A stretch of DNA of 64,000 bases from Fragilaria crotonensis (Eukaryota; Bacillariophyta; Fragilariophyceae; Fragilariales; Fragilariaceae), in NCBI GenBank assembly GCA_022925895.1, contig JAKSYS010000150.1, positions 41,238 through 105,237 of the forward strand. The letters are read 5' to 3'. Position numbers and translations under genes: made by a program. This document shows positions 1 through 64,000 of this stretch, in pieces. Positions within the stretch are counted from its first letter, which is position 1. Each line of letters starts with the position of its first letter. Under the pieces are notes generated by a model that worked only from the letters and a program-made list of their open reading frames with translations, had not been told where the DNA came from and ran no database searches.

Positions 1-932
1 CTTGGAATCCATGGCATCATGGCATCACCCATGCCCATGCTGCCGTCAGTGGCATAGCCATCACCCATCCCCGTGCTACGGTTGAAAGCATTGCCACCAC
101 CCATACCCATGCTACCACTGGAAGCATTGGCAGCCATCTCAATTCTCTGGCTCTCACGTTGGATTCTGCAATTGGCGGTAAGGTGTAGTTGGTAACGTAC
201 GCACCGGTGGCAGCTTCCCAAACCACTACTGCATCGCCGTAGACTGCATAGACGTAGGTACCATCTGATTTGACCATGTCAGCCTCATCCACGCCGTCGA
301 CCTGGTTGTTGGTTTCAAAGTCTGTTGCTCCTGCAGCCGATTCGCCCCTTCCTCCGGCGCCAGGTGGGCCAGCACTTGCCGCGTTATCTGCAGTTGCTTC
401 ATCACCCTCTGCAACTGCACCCACATCCATCATTGGTCCTTCGTAAATATATGTGTAGCGGCCGTACTGAATTTGATCCTCGATGAACCCGTTGATGAAA
501 AATTTCACTGCCTCAGCAAGATCAGCCTTGAGGTCATCCTCGTTGTCGTATCCTTCAAGTACGTCGGGTGAGAGAAGATCCATGGTGACATTGAAGGCCC
601 TGCCAGACGACTGGAACTTGACACGGGCGGTGGTCTCCGATGCAGTATCATCTTCAGTTTCGTCTGAAGTGCTAGAAGGGGGGCTCGGACTTGGCTCGGA
701 TGGACTGCTATTGCTGCCATCGCCTTGTCCCTGAGCAAGCGAAGCAGAAGACGATGACTCATTGCTGCTGGGACGAGTGAGACCGACCACAAGACCAACA
801 ATCAGTCCAATGACAAGCAAAACCAAAATGACAATGCCGAAGGTACGACGACGCTTCCTTTGGTCAGCTCCACCTGTTCAGGCTCCTGCTGCTGAGGCGG
901 CGGCTCTTGTCCCTTTTCAAGTCGTCTGCCAT
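1..932 (-). pseudogene. beta-propeller membrane protein, broken partial copy
   Basis: This is the 5' part of a second copy of the gene at 7381-10033 and runs off the window start. The hydrophobic segment near the N terminus (FGIVILVLLVIGLIVGL), the acidic Ser-rich linker and the family signature TNNQVDGVDEADMVKSDG are all present. Against the intact copy the frame is broken at about 915 (one base lost after the MADDL start), about 855-865 (small deletion after the Gln/Pro-rich stretch) and about 138 (one base lost). After the last shift the plus-one frame would carry a Met/Gly-rich insert that the intact copy lacks. The ATG at 930-932 matches the intact copy's start. It probably encodes no full product. 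Assembly error is an alternative, but three separate lesions favour decay. Confidence 0.75.
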
Positions 933-1040
933 TGTGCTCGTTTTCTTTCTCAATAAAAAAATAGTAAAATGTGATGGGATGCGAGCCGGTGGGCGGATTT
1001 GTCTCGGATAAACGTGGGATAACCGAATAGACGATACCTT

Positions 1041-1202
1041 TCTTGACACGCAATGGAGTTCGGGTTCGAGCTTTTTGTGGGACTGTTTTCTGGAGAAACC
1101 GAACGTGACTCCACGAATTAAATCCTTAACTCTAGATGGAATCGATCGTGCATGTTAGTACCGGATGGACACTTCTGTGAACCGGTTCGTTCTAAGTAAA
1201 AT
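1041..1202. repeat. duplicated 5' flank of beta-propeller gene (copy 1)
   Basis: This stretch upstream of the broken copy matches 10120-10280 upstream of the intact copy. Shared blocks include TTCGGGTTCGAGCTTTTT, ACGAATTAAATCCTTAAC and GACACTTC followed by GTGAACCGGTT. The duplication therefore included the promoter region and not just the coding sequence. Confidence 0.8.
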
Positions 1203-1386
1203 GGGAGAGTTGACAGTTGACAGGGTGCTAGGCTATGTCGTCTATATGCGTATATCGGTATATCATTCACATCGTGCTGCGAGTAGAAATAGTCTACTAT
1301 ATGTCATACGAAGTACGAAGCCCATAGCAGGGCAAAATGAAACAAAAACAAAACAAAGATTCCTAAGCGACTTTATGATTGTCAGG

Positions 1387-2150
1387 TAGAGCATTCTCTA
1401 TGGTTGAGGGTACGTCAAAATCTGACCCTAGGGTCAGATGAATATACCCTTTTAAAAATGAAAAATTGAGCATTCTCTATCGTTGACCCCTTTTCTACTG
1501 ACGTACTGGTCTTTTCCTACACTACCCGGCAGACTTCTCGAGTCTCATCATCTCATCATTGAAGTGACGAGAGTCGTAGAGCCGACAACAAAAACAACAC
1601 ATACAGTGGCTACGTGCCTTTTTTTGCTTCGGGGAGCGCGTTGAGGCAGACTAGTTGATGTCGGAGTTCGTTCGACAGCGTCTGATGCGCTGTTTTCACT
1701 GGTACGTGCCGTCTTCTTGTTTTGGGGAGAGCGTCGAGGCGGATGTGTCGTTGGAGTTCATCCGACAGCATCCGATTCACTGTTGGCGCTACCGGTAGTA
1801 TGATAGTAATACTAGTACATGACGCCTTCGTCTTGTTGCTTCGGGAGAGCGTCGAGACGAAGGTGATGTCGGAGTTCAGGCGTGGTGATTTGGCTGGTAT
1901 CAACAGGAGTATGAAGTGTGACTAGGAGGGTTTCAGTGGATGACGCGCAGTTTGACACGAGGAATGAGAAATGCAACGATGTACCCCCAAATATACCTAG
2001 GGTCAGATTTGAAAATCTGGCCAGATTTTGAAATCTGACCAGGGGGTATATTTGTGACCCCCTAAATGTCAAATATACCCCTCATAGAGAATGCTTTTAT
2101 GAAAAAAGTTGAAATTTACTCAAATATACCCCTCCATAGAGAATGCTCTA
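1387..2150. mobile_element. non-autonomous inverted-repeat element (MITE-like), TA flanks
   Basis: The ends are perfect inverted repeats: GAGCATTCTCTATGG at 1389-1403 and its complement at 2134-2148, each bordered by TA (1387-1388, 2149-2150). Weaker inner copies of the same end lie near 1468-1480 and 2083-2095. GGGTATATTTG-type and CTGACC-type motifs recur in inverted orientation on both sides. No transposase is encoded, so mobilisation in trans is inferred. A TA duplication is typical of Tc1/mariner-type elements, but that family assignment is inference. Confidence 0.65.
1621..1905. repeat. three degenerate tandem copies inside the MITE-like element
   Basis: A unit beginning GCTTCGGGGAGCGCGTTGAGG at about 1626 recurs imperfectly at about 1719 and about 1838, each followed by GTCGGAGTTC- or GTTGGAGTTC-like sequence. 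Spacing is 93 and 119 bp. Short open frames here follow the repeats and do not look like genes. Confidence 0.55.
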
Positions 2151-2997
2151 AGATTCCGAATTTGTACTGCGCACTGCGCTGGAAGGATCAGAAGATCGAA
2201 GATCGTGATTTAGTAGTACTATGCCAAATATTGTTTTATGGCTCCGATTTGACCTTCAATCATATCACTAATCGTGTGACAACGTCGACATGACAAGACG
2301 ACGGACGTAATTTCTGGAGCGCCATTGCCTCACGAGGCAACAACATGCTTTTTGCTCATGGATGAGATTCTTGATGATCGATAGTCTCATTGGATTCTAG
2401 TAGTAGGAATACTTGTAGCAACAGCAGCAGCAATGAAGACAAGGACTTGTTGACAAATGCCTTGTTGCTTTGATCCACTCAAATGTGATTGCAAGTCAAC
2501 AGCTGGGCCAAACCATTGCCTAGCTTGAAGGAATTAATTGCAATAATAACAAGAACAGTTTGAGCATTCAAGCAAGACTTCTGGGTGCTGTTGATGATGC
2601 CTTGTCATCTTCAATTTTGAAAGGTGCACCTGAAGGAAGTGTCAGACAATCTCTAGCCTTTGCTTTCTAGTGGGGATTTTCCACATCAACCAATACTGGG
2701 CATTCCTCAACTTTCATGATTCTGCCTTGAAGGTCTTTCAAAGCACAGTTGCAAGTGCAAATGTACCAGCAGTTGCTACAAGTACATTGCTTGTTGAAAT
2801 GTTTCTGTGCAATGAAAGATCTTGTAACAATGGAAATCAGACAATGACAACTGATAAATACTTGGTGCTCACAGATTGCTACCTCAAGTACTCGGAGGTC
2901 ATAGTAGCTAGTCAAACAATGGAAGAACTCCGAATGCATGTCGTCCTAGAAGAAGAAGTCGTAAGCTATTTGCTACTCACCATCTTTATCGCCATAT
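2151..2997. other. intergenic, CpG-free block, no gene seen
   Basis: No convincing coding sequence. From about 2331 to 2893 I find no CpG dinucleotide, while TG and CA are abundant. That is unlike the gene-bearing parts of the window and suggests an old, formerly methylated element. Confidence 0.5.
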
Positions 2998-3055
2998 CCC
3001 GTCATCTCATTTTCTTTATGGGAAGGTAAGAAGTGAAGCATTGCAGTTCAAAGCT
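2998..3055. repeat. 58-bp direct repeat, left copy
   Basis: It begins CCCGTCATCTCATTTTC and ends GCAGTTCAAAGCT. It matches 4639-4696 at 57 of 58 positions; the only difference is A versus G at base 21. It borders the LINE-like relic on the left. Confidence 0.85.
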
Positions 3056-4638
3056 AAATTTGAAGCATAAAAAACTTAAAATCGTTCAACGTGCTGCCGC
3101 TATCCTCACTGACCGGAAGGATCGACGCACACGACTAAACAGTACCCTTGCTTGTGTGAGTACTGTCAAGTAAATAATCACTCGCGTTCGGGGAACTATC
3201 GTCTCGACGAAAAAAAAGCATGTAGAGTTTGCACCCCTTGTAATGCGCGATCCTTACTAGCCCTCCTCCTACTCTCACGGAAAATCCCTGCATTCGCTCG
3301 TTGCCAACCAATTTCGCGTCACCCAACAAGTAGGTCGGAAAAGGTGCTCTTGAACGTCGGGGAGAATTAACCGCAGCACTCGAGGTTTAGACTGCAGCCG
3401 CTGCCGATTTATCTCTTCCAGCTGCCTAGAAACCTCGCGACGCTATGCTTCTGCCTGTGTCTGACTATTGTGGCCGTGAATGTCTGCATTCCGTTGTCGC
3501 CATAAGTCCAGCCAACTATCACCTATCAATTATGTGAGTTTCAGCAACCACTCGTCACCTGTATGCATCTGCCTGGCACTTCGTCTCGCATCCTCTCTGC
3601 AATCATAGTGTTCATTTTGCACCCGACTCTACTTGCGTCCAAACCGGACATTAAATAATTGTCGCCATCCGATCGCATTCTGTTGCAGGATTACCTCCCG
3701 AACATAGATCGGGAATAATATCGGAGAGACCATAATGTCACGTTCAGCATCCTGGCTAAACCACTGAGACAATGCCTCTTTCAACAAATGCCAAAGAAAC
3801 GGGCACGTATTCTCTTGTGCATGAAACGCCTCGAGTCGGCGCATGAAATTATCCCTCCACTCCGCTCTTGACTCATTTGAGCATCTCAATATTTGATCTT
3901 GTGCGTCATGTTCCCAGGGGCATAATGGGCATTGGCGCCTACCCGAATCAAACCGATTTCTCATACTATTACTTGGTAAACATTCATGAACCATTTTAAG
4001 AAGTGTCCGCCGAGAAATGTTGTCTTTCAAAACTTTGCATGCACCTTCCAATTAATACTTCGCATATTGGGATCGGTTCGAAGTGAAGGACCCGTAGAAA
4101 AGATATCGCACCGATGGTACCAATTTGCTCGTCACTGTACCCAGTTCCGTTATGCAGTGAATTCCTGCGTTTGTTGACATAAGGACTTGAGGGCGAATAC
4201 ATCCAAACTCTTGCTGATAGAGTGTCACTAGTCCATCTGCATTAACATTGAATTGAGCCATCAACGGTAATCTTGAATACTCCACTTGGTCATCCTGGTG
4301 TCCCTTAACGTATTCTAAAGTAACTTCAGGAAGACATTTCAATGTAATTAAAATTTCATTCAACAGATCCCATTCCAGATCGAACATATCCAATGCTTTT
4401 AGAGACGTCGAGCTGTATACTTTTGGATAACAATTGTCGCTGTGCTTGTGAAACACTCGATCGAGTAGACTCTGGCTATCGGTCCCAATTCGTCCGACCC
4501 ATATGCCAACCATACCTGTGTATTCTGCCAACCGGATCAAGAACCTGAGTATCGCGAGCATTCCGCTACATTCGGCTCTATGCGAGTTAACTGTTGCTCC
4601 TCTTGATGGACCATTACCAGTGGCGATTCGTTCTCCTG
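3056..4638 (-). mobile_element. LINE-like retroelement relic, 5'-truncated (RNase H and C-terminal zinc region)
   Basis: The minus-strand coding remnant runs from about 4638 to 3629. The first part resembles an RNase H domain (HRAECSGMLAILRFL near 4590, then VKGHQDD and NVNADGL). The second part carries the C-terminal motif CPLCPWEHDAQDQILRC, a Cys/His cluster usual in this class of element. An in-frame TAA at 4052-4054 and a nearby frameshift separate the parts: the tryptophan segment INWKVHAKF is readable only in another frame. No reverse transcriptase core is present, so the copy is 5'-truncated. The 58-bp direct repeats at both ends fit a target-site duplication. The downstream stretch 3056-3628 would be its 3' untranslated part. 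A related relic lies at 53675-54740. Confidence 0.7.
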
Positions 4639-4696
4639 CCCGTCATCTCATTTTCTTTGTGGGAAGGTAAGAAGTGAAGCATTGCAGTTCAAAGCT
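4639..4696. repeat. 58-bp direct repeat, right copy
   Basis: Partner of 2998-3055 with one mismatch. It abuts the truncated 5' end of the LINE-like relic. Confidence 0.85.
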
Positions 4697-7380
4697 GAAG
4701 CTGCTGGCCTTATCCCATGCCTCCGAAAAATTTAAGGCATCATTGATAGCAATCGTGTTCTCACCATTTGTAGGCGTCACAACGTTGCTTGCATTGCCTA
4801 CTATCTACTACTGATTGTAGCAGATGACCTCTGGTTTTCTTTGAGGTTGCAGTTTGCAATGGTCCTCTGCCAACAGTGTTCCCAATGAAGCCCTTCATAT
4901 TAGTAGTAGGGTATCAGCCGCGATCTCCTTGCTTGTTGTCTTTGGTCCTGGCTAGTTGCTGCATGCAATGCTTTGATACCTGCTGTGTTCTTGTTGGTGA
5001 TTGACAAGTGCACGTTAAGTAGTTCTAAAGCCCAACTCGAAGCTGGCAGACAAACATAATGTCCATCCAGTTGTTTCCATCAAAGAGCCGAAATATGGAC
5101 TCACCTTAGTGGGTGCTACCCTTAACATGATAGTAGTAGTGGTCACAGTGACAGAGCCAGTGACCACGACAGCGCTCATCCACTTGAGACAACGAGCGCC
5201 TGTCAAAGATCTTAGGGCGTTTGAACGCTCAACATTGCAATGTGGATGTTCTGAAACGATCATCTTTTTTGCAATGGCAATCATCATCATGATGTGCATC
5301 TGCAGACAACATGGAACAGTTTGCGTGCGCGCCAGAATATTGACAATGTTGGATTCTGGTTTCTGTCCATCAACCAGATGATAAGTGTGAATGTTTGATC
5401 AGAAAATTGTCTCTCACAACTACGGTCAACCTTCATCTGATTCAACGTTGATCCTTGTTCCACAAAAACATTGAACATGTGCATTGTAATGTTGGCAGCG
5501 GGGCGGTGTAGTGAATTTGGTCACAAATACAGTGTTCAACTTGAAAAATCTATCGATTGAACAAGAGGAGGGTATCACAAGGATAGCTGAAATGATGGTA
5601 TTTGACGGTTAGGGGTTACCATTGTTGACTCTCTGGTCGGCTGTGGCATCGACCACCATGATAAAAATTCATGGACAGAACACAGGCACAACGACTTGCT
5701 GCAGATTTTTTTGGTGACCAATTCACCTCATGTCTGAATGTCACCTCCAAGGAACTGGATGAATACTTCAAGAAAACAAACTCTGATCTGACACTTGACC
5801 AGATCTGTGTCCGTCCTGGGACCCAGAACACGTAATGAGTTGCATCATGGTGAAGACGTGGATGCAACACCTTTCCTTGTCGGACTTGTTAGTGATCTCA
5901 TTCATTGTTCCAAGACCCACGACAATAAGACCTTGATTGACTCCAAGACCTTGTCAGAGGCGGCAAAGCCAAACGTATCCAAGGAATCCACTAAGTGTTG
6001 CCAAGACTGGAAATCCACTTTCTCAACTACCTCCGTTCGATTCCCCGACATGTTGTCAACCCCCCACCATAAACATCTGAAAGGGAACAGGCGGATGAAG
6101 CAGGTGGCACAACCTACATTGAAGACTTTTCATGACAACTATGTTGTGTCTGCACCCTAAGAAGGCATTTCATATGCCATCAACACTGTCCCTGTGCACA
6201 TGCAAGTTCCTGCTAAGCTTTGTCATTGGCAACGATACTGCAGATGAGAGCAGCGATTTACTAGGGCTTGTCACATCCAGATGATGGATGTGTAGCTTGC
6301 AAGTGCTTTGTTGAACATTGCAAGGGATTCAGAATCCATGCCAAACTTTTCAGAGGCAGCCCTCAATTATGGAGTTTTAACTCCGGTGTTGGCTGACTTC
6401 TTGACTCCTGACAAAAGCACAATTGCTGGAAAAAGACGAGTCGTTGCGTGTCACGATAACAATCACTTATGACCAGTCATTGGCCCTCAGTACACAAATG
6501 CGAGTTGATGTCTGACTTATTGTCGCCCGGAATCTGAAGTCTGAGCATGTCAAGGACTGCCTCGTGGTGGCTCAAAATAAGCATATGCTAAATGCTGTCA
6601 ACCCGAAACGCCCGTCGGCGTCGGTAACCTTGCAGGCTTGGGAATGATCTTTGCAACAGTTCTGCTGCCATGCATTCACAAGTCAACATTTGATACAGGA
6701 AGGCAAACTGGGTCTGATGAACTACATAATGTTCAGCATAAGTACATCAAATCATGCAATTGATGATATGCAATAGGAGAGTCTAGAATTCTTAGGCAAT
6801 GGACTGAGAACTTGTGAGATTTGGATCCGAACTCATGGCGTCCGTACGTCAGTCGGTTTTCGCCCGTGATTCACGTGACGTCACTCGGCAGGTCCCGAAG
6901 TCGAAATCTGGCGGCAACATAATGAACTTTTGCAAATCGGCAGCACGGCAGCAGTCGCCACACCGGGTTTGCAATCAGACGACACATGTTGAAACGGAAG
7001 ATGTGAGGTGGAGTGTAGATAGCTGATCAAGGAACAGTTATGTAGAATTATGAGTTGCAGGGGAGGATGACAAGAATTTGCTCATATTGTAGGATCCTCT
7101 CCAATGTTCTGGATTACTCGAAGACCCATTACACGCCCACCCCATTTATACTCACATTCACGAAGGATGCTCATGATCGATCATCAGACAGCAAGGTCAC
7201 TACATTGGAAAGTAATCACAAAGGCCTTATAAGTTCCATTTAGCTGTGGCAGTCCGTGTATAATCAGTCTCATTGGGTTTGCTGACAACTTGACATGTAT
7301 TTCCTGATGCATCGACTGAAGTTCTCTACAATTCAATCCAACATAAAAGTGAGTCCATCATTTGATCCTGGAACCGAAAA
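4697..7380. other. intergenic, degraded sequence, no confident gene
   Basis: Only short open frames occur. The plus-strand stretch 5700-6160 reads as two linked fragments (ELDEYFKKTNSDLTLDQICV, then a 121-residue frame at 5795-6160) that look like decayed coding sequence of unknown family. Nothing supports an active gene. Confidence 0.4.
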
Positions 7381-10033
7381 TTACCACACGACGCAGTAAT
7401 ACGGGTTGGCGGGCTTTGGCAAATCAAACTTCCAGCCTTGATCGCCAGTGTCAAGGTCCGTAGACACCACTGAGTGACCCTTGAGTGTTGTCACATTTCC
7501 GTTAAAGACAAAACTTCTCTGGGGCAAATAGGCATCGGAGTAGCACCCGTAAAAGTCCGCCGAATCGACGTGAGAAATCTTGAACCGCAAGCTGATGCCA
7601 TCGGGGGAGACGTTGTACACGTAGAAGCCATCAAAGTTTCCGGTAGTTGATGCAGTGCCGGTCTGGGTCCAAGTGTCAATGCGGACCGGAAGAATCACGA
7701 GGCCCACTCCATCACCGAGACTCAACCAGCGGAATGCCTTGTAATCGAACGAGGCATCGGTGGAAGACCAGGAATTTTCCTCAGTCTCCACAGCGGCGCT
7801 CTGGATTTCCTTTGGAGAGGCGGGTTTCGTCGCGTCGAAGAGGGAAATCTTAACTCCGAGGACTGTGCCGTTCACATCGGCTTCTTCCCCGACTCCGACC
7901 AGCAAGGTGTTGTTGTCGTTGATTGAGTGGATGTAGGAAGAGAATCCGGTGATCACCAACTCGCCAAGGACAGACGGGTCAGATGGGTTCAAGTCGAGCA
8001 CGTAGAACGGATCAGTTTGGAGGAAGGTGACTGAAAGCGATGAACAGCGTTAGTGGCATAGGAAATGCAAGCACGACAAAGCACGCGATAGAATCGTTAA
8101 ACTCACCAGCGTATGCAATGCGTCCAAAGTAGTTGATAGCCGTGATGCTTTCGCCCTCCTTGCCAAGGTCGGAGATGCTAGAAACTTCTTCCATCATTTC
8201 GCCTTCCGCAGAGGGAAGCTTCAAGATGATCACTTGGTTCTTAGTAATCGAAATAGCCGAAGGCCACGTGGGCACGTCACCATCCGTCGAGCTTGTCGCG
8301 TTTGATGAGCCAGTCGAATTGCCAATGGTACTGTTGGATTCAACGGGAGTTGGTTCAACCACATCCGAAAACCAGGATTGGATTGTAGTTGCGACTCGAA
8401 GGTAGCCATCGTAAATGCTGAGAGAGTATTGGTTGAGGATGTAACCAGGGAACGAACCGATGATTGCAGGGGACGCGTTTGTTCCGTCGATACTAAAGCC
8501 CAACAAGTAGGTGCTTTGGCTAGTTCCTCCCAAATCACGGTTCCACTCCCATCCCTGGGCTGCAAAAACAACCCACCCGTCAATGGTGTAAGTGTATCCC
8601 CAGCTGGATGGAGTAAGTGCACCTGCACTAGATAGCTCAATGTCGCCTCCTTCAACCACATCGGCAACTGAAAAGGAAATCAAGCTGGTGTACGCTTGGA
8701 TGGCACCACCAGCGTTGGCCTGCTCCACAACGGCAGTGTTGTTTCCGTACTGAGTGCCCCAGAGCGAAATCTTTGGAATCTTGGATGTTCCGTGCGCGTT
8801 GATGTCCTTGATCATCAACTCCACAAAGCCATCAACGAGCGGCTCGGCCTTTTTAGCAGCAGCCGTTCGATAATTGTTGTCCGTCATGTTGACAAACGCG
8901 TCGTTCATGATGTACAACGAATCCACCATAGAATAGAAGTCAAAGCTACAGGTTGTCACAAGGTAGATATCATCCCCAATGGCACGTGCATCTCGGAACG
9001 ACCCGTGGACATCTTTCACCGATTTCAATGTCAATGGTGGCGTTGTGCTGAAGACCATGACTCTTGTTGCATACGCATCGTACGAGCAGGCAGTCGAGAT
9101 ATTTTTCTCGGCGACAACTTCAGGCCCATAGCCGCCGACGTAGAGGATGAGATTGCCATTCTCGAGCGACAGTCCTGTAATCCATGGCTTGGGAATCCAT
9201 GGCGGGAAGAAATCACCAGTGCCCGGGTCACCACCCGTAGCGTTGCCATCAACCGTACCGCTGGAAGCATTGGTAGCCACTTGCAATGCTCTGGCTCTGA
9301 CATTGGGCTCTGCAAGGGCCGGCAAAGTGTAATTGGTAACGTACGCACCGGTGGCAGCTTCCCAAACCACTACTGCATCACCGTAGACAGCATATACATA
9401 AGTACCGTCCGATTTGACCATGTCAGCCTCATCGACGCCGTCGACCTGGTTGTTGGTTTCGAAATCTGTTGCTCCAGCGGCCGATTCACCCTTTCCTCCA
9501 GCGCCAGATGGGCCAGCACCCGCTGTCGCATCATCACCATCTGCTACTGCACCACCTTCCATAACATAAACATAGCGGCCGTACTTAATTTGATCCTCGA
9601 TGTAACCGTTGATGAAAAACTTCACTGCCTCGGCAAGATCGGACCTGAGATCCTCCTCATTATCGTATCCTTCGAGAACGTCGGGCGATAGGAGATCCAA
9701 GGTAACATTGAAGGCCCTGCCAGACGACTGGAACTTGACGCGGGTGGTTGCCTCTGTTGCAGTACCATCTTCAGTTTCGTCAGAAGTGTTCGAAGTGCTG
9801 TTGGTGCCATTACCTTGTCCCTGAGAAACAGACGCGGAGGAGGATGAGTCAGTGCCACTGGGACGAGTGAGACCAACCGAGAGGCCAACAATCAGCCCAA
9901 TGGCAATCAAAACAGCAATGACAATGCCAAATGTACGACGACGCTTGGCTTGGTCCTGCGCCACCTCCTGCTCAGGCTCCTGCTGCTGCTGTGGCGGGGA
10001 CGGTTCTTGTCCCTTCTCCAAATCGTCGGCCAT
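7381..10033 (-). CDS. membrane-anchored beta-propeller domain protein, two exons
   Basis: Exon 1 is 8107-10033 and exon 2 is 7381-8030. The 76-bp intron (8031-8106) has GTGAGT and TTCAG ends and splits a valine codon. The product is 858 residues. Residues 1-34 are polar (Gln/Pro-rich, then KRRR), residues about 35-55 are one hydrophobic helix, then comes a Ser/Thr linker, so a type II membrane protein with the bulk outside the cytosol is likely. The signature TNNQVDGVDEADMVKSDG followed by YVYAVYGDAVVVW matches the family of secreted C-terminal beta-propeller proteins distantly related to WD40 (Pfam Beta_propel). Many NxS/T sites fit secretion. The start is the ATG at 10031-10033 (context GCCATGG), conserved in the broken paralogue. 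The molecular role is unknown. Confidence 0.88.
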
Positions 10034-10119
10034 GGCGTTCTTTTTTCTATCCAAATGTGAAAAGATGCGTGACGTGCGGGGGGTCTCGAAGAAATGAGTT
10101 CACGTATGCAGTGAAGATG

Positions 10120-10280
10120 TCTTGCAGCGCAACGGTGTTCGGGTTCGAGCTTTTTTGTGGGATCATGGTTTTGAAAACCGACCGAGACTCACGAATTAAA
10201 TCCTTAACCCTAGATGAAATCAATCGTGCATTTTAGTACCGGATAGACACTTCGGTGAACCGGTTAGCACTAAGTAAAAT
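10120..10280. repeat. duplicated 5' flank of beta-propeller gene (copy 2)
   Basis: Matches 1041-1202. It lies just upstream of the intact gene, so it probably contains its promoter and leader. Confidence 0.8.
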
Positions 10281-12849
10281 CCTCTATCTATGAATCATCG
10301 CTCAAATAGACCGGACTACTCTCTACTAGAGTATACTTGGTGTAATTGCAATCGCATCAGGTTGGTCCAAACGTCCACACAATCCACCTATATACTACAG
10401 CATTTGTACCGGTACCCAAAAAATCTATCGAAACGTGGTGTTGGCATACCTTCAGTACCTACAGACGTGAGTCATAAGACTTGGCAAGATCTTATAACCC
10501 ACGGGTTTTGTCAGATGCTATCTGACAACACAGAAACCACCTATACAGTGCACTGTAGTAGAGTAGCCTACTATCTTTGAAGGTACGGGAACGCACGTCT
10601 ACATATGCATATCATCCACCGCTTGCTCATGTTTCTGAGTAATCTAGTACTAGTACCAGGTACATGTAGACTGAAGTATGATACGTATGCATACCTGACA
10701 CAGGCTTGATACTGCCCTATACACGCAATACTTAAATGCTGCAAGATTTTACCATTTGTAGATCGTCGCCATAGTTTGGCCAATTAAATACTCAGAGTAC
10801 ATTTCAGGAAGGACATCGGCAGTTTTCCTTCAAGTACCGGTAATTTACTTAGGGATTCCGAAATCAAAAGGCAGTACTCCAAAGTACTCCACATTGATTC
10901 ATTGTATTTATTTGGCCAATCAAATATCAATCTGAACCTGAAAGGCAGAATATCATTTTTAATTAGATCGATTTGCTAAATCAAATATATGCTATCATAG
11001 TACAAAAGGCATTATATTAGAATAACGAATAATATCAAATTCAGATACATACACACTGAATCTATTAAGTAAGCAATTTGATTCGACCAAATGGGTTGTC
11101 CGAAACAAGAAGGCAGTGCATCATTCTTACTTACATTGATTTGGCCAATCGTATGATCTTCTGGAACAAAAGTCATTAAATCAATTATTATAGTTTGATG
11201 GGCAATTGCAATACTTAAAGACTGGCTTCTTAAGTATCCAACCGATTAGCCCGCTCGGGCAATTTTCTTACCGTAAACAGAAGTTGTCATACAAAATCTG
11301 ACAAACCGGTAAAGATCAGAGATCCGCAGCAACACTCCTGTACCTGGTCATACATTATCTACAGAGGTACAAGAACCATGATCAACTGGATCCCAAGGTT
11401 TTGTCAGAATTCATCTGACAACCATCTGACAGACCGCTAGAAAACCCCGCATGCTATCTGACAAACCCTGGGGATCTGTTTTTATTCCGTGGGGTATGAT
11501 GGTATGATGTATGATGTACAGAAACATCTGTGTATCAAATACCACCGGTAGTGGTGGCTTGTACAGCTGTAGTAGTAGTAGTACATGGTAGCAGAACTAC
11601 TCGTTCTCCGCGTGGGACTGAACGTACAACGGTCCGTTTGTCCCGCGGAGAAAGATTTCATGTTGTCGCAACGAAACGAAGTGAATGGGAAGCTTGATCA
11701 CAGTTTTCTTCGTGAAGAAGTTCGAACGACTAAAAGCCCCCGCCTCGCCCCATGGCAGTGATCATGTGCTTGACGTCCATTCCTGGATGGTCACATTAGT
11801 CCCACGGATTTCGATCCGTTCAAGACTGAGAAATGCTATGAGGAGGTGGGAGCACCCTTCGTTGTGCGACACGAAGGATGCTGACCCATACACGACTTTG
11901 TTAGTTCGTGTTGCGAGAGAACTCACACACGCACACACTGCGTGTGCCTTCTCATGGGATCAAATAGGCACGAGCCATAGTTTTGACGAGGTTCCAGGAC
12001 AACAACAGGAACTATGGCAAAAAGAACATCTTCCTCTTCGGGTTTTTCTCCATTCTAGTAGTACTATATTGAACGTCAATGTACGACCTATTGATCACGC
12101 GAAATCATTAGTCGACACCGAACATAGTTATTTGTTGTGGGTTACAGTAGGATGAGACCAGTTCGCAAACCACGCGAAGATTGTGCAAACCCATCTATTG
12201 TTCGGTTCTCCGCTTATCATCTACGGGTAATATGGCGAACGAGAAGAAGCTAGTAAGCATAAACTCCTCAAGCAACATCAAACGCCCATGTCTGCTGTCC
12301 ATCTATATATGTGTGAGGGCTGATTTTCGATTGGGATTGAAACACCAGATAGAGTGTCATGCCATATCGTCATGGCGCTTGGTGAAATCATCCATCAAGA
12401 ATGATGTTATTCGGAGTATCAGGCAGCATCACAGGATGATGTGCATAACTGTGATGTTTCTGGTCCTGCTTGTTCGTTTAACGACGCATGCATTCATTCC
12501 TCATGGCCTCAGGCATCGACCTATGCGATGAAATATGGAAGAAAAACAGCAATATAAACTTGCCGAATATCATCATTACTACAACAAGTACATACTATCG
12601 GTAGTACTTGAAGTTGTCGGTGGAGCAGGGGTTACGTGAAAAAGGAATGAACATTACATATATCATAAGATGATGGAGTAATCTCGGTACTACTGTTGTT
12701 GCGACCATGGATCGCCAGCGACTCCGATTTTTCTGCATGCTACAGTGCTTGTGCAAAACACATTGCAAACTGCCGATCGGGCGTGGAAAGGCTTTGAAGG
12801 ATGATACACAGTTGCAAGTGATTTTCTATAGTTTTCTTACGTAGCTGTA
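10281..12849. other. intergenic with short hairpins and GTAC-rich sequence
   Basis: No gene supported. A perfect 9-bp-arm hairpin, TTGTCAGAT/ATCTGACAA, lies at 10508-10528. A similar dyad is at 11401-11421, with further CTGACA copies at about 11288-11460. GTACCAGGTAC occurs at 10653-10663. A 156-codon open frame at 11685-12155 has no recognisable motif and biased composition, and I do not call it a gene. Confidence 0.5.
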
Positions 12850-13441
12850 CAATGTTAACCACGGTGATCAACTAACCCATTTTCCCCACATAGTTGATGT
12901 GGTCGAGTCTCCCAGAGTCGTTTGCACGGGGTGTCGGTCGTTGACACAAGGCAAAGTCCTCCTGGTCGATAGTCATCAAGAGTTTGGTGCTCTTGACAGC
13001 GTGATCTCTGCCACCCTTTGGCAAAGCAACCAGGATGTCTGACGTCATGTCGGTGTTGGCAGTAGTAGAGTTCCAATCGTCTGAAATGCCGAAACACGGA
13101 AGAAGGGACGCTTCCAAGACTTTCTTGCGTTGAGTGACCACGATACAGTGTCAATCACGGTGATCAACTACCCCATTTTCCCAACAGAGTTGATGTGGTT
13201 GAGTATCGCCAGAATCGTTCGCACAGGGTGTCGGCCATTGACACGAGGCAAAGTCCTCCTTGTCGATATCGATCGAGAGTTTGGTGCTCTCGCCATCGTT
13301 ATCTCTGCCACCCTTCGGCATCAAAACCAGGCTCTCTGGCGTGGTGTCTGAGGTGACGGCACCAGTGTTCCAATCGTCTGGATTATTGAAACATGGAAGA
13401 ATGGAGACTTCCAAGAGTTTCTTGTTTTCAGTGACCACGAT
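12850..13441. repeat. 296-bp tandem duplication covering the 3' end of the coiled-coil gene
   Basis: Two imperfect copies, about 12850-13145 and 13146-13441, are offset by 296 bp (ACGGTGATCA at 12861 and 13157). The second copy is the last ~97 codons of the gene upstream. The first copy lies past the stop and still reads as an 89-residue open frame with the same LPCF-x(4)-DDWN and KGGRD motifs. Confidence 0.75.
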
Positions 13442-16400
13442 AGCATGGGTGTCAACATTTTCCCTCGATTCCCCTTCACGTTGATGCGCAGCAGCAGCAG
13501 CGACGAAACTGATCTCGCCCAAATCCATTCGAATGCGGTCTTCGCCTTGGCGTGGGTCCGTGAGATCTGGGCATTCCTCTCTGCTCGCGTCGTCTGCCTT
13601 CAAATCAGAGTCATAGTCCAAGGCATCGTGCATCATGCGTTCAAACCATTCGTCCTCTACAAGAGGCAGTACTGTGTCATCGATGACGATGGTGTGTTGA
13701 TGCCATTGATCGCGTGCGATGAAATCATCCAGTGTGACTTCCACGGCACCTGCTAGTGTGGATTCATCTGTACGGCTAGAGTCTGCCGGCAAATCCAAGG
13801 GTGGCTCTTTGTGCTCAAGGTCAAACAACAATGTACGGAGGTTGTCCATTTCCTCGAGAACTGCGTCATCGCTGCCCTCCTTACCTTCCAGCACACCCAT
13901 GAGATGATCCGCCAATAGCAAGCTTGATTTGGTCACAGAGGATGCTTGCAATCCATCCACATAATCTGGTGTCGCGATTCTAACGTATTTGTATTCGTCT
14001 GAAGGCACGGACAACGCCGCTGATTTGTTGAGAGGCAGTTCGGGGCTGATAACATCCGCTAATTGCCGAAGAGTGACTTCCTCTGTTGAGACTGGGGACG
14101 CACTCACGTTGACCAAAGTCGCAGAATCGATGATTTGCGACACAGAGGCACATGAGAGGTTCGGTCCTGGTCCTGGAACTCGTTCATTTGTGGAACTCAG
14201 TGCAGGCGCTTCTGAGTATTCCGCTGATCTTGTCGACAGCAATGTATCCGGGGCAGGTGCCTTGAAACGGACGACTCCTTGAGACGAAGTTCGTCGACAG
14301 CGATGGAGATACGACTAGCACGAGGTTCCCGTTTTGGAGTAAGTCCAGCTTTTGAAACCTGATCCAAAAGTGCGTCGTTGCTGCGAAGTGCCTGGTCAAG
14401 TTCGCCAAACGCCGCCAGAATGTTGTCATCGATCGCGCCTTGAGACAGCGACGCGAATCGCATCATATGTGAAAGAGGCGCTGCATCTGCTGTACAAGGA
14501 GAGACAATTGCCATTTCATCGTCCATATCAAAGCTCGCGATAATCATGCCAAAATCAATCTCCGATTGCTCACGAGCGCCGAAGTCACCAGCTTCAAATG
14601 CGTTGTCACTGAGGAGGACGTTCTCTTCCATGACGATTTCCAAGTGAGCCTTGAGCTGAGATATTTCGTATTCAAGCAATTGATTGTCCATTTGAAGTCC
14701 ACCAATTTCAATCTTCAGGCTCTCGATTTCCTCTACAGAGGCGTCTCTCTCACCTTCGGACGCAGACTTGATCGCTGCTAGCTGCCCAAGGAGCGAGGTA
14801 TTGGCATCTTGTAGCTTCTGCACCTCCTCAGTATGTCTGTTGACCAGCACCGATGATTGCTCGCGCTGGGAATCTAAATCTTTCCTTAACTGAGCAGCTT
14901 GCCCCTGGAGAGCCTCGATTTCTGCATGTTGCCTCGCTCTTTCCGCCTCGAGGATGTCATTGCGGGACTGTGATTCCATAATCTGCGCGTCTTGGACTTC
15001 GTTGCGTGCCACTGCGTCTTGCAATTGGAGGGTAATCGACTCCTGTATTTCGCGACTCAGTCTCCCCTCCAATTCGAGATCTGATTTCAAGGCTGCCGCC
15101 TCATCAGAAAATGCAAAAAGAATTCGTTGAGACTCGTCCAAATCACTCTCCTGCATTTTCCCGACAACGTCAGCTTCGTAAAGCTGTTCCTGAAGACTAG
15201 TTATCAGATTATTTGCACATTCTCTTTCCAACTCGAACTCGGCGGTAAGCAGTGATAGCTCTTGTTTCGCCAATTCGTGGCATAGACGGGTGTCCAACAA
15301 CACCTCGTCCTTGATCTTGCACTGTTCGTAAGCCTCTCGCAGCGCCCCTTCGAGGGTTTCGCAAAGGCCCTCATTAACCTCTCGTTCGAACTCCTTTCCA
15401 GCACGAAGTTGGGACATCTCGTCTTTCATCAGCTCCAAGTCGCAGTACCTCTGTTGTAACTCGTCGTTCTGGGTCTGGAGCAATGTCTCCACTTCGTCAA
15501 CTCGAAGTTTGAGTTGATGATTGACTTGGAGCAAATCTTCTTGTTCGAGACTGCTTCTGTTTCTAGCTGTCTGCACTTCGTCCAACAAGGCTGCCTTTTC
15601 TTCTTGATCACTCGCTAAGGATTGAGTAAGCGATGTTATGTGTTGGGAAGCATTCGTCAGATCACGTCGGAGTAGCATGCCTTGCTCTCTCAGCTTCAGA
15701 TTTTCAGCGAAAAGATCGGTGGCTTCCTTCGTCTTTACACGAAGTTTGTCGTTCAGAACAGCGTTCAGCCTCTTGGAGCTTCGGTTTTCTTTCTTCAAAC
15801 CTTCATACTTCTTGATGTCGCCCTCCAAAGAATCAATTTCTTGTGAAGCGGCCTCCAACTCCGACTCCAACTTGGCCTTGGTCAACCTATGTTCCTTTGC
15901 TATCTTGAGCAACAGTTTTGCGCTCTCATGTTTGAATGTGTTCAGCTCTCGATGAACTCGCTTGTTCTCCTTCTCTAACCGAACAACTTCCTTAGTTTTA
16001 TCGACAGTGACCTGGCTGATTTGAGCCAAATCACGATTAGCAACACGAAGATCTTCCTCGGTGTTGCGGCATCGTTGATCAACTTCCGTAAGCTTGTCGT
16101 GGTATTGAAGTACAACTGCAGCGTGCAGCTGTCGAAAGCGTTCCAGGTGATAAGCATAGAACGCCCTCCATTCTTTTCTGACTTCGAGAGACTCACGCAT
16201 AGCCAGCAACTCTTTTTCGGTGTGTCGCCGAAGCGATTGGTCCACCAAAGGATCAGGCAACACCTCGCTTTCATCTCTGACATGATTGTCCTTTTCTTCT
16301 TCCAATGATTCGTTGCCCTGGTCTGACAGTAAACTCAAAGTGGGCATGAGAATTGTCTCAAGTTCTTGACTTCCGGGGACCTGAGTTCTTCGGCAGGACT

Positions 16401-16709
16401 GTTCTTGATCCTGGCAATCTCGTTTTCTAGAGGTGCTACAATGGCTCGCTTGACCGCCTCCAGTTGTTTCACAAGTTCTACACACCGACCATGTGGATCT
16501 GTGATCTCAATTGTGATGCGATCGCCGCATGATGGCTGCGCTACGAACTGCTCATCGAAAGTTGATTGCTCATCGCATCCATCCTGGGAACCAGAGGAAG
16601 ACGCGGTCAAAGTATCTTCAGAATCTGCATCGTTGGGCGCTTTCGACTTCTTCTGGGTATCCGAAACTTCGTTCAGCACAGCGAGCGGTGCACCTGTGTA
16701 TCGATTCAT
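13151..16709 (-). CDS. long coiled-coil protein, frame interrupted twice
   Basis: Three consecutive minus-strand frames make one likely gene. The first runs from the ATG at 16709 (MNRYTGAP) to about 16360: Ser/acidic-rich, then a helical segment. The second runs about 16375-14280, roughly 700 residues of near-continuous heptad-like coiled coil rich in E, L, K and Q. The third runs about 14275-13151: an acidic tail with no known domain, ending in a DDWN-containing segment. Each junction needs a one-base shift (about 16355-16375 and about 14270-14285), and I see no GT-AG intron long enough to explain either. An open frame extends upstream to an ATG at 16901, but MNRY is a more natural start. 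The product resembles generic SMC-, myosin-tail- or centrosomal-like coils; function is not recognisable. Decay or assembly indels are both possible. Confidence 0.6.
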
Positions 16710-17459
16710 TTTGCCATCGGTGTCAATTTGTGAAATGACGATGAGTCTTACGTTTTCGTGACGAAACTCATGATTTTTGATCCTAACGAGCGACCGTGAT
16801 GCGTGCTCAGCAGGTGTAGTGTAATTAAAAATAAAAATATTTACGGCGAGGCCGCTCGCCAAACGTGTGCCCAGGTTTTGATGGGTATTCGGTGTTGTCA
16901 TACAATGAGTACTGTGACTTCATTGTATGCTTGGAGCCCACGGATTTTTTATAATCATATCCCGAACGTATCACTTTATATCGAAATTTTTGAGCTGATG
17001 CAAAAAACTATGAATTGAAGATCAAGCAATGATTCGTTATTTCGCAATATTTCCGTCGAATTATCAACTTGGAGCACACATCAAGCAGCCAATAACGATC
17101 ATTTACCGACATTCTAAACAAGCATACTCCAGAGTATTAAATTGTACTCATAAAGAACCCAAACATGAGAACTCGGAGTATGGGAAAATCAATTTATTTA
17201 AACACAGATAAAATGAATAATAAGAATTGTACTCCTTGAAGTCATCGTTCATGAATCCGACGTACTTTGCGTGGTTGCTCGACTGTTGGATTGTGACTTG
17301 TGACCTGTGAACTCCCCCCCCTGGAAGGTCCGGCCCAAGCACGTTTCAGCCGTTAAGTTTGTGACCGTCGTCAGATATGCGTCAGAGATTTTCCAAATTG
17401 TATGTATTGCGAGATTTGTAGCTCGATTGGTCGATGCAAACGAGCCGGCAAGGTTTTCT
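16710..17459. other. intergenic, AT-rich, no gene seen
   Basis: Includes the presumed 5' region of the coiled-coil gene and an AT-rich stretch. A C homopolymer (8 bases) lies near 17315-17322. No coding signal. Confidence 0.4.
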
Positions 17460-17770
17460 CCTCGTAAGTAAAAAATTGCTGACCGTCAGTAAAAAATTGC
17501 TGACCGACAGTAAATATTTACTGACCGTCAGCAAAAAATTGCTGACCGTCAGTAAATAATTGCTGACCGTCAGTAAATCTGATTTGTCTTTAAGAAGCTT
17601 TCGTGGACACATGGTATGTTCTTACGTCAGTAATTTCTTCTGACCGTCAGCAATTTCTTTCTGACCGTCAGCAATTTTTTACTGACCGTCAGCAAATTTT
17701 TACTGACCGTAAGTAAATTTTTACTGACCGTCAGCAATTTTTCACTGACCGTCAGCAATTTTTCACTTTG
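17460..17770. repeat. phased array of CTGACCGTCAG cores, 21-bp period, two opposed blocks
   Basis: Block 1 has cores starting at 17479, 17500, 17521, 17542 and 17563. Block 2 has cores at 17640, 17661, 17682, 17703, 17724 and 17745, with a degenerate core near 17620. Spacing inside both blocks is exactly 21 bp. Each core is a dyad (CTGAC-n-GTCAG). The typical spacer is TAAAAAATTG in block 1 and its reverse complement CAATTTTTTA in block 2, so the whole forms a large imperfect inverted repeat around a ~65-bp centre. Translated on the minus strand, block 1 gives a repeating LLTVSNF heptad, which follows from the 21-bp period and is not evidence for a protein. Confidence 0.9.
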
Positions 17771-19772
17771 CACCATTCACATGATAATAGCGCCAGCCTA
17801 TGCTTCACGTTGCGTCACCAAGACTCAGAATGGAAGCGATTTTCACCTCCAGGGTATCACGTGTTTTCGTCTTATTCACGATCGGATATTGGACCATCCT
17901 ACTGAATTCAGTTGAAACTAACTGAATTCAGTTTCCAACTCAAAAATAGGATATCTTTTGAACCAGTGCAAGTATGCGAATGTGTCCACGTGAACAAATA
18001 CAGAAGGAATCTAGTAGAATTCACGATATCAAGATGCGCTTTATTGGACCGGTAGTTGTTGAGATACGAAATTTTGAAGTTGCGTTGAAGCACGAAATTT
18101 TTCATCGTTAAGAATTAAAAAAAACCGCCTCGCAATGGCGACGGTGCCAACATCTCGGTGTACACGACGTTTCTACAACCCCAGACACTTGCAGCTGCAA
18201 AGCACGTAAATGAAGGCAATATAGATGTGCTCCATGAGCTTTTTGCGGTGTGACAGAAGCAGAAAACGGCTTTGACGACTAGGCAGTCGTGTATAATTAG
18301 GCGTCATGATGATTTTAACGATGGGCACCTCCTCCATACCATCACACTCATGTGGCGGAAGAAGGAGCGCTTGAACACGTCGTCAAGATAATCGACAAGA
18401 CTATCTTGAAGGTGGGGGAGCTGTGGCTGTGGAGGAACAAGCAAACGAAGCTCTTGAAATCCCGACAGTTTTGAACGATGGAGATGCATCAAAATTCTGA
18501 GCTCTGGGTTTCTGTTTTTGACGATGATAATGACCCATCCCCAGAGAATGTTGCATCTCTTACAAGAAGAAATCCCAATGAATGCATAAACCAGTTGTGG
18601 AATTCTGTTCCATACTGTGATCGTGGTTTTTGTGGTGGTAATGATGTCCAACCGACACTGATTAGAGCTGATGGCAAGCGACGCATCACCCAAATCGAAT
18701 TCAGACCGTTTCTCGCAACAGCACTTGTTTACATTTCATTTGAGGCACAAGAGAAAAATGTAGGCCTGAAAACTTCATCAGTTGATCGCTCTGTGGTGAG
18801 GAAATGGCACTAAAGTCTGCGGTGCACGCGACTTTGAAGATTGACACATCATACCCACAACTCATCTGTACGACATTGAATTGCAAAAAGACATCAAAAC
18901 GTATTGCAGCTGCAAGGCAGGGTATTGGAAGTGCCCGGTATTTATCAGAAGACGCATTACATCGAGAGATAACGACATTGTAGTTGAGGACTGAATTCAG
19001 CGAAATAGAAAATGTCGATTTTTGCTCGAGTTACAACAGTCAATAACTCAGCACCCACACAAGTAACATCCATTTTTCTTGTTACCTGATTTAAAAGCAT
19101 GTAACAATGCACAAAATGAGCCCTCGATCACCTCCAGAGTGTGTTTAGTAGTTGCGATAGCGACCTTCTTGCAACTACTGAATTCAGTAGTTAGGGTGAT
19201 TTTTAAGCCGCGATTCCCTAGGTATGGCCGGACCTTCCTGGCACTGCCGGATGTTCCGACCAACGACGGATTCGAAGCGTATCGAAGATAGCTATAAAAT
19301 TCTTGTTTGCGGATCGAAGATAGCTATAAATTTCTGGGTTCGGGTAGGGGGCATGGCGGTGGGGTCTCGTTTCTCATAGAAAAAGGCGCGACAGCGCACC
19401 TCATCATGATTGCGGTGATGAGCTGTGTTATTTGGCATTGACTCTATTTTAGCTAGACGGTAGGCTACTGGCTTCACGCTTCACGGGCCTTGGTGCTGTT
19501 GCTGCTATCATTGCGACAATGCCAACCAAACCAGGTTCTTAGGTAGGAAAATCGACCAACGAGTAATGCAACAATCTTGGTACTTGTAGCCATTTTTTTG
19601 CGTTCTGCATGTATGTAAATACGAGTCCGCCTACTAAAGGGAGCACGGGGATTGGCAAGAGGACAGGCAAGTTGTGAATGATACCTAACACATGCCCACG
19701 AATTACTAGTTCACCAAAGCAGCATGTAATATTAGATAAACGAAAAATTAACATCGAATTCCTCTCCCAGCT
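17771..19772. other. intergenic with EcoRI-centred palindromes and decayed coding traces
   Basis: ACTGAATTCAGT occurs at 17901-17912 and 17921-17932, ACTGAATTCAG at 18990-19000, and a perfect 20-bp palindrome AACTACTGAATTCAGTAGTT at 19173-19192. Between them, 18478-18813 (+) reads as a 111-residue frame (MEMHQNSELWVSV...), and about 18790-18982 reads as a further fragment in another frame. Both look like coding remnants of unknown family. About 18190-18250 carries a faint ankyrin-like trace (GNIDVLHELF). No active gene is supported. Confidence 0.4.
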
Positions 19773-22068
19773 TCACTGAAGAAATTCATCCACATCCAAG
19801 TCTGGTTGAGACGTGTCACTTGTGCTACTTCCGGTAATGCTTCCACGGAAATATGTCTCCGAATCTCGTCTGCCGTAATGCTTGAAATAACGCTTTTTGC
19901 TGAAGCTGCGGGCGCGCAATAGTTCGTCGACTTCGTTCAGAATGACGTCCAAAGCTTCAGGGTTGACATCAGGATTATCATTCGTAGCGTATTCAAGGAA
20001 ATACGTCGCCATTAACCCCTTGCCTTTCATGTCAACCAAACCCCGCGAGACGAATTCAAATTCTTGCTTGGGAGAAAAGTGTTTGAGCAGCCCGTACGTG
20101 ATGCTGCTGCACTGGATCTTGCCAGCCACGCTGGTCGACTCGTGCCTCGACGCTGTGTTGACCGTGTCACCAAATACACAGTAGTGCGGAGTTTTCATCC
20201 CAACGACTCCGGTCATGCACGCTCCGGAATGAATGCCGATGCGAAGCTGAATGGGTTCTCCGGTCGACGGATTCATGACGAGCTGGCAACAGTGCATGCA
20301 CGCGATTGCGAAATTTGCCACCTTTCGAGCATGTTCCGGATCAGCGTTCGGCAATCCGGACGCACAGAGGTAACTATCGCCGATGGTTTCGACCTTGTAC
20401 AGGTCAAATTTGGCGGATAGATAGTCCATGACACAGTAGAGGCGATTGAGAAGGTCCACACAATCCCACGGAAAAATGTCTTCGCAAATGTTGGTAAAGC
20501 CCACAATATCGGAAAAGAAGAGAGTCACATTCTCGTGAAGCTCTGGCTCTACCAGTTTGCCCGCTCGCAATTCGTTTGCCACGTGCGGGGGGAGCATGGA
20601 ATGCAACAGGACTTTGGATAGATGTTGCTCGTGACGGAGCTTCTTGGACAAGTGATCCAACTTGAGCGAGGACTTGACTTCGGACGCAATGTGTTCTCCC
20701 AGAAACACTGCGTCTCGTTGAAAGGAATGAAGCGGCAAATCGGACATTGTCAGTTTCATGCATCTGAGCTCCTTCACGTTCTTCACATCTGGCGAAAGGA
20801 CTAACATGACTTGATATGCCTCGCCGGGGTCTGATACGACCACTGTATTGGCCTTGAATTTGACATGGACCAGAGTCTGGTCGATTGGATCGACGAAGAA
20901 AGTTTGGTCCTCGAGTTTCCTGAGCGACTGCCATTCCCAAGCTCCCAAAACAGGTCTGGAAATGATGAGAACGTCCGCAATCTTCTTGCCCAGAAGGTCT
21001 TCTTCAGTTTGACCCATAAGGGGAGGCAGAGAGTTTCCGATTTGAATGATATCAAACGTTTCATTGATAACGATGTGGTACGGAAAAATCTTTTTCATGT
21101 TGCGACTTGATATGCATGGTTCTTTGGGTGTGGCTGGCTTAGCGTCACCGTTAGTTTCATCATTCACAGCGACAGGGCACGCAGACGAAGCAGCAACCTG
21201 TACAGGAATCGAATCTTTTGATTCCACGTTTTCAGCCCCCCTTGCAGCGTCGACGGCGACGTCTGGGGATGGGAGTGTCATCCCAGAGAATGGGCACCTA
21301 CGGACAGTTGGCTCTGCCTGTGATGACGATGCCTTGGGTATAAGCTTCGACTCTTGGAGTGTGATTTTCCAAGCTTCCTCGGGATCTGCTGCCTTGATTG
21401 TCCAACTGATGAGTGGGAGTAAAGCGAATTCCCCGAATGAAATGGTGGATGGCAGGTTGGCAATAAAAATGAGTTCAAAGTCGTATTTTTGTTAAAATTG
21501 TTCCCGAAATTGCAACGTACCTCGTATGAGACGCCCCATCCTCATCTTGTTTAGTCAGCATGACCATATCAATAGCAACATCGAAATGGTACCTAGCCAC
21601 TTCCTTGACCACACCAACCACGAGTGGCACCAACAAGCTACCCCGTTTACTGTAATAATGCAAAATCATGGATCCCTCATTTGCATCATCACTTTCACAC
21701 CAAAATACTGGTGCGACCATACCAGGTGGCAAACTCGACTGCAAATGATCATGGAGTGCATTCATGTTGCTCAACCAACTTTGTAGCGTATTGCCCTGAC
21801 ACTGCAATAGGTTATCAAATCCTTCGGCTCGAACGAATTCCATAAAGAATGTTCCGAATGCCTCGAGAACTTGATCGACAGTGAGGCCCAACAATTCCGA
21901 GGCGGCCACGACCAATTTGACAGTGGACTCATCGGGATAGTACTCGTGTCGGACGAATCCACCATCCACAACGGCACAGTCAGCCTTTTCTTTAATCGAG
22001 TGCCATGCGTCAATTCCAAATTTGGTAATGACGAGCTTTTCAGTACAATCGTTGATCCAACCAAACAT
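19773..22068 (-). CDS. single-chain haem-NO-type (soluble) guanylyl cyclase, two exons
   Basis: Exon 1 is 21521-22068 and exon 2 is 19773-21405. The 115-bp intron (21406-21520) has GTACGT and ATCAG ends; splicing gives 726 residues. Residues 1-182 are an H-NOX (HNOB) haem domain: proximal-ligand candidate His106 in NALHDHL and the haem-propionate motif Y138-x-S140-x-R142. Residues about 285-440 fit an HNOBA/PAS-like region (FPYHIVINETFDIIQIG), followed by a short signalling coil. Residues about 470-640 are a class III cyclase: metal Asp482 (FFSDIVGF) and Asp526 (GDSY), guanine-selecting Glu522 (KVETIGD) and Cys592 (HYCVFGD), and transition-state Asn599/Arg603 (NTASR). It should make cGMP from GTP, probably as a homodimer because all catalytic residues are in one chain. 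Whether it senses NO, O2 or CO is not readable. No transmembrane helix is seen, so it is probably cytosolic. Confidence 0.92.
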
Positions 22069-25000
22069 GATGGTGGGGATGAATGAAGATTGTGATGATG
22101 ATTATATGCGAGTAGTGGATGGGAGGAGTAGCTCTATCAGGGTTGGTGGCGATCAGGTGATAAAGTTATGAATGTCTGTGCAATGTGCAACACAAACAAA
22201 CACAACTGTCGTCAAAAGACTTGTCCGTCGATTAAGCCAGATTCGTTTTGTGCGAGTGCAAAGACTGGAGTGTAATCTCTATGGAAAGAGAGAGTGATTG
22301 AGCTTTTGCCAAACCAAACAGAACAATTCTGAAATGAGAGGATAGCGACAGGCACTCAGCGTTCAGTACATCATTTGTGTACTGGTCTGCACAAAAAAAA
22401 CCTTGTGGAAATCAGCCCCAACGCGACAACCGGCGAATTCGTGCAAAATGCTTATGAGCAGTGTCTGGTACAAAATCTACATGACAAAGTTGGTCGACAA
22501 GCATGATGGCACCAGACACAATAGAAGGAAGTCTCTTCACGGCGGGCCGAAATGTCTACACTCTTATGGCTGCTCGGATGAATTTGTCTGGTACTCAAAC
22601 TTCGAAACAACCTCCAGTTGAGTACATTTCTACGGCTGGACAAACACAATAGATGTCTCCCGAAATTGATGTCTTCCCGAAACAATGTCCTCGTAAATAA
22701 ATGTCTCCTTGTTCAACAAGTCTTCGAATTGGGTACTTCAGTATCAATCAGAACTTCGATACTGCGTGCAATTTTGTATTTACAATTTCATCAACTATAA
22801 ACCAAAGTTTGATAAATTTACGTGTCGCCGAAGGGAAGACATTTATATAAAGTCTTTGGTACCAGAAGCGATGCGTTGGCAACGTGACATGCAAGGGAGA
22901 ACAAGTCATTGCAAACCCGAATCGGTACTGTGGTATCCGATTTCATGATGTAGCTTCTTTGTCGTTCAATGTACCTGCCAGAGGCGCGTTTCCGAATGTC
23001 CCCCTGTTCTATTCAATACATTTATGTAAACGATTATCATGTCCCCATTTCTTTGATGCCATTTGAATGTCACAAGGCATAATTGAAATTGTGACAGGTA
23101 CCACTCTACACCGCATCCAAGGTAAGATTCAGACATTCATAGGCGTTGATGATTTGTGAAGATGACCTTTCTTTCCCTGCGAATGAATATATGTTATAAC
23201 GAACTAGAATCGAAAGACGCCATCTGGCAGTGTCCTCCTCGTCACGAGCGACCTCAGAACACAAAAATGACTCCCGGAGGGTCGTTCGTATAGAAAAGAT
23301 GTTCCCGTTTTGACGAAGGTCATTCGACACGTCCGTGCCACGCGGGCACGTGTCGCAGGTAAGCGACCCAGGATTGAATCGTTTTTTTTGGAAGGAAAGG
23401 AGCACGAGCCGGGGTGTTAATTAAGGCGATCCGGCCAGCTTTTTGGACCTTAAAAAAGGCGGTGGCGGTGAGGGTTTTAGGGCTTTAGAGTTAAGGATTA
23501 CAACAGTCAAGAGTAGGAGTGTGCTCTTCCGCACTTCATGACAGACCACCAATCATCTAGAAGTAACTTCAACTGTTTCACCTCTCATCACTGCAATAGT
23601 TCAGTTCCAAGTCTCATTACAGGCTACTGGCTACTGCCTACTGCTCCTATTGGAGTACTGACATCCCTGCTGGCCATGTGCCACGTACCCTAGTAATCGA
23701 GCATTGGATGCAACAGTTTATAGGGATCCAGTATCTTTCCTCATTGCAAATGCCACAAACAGCACGGGGTGTGACAGCCTGTAGCCAAGTGTTATTGTTG
23801 TTGAAACAAAAATGTTCAAACCATGATTGTCCTTCACAGAACCAGCATGCCTGCTTTGCTTCTTTACTCTCTTATCAAGTGCCAGTAGGTCAAAAGTAGC
23901 TAGAAGTAATACAATGCTCCACTACTGATGCTGCCTGCTTAGGATAAGCTGTTGAAATTATCATTTTTTCCATTGTCTCGCTCTACAGTCCCCAGCAGCC
24001 AGCCAGAGGCTGATCCTTTTTCTGGGGTTGTTTGAATTGCTGCTGCTGGCTGAAAATTATTGCCTACTACTAGCTGGTGTCACTGAACTTTTGGCAAAAC
24101 TGCAAGCTCATTTTCACTTCCATATTTACTCTTGCAGCAACAGCAAGTGAGAACTGGTGAATCCTCATTTGGAAATATTTCAAGTGGCATGCTGGTGGTA
24201 CACCAAACTTTTGTCACATTTTGCTCCTTCCTGAGGAGGATCATAGTGGTGATGCTGCATTGGTAGTGTGCAGCAAGCAAATTTTTGTTTGTGGATTCAC
24301 CAGTGTTGGTGACTTGCAAGAAGATCCCTCAATGCCACAATAAATTTCACTGCTACTATTCCTCAAAGTGTTGTGCTCGCCGCTCCGGTGGAGGACACAA
24401 GTAAATGGTAAATTACCATGCCACTACCAAGTAACAGTAGACCATGAACATGGTACTCGGTGTACCGGTACCAGGTACTCCGGACTCAAGTACAGATGCA
24501 GTCTCAAGTTACTGTAGTACTAGTAAATGGTACTTTACCATGCCACTACCAGGTAACAGTAGACAGTAGACCATGAACATGGTACTCGGTGTACCTGTAC
24601 TCCGGACTCCAGTACAGATGCAGTCTCAAGTTACAGTAGTACTCAGTACTGGAGTACTTAGTATAATAAAAATCGCAGCACTGTAACGCCGCTGCAACGA
24701 ATGACGCGTGGAGGTGAACGGTGACCACACAATTGTTTGAATAGACGGTGTGTAAAAGTACTGTACTGGAGTACTAGTAGTACTTGTACGGGATACAGTA
24801 CTCAGTACACGGATTTTTAAGGGATTTGTGATTGATGAGATGCTTTGTGGCGATTATGTAGAGTGCACAAACATGTATGCTGTACGAGTGCTGTAGTATA
24901 ATACGTGCGCCATGTTCACAGTTCATAGTACCAGGTAGGTACAGTATCTCCTTCTGACAACAATCGGCAGTACACTTTGGCAATTCGACAACTCGACAAC

Positions 25001-25102
25001 ATACCGCCTCATTGTCATTATCGTCACATTGATTCTATACCTGATATCACACATATCATACAACACCAAGCATAAACAACATCAACAACAGCAACAGAAA
25101 CC
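22069..25102. other. intergenic, no gene seen
   Basis: Contains the presumed 5' regions of two divergent genes, a CpG-poor block at about 23980-24375, and GTAC-rich sequence at about 24440-24960. Open frames are short, without motifs. Confidence 0.45.
24401..24640. repeat. 122-bp imperfect tandem duplication, GTAC-rich
   Basis: GTAAATGGTA starts at 24401 and again at 24523. Both copies share TTACCATGCCACTACCA, AACATGGTACTCGGTGTACC and ACAGATGCAGTCTCAAGTTAC. Copy 1 contains GTACCAGGTAC at 24468-24478. Confidence 0.75.
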
Positions 25103-26665
25103 ATGGCAGTTGGCAGCACAAGTAGTGCCATTGTGACAAACGCTGCGCTTTGTACGTTGACGGCATCTGCATCGGTATTGGAACGAGATGTTGTCTTGCA
25201 ATTGGTACTCCATTTAGCATCAGATCGTCAAGTGAAACAGCGAATTTTGGCGTCAAATGCCAATGCAAAGAAGGGAACTGTTCCAAAGAACAACAATAAG
25301 GACAAGGATGTCTTGACATTACAACAACATGTTGAAACAAGTAGTGGTGGTGGTGATTCTGGAGGTGTTGTCTTGACCCAACGGGCATCGATTTTGAGAG
25401 CCTTGGCAGGACCATTCTTGCATTATGCACTTGATTTTATTCTCTTGGGTGGACATGGTGCTGCCAGTCAAAATGCTGGTTCTCAAAAGTCAGTTGTCGC
25501 CATGTCATCCTTGGCAAGTTGGATGACTGTAGCACATGATGTTGCCAAGTATGTTACAGCAAACAACGCCGCCGACGACGAGAATTTCCAAACAAATCTA
25601 TTCCAACACCTCGAACAGCATTTGGAAACGAGAGCATTCCTGATTCCTTCGTCGCAAGCCACATTGGCCGATATGGATCTCTGTATTGCACTCCTCCGTC
25701 TGGTCAACAACAATACTACGAATGCATGGGATTTCACGACAACTCCCAACATTGTACGATGGATCACCACGGTTCATGCTCAAATGACCAACCTGGGAGC
25801 CAAACAATTGCCACCACTCGTTGCTGCTGTAACGAAGACGACGACGTCGATCCCAATGCCCATTTTCTTTTACGGAACCGAACAAGAATCATTCCCATCC
25901 ACGACAGCACCCGCCACGACGACATCTTCGGGTACCAAGGGACAGAAGCAGCCATCTGCAACAACTGTAGCAGCACCAGCACCAGCACCAGCATCGGTGG
26001 CGGCTGCTACTGGTGGCGGCTTGACGGAGGAAGAGAAAAAGGCTGCTGCTGACAAGCGTGCTGCGAAAAAGGCCGCATCCAAAAAAGCAGCCCCTACAGC
26101 TCCTACTGCAACTCCCGAACCTGCCATTGACATTACCGCCCTTGACATTCGGATTGGTAAAATTCTCAAGGCATGGCATCATCCAGAATCCGACAAACTC
26201 TTTTGTGAAGAAGTCGATGTCGGTGAAGATAAGCCTCGTCAGATTGCTTCTGGATTGCGTGCCTTTTATCAAACGGAGGACCTTGTGGATCGGTACGTAC
26301 TCGTCCTTTGCAATCTCAAGAGTCGTAATCTTGCTGGATTCCCATCGCATGGCATGGTCCTGTGTGCATCCGATGACAGTCATGAAAAGGTGGAATTTGT
26401 TGGGCCAACATCTACTGCTAGTACAACATTGCCAATTCCTGGTGAACGCCTCTTGTTTGGAACACTGACGGGTGAACCCGAACCAGAAAACAAGGTGGCC
26501 AAGAAAAAAATTGTCGAAAAGGTATTGCCGAATCTTCGCACCAATGCCAATGGTTTGGTGGTGTACACTGCCGCCGACGGACAAGACCATGTGGCCCATA
26601 CGACCACCATTCCACAGGGAAACCTTGCTGCCATTAATCTCATGGCCAATGCACATGTTGCGTGA
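25103..26665 (+). CDS. Arc1p/EMAPII-like tRNA-binding protein
   Basis: One exon of 520 residues; the start ATG at 25103 sits in ACCATGG after a CAA-rich leader. Residues about 1-270 are helical and resemble the GST-C-like N-terminal part of Arc1p/AIMP-type cofactors (weak inference). Residues about 285-338 are an Ala/Lys-rich linker (EEEKKAAADKRAAKKAASKK). Residues about 341-515 are an OB-fold tRNA-binding domain with the family hallmarks: LDIRIGKI, HPESDKLFCEEVDVGE, QIASGLR, VLVLCNLKSRNLAGFPSHGM and PGERL. The EMAPII-type C-terminal extension follows. The expected role is to bind tRNA non-specifically and deliver it to a cytosolic aminoacyl-tRNA synthetase partner. The synthetase-independent length argues against it being a methionyl- or tyrosyl-tRNA synthetase tail. 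Confidence 0.9.
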   Translation: MAVGSTSSAIVTNAALCTLTASASVLERDVVLQLVLHLASDRQVKQRILASNANAKKGTVPKNNNKDKDVLTLQQHVETSSGGGDSGGVVLTQRASILRALAGPFLHYALDFILLGGHGAASQNAGSQKSVVAMSSLASWMTVAHDVAKYVTANNAADDENFQTNLFQHLEQHLETRAFLIPSSQATLADMDLCIALLRLVNNNTTNAWDFTTTPNIVRWITTVHAQMTNLGAKQLPPLVAAVTKTTTSIPMPIFFYGTEQESFPSTTAPATTTSSGTKGQKQPSATTVAAPAPAPASVAAATGGGLTEEEKKAAADKRAAKKAASKKAAPTAPTATPEPAIDITALDIRIGKILKAWHHPESDKLFCEEVDVGEDKPRQIASGLRAFYQTEDLVDRYVLVLCNLKSRNLAGFPSHGMVLCASDDSHEKVEFVGPTSTASTTLPIPGERLLFGTLTGEPEPENKVAKKKIVEKVLPNLRTNANGLVVYTAADGQDHVAHTTTIPQGNLAAINLMANAHVA

Positions 26666-27110
26666 ATGCAATAAGTGAGTGAGTGATGAAGGCAAGAAGA
26701 ACGGCACAAGACATGAATGACAATCGAAATAAGAAATGGGGATCACCCTCAAAGGTAATGATTTATTTATATAAAAAATAATTAGTTTAACAAGAAGTGG
26801 AGCGTTTCGCTATCTTTGGACGAGCAAGTATTTTTGTAGACACTCCTGGCCTCTCTACCCCCGCACATCAGTTGCGCTCCGCCTCGAAACTATATTCCAG
26901 CAATGGCCTTCGACAGCTACACATGATACTAATATATGTATGACCTCCATAACGAAATACGAGCCATTGAGAAAACCTTGATTCTCTAGTCTCTTATTCT
27001 CTAACGAGTTGCCACCCTTGATCAGATTGCAAAATCTTTCACACCTCCATCACTCGCCACCCCTATACTCATCTCCTCCTCCTCGTCGTCTTCGCCACCA
27101 CAACTTTTCT
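26666..27110. other. convergent intergenic gap
   Basis: Separates the 3' ends of the tRNA-binding gene and clpP. An AT-rich run at about 26758-26795 could hold a poly(A) signal for the former. No gene seen. Confidence 0.4.
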
Positions 27111-28363
27111 TTAAAGTTGACTATCCTGATCCTTACTATATTCCAAAACCCGATCAATCAATCCATATTCCACCGCCTCTTGGGCCGAAAGAAAGTTATC
27201 CCGATCCAAATCCTGAACAATCTGTTGGACTGTCCTACCCGTCATCATGGCATACAATTTACAAATATTATCACGAATTCTCATAATTTGTGTCGCCTCG
27301 ACTTTAATATCTTCCGCCTGTCCCTGAGCGCCTCCCATGGGCTGATGGATCATGATGCGGGACGATGGGAGTGCCAAACGTTTGCCCTTGGAGCCGGCAG
27401 CCAGAATGAAGGATGCCATGCTGGCGGCCAGACCCAAATTGATGGTAATGACTTCGGATTTGATGTGCTGCATGGCATCGTAAATGGCCAATCCGGAAAT
27501 GACAGATCCACCGGGGCAGTTGATGTAGAGATAAATGGGTTTGGAGGAGTCTTCGGAATCGAGGTAGAGCATGACACCAATCACTTGATTGGCGAGTTCG
27601 TCGTCAATTTCGGAACCCAAAAAGATGATGCGTTCGCGGTACAAGCGATTGTAAATGTCGACCCTGGATGATGAGTGGCATTGTTGGAGAGAGTGTTAGG
27701 ATATGCAGGATGAAATGTGGTATTCCCAAGTGTTGAGAGATGCAAAAGAAGATGTGGCACTTGGATACTCGACCGAGAAGGATCGGCGTAGCCATGCAGC
27801 AATAACAAAAGTAACAACACTAATAACGTCGAGCACCACGTACCAATCTGCCGATTGCGATCCTGGAACACGATAGGCAACCTTGGGGACACCAATGGGC
27901 ATCATGGTAATTCTTTGATTGGCACTACCAGTCGTCGATGAGGAAGACGAATGGCCACTGTAAATGGAACGAACATTCTTGGACATTATGGAACTCTGAA
28001 CCAAGTGATGATTGGCATTGGGAACAAATGATGGTGCTGTTTAACGTGATGAGAGAAAAGATACTGTACGTTAGCGGGATGGTATCAAATGCATATTACC
28101 TGTGCATACGACCAGCAAGCATCATGGCTACCACTGCGATTGAGCATGATATTCAACACTCAATTCTCAAGATGTACACTGACAACTTGTTCATCATACT
28201 ACACTCTCGATTGTCTCTGAGTAACGATCAGACTCTCGTTCTGTCTCAGTCTCGGTCCCGATCCACATTAACTTGATTGTTGTCCTTAACACTTACCATA
28301 GGAAGATGCCAAGCCCAAGAGGCAGGCTTGGAACACAACGACAGCTAGACTGCTTCGAATCAT
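27111..28363 (-). CDS. clpP: plastid-targeted ATP-dependent Clp protease proteolytic subunit, three exons
   Basis: Exons are 28297-28363, 27844-28036 and 27111-27663. Introns are 260 bp (GTAAGT/AACAG) and 180 bp (GTACGT/TCCAG); the spliced product is 270 residues. Exon 1 encodes a short signal peptide ([19 protein letters not shown]). The exon 1-2 junction creates ASSYAP, close to the ASAFAP motif that directs diatom proteins through the complex plastid membranes, with Tyr instead of Phe. Residues about 25-85 form a Ser/Asn-rich transit region. Residues about 86-265 are a full ClpP fold. The nucleophile is Ser168 in GLAASMASF, the base His193 in IMIHQPMGG, and the Asp lies in the [13 protein letters not shown] segment. 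YRERIIFLG and PGGSV are typical. It would form the barrel that degrades unfolded stromal proteins with a ClpC-type partner. A duplicated fragment of exon 2 lies at 61853-62010. Confidence 0.93.
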
Positions 28364-30247
28364 GATCTTTACTATGAATACGAGTGGAGATCTTTAATCA
28401 CAGCTCAAGACGGAACAGACAACGTGTCAGACTACAAGAAGCAATATGACGGTGTGGATGAAGAGAACGAGCAATGAGCAGAGACGGGAATTTCAAACCC
28501 AGCCCACCCAAACCCACTGCCCACCCAAACCCATTGGGTTAAGGGTGGGTTTTGGGTGAGCTCAGGATTTCATGGGTGGGTCTGGGTGGGCCGGCAAATC
28601 ATAGCAAAAAATGACTGTAGATGTTTGCTACCGGTAGTAGTAGAGCCATCTAGTCCAGTACTAACTACTGGGTTTGGGTGGGTTTGGGTAGGTCTTGGTA
28701 GATCGTATGGGTTCTGGGTGGGTTTGGGCTGGTACTTCCGTGAGCGTAGCTTTACGTGGGTACCCATGGGTTTGATATTTTCAGAAATTCCCGTCTCTGA
28801 TGAGCAGAGGCGAGCAGAGTGATGCCGAACGACCAAGGTTCACACATGAACCGGGAATTCTCTACCAGTGGTGTGCATTACGGTTGTACAGGTACCAGGT
28901 ACCTGGTACTGTTAACAGCCTGTTTGCGTGGTGCTGGTACTCCAGTACAGTACAAATGTAGCGGGTATTCATGCCACGAGAGGGTTTAAGACGCCGTGGA
29001 TCAAGTACTGCTGTACTATCATCCAGCACTACTACCGGGAGTACCGTTACAGCAGCCTCCAGAATACCATCCACCACGTGGAATGCACTGACTGACGCAT
29101 CCCGTGTCCAAAGACCATAAAAAATGAAGGATATGCTAGAGACCCCTAGTCGATAAGTGGAAGTCCTTTGATCCATACAAATGTGCCTATACATCAATCA
29201 AAGTGGAAGGCCACCTTGATTGGGAATGATGCGATGTGCAACAATGCTCCATGTCAATAATGATCCATTTGTAAGAAGCTTGACGATGATGACGTTCGGT
29301 CCATCCACCAGTCTTTCAGAAGAAGTTTTTGGAACAAATCCCAAGATGTTATTGGCACATGGGCCATGGCTCGTTTCGCGTCTGGTCCGGGGAACGACGA
29401 AACACACTGGATGCACTCCACGTGACAAACGATTATCAAACGTTCCACGAAATTGAAAAAGATGGTTCATGGTTGCTTCCCGGAGAAAAAAAGGGAGTTG
29501 GGCACATCTTGTCGGCCACAGGATAGGGTATTCCCACTTATATCCCTTGAACGTTTTTTTGGACAACCGGGCAAGCACATGCCGTCCTTCCTGCCAACGA
29601 AATAGCAAAACTGCCACGAACAAGGAAAAGCGAGAATGACAAACAGCCCTTCGGGGACAACACTCTCGTACATGCTATTCGCGTCGCTGGGTCTTGCCAT
29701 GAAACATCCGCATCAATGAGGTTGACCAAAGTGCTTGAGAGAAAAAGCAATAATCGCAACTGACCTTGAGGGATGAGCCTCTCGAAACAGAGGTTCGGAT
29801 CATCCGAGCGAGGTGACATCTTCGAGTGGATTTGACTTGCCGGTGAGTTTCGACTGAATGAAGAAGTCCGGAGAACGTAATGCCCAGTGCGACACATGAA
29901 GATCATGAAGGACACGGAGTACGTGCGTTGGTAATGTTGAGCATCGTACTGGGTTCGAGTCGTGATCTCGGCCTCTGTATGTTCCGTGACACCTTGCAGT
30001 ACGAACGCTGGGAGAACTAGTACATGATCAAGGGAAGAATTGATTGATGAAGTGCTATGAGGGTTTCCTTAGTCATTGTCAAGAATCGACGGTGGTGCTG
30101 TGAGCCCTGTGCGTCTCTTTCGAAACGTCGAAAAGTTGTACTCCGTAGGGCGCAGACATCAATGGTTAATCTAGAGTGTGTACCAAAATCATAATGAGCG
30201 AACAAGTGGTCTTTTCAATTATTTATGGCGAGGCAATTTGAAACAAA
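28364..30247. other. intergenic, no gene seen; contains G-rich block and ankyrin 3' flank module
   Basis: 28364-28480 is the clpP 5' region. 28892-28909 is an 18-bp perfect palindrome (GTACCAGGTACCTGGTAC). From about 29770 the sequence matches the flank at 37670-38120 (GATTTGACTTGCCGG and GATTGACTTGCCGG; TGCTCGATCAATGGCCC), which marks a segmental duplication 3' of the ankyrin genes. Open frames of 100-140 codons here lack motifs. Confidence 0.45.
28495..28770. repeat. TGGGTTTGGG-type G-rich repeats in both orientations
   Basis: C-rich copies (CCCACCCAAACCCA) at about 28500-28535 face G-rich copies (AAGGGTGGGTTTTGGGTG) at about 28541-28590. More G-rich copies lie at about 28670-28735. The resemblance to telomere-like tracts is superficial because the unit length varies. 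Confidence 0.6.
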
Positions 30248-30787
30248 ACTGCGGACGTGCTCGATCAATGGCCCCAATTGATGGGGCGACTAGTTTAGGG
30301 AAACATTTTACCATCGCATATTCTGGTAATCATAAAAGAAGAGGTCTTACCACTGCTGTTTGAGCGCTATTACAGCGTGAACACCGTCAATCAACCTAGT
30401 TTCATCCGACATATCCTCTCGTTCGCCTCGTGACGTCGCAAACGCTGCCCAAAGTCAATCAAACTCGTTTCATCCAATTTGCATCTTTCCGGCGACTACT
30501 GCTCTCGTGCACGTCACACTGCGGACGTGCTCGATCAATGGCCCCATCTGATGGGGCGACTAGTTTAGGGAAACATGTTACCATCACATGTTCAGATAAT
30601 CATAGTTGAAGAGGTCTTGCCCCTGCTCTTTGAGCGCTATTACAGCGCGAACACCGTCAATCAAACTAGTTTCATCCGACATATCCTCTCGTTCGCCTCG
30701 TGACGTCGCAAACGCTGCCCAAAGTCAATCAAACTCGTTTCATCCAATTTGCATCTTTCCGGCGACTACTGCTCTCGTCCGCGTCGT
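30248..30787. repeat. 270-bp tandem duplication at the 3' end of an ankyrin gene
   Basis: ACTGCGGACGTGCTCGATCA starts at 30248 and 30518. The two copies are highly similar through TCATCCAATTTGCATCTTTC. The second copy overlaps the last ~20 codons of the out-of-frame ankyrin tail (30729-30984). Confidence 0.85.
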
Positions 30788-30984
30788 GACGTCGCAAACG
30801 CACCTTGGCGTGTTCTTCCAGACAGTGCGCCACATCTGCCTCGTCACGACTGTGGACCAGATCCATAGCAGTCGAGCCTGCTTTATTCGCTAGATTGGTA
30901 TCCACATTGTCGCGATTCAACAGCATGGTAACAGTGTCCAATCTGCGTTGGAGACACGCCCACATGAGGGGGGTGTAACCAAGT

Positions 30985-33153
30985 TTACCCTGAACCCTGA
31001 ACATTCACATCCACCTCCTCGTGCTGTAGCAACTCGGCAACCACATCCCAATATTCAAACTGTATCGCCCATGACAAGGCAGTGGGACCAATAAGGTTTT
31101 CGGCATTCATATCTACCATGACGTAATGTCCATTACCCCAATGAAGAGGCTCAAAGGCCCTATCCAGTAACAGTGAGGTGTCAAATCCCAAACTTCTGGC
31201 ATTCACATCAACCTTGTCGTGCTTCAGCAACTCGCAAACAATGCCCGAATTCCCATTTGCACAGGCGACAATAAGAGCAGTGTACCCGCAATGATTTCTG
31301 ACATTCACATCCACTTTGTTGTGTTTGAGCAGCGCACATACCACATCAAATCCACCCCGTCTACATGCATGGATGAGGGCGGTGTCACCATTGGCATCAT
31401 GCACATTTACATTCACCTTCTCGTGTTTTAGCAATTCACAAGCAATATTGAAATGGTCCCACAAAACTGCACCGATGAGGGGTGTTTGCCTCCATTTATC
31501 TCTCGCATTCACATCCCCTTTGTTGTGTTTCAGTAACTCAACCACACCCAAATGACCATTCCAACTTGCTCGCCTGAAAGCATCATCGCGGACATTTACG
31601 TCCACCTTGTCGTGTTTCAGCAACTCCCGAACCACATCCACGTGACCATTCCGACTCGCCAATGTCAGGGCTGTGTTACTATATCCATCCATGGCATTGG
31701 CGTCAACATTGTCGAGTTTCAGTAACTCTCGAATCACATCCGAATGACCCTTTCCACTTGCTGCTACAAGAGCGTCGTGATCACATATACATGTTGCATC
31801 ACCCTTTCTGTAGTTCAACAACGCATGGACCACATCCAAGTGACCCTCTTCGCTTGCTAATTTGAGCGCTGTGTAGCCCCGTTCATCTGTCGCGTTGACA
31901 TCAACCTTGTCGAGCATCAACAGCTCATGAAGCACATTCAAATGGCCGTTCTTGCATGCCAATTGGAGCGCTGCATCGAAATTTCCACCAATCGAATTGC
32001 CATCCGCCTTATCGTGTTGCAATACCTCACGAACCACATCCGAATGGCCACCCAGGCACGCCAATGTGAGGGGAGTGTTTTTTTTGCCGCGTCGTTTGAA
32101 ATCGACATCCACCAAATTGTGATTCAGCAACTCATGAACCACATTGTAGAGATCCTCATCACTTGGGTCGCTAGCACTGGCGCCCAATTTGTCGCTACTA
32201 GTACCCAGTAATTTACGAGCGACATCACCAAGTTCCACATAGCTCGCCCTGATAAGGGATGTGGAGTAATTAAGGTTGTTGGAATTCATCTCCACCATGG
32301 TTCGATTCAGAATGTTGTCGCGCTTAATCAAGTCACGAACAACATCCACTCGGCCGTTCTTGCATGCCAACTGGAGGGCTGCATTAAAAATTGTGCAAAT
32401 CGCATCACCACGCACCTCGTCGTGTTTTGACAACTCGCAAGCCACATCGCAGTGGCCCATTTCACGTGCCATTTTTAGCGCAGTGTAGCCATTACCGTTG
32501 CGAGCATTTACATCCACCCTCAGATGATTCAGCAGTTCACGAAGAACATCACTGTGGCCCTTCCAACTTGCCTTCATCAGTGCTGTTTCCCCACAACTGT
32601 CGGTAGCGTTGATATCCACCTCGTCGTGTTTCAGTAACTCACGAACAACATCACAATTGCCATGAAAACTTGCCCACATAAGGGGTGTGTAGCCATCATT
32701 CTCACTTGCATTGACATCCACCTCATGGTGTTCCAGCAACTCACGAACAATATCAAAGTGGCCTGCAAAACTTGCTGTTAGAAGGGCTGTGCCACCATTG
32801 TTCTCATTTGCATTAACATCCACTCGTTTATGTTTCAGTAACTCGCGAACGACATTGCAGTGGCCCTCTCCGCTTGCAATTGTAAGGGCTGTGTCGCCAT
32901 CACTGTTGGTAGCATTAACATCTACCTCTTCGCGTTTCAGCAATTCACGAACAATGTCACAGTGACCCTCTTCACTTGCCGTTATAAGGGCCGTGTCACC
33001 AAATTCATCCCGTACATTCAGATCCAACTCTCCGTTTTTCAGCAACTCAAGCAGTACATCCAAATGACCATGATAGCTGGCGTTAATGAAGGCTTTGCTG
33101 ACATTTCGATTTGAGACCTTCGCTCTTGTTGCACTAATTGTGTAATCCGTCAT
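30985..33153 (-). CDS. ankyrin-repeat protein A, C-terminal end lost by frameshift
   Basis: From the ATG at 33153 (MTDYTISATRAK) the frame is open for 722 residues and consists almost wholly of about 20 ankyrin repeats with a 34-residue period (consensus G-TALI-AS-GH-DVV-ELLKHD-VDVNA). It is a helix-turn-helix solenoid and would act by binding other proteins; no enzyme domain is visible. A tandem 7-bp duplication (ACCCTGA twice, 30987-31000) shifts the frame and gives an early stop. The expected last repeats and basic tail (CLEEHAKVRLRRHDAD...) remain readable at 30729-31004 in another frame. Upstream, in-frame codons to 33240 lack an ATG but resemble the region before the repeats of paralogue C, so the N terminus may be truncated. 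Confidence 0.75.
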   Translation of the reverse strand: MTDYTISATRAKVSNRNVSKAFINASYHGHLDVLLELLKNGELDLNVRDEFGDTALITASEEGHCDIVRELLKREEVDVNATNSDGDTALTIASGEGHCNVVRELLKHKRVDVNANENNGGTALLTASFAGHFDIVRELLEHHEVDVNASENDGYTPLMWASFHGNCDVVRELLKHDEVDINATDSCGETALMKASWKGHSDVLRELLNHLRVDVNARNGNGYTALKMAREMGHCDVACELSKHDEVRGDAICTIFNAALQLACKNGRVDVVRDLIKRDNILNRTMVEMNSNNLNYSTSLIRASYVELGDVARKLLGTSSDKLGASASDPSDEDLYNVVHELLNHNLVDVDFKRRGKKNTPLTLACLGGHSDVVREVLQHDKADGNSIGGNFDAALQLACKNGHLNVLHELLMLDKVDVNATDERGYTALKLASEEGHLDVVHALLNYRKGDATCICDHDALVAASGKGHSDVIRELLKLDNVDANAMDGYSNTALTLASRNGHVDVVRELLKHDKVDVNVRDDAFRRASWNGHLGVVELLKHNKGDVNARDKWRQTPLIGAVLWDHFNIACELLKHEKVNVNVHDANGDTALIHACRRGGFDVVCALLKHNKVDVNVRNHCGYTALIVACANGNSGIVCELLKHDKVDVNARSLGFDTSLLLDRAFEPLHWGNGHYVMVDMNAENLIGPTALSWAIQFEYWDVVAELLQHEEVDVNVQGSG

Positions 33154-33970
33154 GTCAACTACGTTCTGAATGGCTGTTAAATTCTCGTTGGAAGAGAAGA
33201 TACTCCTGATAAAGTGAGAAAATGCCAAATGATAAGGCAATAAACGAGGTATTCAGAGTATCTCAATCGAAGAATTTGTGCGCCTTTCAATTTTAAAAAG
33301 TGAGAATGTGTATTGGTATTTAGTATGATGGGATATGTTCGAACGAAATGGCACTCAAACTAACAACACGTTTGAAAATCATTCGTTTTGTGTTCTGTCA
33401 ACTGAGGATGACGGGCGAGCCGATGATGTGACTCGAATTCCCCGTAGAAAATGTAGGAGCCGCTGCAGTACCGCTATTGGCGCACGACCCGTACGCCTAC
33501 CAATAGTATGTGCGAATCGCGGATTCGAGCCGCGTTCACGACTTGACTCTGCCTAGACAACTGTGTTTCGTTTTCAGGTGAGCTGCCTTCATCTATGATG
33601 ACCTGGAAAGCTCTATACTGGCAGTACTGTACAAACTCGAGGTCTGACGTTCATGGCGAAGATGTCGAGAGCATACGTAGCATATCAATCAAAGTGAGTT
33701 TCTCTTCAGAAATGTTGTTGAGGTGTTAGGCGCAGATATCGATGAATAGCACCCAGATGTATGCATACGGCAAGGCATTGGGAACGACGTACGCAGATTT
33801 GCTCCGCGATCCCAATGACGGATGGTCTTCATTTTTCTAGGATGCTTTCATTCTAGAGTTCACAGCATCTGGGAAAGATGATGCCATCCATTATTACAAT
33901 CAAAAACTTAACATAGTCCGTTGTTACCTGCCGATCTAAATCACTCGCCGGTTGTAGCGAATAAAACTCT
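33154..33970. other. intergenic between ankyrin genes A and B
   Basis: 5' region of gene A, including CCGTAGAAAATGTAGGAGC at about 33442, also found upstream of gene D near 63690. About 33600-33900 is a decayed copy of the shared 3' flank module (CAAGGCATTGGGAACG, and AGGATGC then TTCATTCTAG). No gene seen. Confidence 0.5.
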
Positions 33971-35791
33971 TTACATCCGATGTGCACATTTGCGTCTACT
34001 CCTCTCGTCTGCCTCACGGTGATGCAAAGAACGCTTGGCGTATTCCTCCAAGCATTGTACAATCTCATGCATCTCACACATGCGGGCAAGATCAAGAGCA
34101 GTCGAGCCTGCTTTATTCTTTACTTTCGTATCCACGACGTCGTGTTTCAATAGCATGCAAACAATGTCCAATCTGCCTTGGAGGCACGCCCACATCAGGG
34201 CTGTGCAACCAATTTCATCTTGAGCATGCATATCAATCTCCTTGTGTCGCAACAACTCGTCAACAACATCGCAGTGTTCATCCTTGACCGCCCATAGCAA
34301 GGCGGTGCGACCACCATGATTTCTGGCTCGCGCAAGCACATTGCGGTAAGAAGAAGGTTCGGCATCCCAGAACAAGTTGTCGTTCTCCAGTAAAAAACGG
34401 GTGCAACCTCGAAGACTTCTAGCGTTCACTTCCAACTTGTGCTGTTTCAGTAATTCGCAAACAACGTCCTAGTGGCCGTTTGCGCAGGCGACAATAAGGG
34501 CAGTGTAACCGTAATAATCACAGGCGTTCACATCCACCTCGTCGTGTTTGACAAGCTCACGAACAACATCGCAGTGGCCCTCCCTACATGCCCAGAGAAG
34601 TGCCGTGTCACCATTCGCATCAGTCGCGAGTAAACCCACCTTGTCATGTTTTACCAACTCACAAACGATATCCGCACGTCCTGCTCCACTTGCACAAATA
34701 AGGGCGGTTCGCTCCCATGAATCCCTTGCATTCACATCCACCTTGTCGTGTTTCAGTAACTCACCAACAACATCACAATGGCCTCTTTTGCTTGCAATTA
34801 TTAGGGCTGTGTTCCCACAACGTCCCCGAGCATTTACATCCGTCGTGTCATGTTTCAGTAGTTCACGAACAACATCACACGTGCCATGAGCACTTGCCAT
34901 AAAAAGGGCAGTGCTGCCATTATCCCCTCTTGCATTCACATCCACCTCGTCATGCTTCAGTAATTCACGGACGAGGCGGTCGTGGCCTAGTGCAGTTGCA
35001 AGTAAAAGGGCAGTGAAGTCATGGTAACCTCTTGCATTGACATCTACCTCCTTGTACTTCAGCAAAGCACGAACAACACGACAGTGGCCCTCAAGAGTGG
35101 CCACAATGAGGGCTATGTTGCTATTATTGCCAACATTCAAATCCATCTTGTCGTGTTTCAATAATATACGAACGATATCATAGCGGCCATTCCGACTTGC
35201 CTCAATAAGGGATGTAGTGCCAAAACTTCCCGTAGCATTCACATCCACCTCGTTGTGTTTCAGTAAGTTACGAACAATATCCCAGTGACCAGACAAACTT
35301 GCCAAGATAAGGGCTGTGTCGCCCGTACAGCGGCTAGCATTCACATCCACCTCGTCACGTTTCAGTAACGCCCCAACGACATCACCGTGGCCTTCTTGAC
35401 TTGCCAAGGTAAGGGCCGTGTGGCCATAATCGTTTCTAGCATTGACATCCACCAGTTTTCGCTTCAGCAATTCACAAACAACATTACAGTGGCCCTGAGC
35501 ACTTGCCATGATAAGGGCAGTGTCGCCATTATTGTTTTTCGCATTAACGCCCACTTTGTCATGTTTTAAAAGTTCACAAACCAAATCACAGTTGCCCTTT
35601 TCACTTGCCGTTATAAGCGATGTGTTACCATAATCATCTCTTGCATTCAGATCTGACTCTACGATTTTCAATGACTTGCAAAGTGCATCCAAATGAGGAG
35701 CATTTGTACCGGCGTCGATGAGATCTGTGCTGACATTTCCACTAGCGACAGCAACATTCAACAAATCTGTCTCAAGAACTATGTCATCCAT
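33971..35791 (-). pseudogene. ankyrin-repeat protein B, interrupted by an in-frame stop
   Basis: From the ATG at 35791 (MDDIVLETD) the frame runs through about 13 ankyrin repeats to a TAG at 34469-34471, placed exactly where paralogues have a residue after GH in the first helix. The same frame continues for about 165 codons with intact repeats, ending in a basic tail (EERSRRKCAHRM-like). One base change (for example from a Trp codon) explains the stop. A 440-residue truncated protein could still be made. No catalytic domain is seen. Upstream codons SIVSSNENTIVVAD match the pre-repeat region of genes A and C and are separated by a stop. Confidence 0.7.
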
Positions 35792-37159
35792 CCCGTTCCC
35801 TACTTCCTCAATCAGCAACTACTATTGTATTCTCGTTGGAAGAAACGATACTAATGATCAAGAGGCAATACCAAATAGTAAGAGGACAATCAACGAGGCA
35901 CAGAAAGATGTCATCAATCGAATGAGGATTGAATGTAATGAACGCCCCGCGAAACACGACTGAAATAAACGTATTCCGTCGATGCCTTGCAATGTGTTTG
36001 TTGACGACACAACGACGACGCAGTTTAACATTGTCTGATTCCATTTTGTCACCCACAAACTCATAATCTGTGCATGGTACAATCAGCAATCTTACCTCAA
36101 TGGAAGGTGGTATGACAAAACAAAGAGTAAACAGAACATCTAAAGGGTAATTGGAATTCAAGTCGTCGTTCCTCTATCATACCACATAAAAATGGCTTGG
36201 AACCAATAGTTTCACAAGAGTTTTAAATTACTATATCTCCGTAGAAACATAAATGTTCAACGAACAGTTCTTATATCATTGATCCTTCATCTGCTTGTCA
36301 ACAGCAATGAGGAATGATCAAAGTACTGGAGCAAGATCCGAATTGCCTATCGATGATATACAAGTCTTCGTTTTTCATTTACTGGCTCAAAGTCGTGTAT
36401 AAATATAAATACATATATATATAATATTTTATATTCCGTTCTTTATATTTTTTCACAAGAGTTCGATGAGTGAATCGTCAATCGAAATTCGTATTGGTAC
36501 AGGGTTTTGTACGAGCTGTTTGTACCACACAGTGTAGAACGAACGCCAATGGAATTCTCTCAAACGTATGAAAATATACAGAACTGTAGCTTGTAGAAAT
36601 TGGGAGGCATCCTCGACATGTGAAAATGGTCGTGCAACAATGTTTTGACGTCTCATCTACAGTATGCGTTTTTTAGAGAATTGAGCATTTAAAATGCTTT
36701 TCTATCAGCAGAACATATCTCTATTGGTTATCTGAGGAGAGCTTTATAATAGGTCACGGTGTGAAATAATGGAAAATGGATTGTTTTTGTGTAGAGTTCC
36801 TTGAATTTCACAAGAGATTGGTTCAAAGCCAATTTATCGGGTCAAAGCCATTTTTATGTGGTACTCGATGTTGCCAGCTACTGGGAGGTCCGGTAAAATG
36901 ACGTTTCTTCTCGTAGCTTCTACATACAATTAATACCAAGCAGAGGTGCCTGGCGTGACCTTCCCTGTGGAACTATCATACCACAGGTACTCTATCATCA
37001 TATACAACATATATGTATGAAAATGGATATACCGGTATCTATGATAAAATGCAAAAATCGGGTCTTAGGTTTCACCAATTTGACGTCTTTTTCTACTTGG
37101 GGAGCCCGTTCATGTCCTCCAATCGAGCCGGCCATTACCTGCGTTACCGTACGGGAGTA
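35792..37159. other. intergenic, AT-rich, carries an inverted-repeat element
   Basis: No gene. A MITE-like element occupies 36180-36863. The AT-rich core at about 36400-36450 (TATATATATAATATTTTATA) is the lowest-GC point of the region. Confidence 0.5.
36180..36863. mobile_element. MITE-like inverted-repeat element, TA flanks
   Basis: Left end TACCACATAAAAATGGCT (36180-36197) and its exact complement at 36846-36863 delimit 684 bp. The inverted similarity extends inwards, through GAACCAAT and CACAAGAG blocks. The right arm has an extra internal copy of the TTGG-CTTTGAACCAAT segment. The terminal TA could be the target duplication. No coding capacity. Confidence 0.65.
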
Positions 37160-37362
37160 CTGACATCCACCTTGTCGTTATTCAGCTTTCAGCAACTCAC
37201 AAACGACATCACAGCGTCACAGTAGCCCTTACGACTTGCTTCTATCAGGGATGTCTTGCCGTCATGGTTGATAGCATTGACATCCACATCTTTGTGTTTC
37301 AGCAACTCACGAACAACATCACAGTGCCCCTCTGAGCTTACCTTTATAAGAGCTGTGTCGAT
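37160..37362 (-). pseudogene. isolated ankyrin-repeat relic
   Basis: About two ankyrin units are recognisable on the minus strand (TGACATCCACCTTGTCG and TTGACATCCACATCTTTGTG on the plus strand), with small internal duplications near TTCAGCTTTCAGC and CATCACAGCGTCACAG. No start or stop of a gene. It is a remnant left by rearrangement of the family. Confidence 0.75.
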
Positions 37363-38398
37363 TGGCGCTGTCTTCTGTCATTCTGTGTAGTGGATGGTGA
37401 GCATGCACGTGAGTGGCGACCAAGATTTTGCAGGTGATGAACATGTGAATTGGGAAATGGCTTGTAGGGCATGAGCTATAGCTCGTCAGTTCGTCCTCGG
37501 GACATTTCACAAATGCTGCGAACGATGTGATGTTTTCATACCCACAATCGAATCAAGCAAAGCAGCCATGATCCCTCCCCCCTCCTTGGTGCGTAGTGGT
37601 GTTGTGCAACGACGGTGACAGCCATGGAGAACAAATACAAGAATGGACGTCAAGGGCACCAGCCCAGAATTACGAGGTTTCTGAAAACCCGAGCGAGGTG
37701 GCTTGTTTGACTGGATTGACTTGCCGGAGATTTTGGACGCAATCAAGAGGTCCAGAGAACTCCGATACGACGTGAAGGGCATGAAGTTGGAGGTCATGAA
37801 GTCGAGCATGTGATTGGTTTCATGTCATTCATGTATACTTCGACTTTTGCTACATGTCATCTTGCAGCACCAATGTTCGAAGTATTGGTAAACAAGGAAG
37901 GCAAGAATTGATTGATGCAGAGAGATGGGGTGATTCTCATCATCGGGGATGAGCATGGCAGTAGCAGTTAGCTGCACAATACGTTCTGCTTTGGAAATGC
38001 TACAAGGACGTCGGTCACCAACAGAAATGGGGGTGTATCCAGATCACAATGAACGAGCAAACGACTGATGCAAAAATTCACAACAAGGCATTGGGAACGC
38101 TCACTGCATATTTGCTCGATCAATGGCCCTCCATCCGAGGTGGTGGCTCGTTGTAAAGTTCTGGGATGCTCTCATTCTAGCGTTCACAGTTTCGGGCAAC
38201 GACGTTACCATCACATTTTGAAAAATAAAATGTTATACGCCGTCTGGTTCCTGCTTTAGAGCGCTACGTCCTCGTGAACCATGTCCGTGCAACCCCTTGC
38301 TCATGGTCTCATGCCCTAGCATTCGATGTTTCTCAGTAACTTTCTTTCCGAAATCCTCCGATCCCAATCCGTTGTCGTCCACAGTGAATCAAGCTTCT
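37363..38398. other. intergenic, shared ankyrin 3' flank module
   Basis: About 37640-38250 matches about 29770-30380 and, more weakly, 33600-33900. The best-preserved portion reads as decayed coding sequence (KALGTLTAYLLDQWP). No intact gene. Confidence 0.5.
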
Positions 38399-40827
38399 TT
38401 AATTCAATCTGCGCCTTTTAACTCGACTACTTCCTTCTGCCTCGCGGTGACGCGAACAACCCATGTTGTGTTCCTCCAGGCATTGTGCAATCTCATACCT
38501 CCCACACTTTCGGGCAATTTCCAGAGCAGTCGAGCCCGCTTTATTCTTTAACGTCGTATCAACATTGCCGTGCTTCAATAGCAGGCTAACAATGTCCAAT
38601 TCGCCTTGGAGGGACGTCCACATCAGGGCTGTCCAACCAATTTCATCTTGAACGTTCACATTCACTTCCCTGTGTTGCAGCAACACGTCAACAACATCCC
38701 AATGTTCATATTTGATTGCCCACAACAAGGCCGTTCGACCACAACGATTTCTGGCGTTCCCATGCACCTTGCGGGGACGACAGGGTTTTGCATAGTCTTG
38801 CGCAAACATGTTGTCGCTCTCCAATAAGAAACAGGTGTGACCTTTAAGACTTGTGGCATTCACGTCCACCTTGTCGTGAAAAAGTAACTCGCAAACAACT
38901 CCCAAATGACCATTCACACAGGCGACAATAAGGGCAGTGTAACTGTAATTATCACTGTCATTCACATCCACCTTGCTGTGTTGTAGCAGCTCACGGACGA
39001 CATCGCAGTGGCCATTCCTACTTGCCCAGAGAAGTGCCGTGAAGCCATGAACATCGGTCATGCGTAAACCCACCTTATTGCGGTTTAGCAAATCGCGAAC
39101 AATATCCAAATGACCTTCTCTACATGCAATCATTAGGGATGTTTGCCCGAGGCGATCTCTCGCATTCACATCCACCTTGCTGTGTTTGAGTAACTCACAA
39201 ACGACATCGCGATGGCCCTCCCAGCATGCCAAAAGAAGGGCTGTGCAGTCATCTTCATCTCTTGTATTGACGTCCACCTCTTTGTATCTCAGCACCGCAC
39301 GAACAACATTGCTGTGGTTGCTAACGCTTGCCAACAAAATGGCTGTGTTGCCAAATTCATGCCCTGCTCTAACATGCACCTTGTTGTATTTCATTAACTC
39401 ACGAACGACCACACACCGACCTTCTTCAATTGCCACTCTAAGGGCGGCGTAGCCAACATTATACCAATTCGATTTGGCATCCACCTTGTCGTTACTGAGC
39501 AACTGACGAACAACATCACAGTGACCTCTGGCGCTTGCCACGGTAAGGGCTGTCTTGCCATCGCCGTTGCTAGCATTGACATTCACCCTTTTGTGCTTGA
39601 GCAACTGACCAACAACATCACAATGACCTCTGGCGCTTGCCATGATAAGAGCTGTCTCGCCATCACCGTTGGTAGCATTGACATCCACCCTTTTTGTGTC
39701 TCAGCAACTCACGAACGACATCATAGTAGCCCATGCGGCTTACCCACATGAGGGCTGTGCGGTGCAAGTGGCAACTAGCATTCACATCCACTCGGTCATG
39801 TTGCAGTAACTCATGAACGATCTTAATCCAGCCATTTTTTACTTGCCACTATGAGGGATGTGTAGCCAAGTAAACACCTTGAATTAGCATCCACCTCGTC
39901 GTGTTCAAGCAGCTTACGCACAACTTTCCTGTGGCCAAACACGCATGCCATGGCAACGGCTGTGTTGCCATCACTGTTGACGGCATTCAAATCCACCCTT
40001 TCATGTTTCATTAATTCGCAAACAACTTCAAGCAGGCCTCTTTCACTCGCTGTTATGAGGGCCGTGTTGTTCAATTCATCTCTTGCATTCAGATCCAACT
40101 CTCTGATTTTCAGCAACTCAAACATTACCGTCAAACAACCAGCACGGCATGCTTCGATGAATGATGAGTTGATTAATCCACTTGGGATTCTCAAATAGTT
40201 CTCACTATTCTGAATTGCTGTTGTATTCTTGTTCGAAGAAGAAATATTTGTCTTCCTAACCGTGCCATCAAAAGCAATGGACGTTCGCAATCCCTCCCAG
40301 AGCTGCTCAGGTGTTATGTCGACGGATGTATCTTGGATTCCAACTTGCAAACGTTTGATCTTGATGGGAGTGTCCTTGGCTCCGATGGATCGAATGAGTT
40401 CAGGAGTCGACAAGACGGGAACTCCTGATTCAGAAAGTTCCGTCAACTTCCTGTCAAGTTTAGCCAGAGCGGCAGAACATAGGGTACGGGGATTGTTCCG
40501 GACGATGACACCCTTGGCCCGCTCGCGCAAATGCCGAAAGACGGCATCATTGCACTTTGCGGCCAATTCGTTATCGTTTCCCAGAACGTCATCTTGGTAC
40601 TGAACGATGGCAGAGAATCCTCCGTTGTCAGTAACACAACGTCCAATCAGAGTGGAATCGCGACGATGATCAGTCTCATCCGTGTCTGTAGCGCCACGGG
40701 CTTCCAAAATTGGAATGTACCTTTGGGTAACGTCAGCTGTTGGAGAAAGAGGATCATAGTCTCCAATGTGAGTTGTGACGGATCTGAGGAGTTCGCGATC
40801 CGAGTCGTCGGTACAACGTGTGACCAT
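38399..40827 (-). pseudogene. ankyrin-repeat protein C with a distinct N-terminal domain, two one-base frameshifts
   Basis: The ATG at 40827 opens a ~200-residue non-repeat region (MVTRCTDDSDREL... to SSSNKNTTAIQN) of unrecognised family, the only N-terminal domain seen in this ankyrin family here. Ankyrin repeats of 34-residue period follow to 38399, ending in a basic tail KRRRLN that could be a nuclear signal. The frame is lost twice, each at a homopolymer. The T run at 39835-39840 appears one base too long. So does the T run at 39691-39695, where a neighbouring repeat has four T. Without these two bases the gene would be about 810 residues. It is either recently broken or an assembly artefact. 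Confidence 0.7.
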
Positions 40828-41326
40828 GATGAAAAAATGAGCCACCAAGAAGGCGCCAACGGTGACTAATCGACTAATCTTTTGTAACGCATCAGAGATT
40901 AGACCATTCAGTAGAACTTACGCAGTCGTGGGTGGTATGTAATGGGTTTAGTCGGAGTAATGGTGGGTGGGGCCGTGGGGACCACTGGGTGGAACCTCTC
41001 GGAAAATGCGATTGCTTCCGGTCACGCAGTGTCACTATTGGCGCCCAATGAAGGATACAGCGTAAAATTTATACCAGAATTACTGGAGCTAAGATTGAAT
41101 TTCGCGGTACGGAAACTGTGTGCACTCGAACCGCCGCATTGGAGCTATGGCTGGGTACAATATCAGAGTGACTCAAGTAGGCTTAGTAGGCTTTCATACA
41201 AAAAAAATAGTACGAGATTTCAATACTGCCACTACCGTAGACAAATGGCATCATTGAAGACGCATGTCATAAAGATTTCAGTTTCGACACCAACAACACA
41301 AACGCAAGAATCATGAAGCGCGACGA
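40828..41326. other. intergenic, no gene seen
   Basis: Holds the 5' region of ankyrin gene C and the 3' end of the DDE transposon remnant. No transposon terminus could be identified. Confidence 0.4.
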
Positions 41327-43163
41327 TCATGCTTCCGTATCGCCCTGAGGACGAGCATCGTTAAGGAATACAGCCTTACAGAAGCTGCTGTCGAAGTCCA
41401 TGGCGCATCTATGTGTCTTGAATTCTTTCAGCACCTTTTCTACCTTCCCTGGAGACGCAGAGTCGTCGTCGATGCCGGAGTCCATTGTTGCTGAATTGGT
41501 AAGTTGCTTGTGTCGTATTTTGTGATATGCTTGCATGTATGCTCGGGCGCGTTGTGAAAAGAGTCGTACTCGCTCTGTTGTCACCACATTTCGTGAGAAG
41601 CATGCTCTCACTGTCCTTCGGAAGTTGTCCTTTCCGCGCTTGTCCTTCAGAGGTTGTCTTCGATAATGATTCTTGGCGCATCCCCATGCATATTCAATCC
41701 CCTCTCCAGCCAACTCACAATGGCATTTCGGAGTTCGATCCATAAATACGCCCATCTCCGTTGCCTTGAGTTGAAGCATCGTTTCTTGGCCCTCAAAGTC
41801 CTTGAGGTTTGACATGAGGTAGCGAAGGCTTGTGTCTTTTCTGAGTGCTCCCATCGAATCTTTTTTACCATTAACCGTATAGGTTCTTCGATCCTGACTG
41901 GGATCAATCCATCCACGCTCCCAAAGAATCTGCTCCATCCCTTTGCTTTTCCTTCCCAGCCTTGAAGCACATCTTGTTTCTGGTAAGTGAGTGAGATGCC
42001 TGCGCGTTCTGCCATGTTCCTGATATGTTTCTTACTTCCTTTGCATTCTCAATGCCTCGCTGCCGGAGCAGCTCAATCAGCTGTGGCTTGGTGTGCTCCT
42101 TTGTAGTAACCGTCGTTACGAAATGATCTTTCCTCGTTTGCTCTTGTTCTTCTGGAGTCATCCAGTATGGCCCGTTGTCTGTGGAACGGAAGACCATAGA
42201 TTGAACGTCGCCCACATTGAGACTGCGGTTGTGTGGTCCAAGGTATCCATCTTCACCTTTGATAATGCTATCTCTCATGATGTTTTGCTCACCCCGTATC
42301 CCTTGTTCATTCCATCTACTCGCAGCGCATCTTCGGGCATTCTATCGTGACCGCATGAGTGATCAAATAGGAAAAGGAAGTCGTACTGGGGATACAGAGT
42401 TGTGACAACATCAGCGCAGTCTTCCAATTGAAGGACCATTGAATCGTATGTCCAGTATCCTTCTGCAGACGCTCCATACTCGAACTCCAGAACAAAGGGA
42501 CTTATGGTAAGTGGCTGCTTGAATTCGCTTCCTCGTTTCTTCTTGGCCGCCGACTCATCCTTGTATTTCTTTCCAAGTCTATTAGCATTCACGCGTTGGA
42601 GTTGTTCGGTTGTTAGCGACACTCCAAACCCAAACTCACGTGAAGCAAATCCGACATCATCACTCCAAGGCCATCGTCTTTTGGTATCAGTGCCTGTTCG
42701 CGATTTGGCCCAGTCCAACTCTTGTTTGTAAATGAATAGTACTGTTTGACAATGCATTCGTCTTGACCGAACGAAATGACAGGGCGCTCATCCGGATTCA
42801 TTCGCACGCTGAGATTTCCGCCAAATATACTAGTTTGTTCGTTCATGCAATCCATGAATCCTCGGCAGGTGTCAACATGATACTCCACCATTGCTTTTCC
42901 GGTAAGTTCGTCGGTGTACTTGTATCCGCTGCCCTTTGTGACTTTGCCTAACGCTTGCAGTTTCTCCGCCTCTTCCAGACTTACTTGAATCCACCGAAAC
43001 ATTCTGCGCTCAAGCGATAGATATCGGTCGCAGAAGTCCCACCGATATTGAACTGTTGCCTTCCTTTCATGTCCGTCAACGTAATATCCCTTTCGACGTG
43101 TTTCATATCGAAATCCTAGCTTCAACATCCATTGGTAAGTTGTCTTACGACAGAGACAGCTTA
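41327..43163 (-). pseudogene. DDE-type transposase, 3' part, split by a Harbinger insertion and frameshifted
   Basis: Minus-strand frames from 43163 to 41327 give the body of a DDE transposase. It starts with a helix-turn-helix end (RKTTYQWMLKLGFRY) and the hallmark GYYVDGHER. Catalytic acids are Asp in SFGQDECIV, Asp in FLFDHSCGHDR and Glu in GEGIEYAWG. I recognise the family (VDGHER, then PKDDG, CHCELAGEGIEY) from DDE endonucleases of diatoms, fungi and cnidarians, but do not assign a superfamily name. Frameshifts occur near 42640, at the C run 42292-42295, near 42010 and near 41940, so no active enzyme is made. The 5' part continues at 47072. Confidence 0.8.
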
Positions 43164-43190
43164 GACCGGTTCTTAGCGGGGACACAAACG
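43164..43190. repeat. Harbinger left terminal inverted repeat
   Basis: Begins GACCGGTTCTTAGCGG and ends GACACAAACG. TTA precedes it. Confidence 0.85.
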
Positions 43191-43389
43191 CGGCACACAG
43201 GCAAAGGGACAAAAAAGTCTCATGTGGGGACGGGCGTGCCCACACGAAACTTCCGACGTTTGTGCCACGGTGCTTAGCCAAAAAGGGCGCCCTACTTTTC
43301 GAATTCAAAATCTGAAAACTGGGAATCCCTACTGTATTGTACTGAATTCCGACCGTACGAGCCATTGTGATACCAGATGCGACAGCAAA

Positions 43390-44946
43390 ATGGATCCATA
43401 CTTTTTTGCAATGTCGCGTACTCCTGTTGTTGCTGCTGTGGACTCGGCATCGTCTGCTGAGGACGCCTCCTCCTCCGCTGCGTCTCGTGTCGGGACGATC
43501 ATCAACGTCCCTCCAGTGGGCGACAATTTTGACAGCGCCGAGAACTTCATTGATAACTATGCACTTGATGGTGAGGGTGGTGGTGACGACTACACCCTCT
43601 GCCAGAAAATGGTACATTATTGCGGCGGAGGGATCGTTCCAGAGCACTGGCCTGCCTGCAAGGCAGTTCTCATCTTCCATGCTGGCGATGGACTCAGCAA
43701 ACTCAGCACAATGGCAAAGGCTGTCAAGGAAGCTGCAATGATGCAGCTCTACACTTCTGCCATCGCGGAACTTGATGAGATTCACTTCGGGGACAGTGCT
43801 CGAGTTTTCTTTACGAAATCGTTTCAAAGGAAAGATGAACAGATTACGGGGCTTTCGTTGTATCGTTACTACCTTGATTCTCGTGCAAAAATGAGGAACC
43901 ACCTCATTCCTCTGTTTCCAAAAGACCTTGTGTCCATGAAGTCTGGGAAAGGATTTCACGAATCCTGCAATGATGTTTTTGTAAAGGCGTTTCGTGATGA
44001 ACAGTCTTTACTCAAAGTCAAGCGCGGAAAGGAGTATATCCCGAATTACACAAAAGCAGAGATTGATGCCTTGGTTCCTCCTTATATGTGGGAGTATAGC
44101 AAATCTCCGTGGTTTCTTGGATTGTGCATCAAAAATTTTCGTCGTAATCCTCACCTTGCTCCAGATGTGGCAAAAGTCATGAAAGATGTTACTAACGTTG
44201 CAGTGTCTAGGGCTGCAGCGTCTAGCACCAAGGCTGTAATGACAAGAAAGAAGCAGCACCACGACCAAGCTCCCATCACAAATGGAGGAAGCAACAATGC
44301 TGCGAGTCTCAGCACTCCAGCATCAGGATGGAGTGCTGTCGGAACAAGCGTTGGTCCCACACCCACGACTGCTGGTGTCGTTGAAAATGCAACCACAAAG
44401 AAGCTTCTCTGGGCGAAAGTGCTGATTTCCAAGTCGCAGGCCGAGAACACAAACATTGCAAAACGAATGGGGAAGATGGAGGAATTGGAGAAAGCAATGA
44501 TCTTGCTTGACAAAATGAGACCAGTTATTGGCGAGGAGCAATATTTCGCAAACGTGAGGAGTGTATTGGCGGCTTTTCCTGTTTTTGCGACATTTGATGC
44601 GAAAGTTGACGTCGTTGATTTGTCGACTGACGACGACGACAATGCTCCTGTTGTGTCCACCACTGCTGCTACAGATAGTTTCTCTACTCCGCAAGCGGTG
44701 GCCCCTGTTAAGAATGCTTCCACGAAGAGCACGAACGACGAGGACGACGACGTAAGTGTTGAAGAGCCATCGCACGAACATGTTACGACACACGCTTTGC
44801 TTGCTGTGCTTGATCGCTCCGCTCTCGAAGGAGAAAGCGACTACACGGACGATGAATGGGCCGCTTATTTGAAGATCCAAAAGGAAAAGGAGCGTCGTCT
44901 TCGTGAGGATGATGACGCCGACGCAGCACAAACAAACGAGCACTAG
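43390..44946 (+). CDS. Harbinger accessory protein
   Basis: From the ATG at 43390 (MDPYFFAMSRTP) the product is 518 residues. It has a Ser/Ala-rich start, a conserved-looking globular core (residues about 45-290, with CQKMVHYCGGG and GDGLSKLSTMAK), a low-complexity middle, a short coiled coil (about residues 345-385) and an acidic, Asp-rich C terminus. I recognise no Myb/SANT domain, which is the usual partner in plant and animal Harbingers. Position inside the terminal repeats and opposite to the transposase make it the element's second gene, presumably for DNA binding or nuclear import of the transposase (inference). An open frame extends upstream to 43222 through the end region, but ATG 43390 is preferred. 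Confidence 0.75.
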   Translation: MDPYFFAMSRTPVVAAVDSASSAEDASSSAASRVGTIINVPPVGDNFDSAENFIDNYALDGEGGGDDYTLCQKMVHYCGGGIVPEHWPACKAVLIFHAGDGLSKLSTMAKAVKEAAMMQLYTSAIAELDEIHFGDSARVFFTKSFQRKDEQITGLSLYRYYLDSRAKMRNHLIPLFPKDLVSMKSGKGFHESCNDVFVKAFRDEQSLLKVKRGKEYIPNYTKAEIDALVPPYMWEYSKSPWFLGLCIKNFRRNPHLAPDVAKVMKDVTNVAVSRAAASSTKAVMTRKKQHHDQAPITNGGSNNAASLSTPASGWSAVGTSVGPTPTTAGVVENATTKKLLWAKVLISKSQAENTNIAKRMGKMEELEKAMILLDKMRPVIGEEQYFANVRSVLAAFPVFATFDAKVDVVDLSTDDDDNAPVVSTTAATDSFSTPQAVAPVKNASTKSTNDEDDDVSVEEPSHEHVTTHALLAVLDRSALEGESDYTDDEWAAYLKIQKEKERRLREDDDADAAQTNEH

Positions 44947-45149
44947 CTAGTACTAGCTAGTTGAACTGCTCGTCCTCGCGGCTTCGCTCTTCTACTACTA
45001 ATACTAAAGTCTGCGTTTCTTTTAAGAGCCTGATCCGCCCTTGTCGTATAGTACTAGTACCGCATCAATCAACCAGCAGCTACTCGTACTACTAAGAAGT
45101 TCGTTATACTATTTGTACTAGTACTAATTCTTAACAGCAATCCTCATGC

Positions 45150-46778
45150 TTAATTGATACCGCCAAACTGATGGTGGTCTACAAGCGCTTGTGTTACTTG
45201 CGCCCAACGTGCAGCCCAAGCCCCCTTGTTTGCGACATTTACTGGTCGCTGATTGTCATACTCTAACTCTGCGTCAACCGTGTCGTCTTCCCCGCGGTTC
45301 CAAACCCCGGCCGTACCGTTCCATTGATTGGCATAAATGTTGCCAAATTTCTTGAACAATCTAGCCTCAACACCACCAGGGTACGGTGCGAGATCTGCAG
45401 CCAACCATCCATCACGTTCCAATAACATGTTGTGCAACATACAGCATGTTACAAAAGCATTGTCAATGTCGGATTGTTGATGCAAGTTGTTGAAGTTCTT
45501 GAGGAATCGAAATCTCTTCTTCAAGATTCCGAACACTCCTTCAATATCCTTTCGGACGGACTCAAGCTTTGCACTCCACTTCATCACTGGACTGCCAATT
45601 TCCCCCTTCTTCACTGGCGAAATCAAACACGGCCAGCGATGGTAGCCGCCATCGCAAATTAAATAAACACCAAAGAATTGTACTTGCTTACCGATAGGAC
45701 CCGTTGCTTTCCAGGCTTTTGACTGAAGCCATCCATTGCCTTCCAACAATTCCATAACGGAATTGTCAGTTCTAACAATATGCTTGTCGTTTCTGGTCCC
45801 TGGGTGTCCAACGGAAACAGACTGAATAAATTTGCGAGACGTGCAAATGACTTCATAGGCAATGGAGGGAAATCCCTCCTTGCCAGTGTACATATTATGG
45901 TACATGCTGGGACATTTGTCCCATCCCACGTGAACGCAGTCAACGCTGCCAACACAACCCGGAAGCCCCCTCGCAGAGTACTCACCGACAACGAATTCAA
46001 ATTGTTCTTCCGTTTTAGGCATGTAGATGTACTCTGTCGAGATCGATGACATCCTTGACAACCACAACAAAAAGAATACTCGATGCACCTCTTCGCTCAG
46101 GTGAGTCTGAACACTGACCTGGTACTGGGAAGCACCAGTACCAAGCACATACAACGCTCCAAGTACCTTCAACTCTAAGCTCGACACAAGCTTTCCTGCA
46201 TTGCAAACTTTATCAGGCGTCCAGTCACGCCACCACCTCTCCTTTGACATCTGGACCAAGTCCACAAATAAATTATAAGGGACTCGAAACAACCTGCGAA
46301 ACTTCTTCGCATCTCGTCCGTGAGGGTCGGCAATGTACACATCTCGGAGTGCCGGATTCAAATAGTCGAGCGACCAAGTGCTTTCTGCTTGCGGTTTCCT
46401 CGCGTACACGTTTCTCGTCTTCTTTCGCACCGGCGAAGCGTGTTCCTCCTCTTCTTCCTCCTCAACAGGAGTGTCAACATGATTGTTCCACCAGTTTCCG
46501 AATGTACTGCTGGTGGTGCTATTGTCGTCGTCGTTGTCAAATAGTGACAATGCATCGTCCTTGTCATCGGCAAAAAACAAAACGAAGGACATCTGCAGCA
46601 CCAGCAGATGTCTTCGCCATGAGACGAGAAAGAAACGAACCAGTTGTTGCTTGTTGTTGCTGGTTGGTGGAAGTTGGCGCCATGCTGCTGGCTGGCTGAT
46701 GGACGATGATAGGAACAAGTTCTTGAGAGATATGAGAATAAATACTATATTGGAAATGCGCGCAAAACATGACACCAT
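45150..46778 (-). CDS. PIF/Harbinger transposase (DDE)
   Basis: 542 codons from the ATG at 46778, or about 480 from the ATG at 46592 (MSFVLFFADD). The later start leaves an acidic N terminus (poly-Glu, residues EEEEEEE) typical of these proteins. The DDE_Tnp_4 core has Asp in GSVDCVHVGWDK, Asp in LICDGGYHRWPCL and Glu in DIEGVFGILKKRFRFL, followed by the usual CCMLHNMLLERDGW. All catalytic residues and spacing are intact, so the enzyme could be active. It would cut at the terminal repeats and integrate at TTA/TAA. Confidence 0.9.
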   Translation of the reverse strand: MVSCFARISNIVFILISLKNLFLSSSISQPAAWRQLPPTSNNKQQLVRFFLVSWRRHLLVLQMSFVLFFADDKDDALSLFDNDDDNSTTSSTFGNWWNNHVDTPVEEEEEEEHASPVRKKTRNVYARKPQAESTWSLDYLNPALRDVYIADPHGRDAKKFRRLFRVPYNLFVDLVQMSKERWWRDWTPDKVCNAGKLVSSLELKVLGALYVLGTGASQYQVSVQTHLSEEVHRVFFLLWLSRMSSISTEYIYMPKTEEQFEFVVGEYSARGLPGCVGSVDCVHVGWDKCPSMYHNMYTGKEGFPSIAYEVICTSRKFIQSVSVGHPGTRNDKHIVRTDNSVMELLEGNGWLQSKAWKATGPIGKQVQFFGVYLICDGGYHRWPCLISPVKKGEIGSPVMKWSAKLESVRKDIEGVFGILKKRFRFLKNFNNLHQQSDIDNAFVTCCMLHNMLLERDGWLAADLAPYPGGVEARLFKKFGNIYANQWNGTAGVWNRGEDDTVDAELEYDNQRPVNVANKGAWAARWAQVTQALVDHHQFGGIN

Positions 46779-47041
46779 GATTTTGAATTCAAATTGGATA
46801 TAATCCCAGGACTTTCATTGGTTAAGAAAATATGTTTGTGTCACGAGGCCGACACACGAGATTGCTTCTTCGACACACGAAACTCGCCTTTTTTGGCCGA
46901 TTTCGTGTGTCGAAGTCGAATTCTCGTGTGTCGAGCATCGACACAAACCAGAATTTTCCTGTTTGTGTCGCATTTGTGTCCCGCTAAGGGTATCAAAAAA
47001 ACGGTATTCTCATTTTTTCGGATAAACTATTTATTTTGTGA

Positions 47042-47068
47042 CGTTTGTGTCGCCGCTAAGGATCGGCC
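47042..47068. repeat. Harbinger right terminal inverted repeat
   Basis: Complement of the left end with four mismatches. TTA follows at 47069-47071. Confidence 0.85.
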
Positions 47069-47071
47069 TTA

Positions 47072-47560
47072 AGCCGTACTCTTGGAACAGATTCAACTTC
47101 TCTTCTTCAAACTCACAATTGATTATTTCATTCTGTCCTTGCAGGCGTTCCATGACAAGCGATTTTACAATTGTATCGTGAAGATACGAATGCATCATCT
47201 CGACTGAAAGTTCAGTAAGATTCGCGCGGCCATACTCTTTTATCACAGTAACGACAATAGGATGTGCCTCTAGGAAAGCAGGTAAGTCTATGTTGCCCTT
47301 TCTCTTGATGGAAAACAATTTCTTCTTACAAAACTGAACATGCCATCGTCGCAGAACTTTTTTCGTTCGTTATGTATTTTATATGAACGGCAGCAAGTTG
47401 ATCGATTGCATCACGGCAGCAATCATTCCACTTCTTGAATGGCATCTCCTCAATGGCAACACGGTAAGCCTGCGCGAGGTATCTTGCTTTCATTCTTATG
47501 TCCTCTTTCTTGTGCTCACTCATTGTGTCCTCGTCATCCTCAGAATCCAAACCTCGACAA
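47072..47560 (-). pseudogene. DDE-type transposase, 5' part
   Basis: The frame ending LNLFQEYGL at 47072 is the upstream part of the transposase broken at 43163. Removing the Harbinger and one TTA joins the two sides in frame. Further upstream, KKVLRRWHVQF and the fragment with MKARYLAQAYRVAIEEMPF (47326-47550) continue in another frame, so at least one indel exists near 47370. The N-terminal region fits the DNA-binding part of the same family. Confidence 0.7.
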
Positions 47561-47683
47561 TTGTTTTGAAGGCGACAGCAGATGAGTTTGCGTTGTCGAG
47601 GACGGCAATCAATTCCTCAACTCGGTCGAGTACAGTCTCCTTGTCTTCGGAGGCATTAAAAGCTTGAATGCCAGTTTCGACTG

Positions 47684-48433
47684 TCACCAGATATTGCATC
47701 CTGGAGGAAGCTGGGGCTTTGTGTCGGACTCTTGTTCCGTCTTTATCGTTATGCTGGTCGGCGTCTCCTGCTCATCTCGATTGCTGCTGCTACTAGAAGT
47801 ATGATTGGAAAGACGGCATGCTGGTAATACTTGTTCGGTATGCTGACTAGTTGTCGGAGTAGAGTCTTGACAACAAAGTCTTTTAGCTGCTCTTTCAACC
47901 TCTTCTTCTTTATTTTGTCGTTTACACTGGATTGCTTCTTGGTTCTTTGCGATTGACACCAAGTCAATTACATCGGGCGGAAACTGCCGTTGTTCTTTGT
48001 TTCGGGTCGCACGTTCCAGTGCCCTTATGTCATCCATCATATCTGGGATAGTGGCAAACCAAGCCTTTCCTAATGATGGACTCTGGACATGATTGTTTCC
48101 ATTTGGATCACACAGATAGTAACAATGATTTCTTTGCTTCGTATCTTTTGGGCGGTAGGTATCGTAATAGATCCCAAACTGGTTTGGAGCTGACTTTTCT
48201 GCCTGCATATCTAGCTTCAATGCCGGATCTTTCAACAAAGCATTATTAAGATCATTGGCATTGAATTGTAGGGGCTCTGGAATTGTAAACCACTCATGAC
48301 AGAGTGCAACAAGGTGGTCAGCAGTCCGCCACTTGTGTCGGAAACGAGTTTCACGACAAAGGTACTTTACGGAGCTTCTGATGAACCGATACCTTTCTCT
48401 TGGGTGGAGCCAAATGGATGACTGCATTCTCAT
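47684..48433 (-). CDS. hypothetical protein, probably part of the DDE transposon
   Basis: 249 residues from the ATG at 48433. Not a family I recognise. It has a basic N-terminal helical region, an aromatic segment (RNHCYYLCDPNGNNH) and a Ser/Thr/Gln-rich low-complexity C terminus. Same strand and directly upstream of the transposase 5' part. An open frame just past its stop (about 47690-47530, with SEDKETVLDRVEELIAVLD) may be its continuation after an indel. It may be a second transposon gene or the transposase N terminus. Confidence 0.45.
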   Translation of the reverse strand: MRMQSSIWLHPRERYRFIRSSVKYLCRETRFRHKWRTADHLVALCHEWFTIPEPLQFNANDLNNALLKDPALKLDMQAEKSAPNQFGIYYDTYRPKDTKQRNHCYYLCDPNGNNHVQSPSLGKAWFATIPDMMDDIRALERATRNKEQRQFPPDVIDLVSIAKNQEAIQCKRQNKEEEVERAAKRLCCQDSTPTTSQHTEQVLPACRLSNHTSSSSSNRDEQETPTSITIKTEQESDTKPQLPPGCNIW

Positions 48434-50094
48434 ACAATTGAAGAAGGGAATAGACGCTTTGGCTCCACCTGATAAGCACTCAAAGATTGGAAATGAGCGA
48501 CGGCGTTTTCACCATCGTCGAGAGACGGTCCTCGTGTTGTTTGTGCGGAAAAATAATGGCGCGAAGACATCGGACGGCGCGTTTTTGACGTCACGTACTA
48601 GGGTTACACAGAGCTACAAGAAGATATGTATGTACACATCAGAAAAAACAATTATGACTGCACCCTCTGGTGTGTTTGAAGTTTGAATACTATGACCCTA
48701 AAATGACTGCCTGTCTACGTATGTCAGATGTCAGACCTGTTCTTATATACGTCGGCAGAGAAAACGAAAGTGAATTCTTGCAGGCTCTCATTCGCACGGT
48801 GCTGTCATTCCATACGTATAAACACAAAAATTGTTGACAGATAGGAGGTTCCGGAATTTCAGCTTCTATCCTAGTATTTCTTCTACAGGGGCTTTTGTGT
48901 ATGAGATTTCCACGTTAAACGGACAAAATACATTGATGAAATAGGTTCGAGGTTGTTGGTATTCGTAGGTACTTCCGTACAATGGACAATTAACATTTTC
49001 TGATTTGACGGATTTTATTACATAAGAAGAAACTCCGCAGATTTCTTTCTCCGTATTTCTTCCTTCTACTTAAGCAAATTTGAGCTTCTTCAATTTTCTT
49101 CTAATTTCTTCCTTTCTCTCCTTTTTTTCTAAACAGCTTCTTCTTTTTTCTTCCTTTCGCTTCCTTTTTCTTACTCCGTTGCACGTAGTAGAATTTTACT
49201 TTCGTTGATACGAACTCGAACAAATATATATGTGGCCTACATGAAATGGAGATTAGAGTTGCGAGGTATACAGTTCTCTAAAAGCCGAATTTAGACCATG
49301 CGACACCTTTCTCCAAATGAGCGAGTAGAGCTTCTCTCTTTTTCTCCTTTTTTCTTCACGGACTTTTTCCTTTCTTCCTTTCTCTTCTTTTTTCTTCTAG
49401 ATTTTTTCCTTTCTTTCTTTTGCTTGCTTTTTTCTTCCGGCGTTTCTATGACTTGCATATAAATCAACGGAGTTGTTTCCCTCTTCACGTTTTCAATTTC
49501 GGTTGATGTACTAGGTTATCACGTCCTGGCACGCAGAAAAAGAAAAAACCGGTTTTGAAAAAAGTCCTTAAACATGAAAGAAAAACTAGTCCGAAAACAA
49601 ATATTCCGGAACCTCTAGAAGTCACATCGTGAAAGGAAAAGACAACTATTCTGAAGGACGATCTGTCTGCCTTATGAGTAAAAAAATTATTATCGATAGT
49701 CAGTAATGTCACATTCATCATTATGAGACAAAGGAACTATATCTATGTGTTGTTTCTACAACGAATGATGGAAGATTAAATGAAATTCGTGTAGAACGGA
49801 TTTAGAAGAGGGGAATCCTAAGTACGTCATGAATCGGTTGCAAAGCAATGTCATAGAAAGTTCGTCCGTGGTAAGAAAATCATGTGAATGCTTGTGGAGG
49901 AGGACCTTTTGAATGCCACAATGAACTTAACACCAGACATTTTTGTCCTACCGGGTAGGACAAAAAGATTTGATTTCCGAATCGCCGAACCCATTTTGTC
50001 CTCTGGCGGATTTAGCAATAGGACAAAAAGTAACCTTAAAATCACGGGTTAATGAAATTTAATACGGCAAGTGCCGTGTTAATGTCGATAACAA
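48434..50094. other. intergenic with pyrimidine-rich tracts and a hairpin
   Basis: About 49020-49190 and 49315-49440 are almost pure C/T on the plus strand (TTCTTCCTTTCTC-like). A hairpin with 11-bp arms TTTTTGTCCTA/TAGGACAAAAA lies at 49940-49966, and a looser GTCC/GGAC pair follows at about 49994-50029. No gene seen. Confidence 0.5.
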
Positions 50095-52258
50095 CCCCGT
50101 TATCTGGTTGGCTCACTCGCCGCTGTATGTCGCAGTGCAAATGTCTTGCCAAAAGCCACAGCCCCCGGCCAGATAATTTCTGTCGATCAGCTCAAGAGCT
50201 CAACTCCCGGACTCGTCGCTCAAGCCAAAGGCAAGCCCACCAGAGCGCGTTTCACGTGCGCGACTTTGTTCGTCGACCATTTCAGTCGCTACACTTACCT
50301 CCACATGCAAACGTCAACAAACGCAAACGAGACATTGGCCGCCGAGCATGCTTTTGAGTTCCATGCCGCATCCTTCGGCGTCAAAATTTGCCACTACCAC
50401 GGCGACAACGGACGCTTCTCCGAAAAAGTTTTCAAGTCGGATTGTGAGAGACAAGGTCAGCGACTTTCCTTTTGTGGTGTCAACGCACATTTTCAAAACG
50501 GAATTGCTGAACGTCGCATCCGAGATCTACAAGATCGTGCCCGAACCATGATTGTGCACGCCAAGCATCATTGGCCGGATGCAATCACTTCCAACCTCTG
50601 GTCGTATGCGCTTTGATTGGCAAATGAAGGCAGCCGATGTGTGCCGTTGTTTGACAATTGCAACCCAGTGCAACTCTTTACTGGTCGAGATTTTCAAGTG
50701 TCACCACACCAGCACCTCCACCCCTTCGGATGTCCGATTTTTGTCCTTCGAGACGGTCCAGCATCAGGCCAAAAGGGATCCAAGTGGGGGGAGCGCGCTC
50801 GCTGTGGCATCTACTTGGGACTCAGTCCTGTCCACGCCAGCTCTGTGCCTCGTAATGTCGCTAATGACAGGCGGGATGGTATCCCCACAGTTTCACGTTA
50901 GGGCTGACAAGAACTTCGAAACTGTCGCAACCGTCGTCGGGTCCACCAATCACATGCCCTACAAATCCCAATGGCAAGACATTAACGGTTTTTCCAGACG
51001 CAAAGCCAAGGATTTCAACCTGAAGGCCACCCTTTCAGCTAAACTACCTGCACGTGTGGTGGTCACCCTGACCATTACAAGATTTTCCAAGACTACTTGT
51101 ACTGCACTGAGGGAGGAACATGACATCAACCAACACTGCCTGGGTCCAAGGCAATATGTCCCTGTACACCGAGTTATATACCCTCCAACACCAGGTGTAC
51201 CTGCATTTGCGTCCGCACCCTGTCGCTCAAACGATGCCGGCAATGCAGAGGATAGTTACATCTCGGATGACACTCTTGACATGCCACGTTTCTTGCCCCC
51301 TGCACAGCCGCCGACATGGCTCCATCCGTACCACGTCCTCCTAATGACCGTGACCATGATGACCACCACCCTGTTCCAGCTGGCATCCCCATCATTACTC
51401 CCGCGCCTGCGGTGCACCTCCCAAACCAGTGCCCTCGTCGCACTACGCGTCCGCCACGCCGCCTCATTGCCTCCACGGCAGCCATGCCTGTTCGTGCATT
51501 CGGTGAAGACCCATCCACCTTCCTCACGGACATGGGGGAGCACATTCTGCAGGAAGCCATGACCGATCCCATTGCTTTTAGTGCCACTTCGGACCTACAT
51601 AGTTCCAAATGGCAATGCGCGACGAGGTCCACGCCCACGAAAGTTGCAAACATTGGAAAATGGTCCGTCGTACTGCCATTCCTATCGGCACCAAAGTTTT
51701 GCCATCTGTCTGGTCCATGAAACGCAAACGTCGCATCGCCACTTGCAAGATCTACAAGTGGAAAGCCAGTCTAACTGCCCATGGGGGAAAACAGACTCAC
51801 GGCGTCAACTACTGGGAAACATATGCCCCAGTTGTAAACTGGACATCCATCCGGCTTTACCTGATCCTGGCATTATTAAACAAGCATCACACCAGACAAA
51901 TTGATTTCGTCCTCGCCTACCCTCAAGCTGATGTTGAATGTGATATCTAAATGGAAATTCCACAAGGTTTCGAACACAACGGACAAAATAAAACGCACGT
52001 CCTCAAGTTGCTCAAGAACAACTATGGAACAAGGCAGGCAGGTCGTGTTTGGAACAAGCATATCCACGCCGGTCTCATCGAACGTGAATACCGCCACAGT
52101 ACCGTTGATCATCATTGCGTATACTACAAGGGCTCCACTGTGTTTTCGCTGTATGACGACCAGATGCCATTGAAATCGACGCTCTAATTGCCTCCTTGAA
52201 GAAAGACCCCAAGTGTCGCACATCGTACGACATCACCGACGAGGGAATACTCAGCAAT
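50095..52258 (+). pseudogene. Ty1/copia (CoDi-type) retrotransposon fragment: integrase and reverse transcriptase
   Basis: From about 50110 an integrase core is readable: IISVDQL, FVDHFSRYTYLHMQ, HGDNGRFSEKVF with the second acid, and FQNGIAERRIRDLQ with the third. A TGA at 50614-50616 stands where a CGA arginine is expected. After a degraded Pro-rich linker the reverse transcriptase fingers and palm follow (WSMKRKRRIATCKIYKWKA, NYWETYAPVV, RQIDFVLAYPQADVECDI). A TAA at 51948-51950 interrupts that frame. The YVDD region is damaged (SLYDDQ followed by a frameshift). No LTR is identifiable. The fragment stops at the palindrome 52259-52283. Confidence 0.8.
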
Positions 52259-52283
52259 GAGGCGGAGCTCGGAGCTCCGCCTC
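52259..52283. repeat. palindrome at the junction of two convergent copia fragments
   Basis: Arms GAGGCGGAGCT and AGCTCCGCCTC are separated by CGG. Plus-strand copia coding ends on its left and minus-strand copia coding ends on its right. Confidence 0.85.
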
Positions 52284-53400
52284 AGTTGAACCCTTTGTCC
52301 CAAGCGGCAGGGCATAGCATACACTGCTCCCTTTCCAACAAGAGACAATACACCGCCGGTGCGACTTGGCCTATCTGGATGCATCGCGTAGTATGATGTG
52401 TCGGCCCACCATTCGACAATGTTGCTTCCGTCGGCTGCCACGGTTAGTGGCATGTTCAAGGTTGCTCGCAAATACTTCATCATGCGGGCCAGCTTTCAAA
52501 CCACTACAAAGAAAAGCGACAGTTGGCTGTAGTAGCTACATCGGGTCTCGCACGTTTACATAAGAACAGTAGCGTGGCCGTTTGTTGTGGAAGAAATCAG
52601 TTGTCTCCAAGTCCAGCTTGTCACAATCATCAATAACCTCAAAGTGGTAGTTTGGCTGATAGTGGCATTACACAGTCTCTGTCCAGCATGTCCTCACCTG
52701 GCAACTCGTTGAGCATTCGCTCCCTGCACGTGGTCGTCGATCATTGAGAACCGAACTTTTCCGTCAACCGAGAAATCGATTGTCATTCCAAGATGCTCGT
52801 GGACCTTTCCATGGGTCTTGGTCAGAGGCGCTTCCTTTCTGAACTCGGCCTCAATCATGCATGTCGATGATGTTCGTCACCACTTCGGGGTCGTCGTGGG
52901 AAATCTTGTGGTCGTCGACGTGCCACAAGATTGTGCATTTTTTATTAATAACTTTTATTGACAGCACAGAAATCATAGGGATTGGATGTGAATCCCTATT
53001 TTGCCAGTTGTGACAATAGTCGTTGCCAGAAAAGGAGGACCGCCCTGAGTGTTTGGTATAAAGCCTTTTTCAGGACATCAAAGAGCACCGGCTTACCACC
53101 TTTGTCGTACATGGCTGATGTACTTCTGGTAGAGGTCAGGGTTGAGGCGCACCACGAGTCGTTCTGCCATCTTGCCGTCATGCCCCATGATGTGAACTGT
53201 GGACAAACTTGTCCATGCCGTGTCCGCCTGCATGAATGCTCCAGTGATTCTGATGTTCGCGATGTATCGCTCCACACCAGTCGCCGCTTGATCAGGTCGC
53301 AATCATCATTGAGTTTTGGTGCGTGACCTTCGACCGTCCACGGTCTGTCCACAGTTCGCCTGCTGCAACATTTCAACACTATTGCTTTTTTCTTGCATCA
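52284..53400 (-). pseudogene. second Ty1/copia fragment: reverse transcriptase and RNase H
   Basis: Read on the minus strand from 53400: QADTAWTSLSTVHIMGHDGK, then LKKALYQTLRAVLLFWQ (palm), then ILWHVDDHKISHDDPEVV with the catalytic Asp pair near 52920, then the RNase H region with CKRARPDVATT, MKYLRATLNMPL and ADGSNIVEWWADTSY. Frameshifts separate these blocks. It is related to, but different from, the plus-strand fragment, so two elements are involved rather than a simple inverted duplication. Confidence 0.75.
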
Positions 53401-53674
53401 CATATGCTGCAAATACTTTGCTTTGATGTTGACCAAGACAATGCAGCACCTGCCTCACGGTGCAGTGAAACAAAATTTGGCACAAAAAGAGAGGTACTAG
53501 GCAAGACAGTGTCTGAAATATCCACTGCCAGCACGCGTGCTGTTATACGTCACAATGCTTCAACTCCCGGCAGGACATGTAATTCTTGGAGCATCAAACG
53601 TCGAAAGAAAAAACACGAGCTTATGATTGACCCGTGGTGTTGTGGCAGGATCTCTTTGATCTTTCCCAACATAG

Positions 53675-54740
53675 CTAGGAATAGCTCCAGCCTTGTTGAC
53701 CCAAGGGATGTGCGTCGATTCTTGGCATGCTAGAACCCTGAATAATGGAAGAAGAGAGCCTGTTCCAACACAGCTGGGGGGCAGTGTTGATTGTGGTGTA
53801 ATGTGTGATGCGACAAGACGATCTCACTACTGTCGTACGCCTTTGTTCGTCTGCCAGTACCATTATCCGCGTCGCCACTCGCTTCAAATCCGCCCTGATG
53901 AGTGGCTCGTGGACTGCAATCCAATTTTTGTTGACCCACAGGGGTCGACCGAAATGCTCCGTAACATCGGCGTACATTAGGTTTTGTACCTCCGTACTCA
54001 GCCGCGCTCGATAATCTTATAGTTCGCGTAAGGTCCTATGCACCTCTCTCGTCTCGGCTTGTGCGCGAGAGCGTGCATCCTCCTCCCCATGGAGATCTCG
54101 GTTCCGACTTTCCCACAGTGCCCACCATTGATCCCATAACAGCCCAATAATATGGACTTGCCACCTTTGACCCGTGTGTTTCTTCTTCTTTTTCTTATTA
54201 TATACTGCTTCCGCATCCTTTTGTGCATAAAAGGTATCCTGGACATCACTCCACTCATTGCTGAACCGCCCCAAAAACTGTTGGTGCCAACCAATTTCAT
54301 TTTGTTGCCGAATGAGTTGATGGACCTCTTTTGGGTATTGCTGGGAATTGAGGGTGTAATCGTCGTTAACGTGGCGGAACCAACCGGTCAATGCGTCGCT
54401 TAACACTCGCGTCAGCAATGGACGCGTTTGCAAGGACTCACATTTCGCCTCCAACGTTGGAATGACGTGGACCCTCCAAGCTCGTCGACTTTCGTGCGGG
54501 CATTTGATAATGTGACTCCAGTCTTCCTCGGTAGTGTGACAAAGAGGGCACTTGTTTCGGGTTGGGTCTCTCCGGTGTACCTGTTTCCCTCTTGGAAGGA
54601 TCCCGTGAACTAATTTTGTATAGTGTGTCTTCCGCTGGAGCTTCCTGCGCAGACTTGATCCATGAGCTTTCCAATTGACGTTGCCCATCACGTTGTCCGA
54701 CCACCCATACCTTTCTTGGATGTGTTTTATTGTCGTGGTA
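53675..54740 (-). pseudogene. second LINE-like relic, C-terminal region
   Basis: Minus-strand frame from about 54738 (IKHIQERYGWSD) through the Cys/His motif CPLCHTTEEDWSHIIKC to about 53675. A TAA at 54017-54019 interrupts a single frame where relatives usually have Tyr; after it the frame resumes with LSTEVQNLMYADVTEHFGRP, a typical end of these polyproteins. Same family as 3629-4638 (shared NW-K-H, CPLC and IGW-Q motifs). The reverse transcriptase is absent, so the copy is 5'-truncated. Confidence 0.7.
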
Positions 54741-57614
54741 CAGTAGTATGTACCAGGATTACTATACTGAACGCAAATACAATAAAACAGTACCAGGTAC
54801 TCGAGTACCTGGTAATACAGTATTATTTATACTCCTATGCTTTTTTCTTTGTTTGTTTCTCTGTAGGATTGTGAGCCTATACGTTGTTTGTCAACACTCC
54901 ATTATAAGTCATAAATCAATCAAAGATAAGAACCAGTAAGTCTTTCAAAAATAATCTAAGTAAATTACACTACAAACATAATCATAACAGCCTGACCCCA
55001 GATTACTTTCCTTGGAGTAGATCTTACACAATGTAGTCTTCATTTCTCATAAGACATGTATGCCTTTTTGGATCTCTCAGTAGAGTTGTGCATGCCAGGA
55101 AGTTTATGCTGGTCATCCATTCTTGGTTTTTCAAAGCAGCACCAGCAGCATATATTCTAGAGCTACTGCCATGGCTTATTTAAATTCCCACAGTAAGACT
55201 GGCTGCATCAACAGAAGTACTTGAGGTCTTGGCAAGTACCAAGCTCTAAGGCACAAAGGCACAAAAAGAATTGGCTCATTGTACCATGGCATCAATAACA
55301 GATGCATTACAAGCAGCATCACACCCCTTCAAGTCTTTGTGTTTGAGTCTTCCTCCCACTTGCACCACTCTCAAGAACCAGTGTTCATACATCTGATACC
55401 AATCACACCCACCAGCCACAACTACATAACATTTCTGGTGAGGGTTTCCTACATGGTCATATGGCCCACCCTCCTCTAATCTCTTGATTAGCTTCTGTGT
55501 GAGAGAAGCTGATCCATAGTACTACTGTCCACAAGATAGTAGAGACCCTTGAAATAACCCTTCTTGTGAGCTGGCTCTAGTGATGCTGGTTCATGGTTCC
55601 AATACATAGAAAAAGAGGGTGTTGTGTACGTTGTTGTTCTCTCTGTTAAGAAGCAGGGGGACTGTGGCTGGTTGCAATCTATTAAGTGCCTCCCTCTCAC
55701 TATCAACACAAAAGTCTATATAAATACAGCATTGAAGCTTGAAAATCATGATTTCCACAAGACTAACGTATGTGACAGCCAGGTTCAGTCATTGTTGACA
55801 ATTTTATGCAAAAGGTCATACAGGAGGGTTGAACTGGAAATCGGAAGTAGTTAGCTAGTACTCCTGAGGTGTTGTGACAGTCAGAGCTGAATGTAGGATA
55901 AGAAAATTATTTGGAGTACAGTACTTTATTACTCCAAGAATTCCAGCAGTACAAGCATGGACAGGAGAGTATCTGGCCAAATCAAACTACCACAGTACCT
56001 GGACAGATTGAGAAATTGGTGATTTGATTGTATTCATTCAGGAAGATTTATGTATTGACTTCCTAGCATTTGTAGTACACCCTAAAACACATGGTGTTAC
56101 TGTACTAGTAGCTTGTTTTTGGTGAGGAGTGACCGTTCACAAGTTAGAACACATTAAATTCGGGATTTTTCCTGCTCGCGTGAATTTTATCTTCGTAATT
56201 TAATTGCTGACTACTGTAACAAGAAAATGAAATCACAGTGTTCAATTAGTCAGACTGATGTTCCAAAAAGCTTGTGAAGGTGTGAGGATCCACTACATAC
56301 GTTTTGCCAAGTCTAACATCACCAGCAAAAAACAACTCAACAGGCATGGTCACAGTCGCAGTCACTTTTGAATAATAAATTTTGTTGACAACTCATTTTT
56401 TATCCTATGGCACATTCCAAAGAACTACCAGCACTGGCTACTAATTTAATTGAACCAGTGTCAGTTGCAAAAAGCATGAGTTTCACCACAAACTCCAGAA
56501 TATTCCTGTTGTTCAGATCACCAGCAATTCGAATGTGTTCCTTTCTGACTCAAGAACCACTTCCACAACAGCAGACTCATAACAACACATACATTTGACA
56601 TGAATGTGTAACATGCAAAAAAGTCATACCCACTTGATTTTGTAAATTGGACTCAATTTGAGTGACTCACCTGTCCTGATGCCATGTTAAGGAAAAACTC
56701 AAAAAATGAAAACTTGACAAATCATATCATCTTCATGATTTTACATCACAATAGCTGCATAGCATACCCATCATCTTATCTATTTGTTCAACCTTAAAGA
56801 AAACTGTCAACAAGTGTGCCTTTAAGGCAAAAGAATTCTTATCCAGACACCATGTTTATATGCTTGTTCTTCCTTTGCTTGTTGACGCAGTACAGGAGTA
56901 GTGAGGACTGCGGACCGGAGCACTGGAGTAGTGGAGTACGGTAGTACTTGGCTAGAGTACCCGGTACCTGAGAACTCGTGAAAATCAGGGTTACCCCAAT
57001 GCACCCTTACTTTGGTACAATACTGTACCTGGTACTGCTGTGATTGACTAATTCGAGTCTCAAAAAACACGGATTGGGTTGCAAACCTACGCCGTTCTCT
57101 CGTAGAAATTTTGCAGCCCTACGTGCAACTGGGTTGCAAAAGATCCTGGTGTTCCGCACTGCGTTTTTGTTACAGTACCTGCAAGTTCTACAGGTCCCTG
57201 TCGTATATTCATACCGGAGGGAGTTGAAAATACTACTTCGGTTGCAAAACACCGTAAATGTACCGATACACACACGCGACACGCGACACGCGATCTATCG
57301 CTCTCCTCCGAAGATTGTCGAAGGTTCCAAATCGAAACGCGCGAGCATCAGAAGCCTGATTCGAGATCCATGTGCGTTCCTGCTTCCTGCGCATTCGATT
57401 TCGCAACCAGCAATTCAAACACAAAGACATCCACACAAGTGGTGTGTATGTGCTATCGCCTTGAACGAGTTGTCTCCTTGAACGCTGCATAATCTACCTG
57501 GTGTGATAGAATATACTCGAGGTAATACAGTACCATACTTGCTGGAGTAATACCCTCATTAACTTACTTATTGGAATTGAGTCTTTCTCAAGACGACTCA
57601 TATATTTAACAAAC
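54741..57614. other. intergenic, CpG-free block and GTAC palindrome, no gene
   Basis: 54791-54814 is a perfect 24-bp palindrome (half-site TACCAGGTACTC). From about 54885 to 55627 I find no CpG. 56880-57040 is GTAC-rich again. Open frames are short and without motifs. About 57480-57614 should contain the ankyrin gene E promoter. Confidence 0.5.
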
Positions 57615-58922
57615 ATGTCATCCTCCAATGGTGAATTCGATGAGTTGCAACTCAAAGAGATGAATGCACGTTTGATCAAACATGCCATGCTTGGAGCTCT
57701 GGATGAGGTTCGTGCACTATTGCAGTTGGGAGTTAATGTGAATGCCCAAGATGCTTATGGTAATACGGCTCTCATGAGGTCCAGTTATCATGGACATTCG
57801 GAGCTTGTTCGTGAGTTGTTGAGACATGAGAATATTGATGTGAACGCAAGTAATAACTACGGGACTACAGCTCTCATTTGGGCGAGTCGGTATGGACATT
57901 TCGACGTTGTTTATCAATTGTTGCGATGTCGCAATGTGGACGCAAATATGAACGACAAGGATGGCTTTACAGCACTTGTTCTTGCTAGTAGTAAGGGACA
58001 TTCAGATGTGGTTCAAGAGTTGTTGAAACATGAGAATATCAATATCAATGCTCAAGTCAAAGATGGTCGCACAGCCCTCATCGCGGCAAGTGCAGGGGGC
58101 CATTCGGACGTGGTTCGTGAGTTGTTGAAACAGAAGAATGTCCATGTCAATATTCAAGACGAACGTGGTCGTACAGCTCTCATCGCGGCATGCTCCGAGG
58201 GCCATTTGAATGTTGTTTGTGAATTGTTGACGAACGAGAATGTAAATGTCAATTCGCAAGACGAACGTGGTCGTACAGCTCTCATCGCGGCATGCTCCGA
58301 GGGCCATTTGAATGTTGTTTGTGAATTGTTGACGAACGAGAATGTAAATGTCAATGCGCAAGACGAACTTGGTCGTACGGCTCTCATCGCGGCATGCTCC
58401 GAGGGCCATTTGAATGTTGTTTGTGAATTGTTGACGAACGAGAATGTAAATATCAATGCACGAGACGAACGTGGTCGTACAGCTCTCATCGCGGCAAGCG
58501 TTGAGAGGCATTTGGATGTTGTTTGTGAGCTGTTACGACAGGACGAGGTGGATGCGAATGCAGTAGACAAGAAAGGTTGTACAGCCTTGGCATGGGCTAG
58601 CTGTCTGGGGTATTGGGATCTAGTTCTCGAGTTTTTGAAGCACGATAAGGTCGATGTCAATGTCCGCGGGTCACACGGGAACACAGCACTCATCTGGGCA
58701 ACCCTGAGGAATAACGTTGATGTGGTCCAGGACTTGTTAGACTACGACAAGGTGAGTGTGAACCTCAAGAATAAGGCAGGGTCCACAGCTCTCGACATTG
58801 CTAGGAAATGCGGCGTATTCGAAATCGTCAAGCTCCTGGAAGAACAAGCCAAGATTTGTTTGCGTCACGAATTTGGTGTGACGCTGCGGACTGGAGGAAA
58901 CGCTGGAACCGCCCCTTGTTAA
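57615..58922 (+). CDS. ankyrin-repeat protein E, intact
   Basis: 435 residues from the ATG at 57615 (MSSSNGEFDELQ). After a short acidic start, about 11 ankyrin repeats of 34 residues follow, then a degenerate C-terminal cap (NKAGSTALDIARKCG) and a ~40-residue tail with no similarity to the tails of paralogues A-D. Three adjacent repeats (58155-58460) are almost identical at DNA level. No signal peptide, membrane helix or catalytic domain. It is probably a cytosolic or nuclear protein-binding scaffold. It is the smallest and best preserved member here. Confidence 0.87.
   Translation: MSSSNGEFDELQLKEMNARLIKHAMLGALDEVRALLQLGVNVNAQDAYGNTALMRSSYHGHSELVRELLRHENIDVNASNNYGTTALIWASRYGHFDVVYQLLRCRNVDANMNDKDGFTALVLASSKGHSDVVQELLKHENININAQVKDGRTALIAASAGGHSDVVRELLKQKNVHVNIQDERGRTALIAACSEGHLNVVCELLTNENVNVNSQDERGRTALIAACSEGHLNVVCELLTNENVNVNAQDELGRTALIAACSEGHLNVVCELLTNENVNINARDERGRTALIAASVERHLDVVCELLRQDEVDANAVDKKGCTALAWASCLGYWDLVLEFLKHDKVDVNVRGSHGNTALIWATLRNNVDVVQDLLDYDKVSVNLKNKAGSTALDIARKCGVFEIVKLLEEQAKICLRHEFGVTLRTGGNAGTAPC
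58155..58460 (+). repeat. three near-identical 102-bp ankyrin units
   Basis: Units start at 58155, 58257 and 58359, each encoding DERGRTALIAACSEGH or a one-residue variant, followed by LNVVCELLTNENVNVN. The few differences (for example Arg versus Leu in the third) show very recent unit duplication or gene conversion. Confidence 0.9.
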
Positions 58923-59638
58923 GATACCGTAACGGAGAAAACGTGTCGTTTGCTCACAGCACCGACTGGAACTCAGCGGATCAGTTGAACCTATGAGCAA
59001 GGTTCCACCATTTTATGAAAAGAAAAAATCCTGTACCTCAAGGACGGACACGGCGATTCTCTCCGTGCCCTTGTGAAGCATTTGGATGGGATTGATGAGG
59101 GAACCATTGCCGAACTCAACACCCCTCATTTAAAGTGTACAGAACGAGCAGGTAATCAGAGTATCGTGTACAAGTGCCCCACAGGACTAGTAGATTACTG
59201 GAGTACGAGTACCGGGTAAAGCTATGATTATCTACCGGTAGCGTGTTCCAATATACCACAACGACATACATCGTACTGGAGTACTACTAGCATTGTGTAC
59301 AGTATGCACTGTGTTACACTGGTCGCTTGCTCCCAACAAAAACAAACATCGCGACAGCATTCCCTCAGACTTACGCGTTACTCGCTTTGTTGTGCGTTAT
59401 GCGTTGCCCCAAGTCTAATTCATGTGGTTAGACATGGCGTGAGGACAAAGTCAGCTATCGACCGTTTGCCTGAACCCCACATCTGAACTGTAAGAAACCT
59501 AACTGAAGTCGCGAACCTCCTTCCGTTCAACTGGCCCTGCGTCGCCTTCTATTGTTGCATTACAGCCATGCTTTTTGGCGGACCACAATTCGGAATCGAG
59601 TCCTTCCAGGCCACAGCATCATCCTCATCATCATCATC
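58923..59638. other. intergenic between ankyrin genes E and F
   Basis: Holds the 3' region of E and the 5' region of F. GTAC-rich sequence at about 59195-59300. A (CAT)-rich run lies directly before the F start. No gene seen. Confidence 0.45.
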
Positions 59639-61726
59639 ATGGTATCCATAATCGAAACTGAGGAGCAGCTCGACGCTTGGTTGCGTCAGCACGAGTTGAA
59701 CGTGAATTTGTTCGAGAATGTTAGGAACGGCAATCTCAATCCAGTCCGTAAAATGCTACAAAAGGGGGCCGATGTGAATTACAGACATGGTACAGCGAGC
59801 GACATTTCCCTCATCATGCCGAGATTCCATGATGGGCATGTGCGTGAAGATCTCAGACACAATAATGCCAATGAGAATTCACACGATCGCCTGTGGAACA
59901 CCCCTCTCTTGGAGGCATGCCGTTGTGAACATGCGGAGATTGTTCGCAAGCTATTGAAACACAAGAATGTAAATGTGAATGCCCAAGATGTACATGGTTG
60001 CACTGCTCTCATCAATGCAAGCAAGAAGAGTCGCAATTTGGGCGTGCTTCGAGCACTATTGGAGCACAGGAATGTCGACGTGAATGCCAAGGATAATCAT
60101 GGTGCCACTGCCCTCATCACTGCGAGCCGTCTTGGCCTTGTGGCGGTTGTTCGAGAGCTTTTACTGCACGAAAATGTGGATGTGAATGCCAAAGATGTCG
60201 ATGCCATTGCGCTCATCGTTGCAAGAAGTAAAGGTCGTTCAGAGGTGGTTCGCGTCCTGGTGATGAACGAGAATGTGGACGCGAATGCCCAAGATGAAGA
60301 TGGCTATACAGCCCTCATTGTGGCCAGCGCATTCGGTCATTCGGAGGTGGTTCGCGTCCTATTGATGAACTGGAATGTGGATGTGAATGCCACTCAGAAA
60401 GATGGTTCCACAGCACTCATCGCGGCAAGCCGTAATGGCCATTCCGAGGTTGTGCGCGAGTTGCTGAAGCACCAGAATGTAGATGTGAATGCCTGGGATA
60501 ACGATGGCTTTACATCCCTCATGGTGGCTAGCCGTAATCGCAATTCCTCAGAGACTGTCCGTGAGTTGATAAAGGACGATATTGTGGATGTGAATGCAAA
60601 AGCCAGTGATGGCTGCACATCCCTCATCATGGCGAGTAGTAACGGTTGTTCGGAGGTTGTTCGCCTTCTATTGAAGCATGACAATGTGGATGTGAATGCG
60701 GCAGACAAAGAAGGTATCACAGCCCTCATCGCGGCGAGCCGTAATGGCCATACCGAGGTAGTTCGCGAGGTATTGAATCATGACGAGATCAATGTGAATG
60801 CTGGACACAAGGGTGTTGGCACCGCATTGACCTTTGCGAGTAGAGGCGGCCATTTGGAGGTCGTTTGCAAGTTATTGAGCAACGAGAATGTTAATGTGAA
60901 TGCTGAACGCAGAGATGGCATCACGGCCCTCATCACAGCGAGTTTCAATGGCCGTTCGGAGGTTGTTCGTGAGTTGTTGAAACATGCTGAGGTCGTTGCT
61001 AACGCAGCACGCAATGCTCGTGGCACAGCACTCCACTTCGCCTGTGCTATAGGACATGTTGCGGTGGTTGGCGAGTTGTTGAGGTACGAGTATGCTGTAG
61101 GAGTAAACGCCAGGGACAAGAATTCTCGCACGGCGCTGATCCTGGCAAGCCGTGAAGGCCATGTGGAGATTGTTCGCGAGTTGTTGAAGGCCGATAGTTT
61201 GGATGTGAATGCTCAAGACAACGCTGGTTGCACATCCCTCATTATTGCAATCCTGCATAGTAAGTCAGAGGTTGTTCCTGAATTGTTGAAGCACAAGAAT
61301 GTAGATGTCAATGTCCGAGAAAAGAAGGGTCGCACAGCCCTTATCGTGGCGAGTGTGAATGGCAATTTGGAGGTTGTGCATGAGTTGTTGCGACGGGACG
61401 ACGTTGATGTAAATGCAGAAGAAAAGAAAGGCTGCACTGCATTCGCATGGGCTAGCTATCGGGGCCACTGGGATGTTGTTCGGGAGTTTTTGAAACACGA
61501 CAAGATCGACGTCAATGTTCAAGGGTCACACGGGAATACAGCACTCATCTGGGCAACCCTTGGGAATCAAGTTGACGTGGTCCGCGACTTGTTGGAACAC
61601 GACAAGGTGAGCGCGATCGTGAAGAATAACGCTGGCTCTACGGCTCTTGACATGGCAAGGAAATGTGGCATGTTCGATATCGTTATGCTCCTGGAAGAGC
61701 GTGGTTGCCTGCTTCACGAACGATGA
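59639..61726 (+). CDS. ankyrin-repeat protein F, intact
   Basis: 695 residues from the ATG at 59639 (MVSIIETEEQLDAWLRQHEL). The upstream in-frame codons have no ATG. A ~40-residue helical start is followed by about 18 ankyrin repeats of 34 residues, some with one-residue insertions or deletions (NRNSSETVRELIKDD, KDVDAIALIVARS), and by the shared cap NNAGSTALDMARKCG. It ends with a short CLLHER tail. It shares its last three repeats closely with gene E (KGCTA-AWAS, VNVRGSHGNTALIWATL or similar), so E and F are adjacent duplicates. Protein-binding scaffold; partner unknown. Confidence 0.87.
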   Translation: MVSIIETEEQLDAWLRQHELNVNLFENVRNGNLNPVRKMLQKGADVNYRHGTASDISLIMPRFHDGHVREDLRHNNANENSHDRLWNTPLLEACRCEHAEIVRKLLKHKNVNVNAQDVHGCTALINASKKSRNLGVLRALLEHRNVDVNAKDNHGATALITASRLGLVAVVRELLLHENVDVNAKDVDAIALIVARSKGRSEVVRVLVMNENVDANAQDEDGYTALIVASAFGHSEVVRVLLMNWNVDVNATQKDGSTALIAASRNGHSEVVRELLKHQNVDVNAWDNDGFTSLMVASRNRNSSETVRELIKDDIVDVNAKASDGCTSLIMASSNGCSEVVRLLLKHDNVDVNAADKEGITALIAASRNGHTEVVREVLNHDEINVNAGHKGVGTALTFASRGGHLEVVCKLLSNENVNVNAERRDGITALITASFNGRSEVVRELLKHAEVVANAARNARGTALHFACAIGHVAVVGELLRYEYAVGVNARDKNSRTALILASREGHVEIVRELLKADSLDVNAQDNAGCTSLIIAILHSKSEVVPELLKHKNVDVNVREKKGRTALIVASVNGNLEVVHELLRRDDVDVNAEEKKGCTAFAWASYRGHWDVVREFLKHDKIDVNVQGSHGNTALIWATLGNQVDVVRDLLEHDKVSAIVKNNAGSTALDMARKCGMFDIVMLLEERGCLLHER

Positions 61727-61852
61727 TGAGCTCGCGGTATGCTCAAGCAATTGCCTCAACCCTGGGAAATGGAAACCAAAAGTGTGCATTGGTATGAGTC
61801 TAGGTAAACATGATGTACAATATTTGGTGATGGGCCATGAGCCATGACTTAC
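61727..61852. other. intergenic, with retained splice-donor-like site
   Basis: Between ankyrin F and the clpP exon fragment. GTAAGT (minus strand, 61847-61852) follows the fragment exactly where clpP exon 2 ends. Confidence 0.5.
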
Positions 61853-62010
61853 CATTCCGCCTGCTGCGATCCTGGAACACGACAGGCAACCTTGGGGACA
61901 CAAATGGGCAGCATTCAAATTAGTTGAATTCGCAGTAGATAGGGAAGACGAAGAAGATGAATGGCCACTGTACATGGAACGAAAATGGAACGAACATTCT
62001 TGGACATTAT
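61853..62010 (-). pseudogene. duplicated clpP exon-2 fragment
   Basis: The minus strand matches clpP exon 2 (27844-28036) from the MSKNVRS codons to the exon end, with VACRVPGSQQAEW in place of [13 protein letters not shown]. It has small insertions, including a repeated GGAACGAA block near 61976-61994. A GTAAGT donor follows. No exon 1 or protease exon is found nearby, so it is a stranded piece, possibly from a clpP paralogue and not from the gene in this window. Confidence 0.8.
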
Positions 62011-62288
62011 TGCATTATTCAGCTCATCTGTGGGGAGGGTAACAAGCGCAAGCAATACGCAATTTGCTTACACTCAAACATGCCAACAAAATAGCCATGA
62101 TGATGAAAAAATTATACGACATGTAATTAGCCCGCCATTATAAATTGTGGCTACTCTAATCCATCACTTGCTCCCGTCCTCCCCGAAAAATGACGCAGTT
62201 CTATAGCCTGGTTGCTCCTTAATGATGTTGTGCAACTTAGAATCAAACTCCATACATCCGATCTGCGCCTTTGCGTCTACTCCTGCCT

Positions 62289-63551
62289 TCAACAGAGACG
62301 TAAACGCGCCTTGGCGTATTCCTCCAGGAATTGGGCAATTTCATTTCCACCACAATTGCGGGCAATATCAAGAGCAGTCGAGCCTGCTTTATTCATTTTC
62401 TTTGCATCGACATTGTCGTATTTCAACAACATGGACACAACGCCCATTCTGCCCTGGAGACACGCCCACATCAGGGCTGTGTACCCAATTACATCCTGAG
62501 CATTGACATCGATCTCCTTCCGTTGCAGCAATTCCTCAACAACATCCCAATGTTCATATCTAATCGCCCATAACAAGGCGGTGCGACTATCACCACTTCT
62601 GGCATTCGCATCTACCCAGTGGGGACAATAGGGGTTGACAACCCTTAACATGATGTCGCTCTTCAATAAGTAGCAGTTGTAACCTTTGAGACTTCTGGCA
62701 TTCACGTCCACACTGTCGTGTTTCAGTAAATCGCTAACAACATCCAAATGACCATTCGCACAGGCGAAAATTAGGGATGTGTAACCGAATCTATCCCTGA
62801 CATTCACATCACTCTTGCCATGTTGTAGCAACTCACGAACAACATCGCAGTGGCCATTCCTACATGCCCAGAGAAGCGCCGTGTCACCGTTGGCATCGGT
62901 CACGTTGACATCCACCTTGTCGTGGTTGAGCAATTCACAAACGACATTGAAATAGCCTGCTCTGCATGCGGATATTAGGATTGTTTGTCCCCTCGAATCT
63001 CTCATATTCACAACATCCACCTCGCTGTGTTTCAGTAACTCACAAACGACGTCACTGTAGTCTTGTTGAGCTGCAATGACAAGGGCGGTTTTGCCATTTT
63101 CACCTTGTGCATTGACATCGATCTCATCATGTTTCAGTAACTCGCGAACGACATCACAGTGGCCATTAAAACTTGCAAATACAAGGGATGTGTTGTTATA
63201 TCTTGTTCGTGCATTGATATCAACCTTGTTGTGTTTCAGTAACTCAGAAACAACATCACAGTAGCCATTCGCACTTGCTGCAGTAAGGGCTGTATCCCTG
63301 ACTGTCCATAGCATTCACATCCACCTCGTCGTGTTGTAATAACTCGCAAACGATATCAAAGTGGCCTCGAAAACTTGCCATGATAAGGGCCGTGTTTCTG
63401 TATTCGTTTCTCGCATTCACATCCAACTCTTTATTTTTCAACAACTCACGCAGTACATCAAATCACCATAATAACTGGCGTCCATGAAGGCATCGTTGAC
63501 ATTATGATTTGCAACGTTTGATGATCTTGTCTCTCCAATTGTGTCATTCAT
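62289..63551 (-). pseudogene. ankyrin-repeat protein D, two frameshifts near the start
   Basis: The ATG at 63551 (MNDTIGETRSSNV) corresponds to the start of gene A. One base is missing near 63459 (in the unit reading ASYYGD) and a second shift occurs near 63296. From 63314 the frame is open for 341 residues (about 10 repeats) to 62289, ending CLEEYAKARLRLC-like after the conserved NKAGSTALDIARNCG cap. An ATG at 63314 could give a shortened protein. Same strand and flank as genes A-C, so it is a displaced member of that group. Confidence 0.7.
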
Positions 63552-64000
63552 CCCGTTGATATCACTTCATCAAAGTCAGCAGATCTATTGTAGCATCTGG
63601 GGGACTTTTGCGGGTGTGGCGAATGTGGAAGTAGACTCTGCGACCAGAAGCAGCAGAAATCAGGACTGTGTCGTGTCAAATTCGCCGTAGAAAATGTAGG
63701 AGCAGCAAAAGCGTTGTCGCATTGTCAGCGATGTATATTACATATAGTTATGTGTATGTCATTCCTGCATATCTCATACACGACTGCCGTCTGGGATCGC
63801 ACAGTATACAGTATTCACTCTATAGTTGCACTACACAGTCCCGTAGTCATTTACACGCTATTCGCAAATGAAAAACACGTCTACTGGATTCTGTACCAGG
63901 TTCTTGCAATCTACTAGAGTACCTGGTACTCAACTTTTTACTACGATGCGCCTCCCAAAACTCTCAACTTCAAGAACGCAAAGAACGACACGAGACATAT
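63552..64000. other. 5' flank of ankyrin gene D, GTAC-rich end
   Basis: CCGTAGAAAATGTAGGAGC at about 63690 matches the 5' flank of gene A near 33442. A near-palindrome GAGTACCTGGTACTC lies at 63917-63931. No gene seen. Confidence 0.5.

Follow-up and report, generated by a model that had tools for sequence, protein, structure and literature searches.

A PIF/Harbinger-type transposon lies inside the reading frame of a different transposon in the window (the whole stretch of DNA that was analysed, 64,000 nucleotides, on contig C59 of the 62.1-Mb, 881-contig assembly that we searched). Almost certainly, the arrangement arose when a two-gene, cut-and-paste PIF/Harbinger element inserted at a TTA in the frame of a resident, different terminal-repeat transposon (the host) and duplicated that TTA. 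The structure, the ends of the element, the duplication, the empty sites in sister copies of the host and the order of the two events are shown by the sequence comparisons. The nesting had been proposed in a first-pass annotation of the window; the observation is confirmed and the interpretation placed on it is supported. A light-harvesting protein encoded in this eukaryotic genome has its best PDB matches among fucoxanthin chlorophyll proteins (6ly5_A and 6l4u_5, both from Chaetoceros; 297 and 293 bits), which points to an alga whose antennae are of the fucoxanthin type, most probably a diatom.

Boundaries and target site of the Harbinger element

The element and its flanking features are as follows.

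43164..47068: PIF/Harbinger-type element, 3,905 bp (ends alike at 23/27 bp, TTA flanks; a relative on contig C226 has homologous ends)
43161..43163: left TTA target-site duplication (a single TTA in four sister host copies)
47069..47071: right TTA target-site duplication (a single TTA in four sister host copies)
43164..43190, plus strand: left terminal inverted repeat, 27 bp (end comparison; 28 identical bases at C499:6344-6371)
47042..47068, minus strand: right terminal inverted repeat, 27 bp (end comparison)
46964..46990, minus strand: the end motif repeated in a subterminal position, CCCTTAGCGGGACACAAATGCGACACA, where the transposase may bind

A complete, TTA-flanked Harbinger element had been annotated at 43164-47068. 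When left ends between 43050 and 43299 were scanned against right ends between 46900 and 47199, the pairing of the terminal 27 bp (23/27 identical) gave the top score, equalled only by a one-base shift of that pairing, and a TTA stands outside each end, at 43161-43163 and 47069-47071. Joining the flanks with one TTA restored ...EYGLSCLCRKTTYQW... in one frame through the codons GGC-TTA-AGC, which bears out the proposal that the target was a Leu codon.

A genome-wide search with the Harbinger end pattern (up to 3 mismatches) returned six matches, and none with a reversed control. The six were both ends in the window, both ends of the C226 element, one end on C12 and one on C499. The C226 element (4,886 bp) starts and stops at the homologous bases and has TCA on each side as a 3-bp duplication. 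Taken together, the pattern search and the homologous ends on C226 indicate that the boundaries at 43164 and 47068 are right; Harbinger copies with different ends, which the annotation held would refute the nesting, were looked for, and the nearest relative instead ends at the homologous bases. Where single Harbinger ends were found elsewhere, TTA precedes the C12 end and a weaker match on C151, TCA precedes a weaker match on C568, and TAA precedes the C499 end. Since TTA, TCA and TAA all occur beside the ends of relatives, the target site of this group looks like TNA. The relative on C568 also has an inner motif resembling the subterminal motif at 46964..46990.

Empty sites in sister copies of the host

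The host occupies the following positions.

41146..48623, minus strand: host transposon copy, both halves and the nested Harbinger element (aligned to the copies on C700, C346 (two), C549 and C100)
47072..48433, minus strand: part of the host frame upstream of the insertion, encoding the N-terminal half and broken by single-base indels (in sister copies it runs on into the other half without a break)
41327..43163, minus strand: C-terminal half of the host frame, split by indels (VDGHER, GQDE, FDHSCGH and GEGIEYAWG motifs)

The two halves encode one protein family, and at least 150 places in the genome (window included) match the C-terminal half. We fetched 30 of these loci (one being the window's own) and compared 18 at the DNA level. 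In seven of the 18 the alignment covers the DNA to the left and to the right of the insertion site, and all seven are continuous, with no insert; the other 11 gave partial alignments in which the site was not spanned. Five of the seven are close to the window copy (0.34-1.14% substitutions), and two belong to a distant subfamily, ~77-80% identical (~22% diverged). At the site itself, four copies read GGCTTAAGC, the two distant copies read GGCTTGAGC, and one of the two C346 copies (C346a) has lost two bases.

The copies on C700 and C549 and both copies on C346 have different surroundings, so these four are separate insertions. Given the divergence of 0.34-1.14%, and the differing flanks where these were compared, the sister copies are paralogous empty sites. 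The annotation had looked for its own refutation in host halves that are always separated; this was tested, and the seven continuous copies show the opposite. Its claim that the host was in place before the Harbinger arrived likewise holds: the nesting itself sets the order, host first and Harbinger second, and the sister copies lack the insert.

Eleven substitutions in the window host copy are absent from at least four of the five close sister copies (3,561 aligned columns), from which we infer a young host copy and, within it, a still younger Harbinger insertion. The argument for recency rests on the host copies, because the assembly holds no near-identical full Harbinger element. Separately, two ~1% divergent host copies (L034/L035, C346:33187-40290) point the same way, with 3.6 kb from one match to the next.

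Extent, ends and protein of the host

The span first annotated, 41327..48433, marks the limits of open reading frames rather than those of the element, and the host extends over 41146-48623. The window copy keeps its left end, TATGGCTGGGT, at 41146. On the other side the match ends at 48623; because the alignment halts ~25 bp short of where three full copies end, the right terminal repeat of the window copy is gone. In the three copies with both ends the host element is ~3.6 kb long, from TATGGCTGGGT to ACCCAGCCATA, and the outer TA of these ends may have arisen by duplication of the target or may belong to the element itself.

Both sides of the host adjoin repeated DNA. The 32-34 bp directly to the left (41113-41145) recur at 97-100% in eight places among the matches listed, and the host may therefore have a third repeat around it or next to it. 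Just to the right, a repeat of ~790 bp fills 48843-49630; its 19 near-full matches are 81-86% identical to it.

None of four host proteins searched matched a Pfam family above the cut-off (HTH_33 was found in one of the four with E 0.0016, below the cut-off), and the PDB gave chance-level matches only (E 0.94 and above). Motifs of the D/E type can be spotted by eye, and these may be of the Tc1/mariner/IS630 kind. The annotation had described two halves of a VDGHER-type DDE transposase on either side of the Harbinger; the two halves stand, and the term DDE drew no support from the Pfam and PDB searches. The host may resemble the TA-inserting Tc1/mariner/IS630-like elements in that its ends are readable as TA flanking TGGCTGGGT...ACCCAGCCA. 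It differs in having a much longer protein (~1,050 aa) with neither a Pfam family nor a PDB match, and we do not class it as a member.

Genes of the Harbinger element

The element carries two genes.

45150..46778, minus strand: Harbinger transposase, 542 aa, D280/D376/E413 (PF04827, E 8.7e-30; PF13359, E 2.9e-16)
43390..44946, plus strand: second Harbinger gene, 518 aa, open (open reading frame and homologues in relatives)

Both frames are open and the D, D and E residues are present, in agreement with the annotation, which had called both genes intact. A second possible start of the transposase lies at M63. Across the 29 loci fetched from the genome (a count in which L008 and L009 are the same element), D280 is conserved in 29/29, D376 in 27/29 and E413 in 29/29.

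The 518-aa second protein matched no Pfam family above the cut-off; with four homologues (three of them partial), no Myb family was found in Pfam at E<=1, and a profile of four rows gave no match in the PDB. Mere divergence may account for the missing Myb-like match. A single-sequence structure prediction of the protein core (mean pLDDT 42.7) was too poor to use.

The two genes face each other (convergent), and the same facing pair is found in 7/7 elements when the window is taken with the six best-matching relatives (C226, C218, C197, C151, C94 and C76); as the C197 and C218 pairs hardly differ from each other, at most six are independent. Both Harbinger genes are likewise present at another, degraded locus at about 200 kb on C197. 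No second gene accompanies a transposase fragment on C524 among the matches listed, and no transposase of the Harbinger group accompanies several fragments of the second gene (e.g. on C237 and C158), again among the matches listed.

Alternative explanations

Two other accounts of the nesting were weighed, and we consider both very improbable. The assembly is rich in repeats and has recurrent single-base gaps, and an artefact that wrongly joined two repeat families could be imagined in such a setting. The junctions, however, fall exactly at the terminal repeats and the duplication matches the single TTA of the empty sites, which a misjoin would not yield. It is just as hard to credit that the Harbinger was ancestral in the host family and was precisely excised from the other copies. 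Excision of PIF/Harbinger elements is usually precise according to PMC2836001, and the 2-bp deletion in C346a lies exactly at the site. However, this account requires loss from all seven compared copies, two of them of the ~22% distant subfamily, and C346a shows three A losses within 72 alignment columns, this deletion among them, as expected of noise. With two other A losses so near, we dropped the deletion as an imperfect excision footprint.

A different question is whether the host frame was still alive when it was hit. The rejoined flanks leave it open at the insertion site itself; over its full length it is split by single-base indels. All five other close copies are likewise split (C700 keeps 846 aa open and C346b 777 aa). 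The host copy may thus have been dead and frameshifted already when the Harbinger landed, so that the insertion killed nothing, a reading to which we give somewhat less than an even chance. It would be consistent with the several single-base coding indels of the window copy, three of which are shared with one or more close sister copies. Against it, C548, a sister of C231, shows three of the window gaps at identical bases; systematic run-length errors would behave in this way, so these gaps may be unreal. C231 itself (~22% diverged) retains an uninterrupted frame of 1,047 aa. The C100 copy has 20 interior gaps vs 6 substitutions. Recurrent gaps of this kind fit systematic sequencing error at short runs, and we therefore stop short of calling the host dead at the time of the insertion. 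Across the assembly as a whole (L037 and L061 are examples), distant copies share single-base gaps at identical positions in short runs, and frameshifts in this assembly need caution for that reason.

Our preferred explanation remains the insertion of a PIF/Harbinger element, with both genes open, into a TTA (a Leu codon) of the resident host frame. The insertion duplicated the TTA, and the element's own transposase would have done the cutting and joining, probably helped by the second gene. The event was presumably recent, postdating the spread of the host copies (~0.2-1.3% different from one another), and the Harbinger would come from an old lineage that has stayed at low copy number. Nothing in the sequence data shows present activity of the element.

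No empty allele of the locus was found in the assembly when the check proposed in the annotation was run. Contig C1 matches 38324-40843 at 97% and 37420-40843 at 94%, and departs from the window at 40843, near the start of an ankyrin gene. We rejected C1 as the other allele on the grounds of this departure and of the many ankyrin relatives, and read it as a paralogue. Queries with 48624-49800 and 49800-56500 returned, besides the window, only repeat-like matches and no clean allele.

The surrounding DNA has features of its own. A cluster of large ankyrin-repeat-like genes, with relatives on C1, occupies 30985-40827 and 57615-63314 (Pfam Ank families are shown for 30988-33153 only, and the remaining genes were judged by eye). 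The ~1.77-kb stretch at 54726-56497 is matched nearly in full at 25 or more other places (92-96% identity), several of which stand in even rows ~2.8-3.0 kb apart (e.g. five on C504). The stretch at 56530-57267 is common to loci with distant Harbinger transposases (L021 and L031).

Relatives and copy number of the Harbinger element

The nearest full relative of the element in the assembly is that on C226, whose transposase is 72% identical in amino acids and has two stop codons. Compared with C226, the window transposase gave dN/dS ~0.14 (dS ~1.4) and the second gene dN/dS ~0.17 (dS ~1.9); these are simple Nei-Gojobori counts over the aligned parts only, near saturation, and are rough. The left 301 bp of the Harbinger matched only itself in the assembly, and the right 129 bp matched, besides itself, only C568 (79%). 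The relatives on C218 and C197 are more distant from the window (54-58% amino acid identity) and are 98.6% identical to each other across 4.1 kb, which reaches the limits of the sequence compared (L004/L005). As this pair doubled recently, not every branch is single-copy.

The sole near-identical trace of the Harbinger in the assembly is a 28-bp left end on C499 (28/28 bases). It has TAA outside, followed by a repeat that contains direct repeats of 241 bp (95% alike); this repeat (within L080/L067, C499:1-7874) begins ~28 bp inside the Harbinger end and has a weak reverse-transcriptase match (E 0.0041, below the Pfam cut-off). From the Harbinger end to the start of the contig, no further part of the Harbinger was found on C499. 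The locus is possibly a second nested insertion involving the Harbinger family. On viral contigs, pattern matches were seen (16 and 4), with no confirmed relative of either transposase.

The likeliest reading is that the Harbinger lineage moves by cut and paste and seldom multiplies. A recent arrival of the element from outside, or a copy missing from the assembly, is a less likely possibility. It is also conceivable, if rather unlikely, that the lineage is long-lived and subject to strong purifying selection, that each branch retains one or a few copies, and that every element has, facing its transposase, a second gene from an undescribed non-Myb family. The nested pair also raises the question of how a paired-gene Harbinger could stay functional for so long while multiplying so little.

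Relation to known systems

Nested transposons are common, and the insertion described here is mostly ordinary in kind, an event of a textbook type in a clean setting. Its use is twofold. The nested pair cleanly defines two algal transposon families, since the seven paralogous empty sites fix the ends and the target of the Harbinger, and the nesting sets the order in which the two families arrived. The element or its nesting is named in no title or abstract opening that we found in the literature.

With the PIF/Harbinger superfamily (e.g. Ping/Pong of rice), the element shares a DDE_Tnp_4/Plant_tran transposase, terminal inverted repeats, a 3-bp TTA duplication and a second gene. The usual duplication in the superfamily is TWA; the TTA in the window fits this, whereas the C226 relative uses TCA. 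The second protein of the window differs in having no detectable Myb-like domain or other relative in Pfam or the PDB. PMC2836001 describes PIF/Harbinger elements as having two genes, excising precisely and using an extended target that surrounds the 3-bp duplication. Harbinger-like elements are reported from the diatom Thalassiosira pseudonana and the haptophyte Tisochrysis lutea in PMC2806351 and PMC5963040, respectively.

TA-C-TA and TA-G-TA chains

Non-coding DNA was found to be rich in chains of TA-C-TA/TA-G-TA, in the window for example at 1804, 10645, 24515, 44993, 45049 and 45116, and in the host copy at 42832 and 42741. TACTAGTA and like words occur ~33 times as often as an order-1 model predicts. 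TA-S-TA was counted 93 times vs ~46 expected from an order-2 model, and no excess was seen with A or T at the central position. The chains could be footprints of transposon excision. We do not claim this: TASTASTASTASTA occurs genome-wide 703 times per strand vs 2,239 for the reversed control, and among 30 non-tandem 3-bp indels the TA type was the commonest but numbered only 5, vs 4 for TG and 3 for TC. Close host copies differ from one another by steps from TA to TA-S-TA, and other dinucleotides show a weaker 3-bp rhythm as well.
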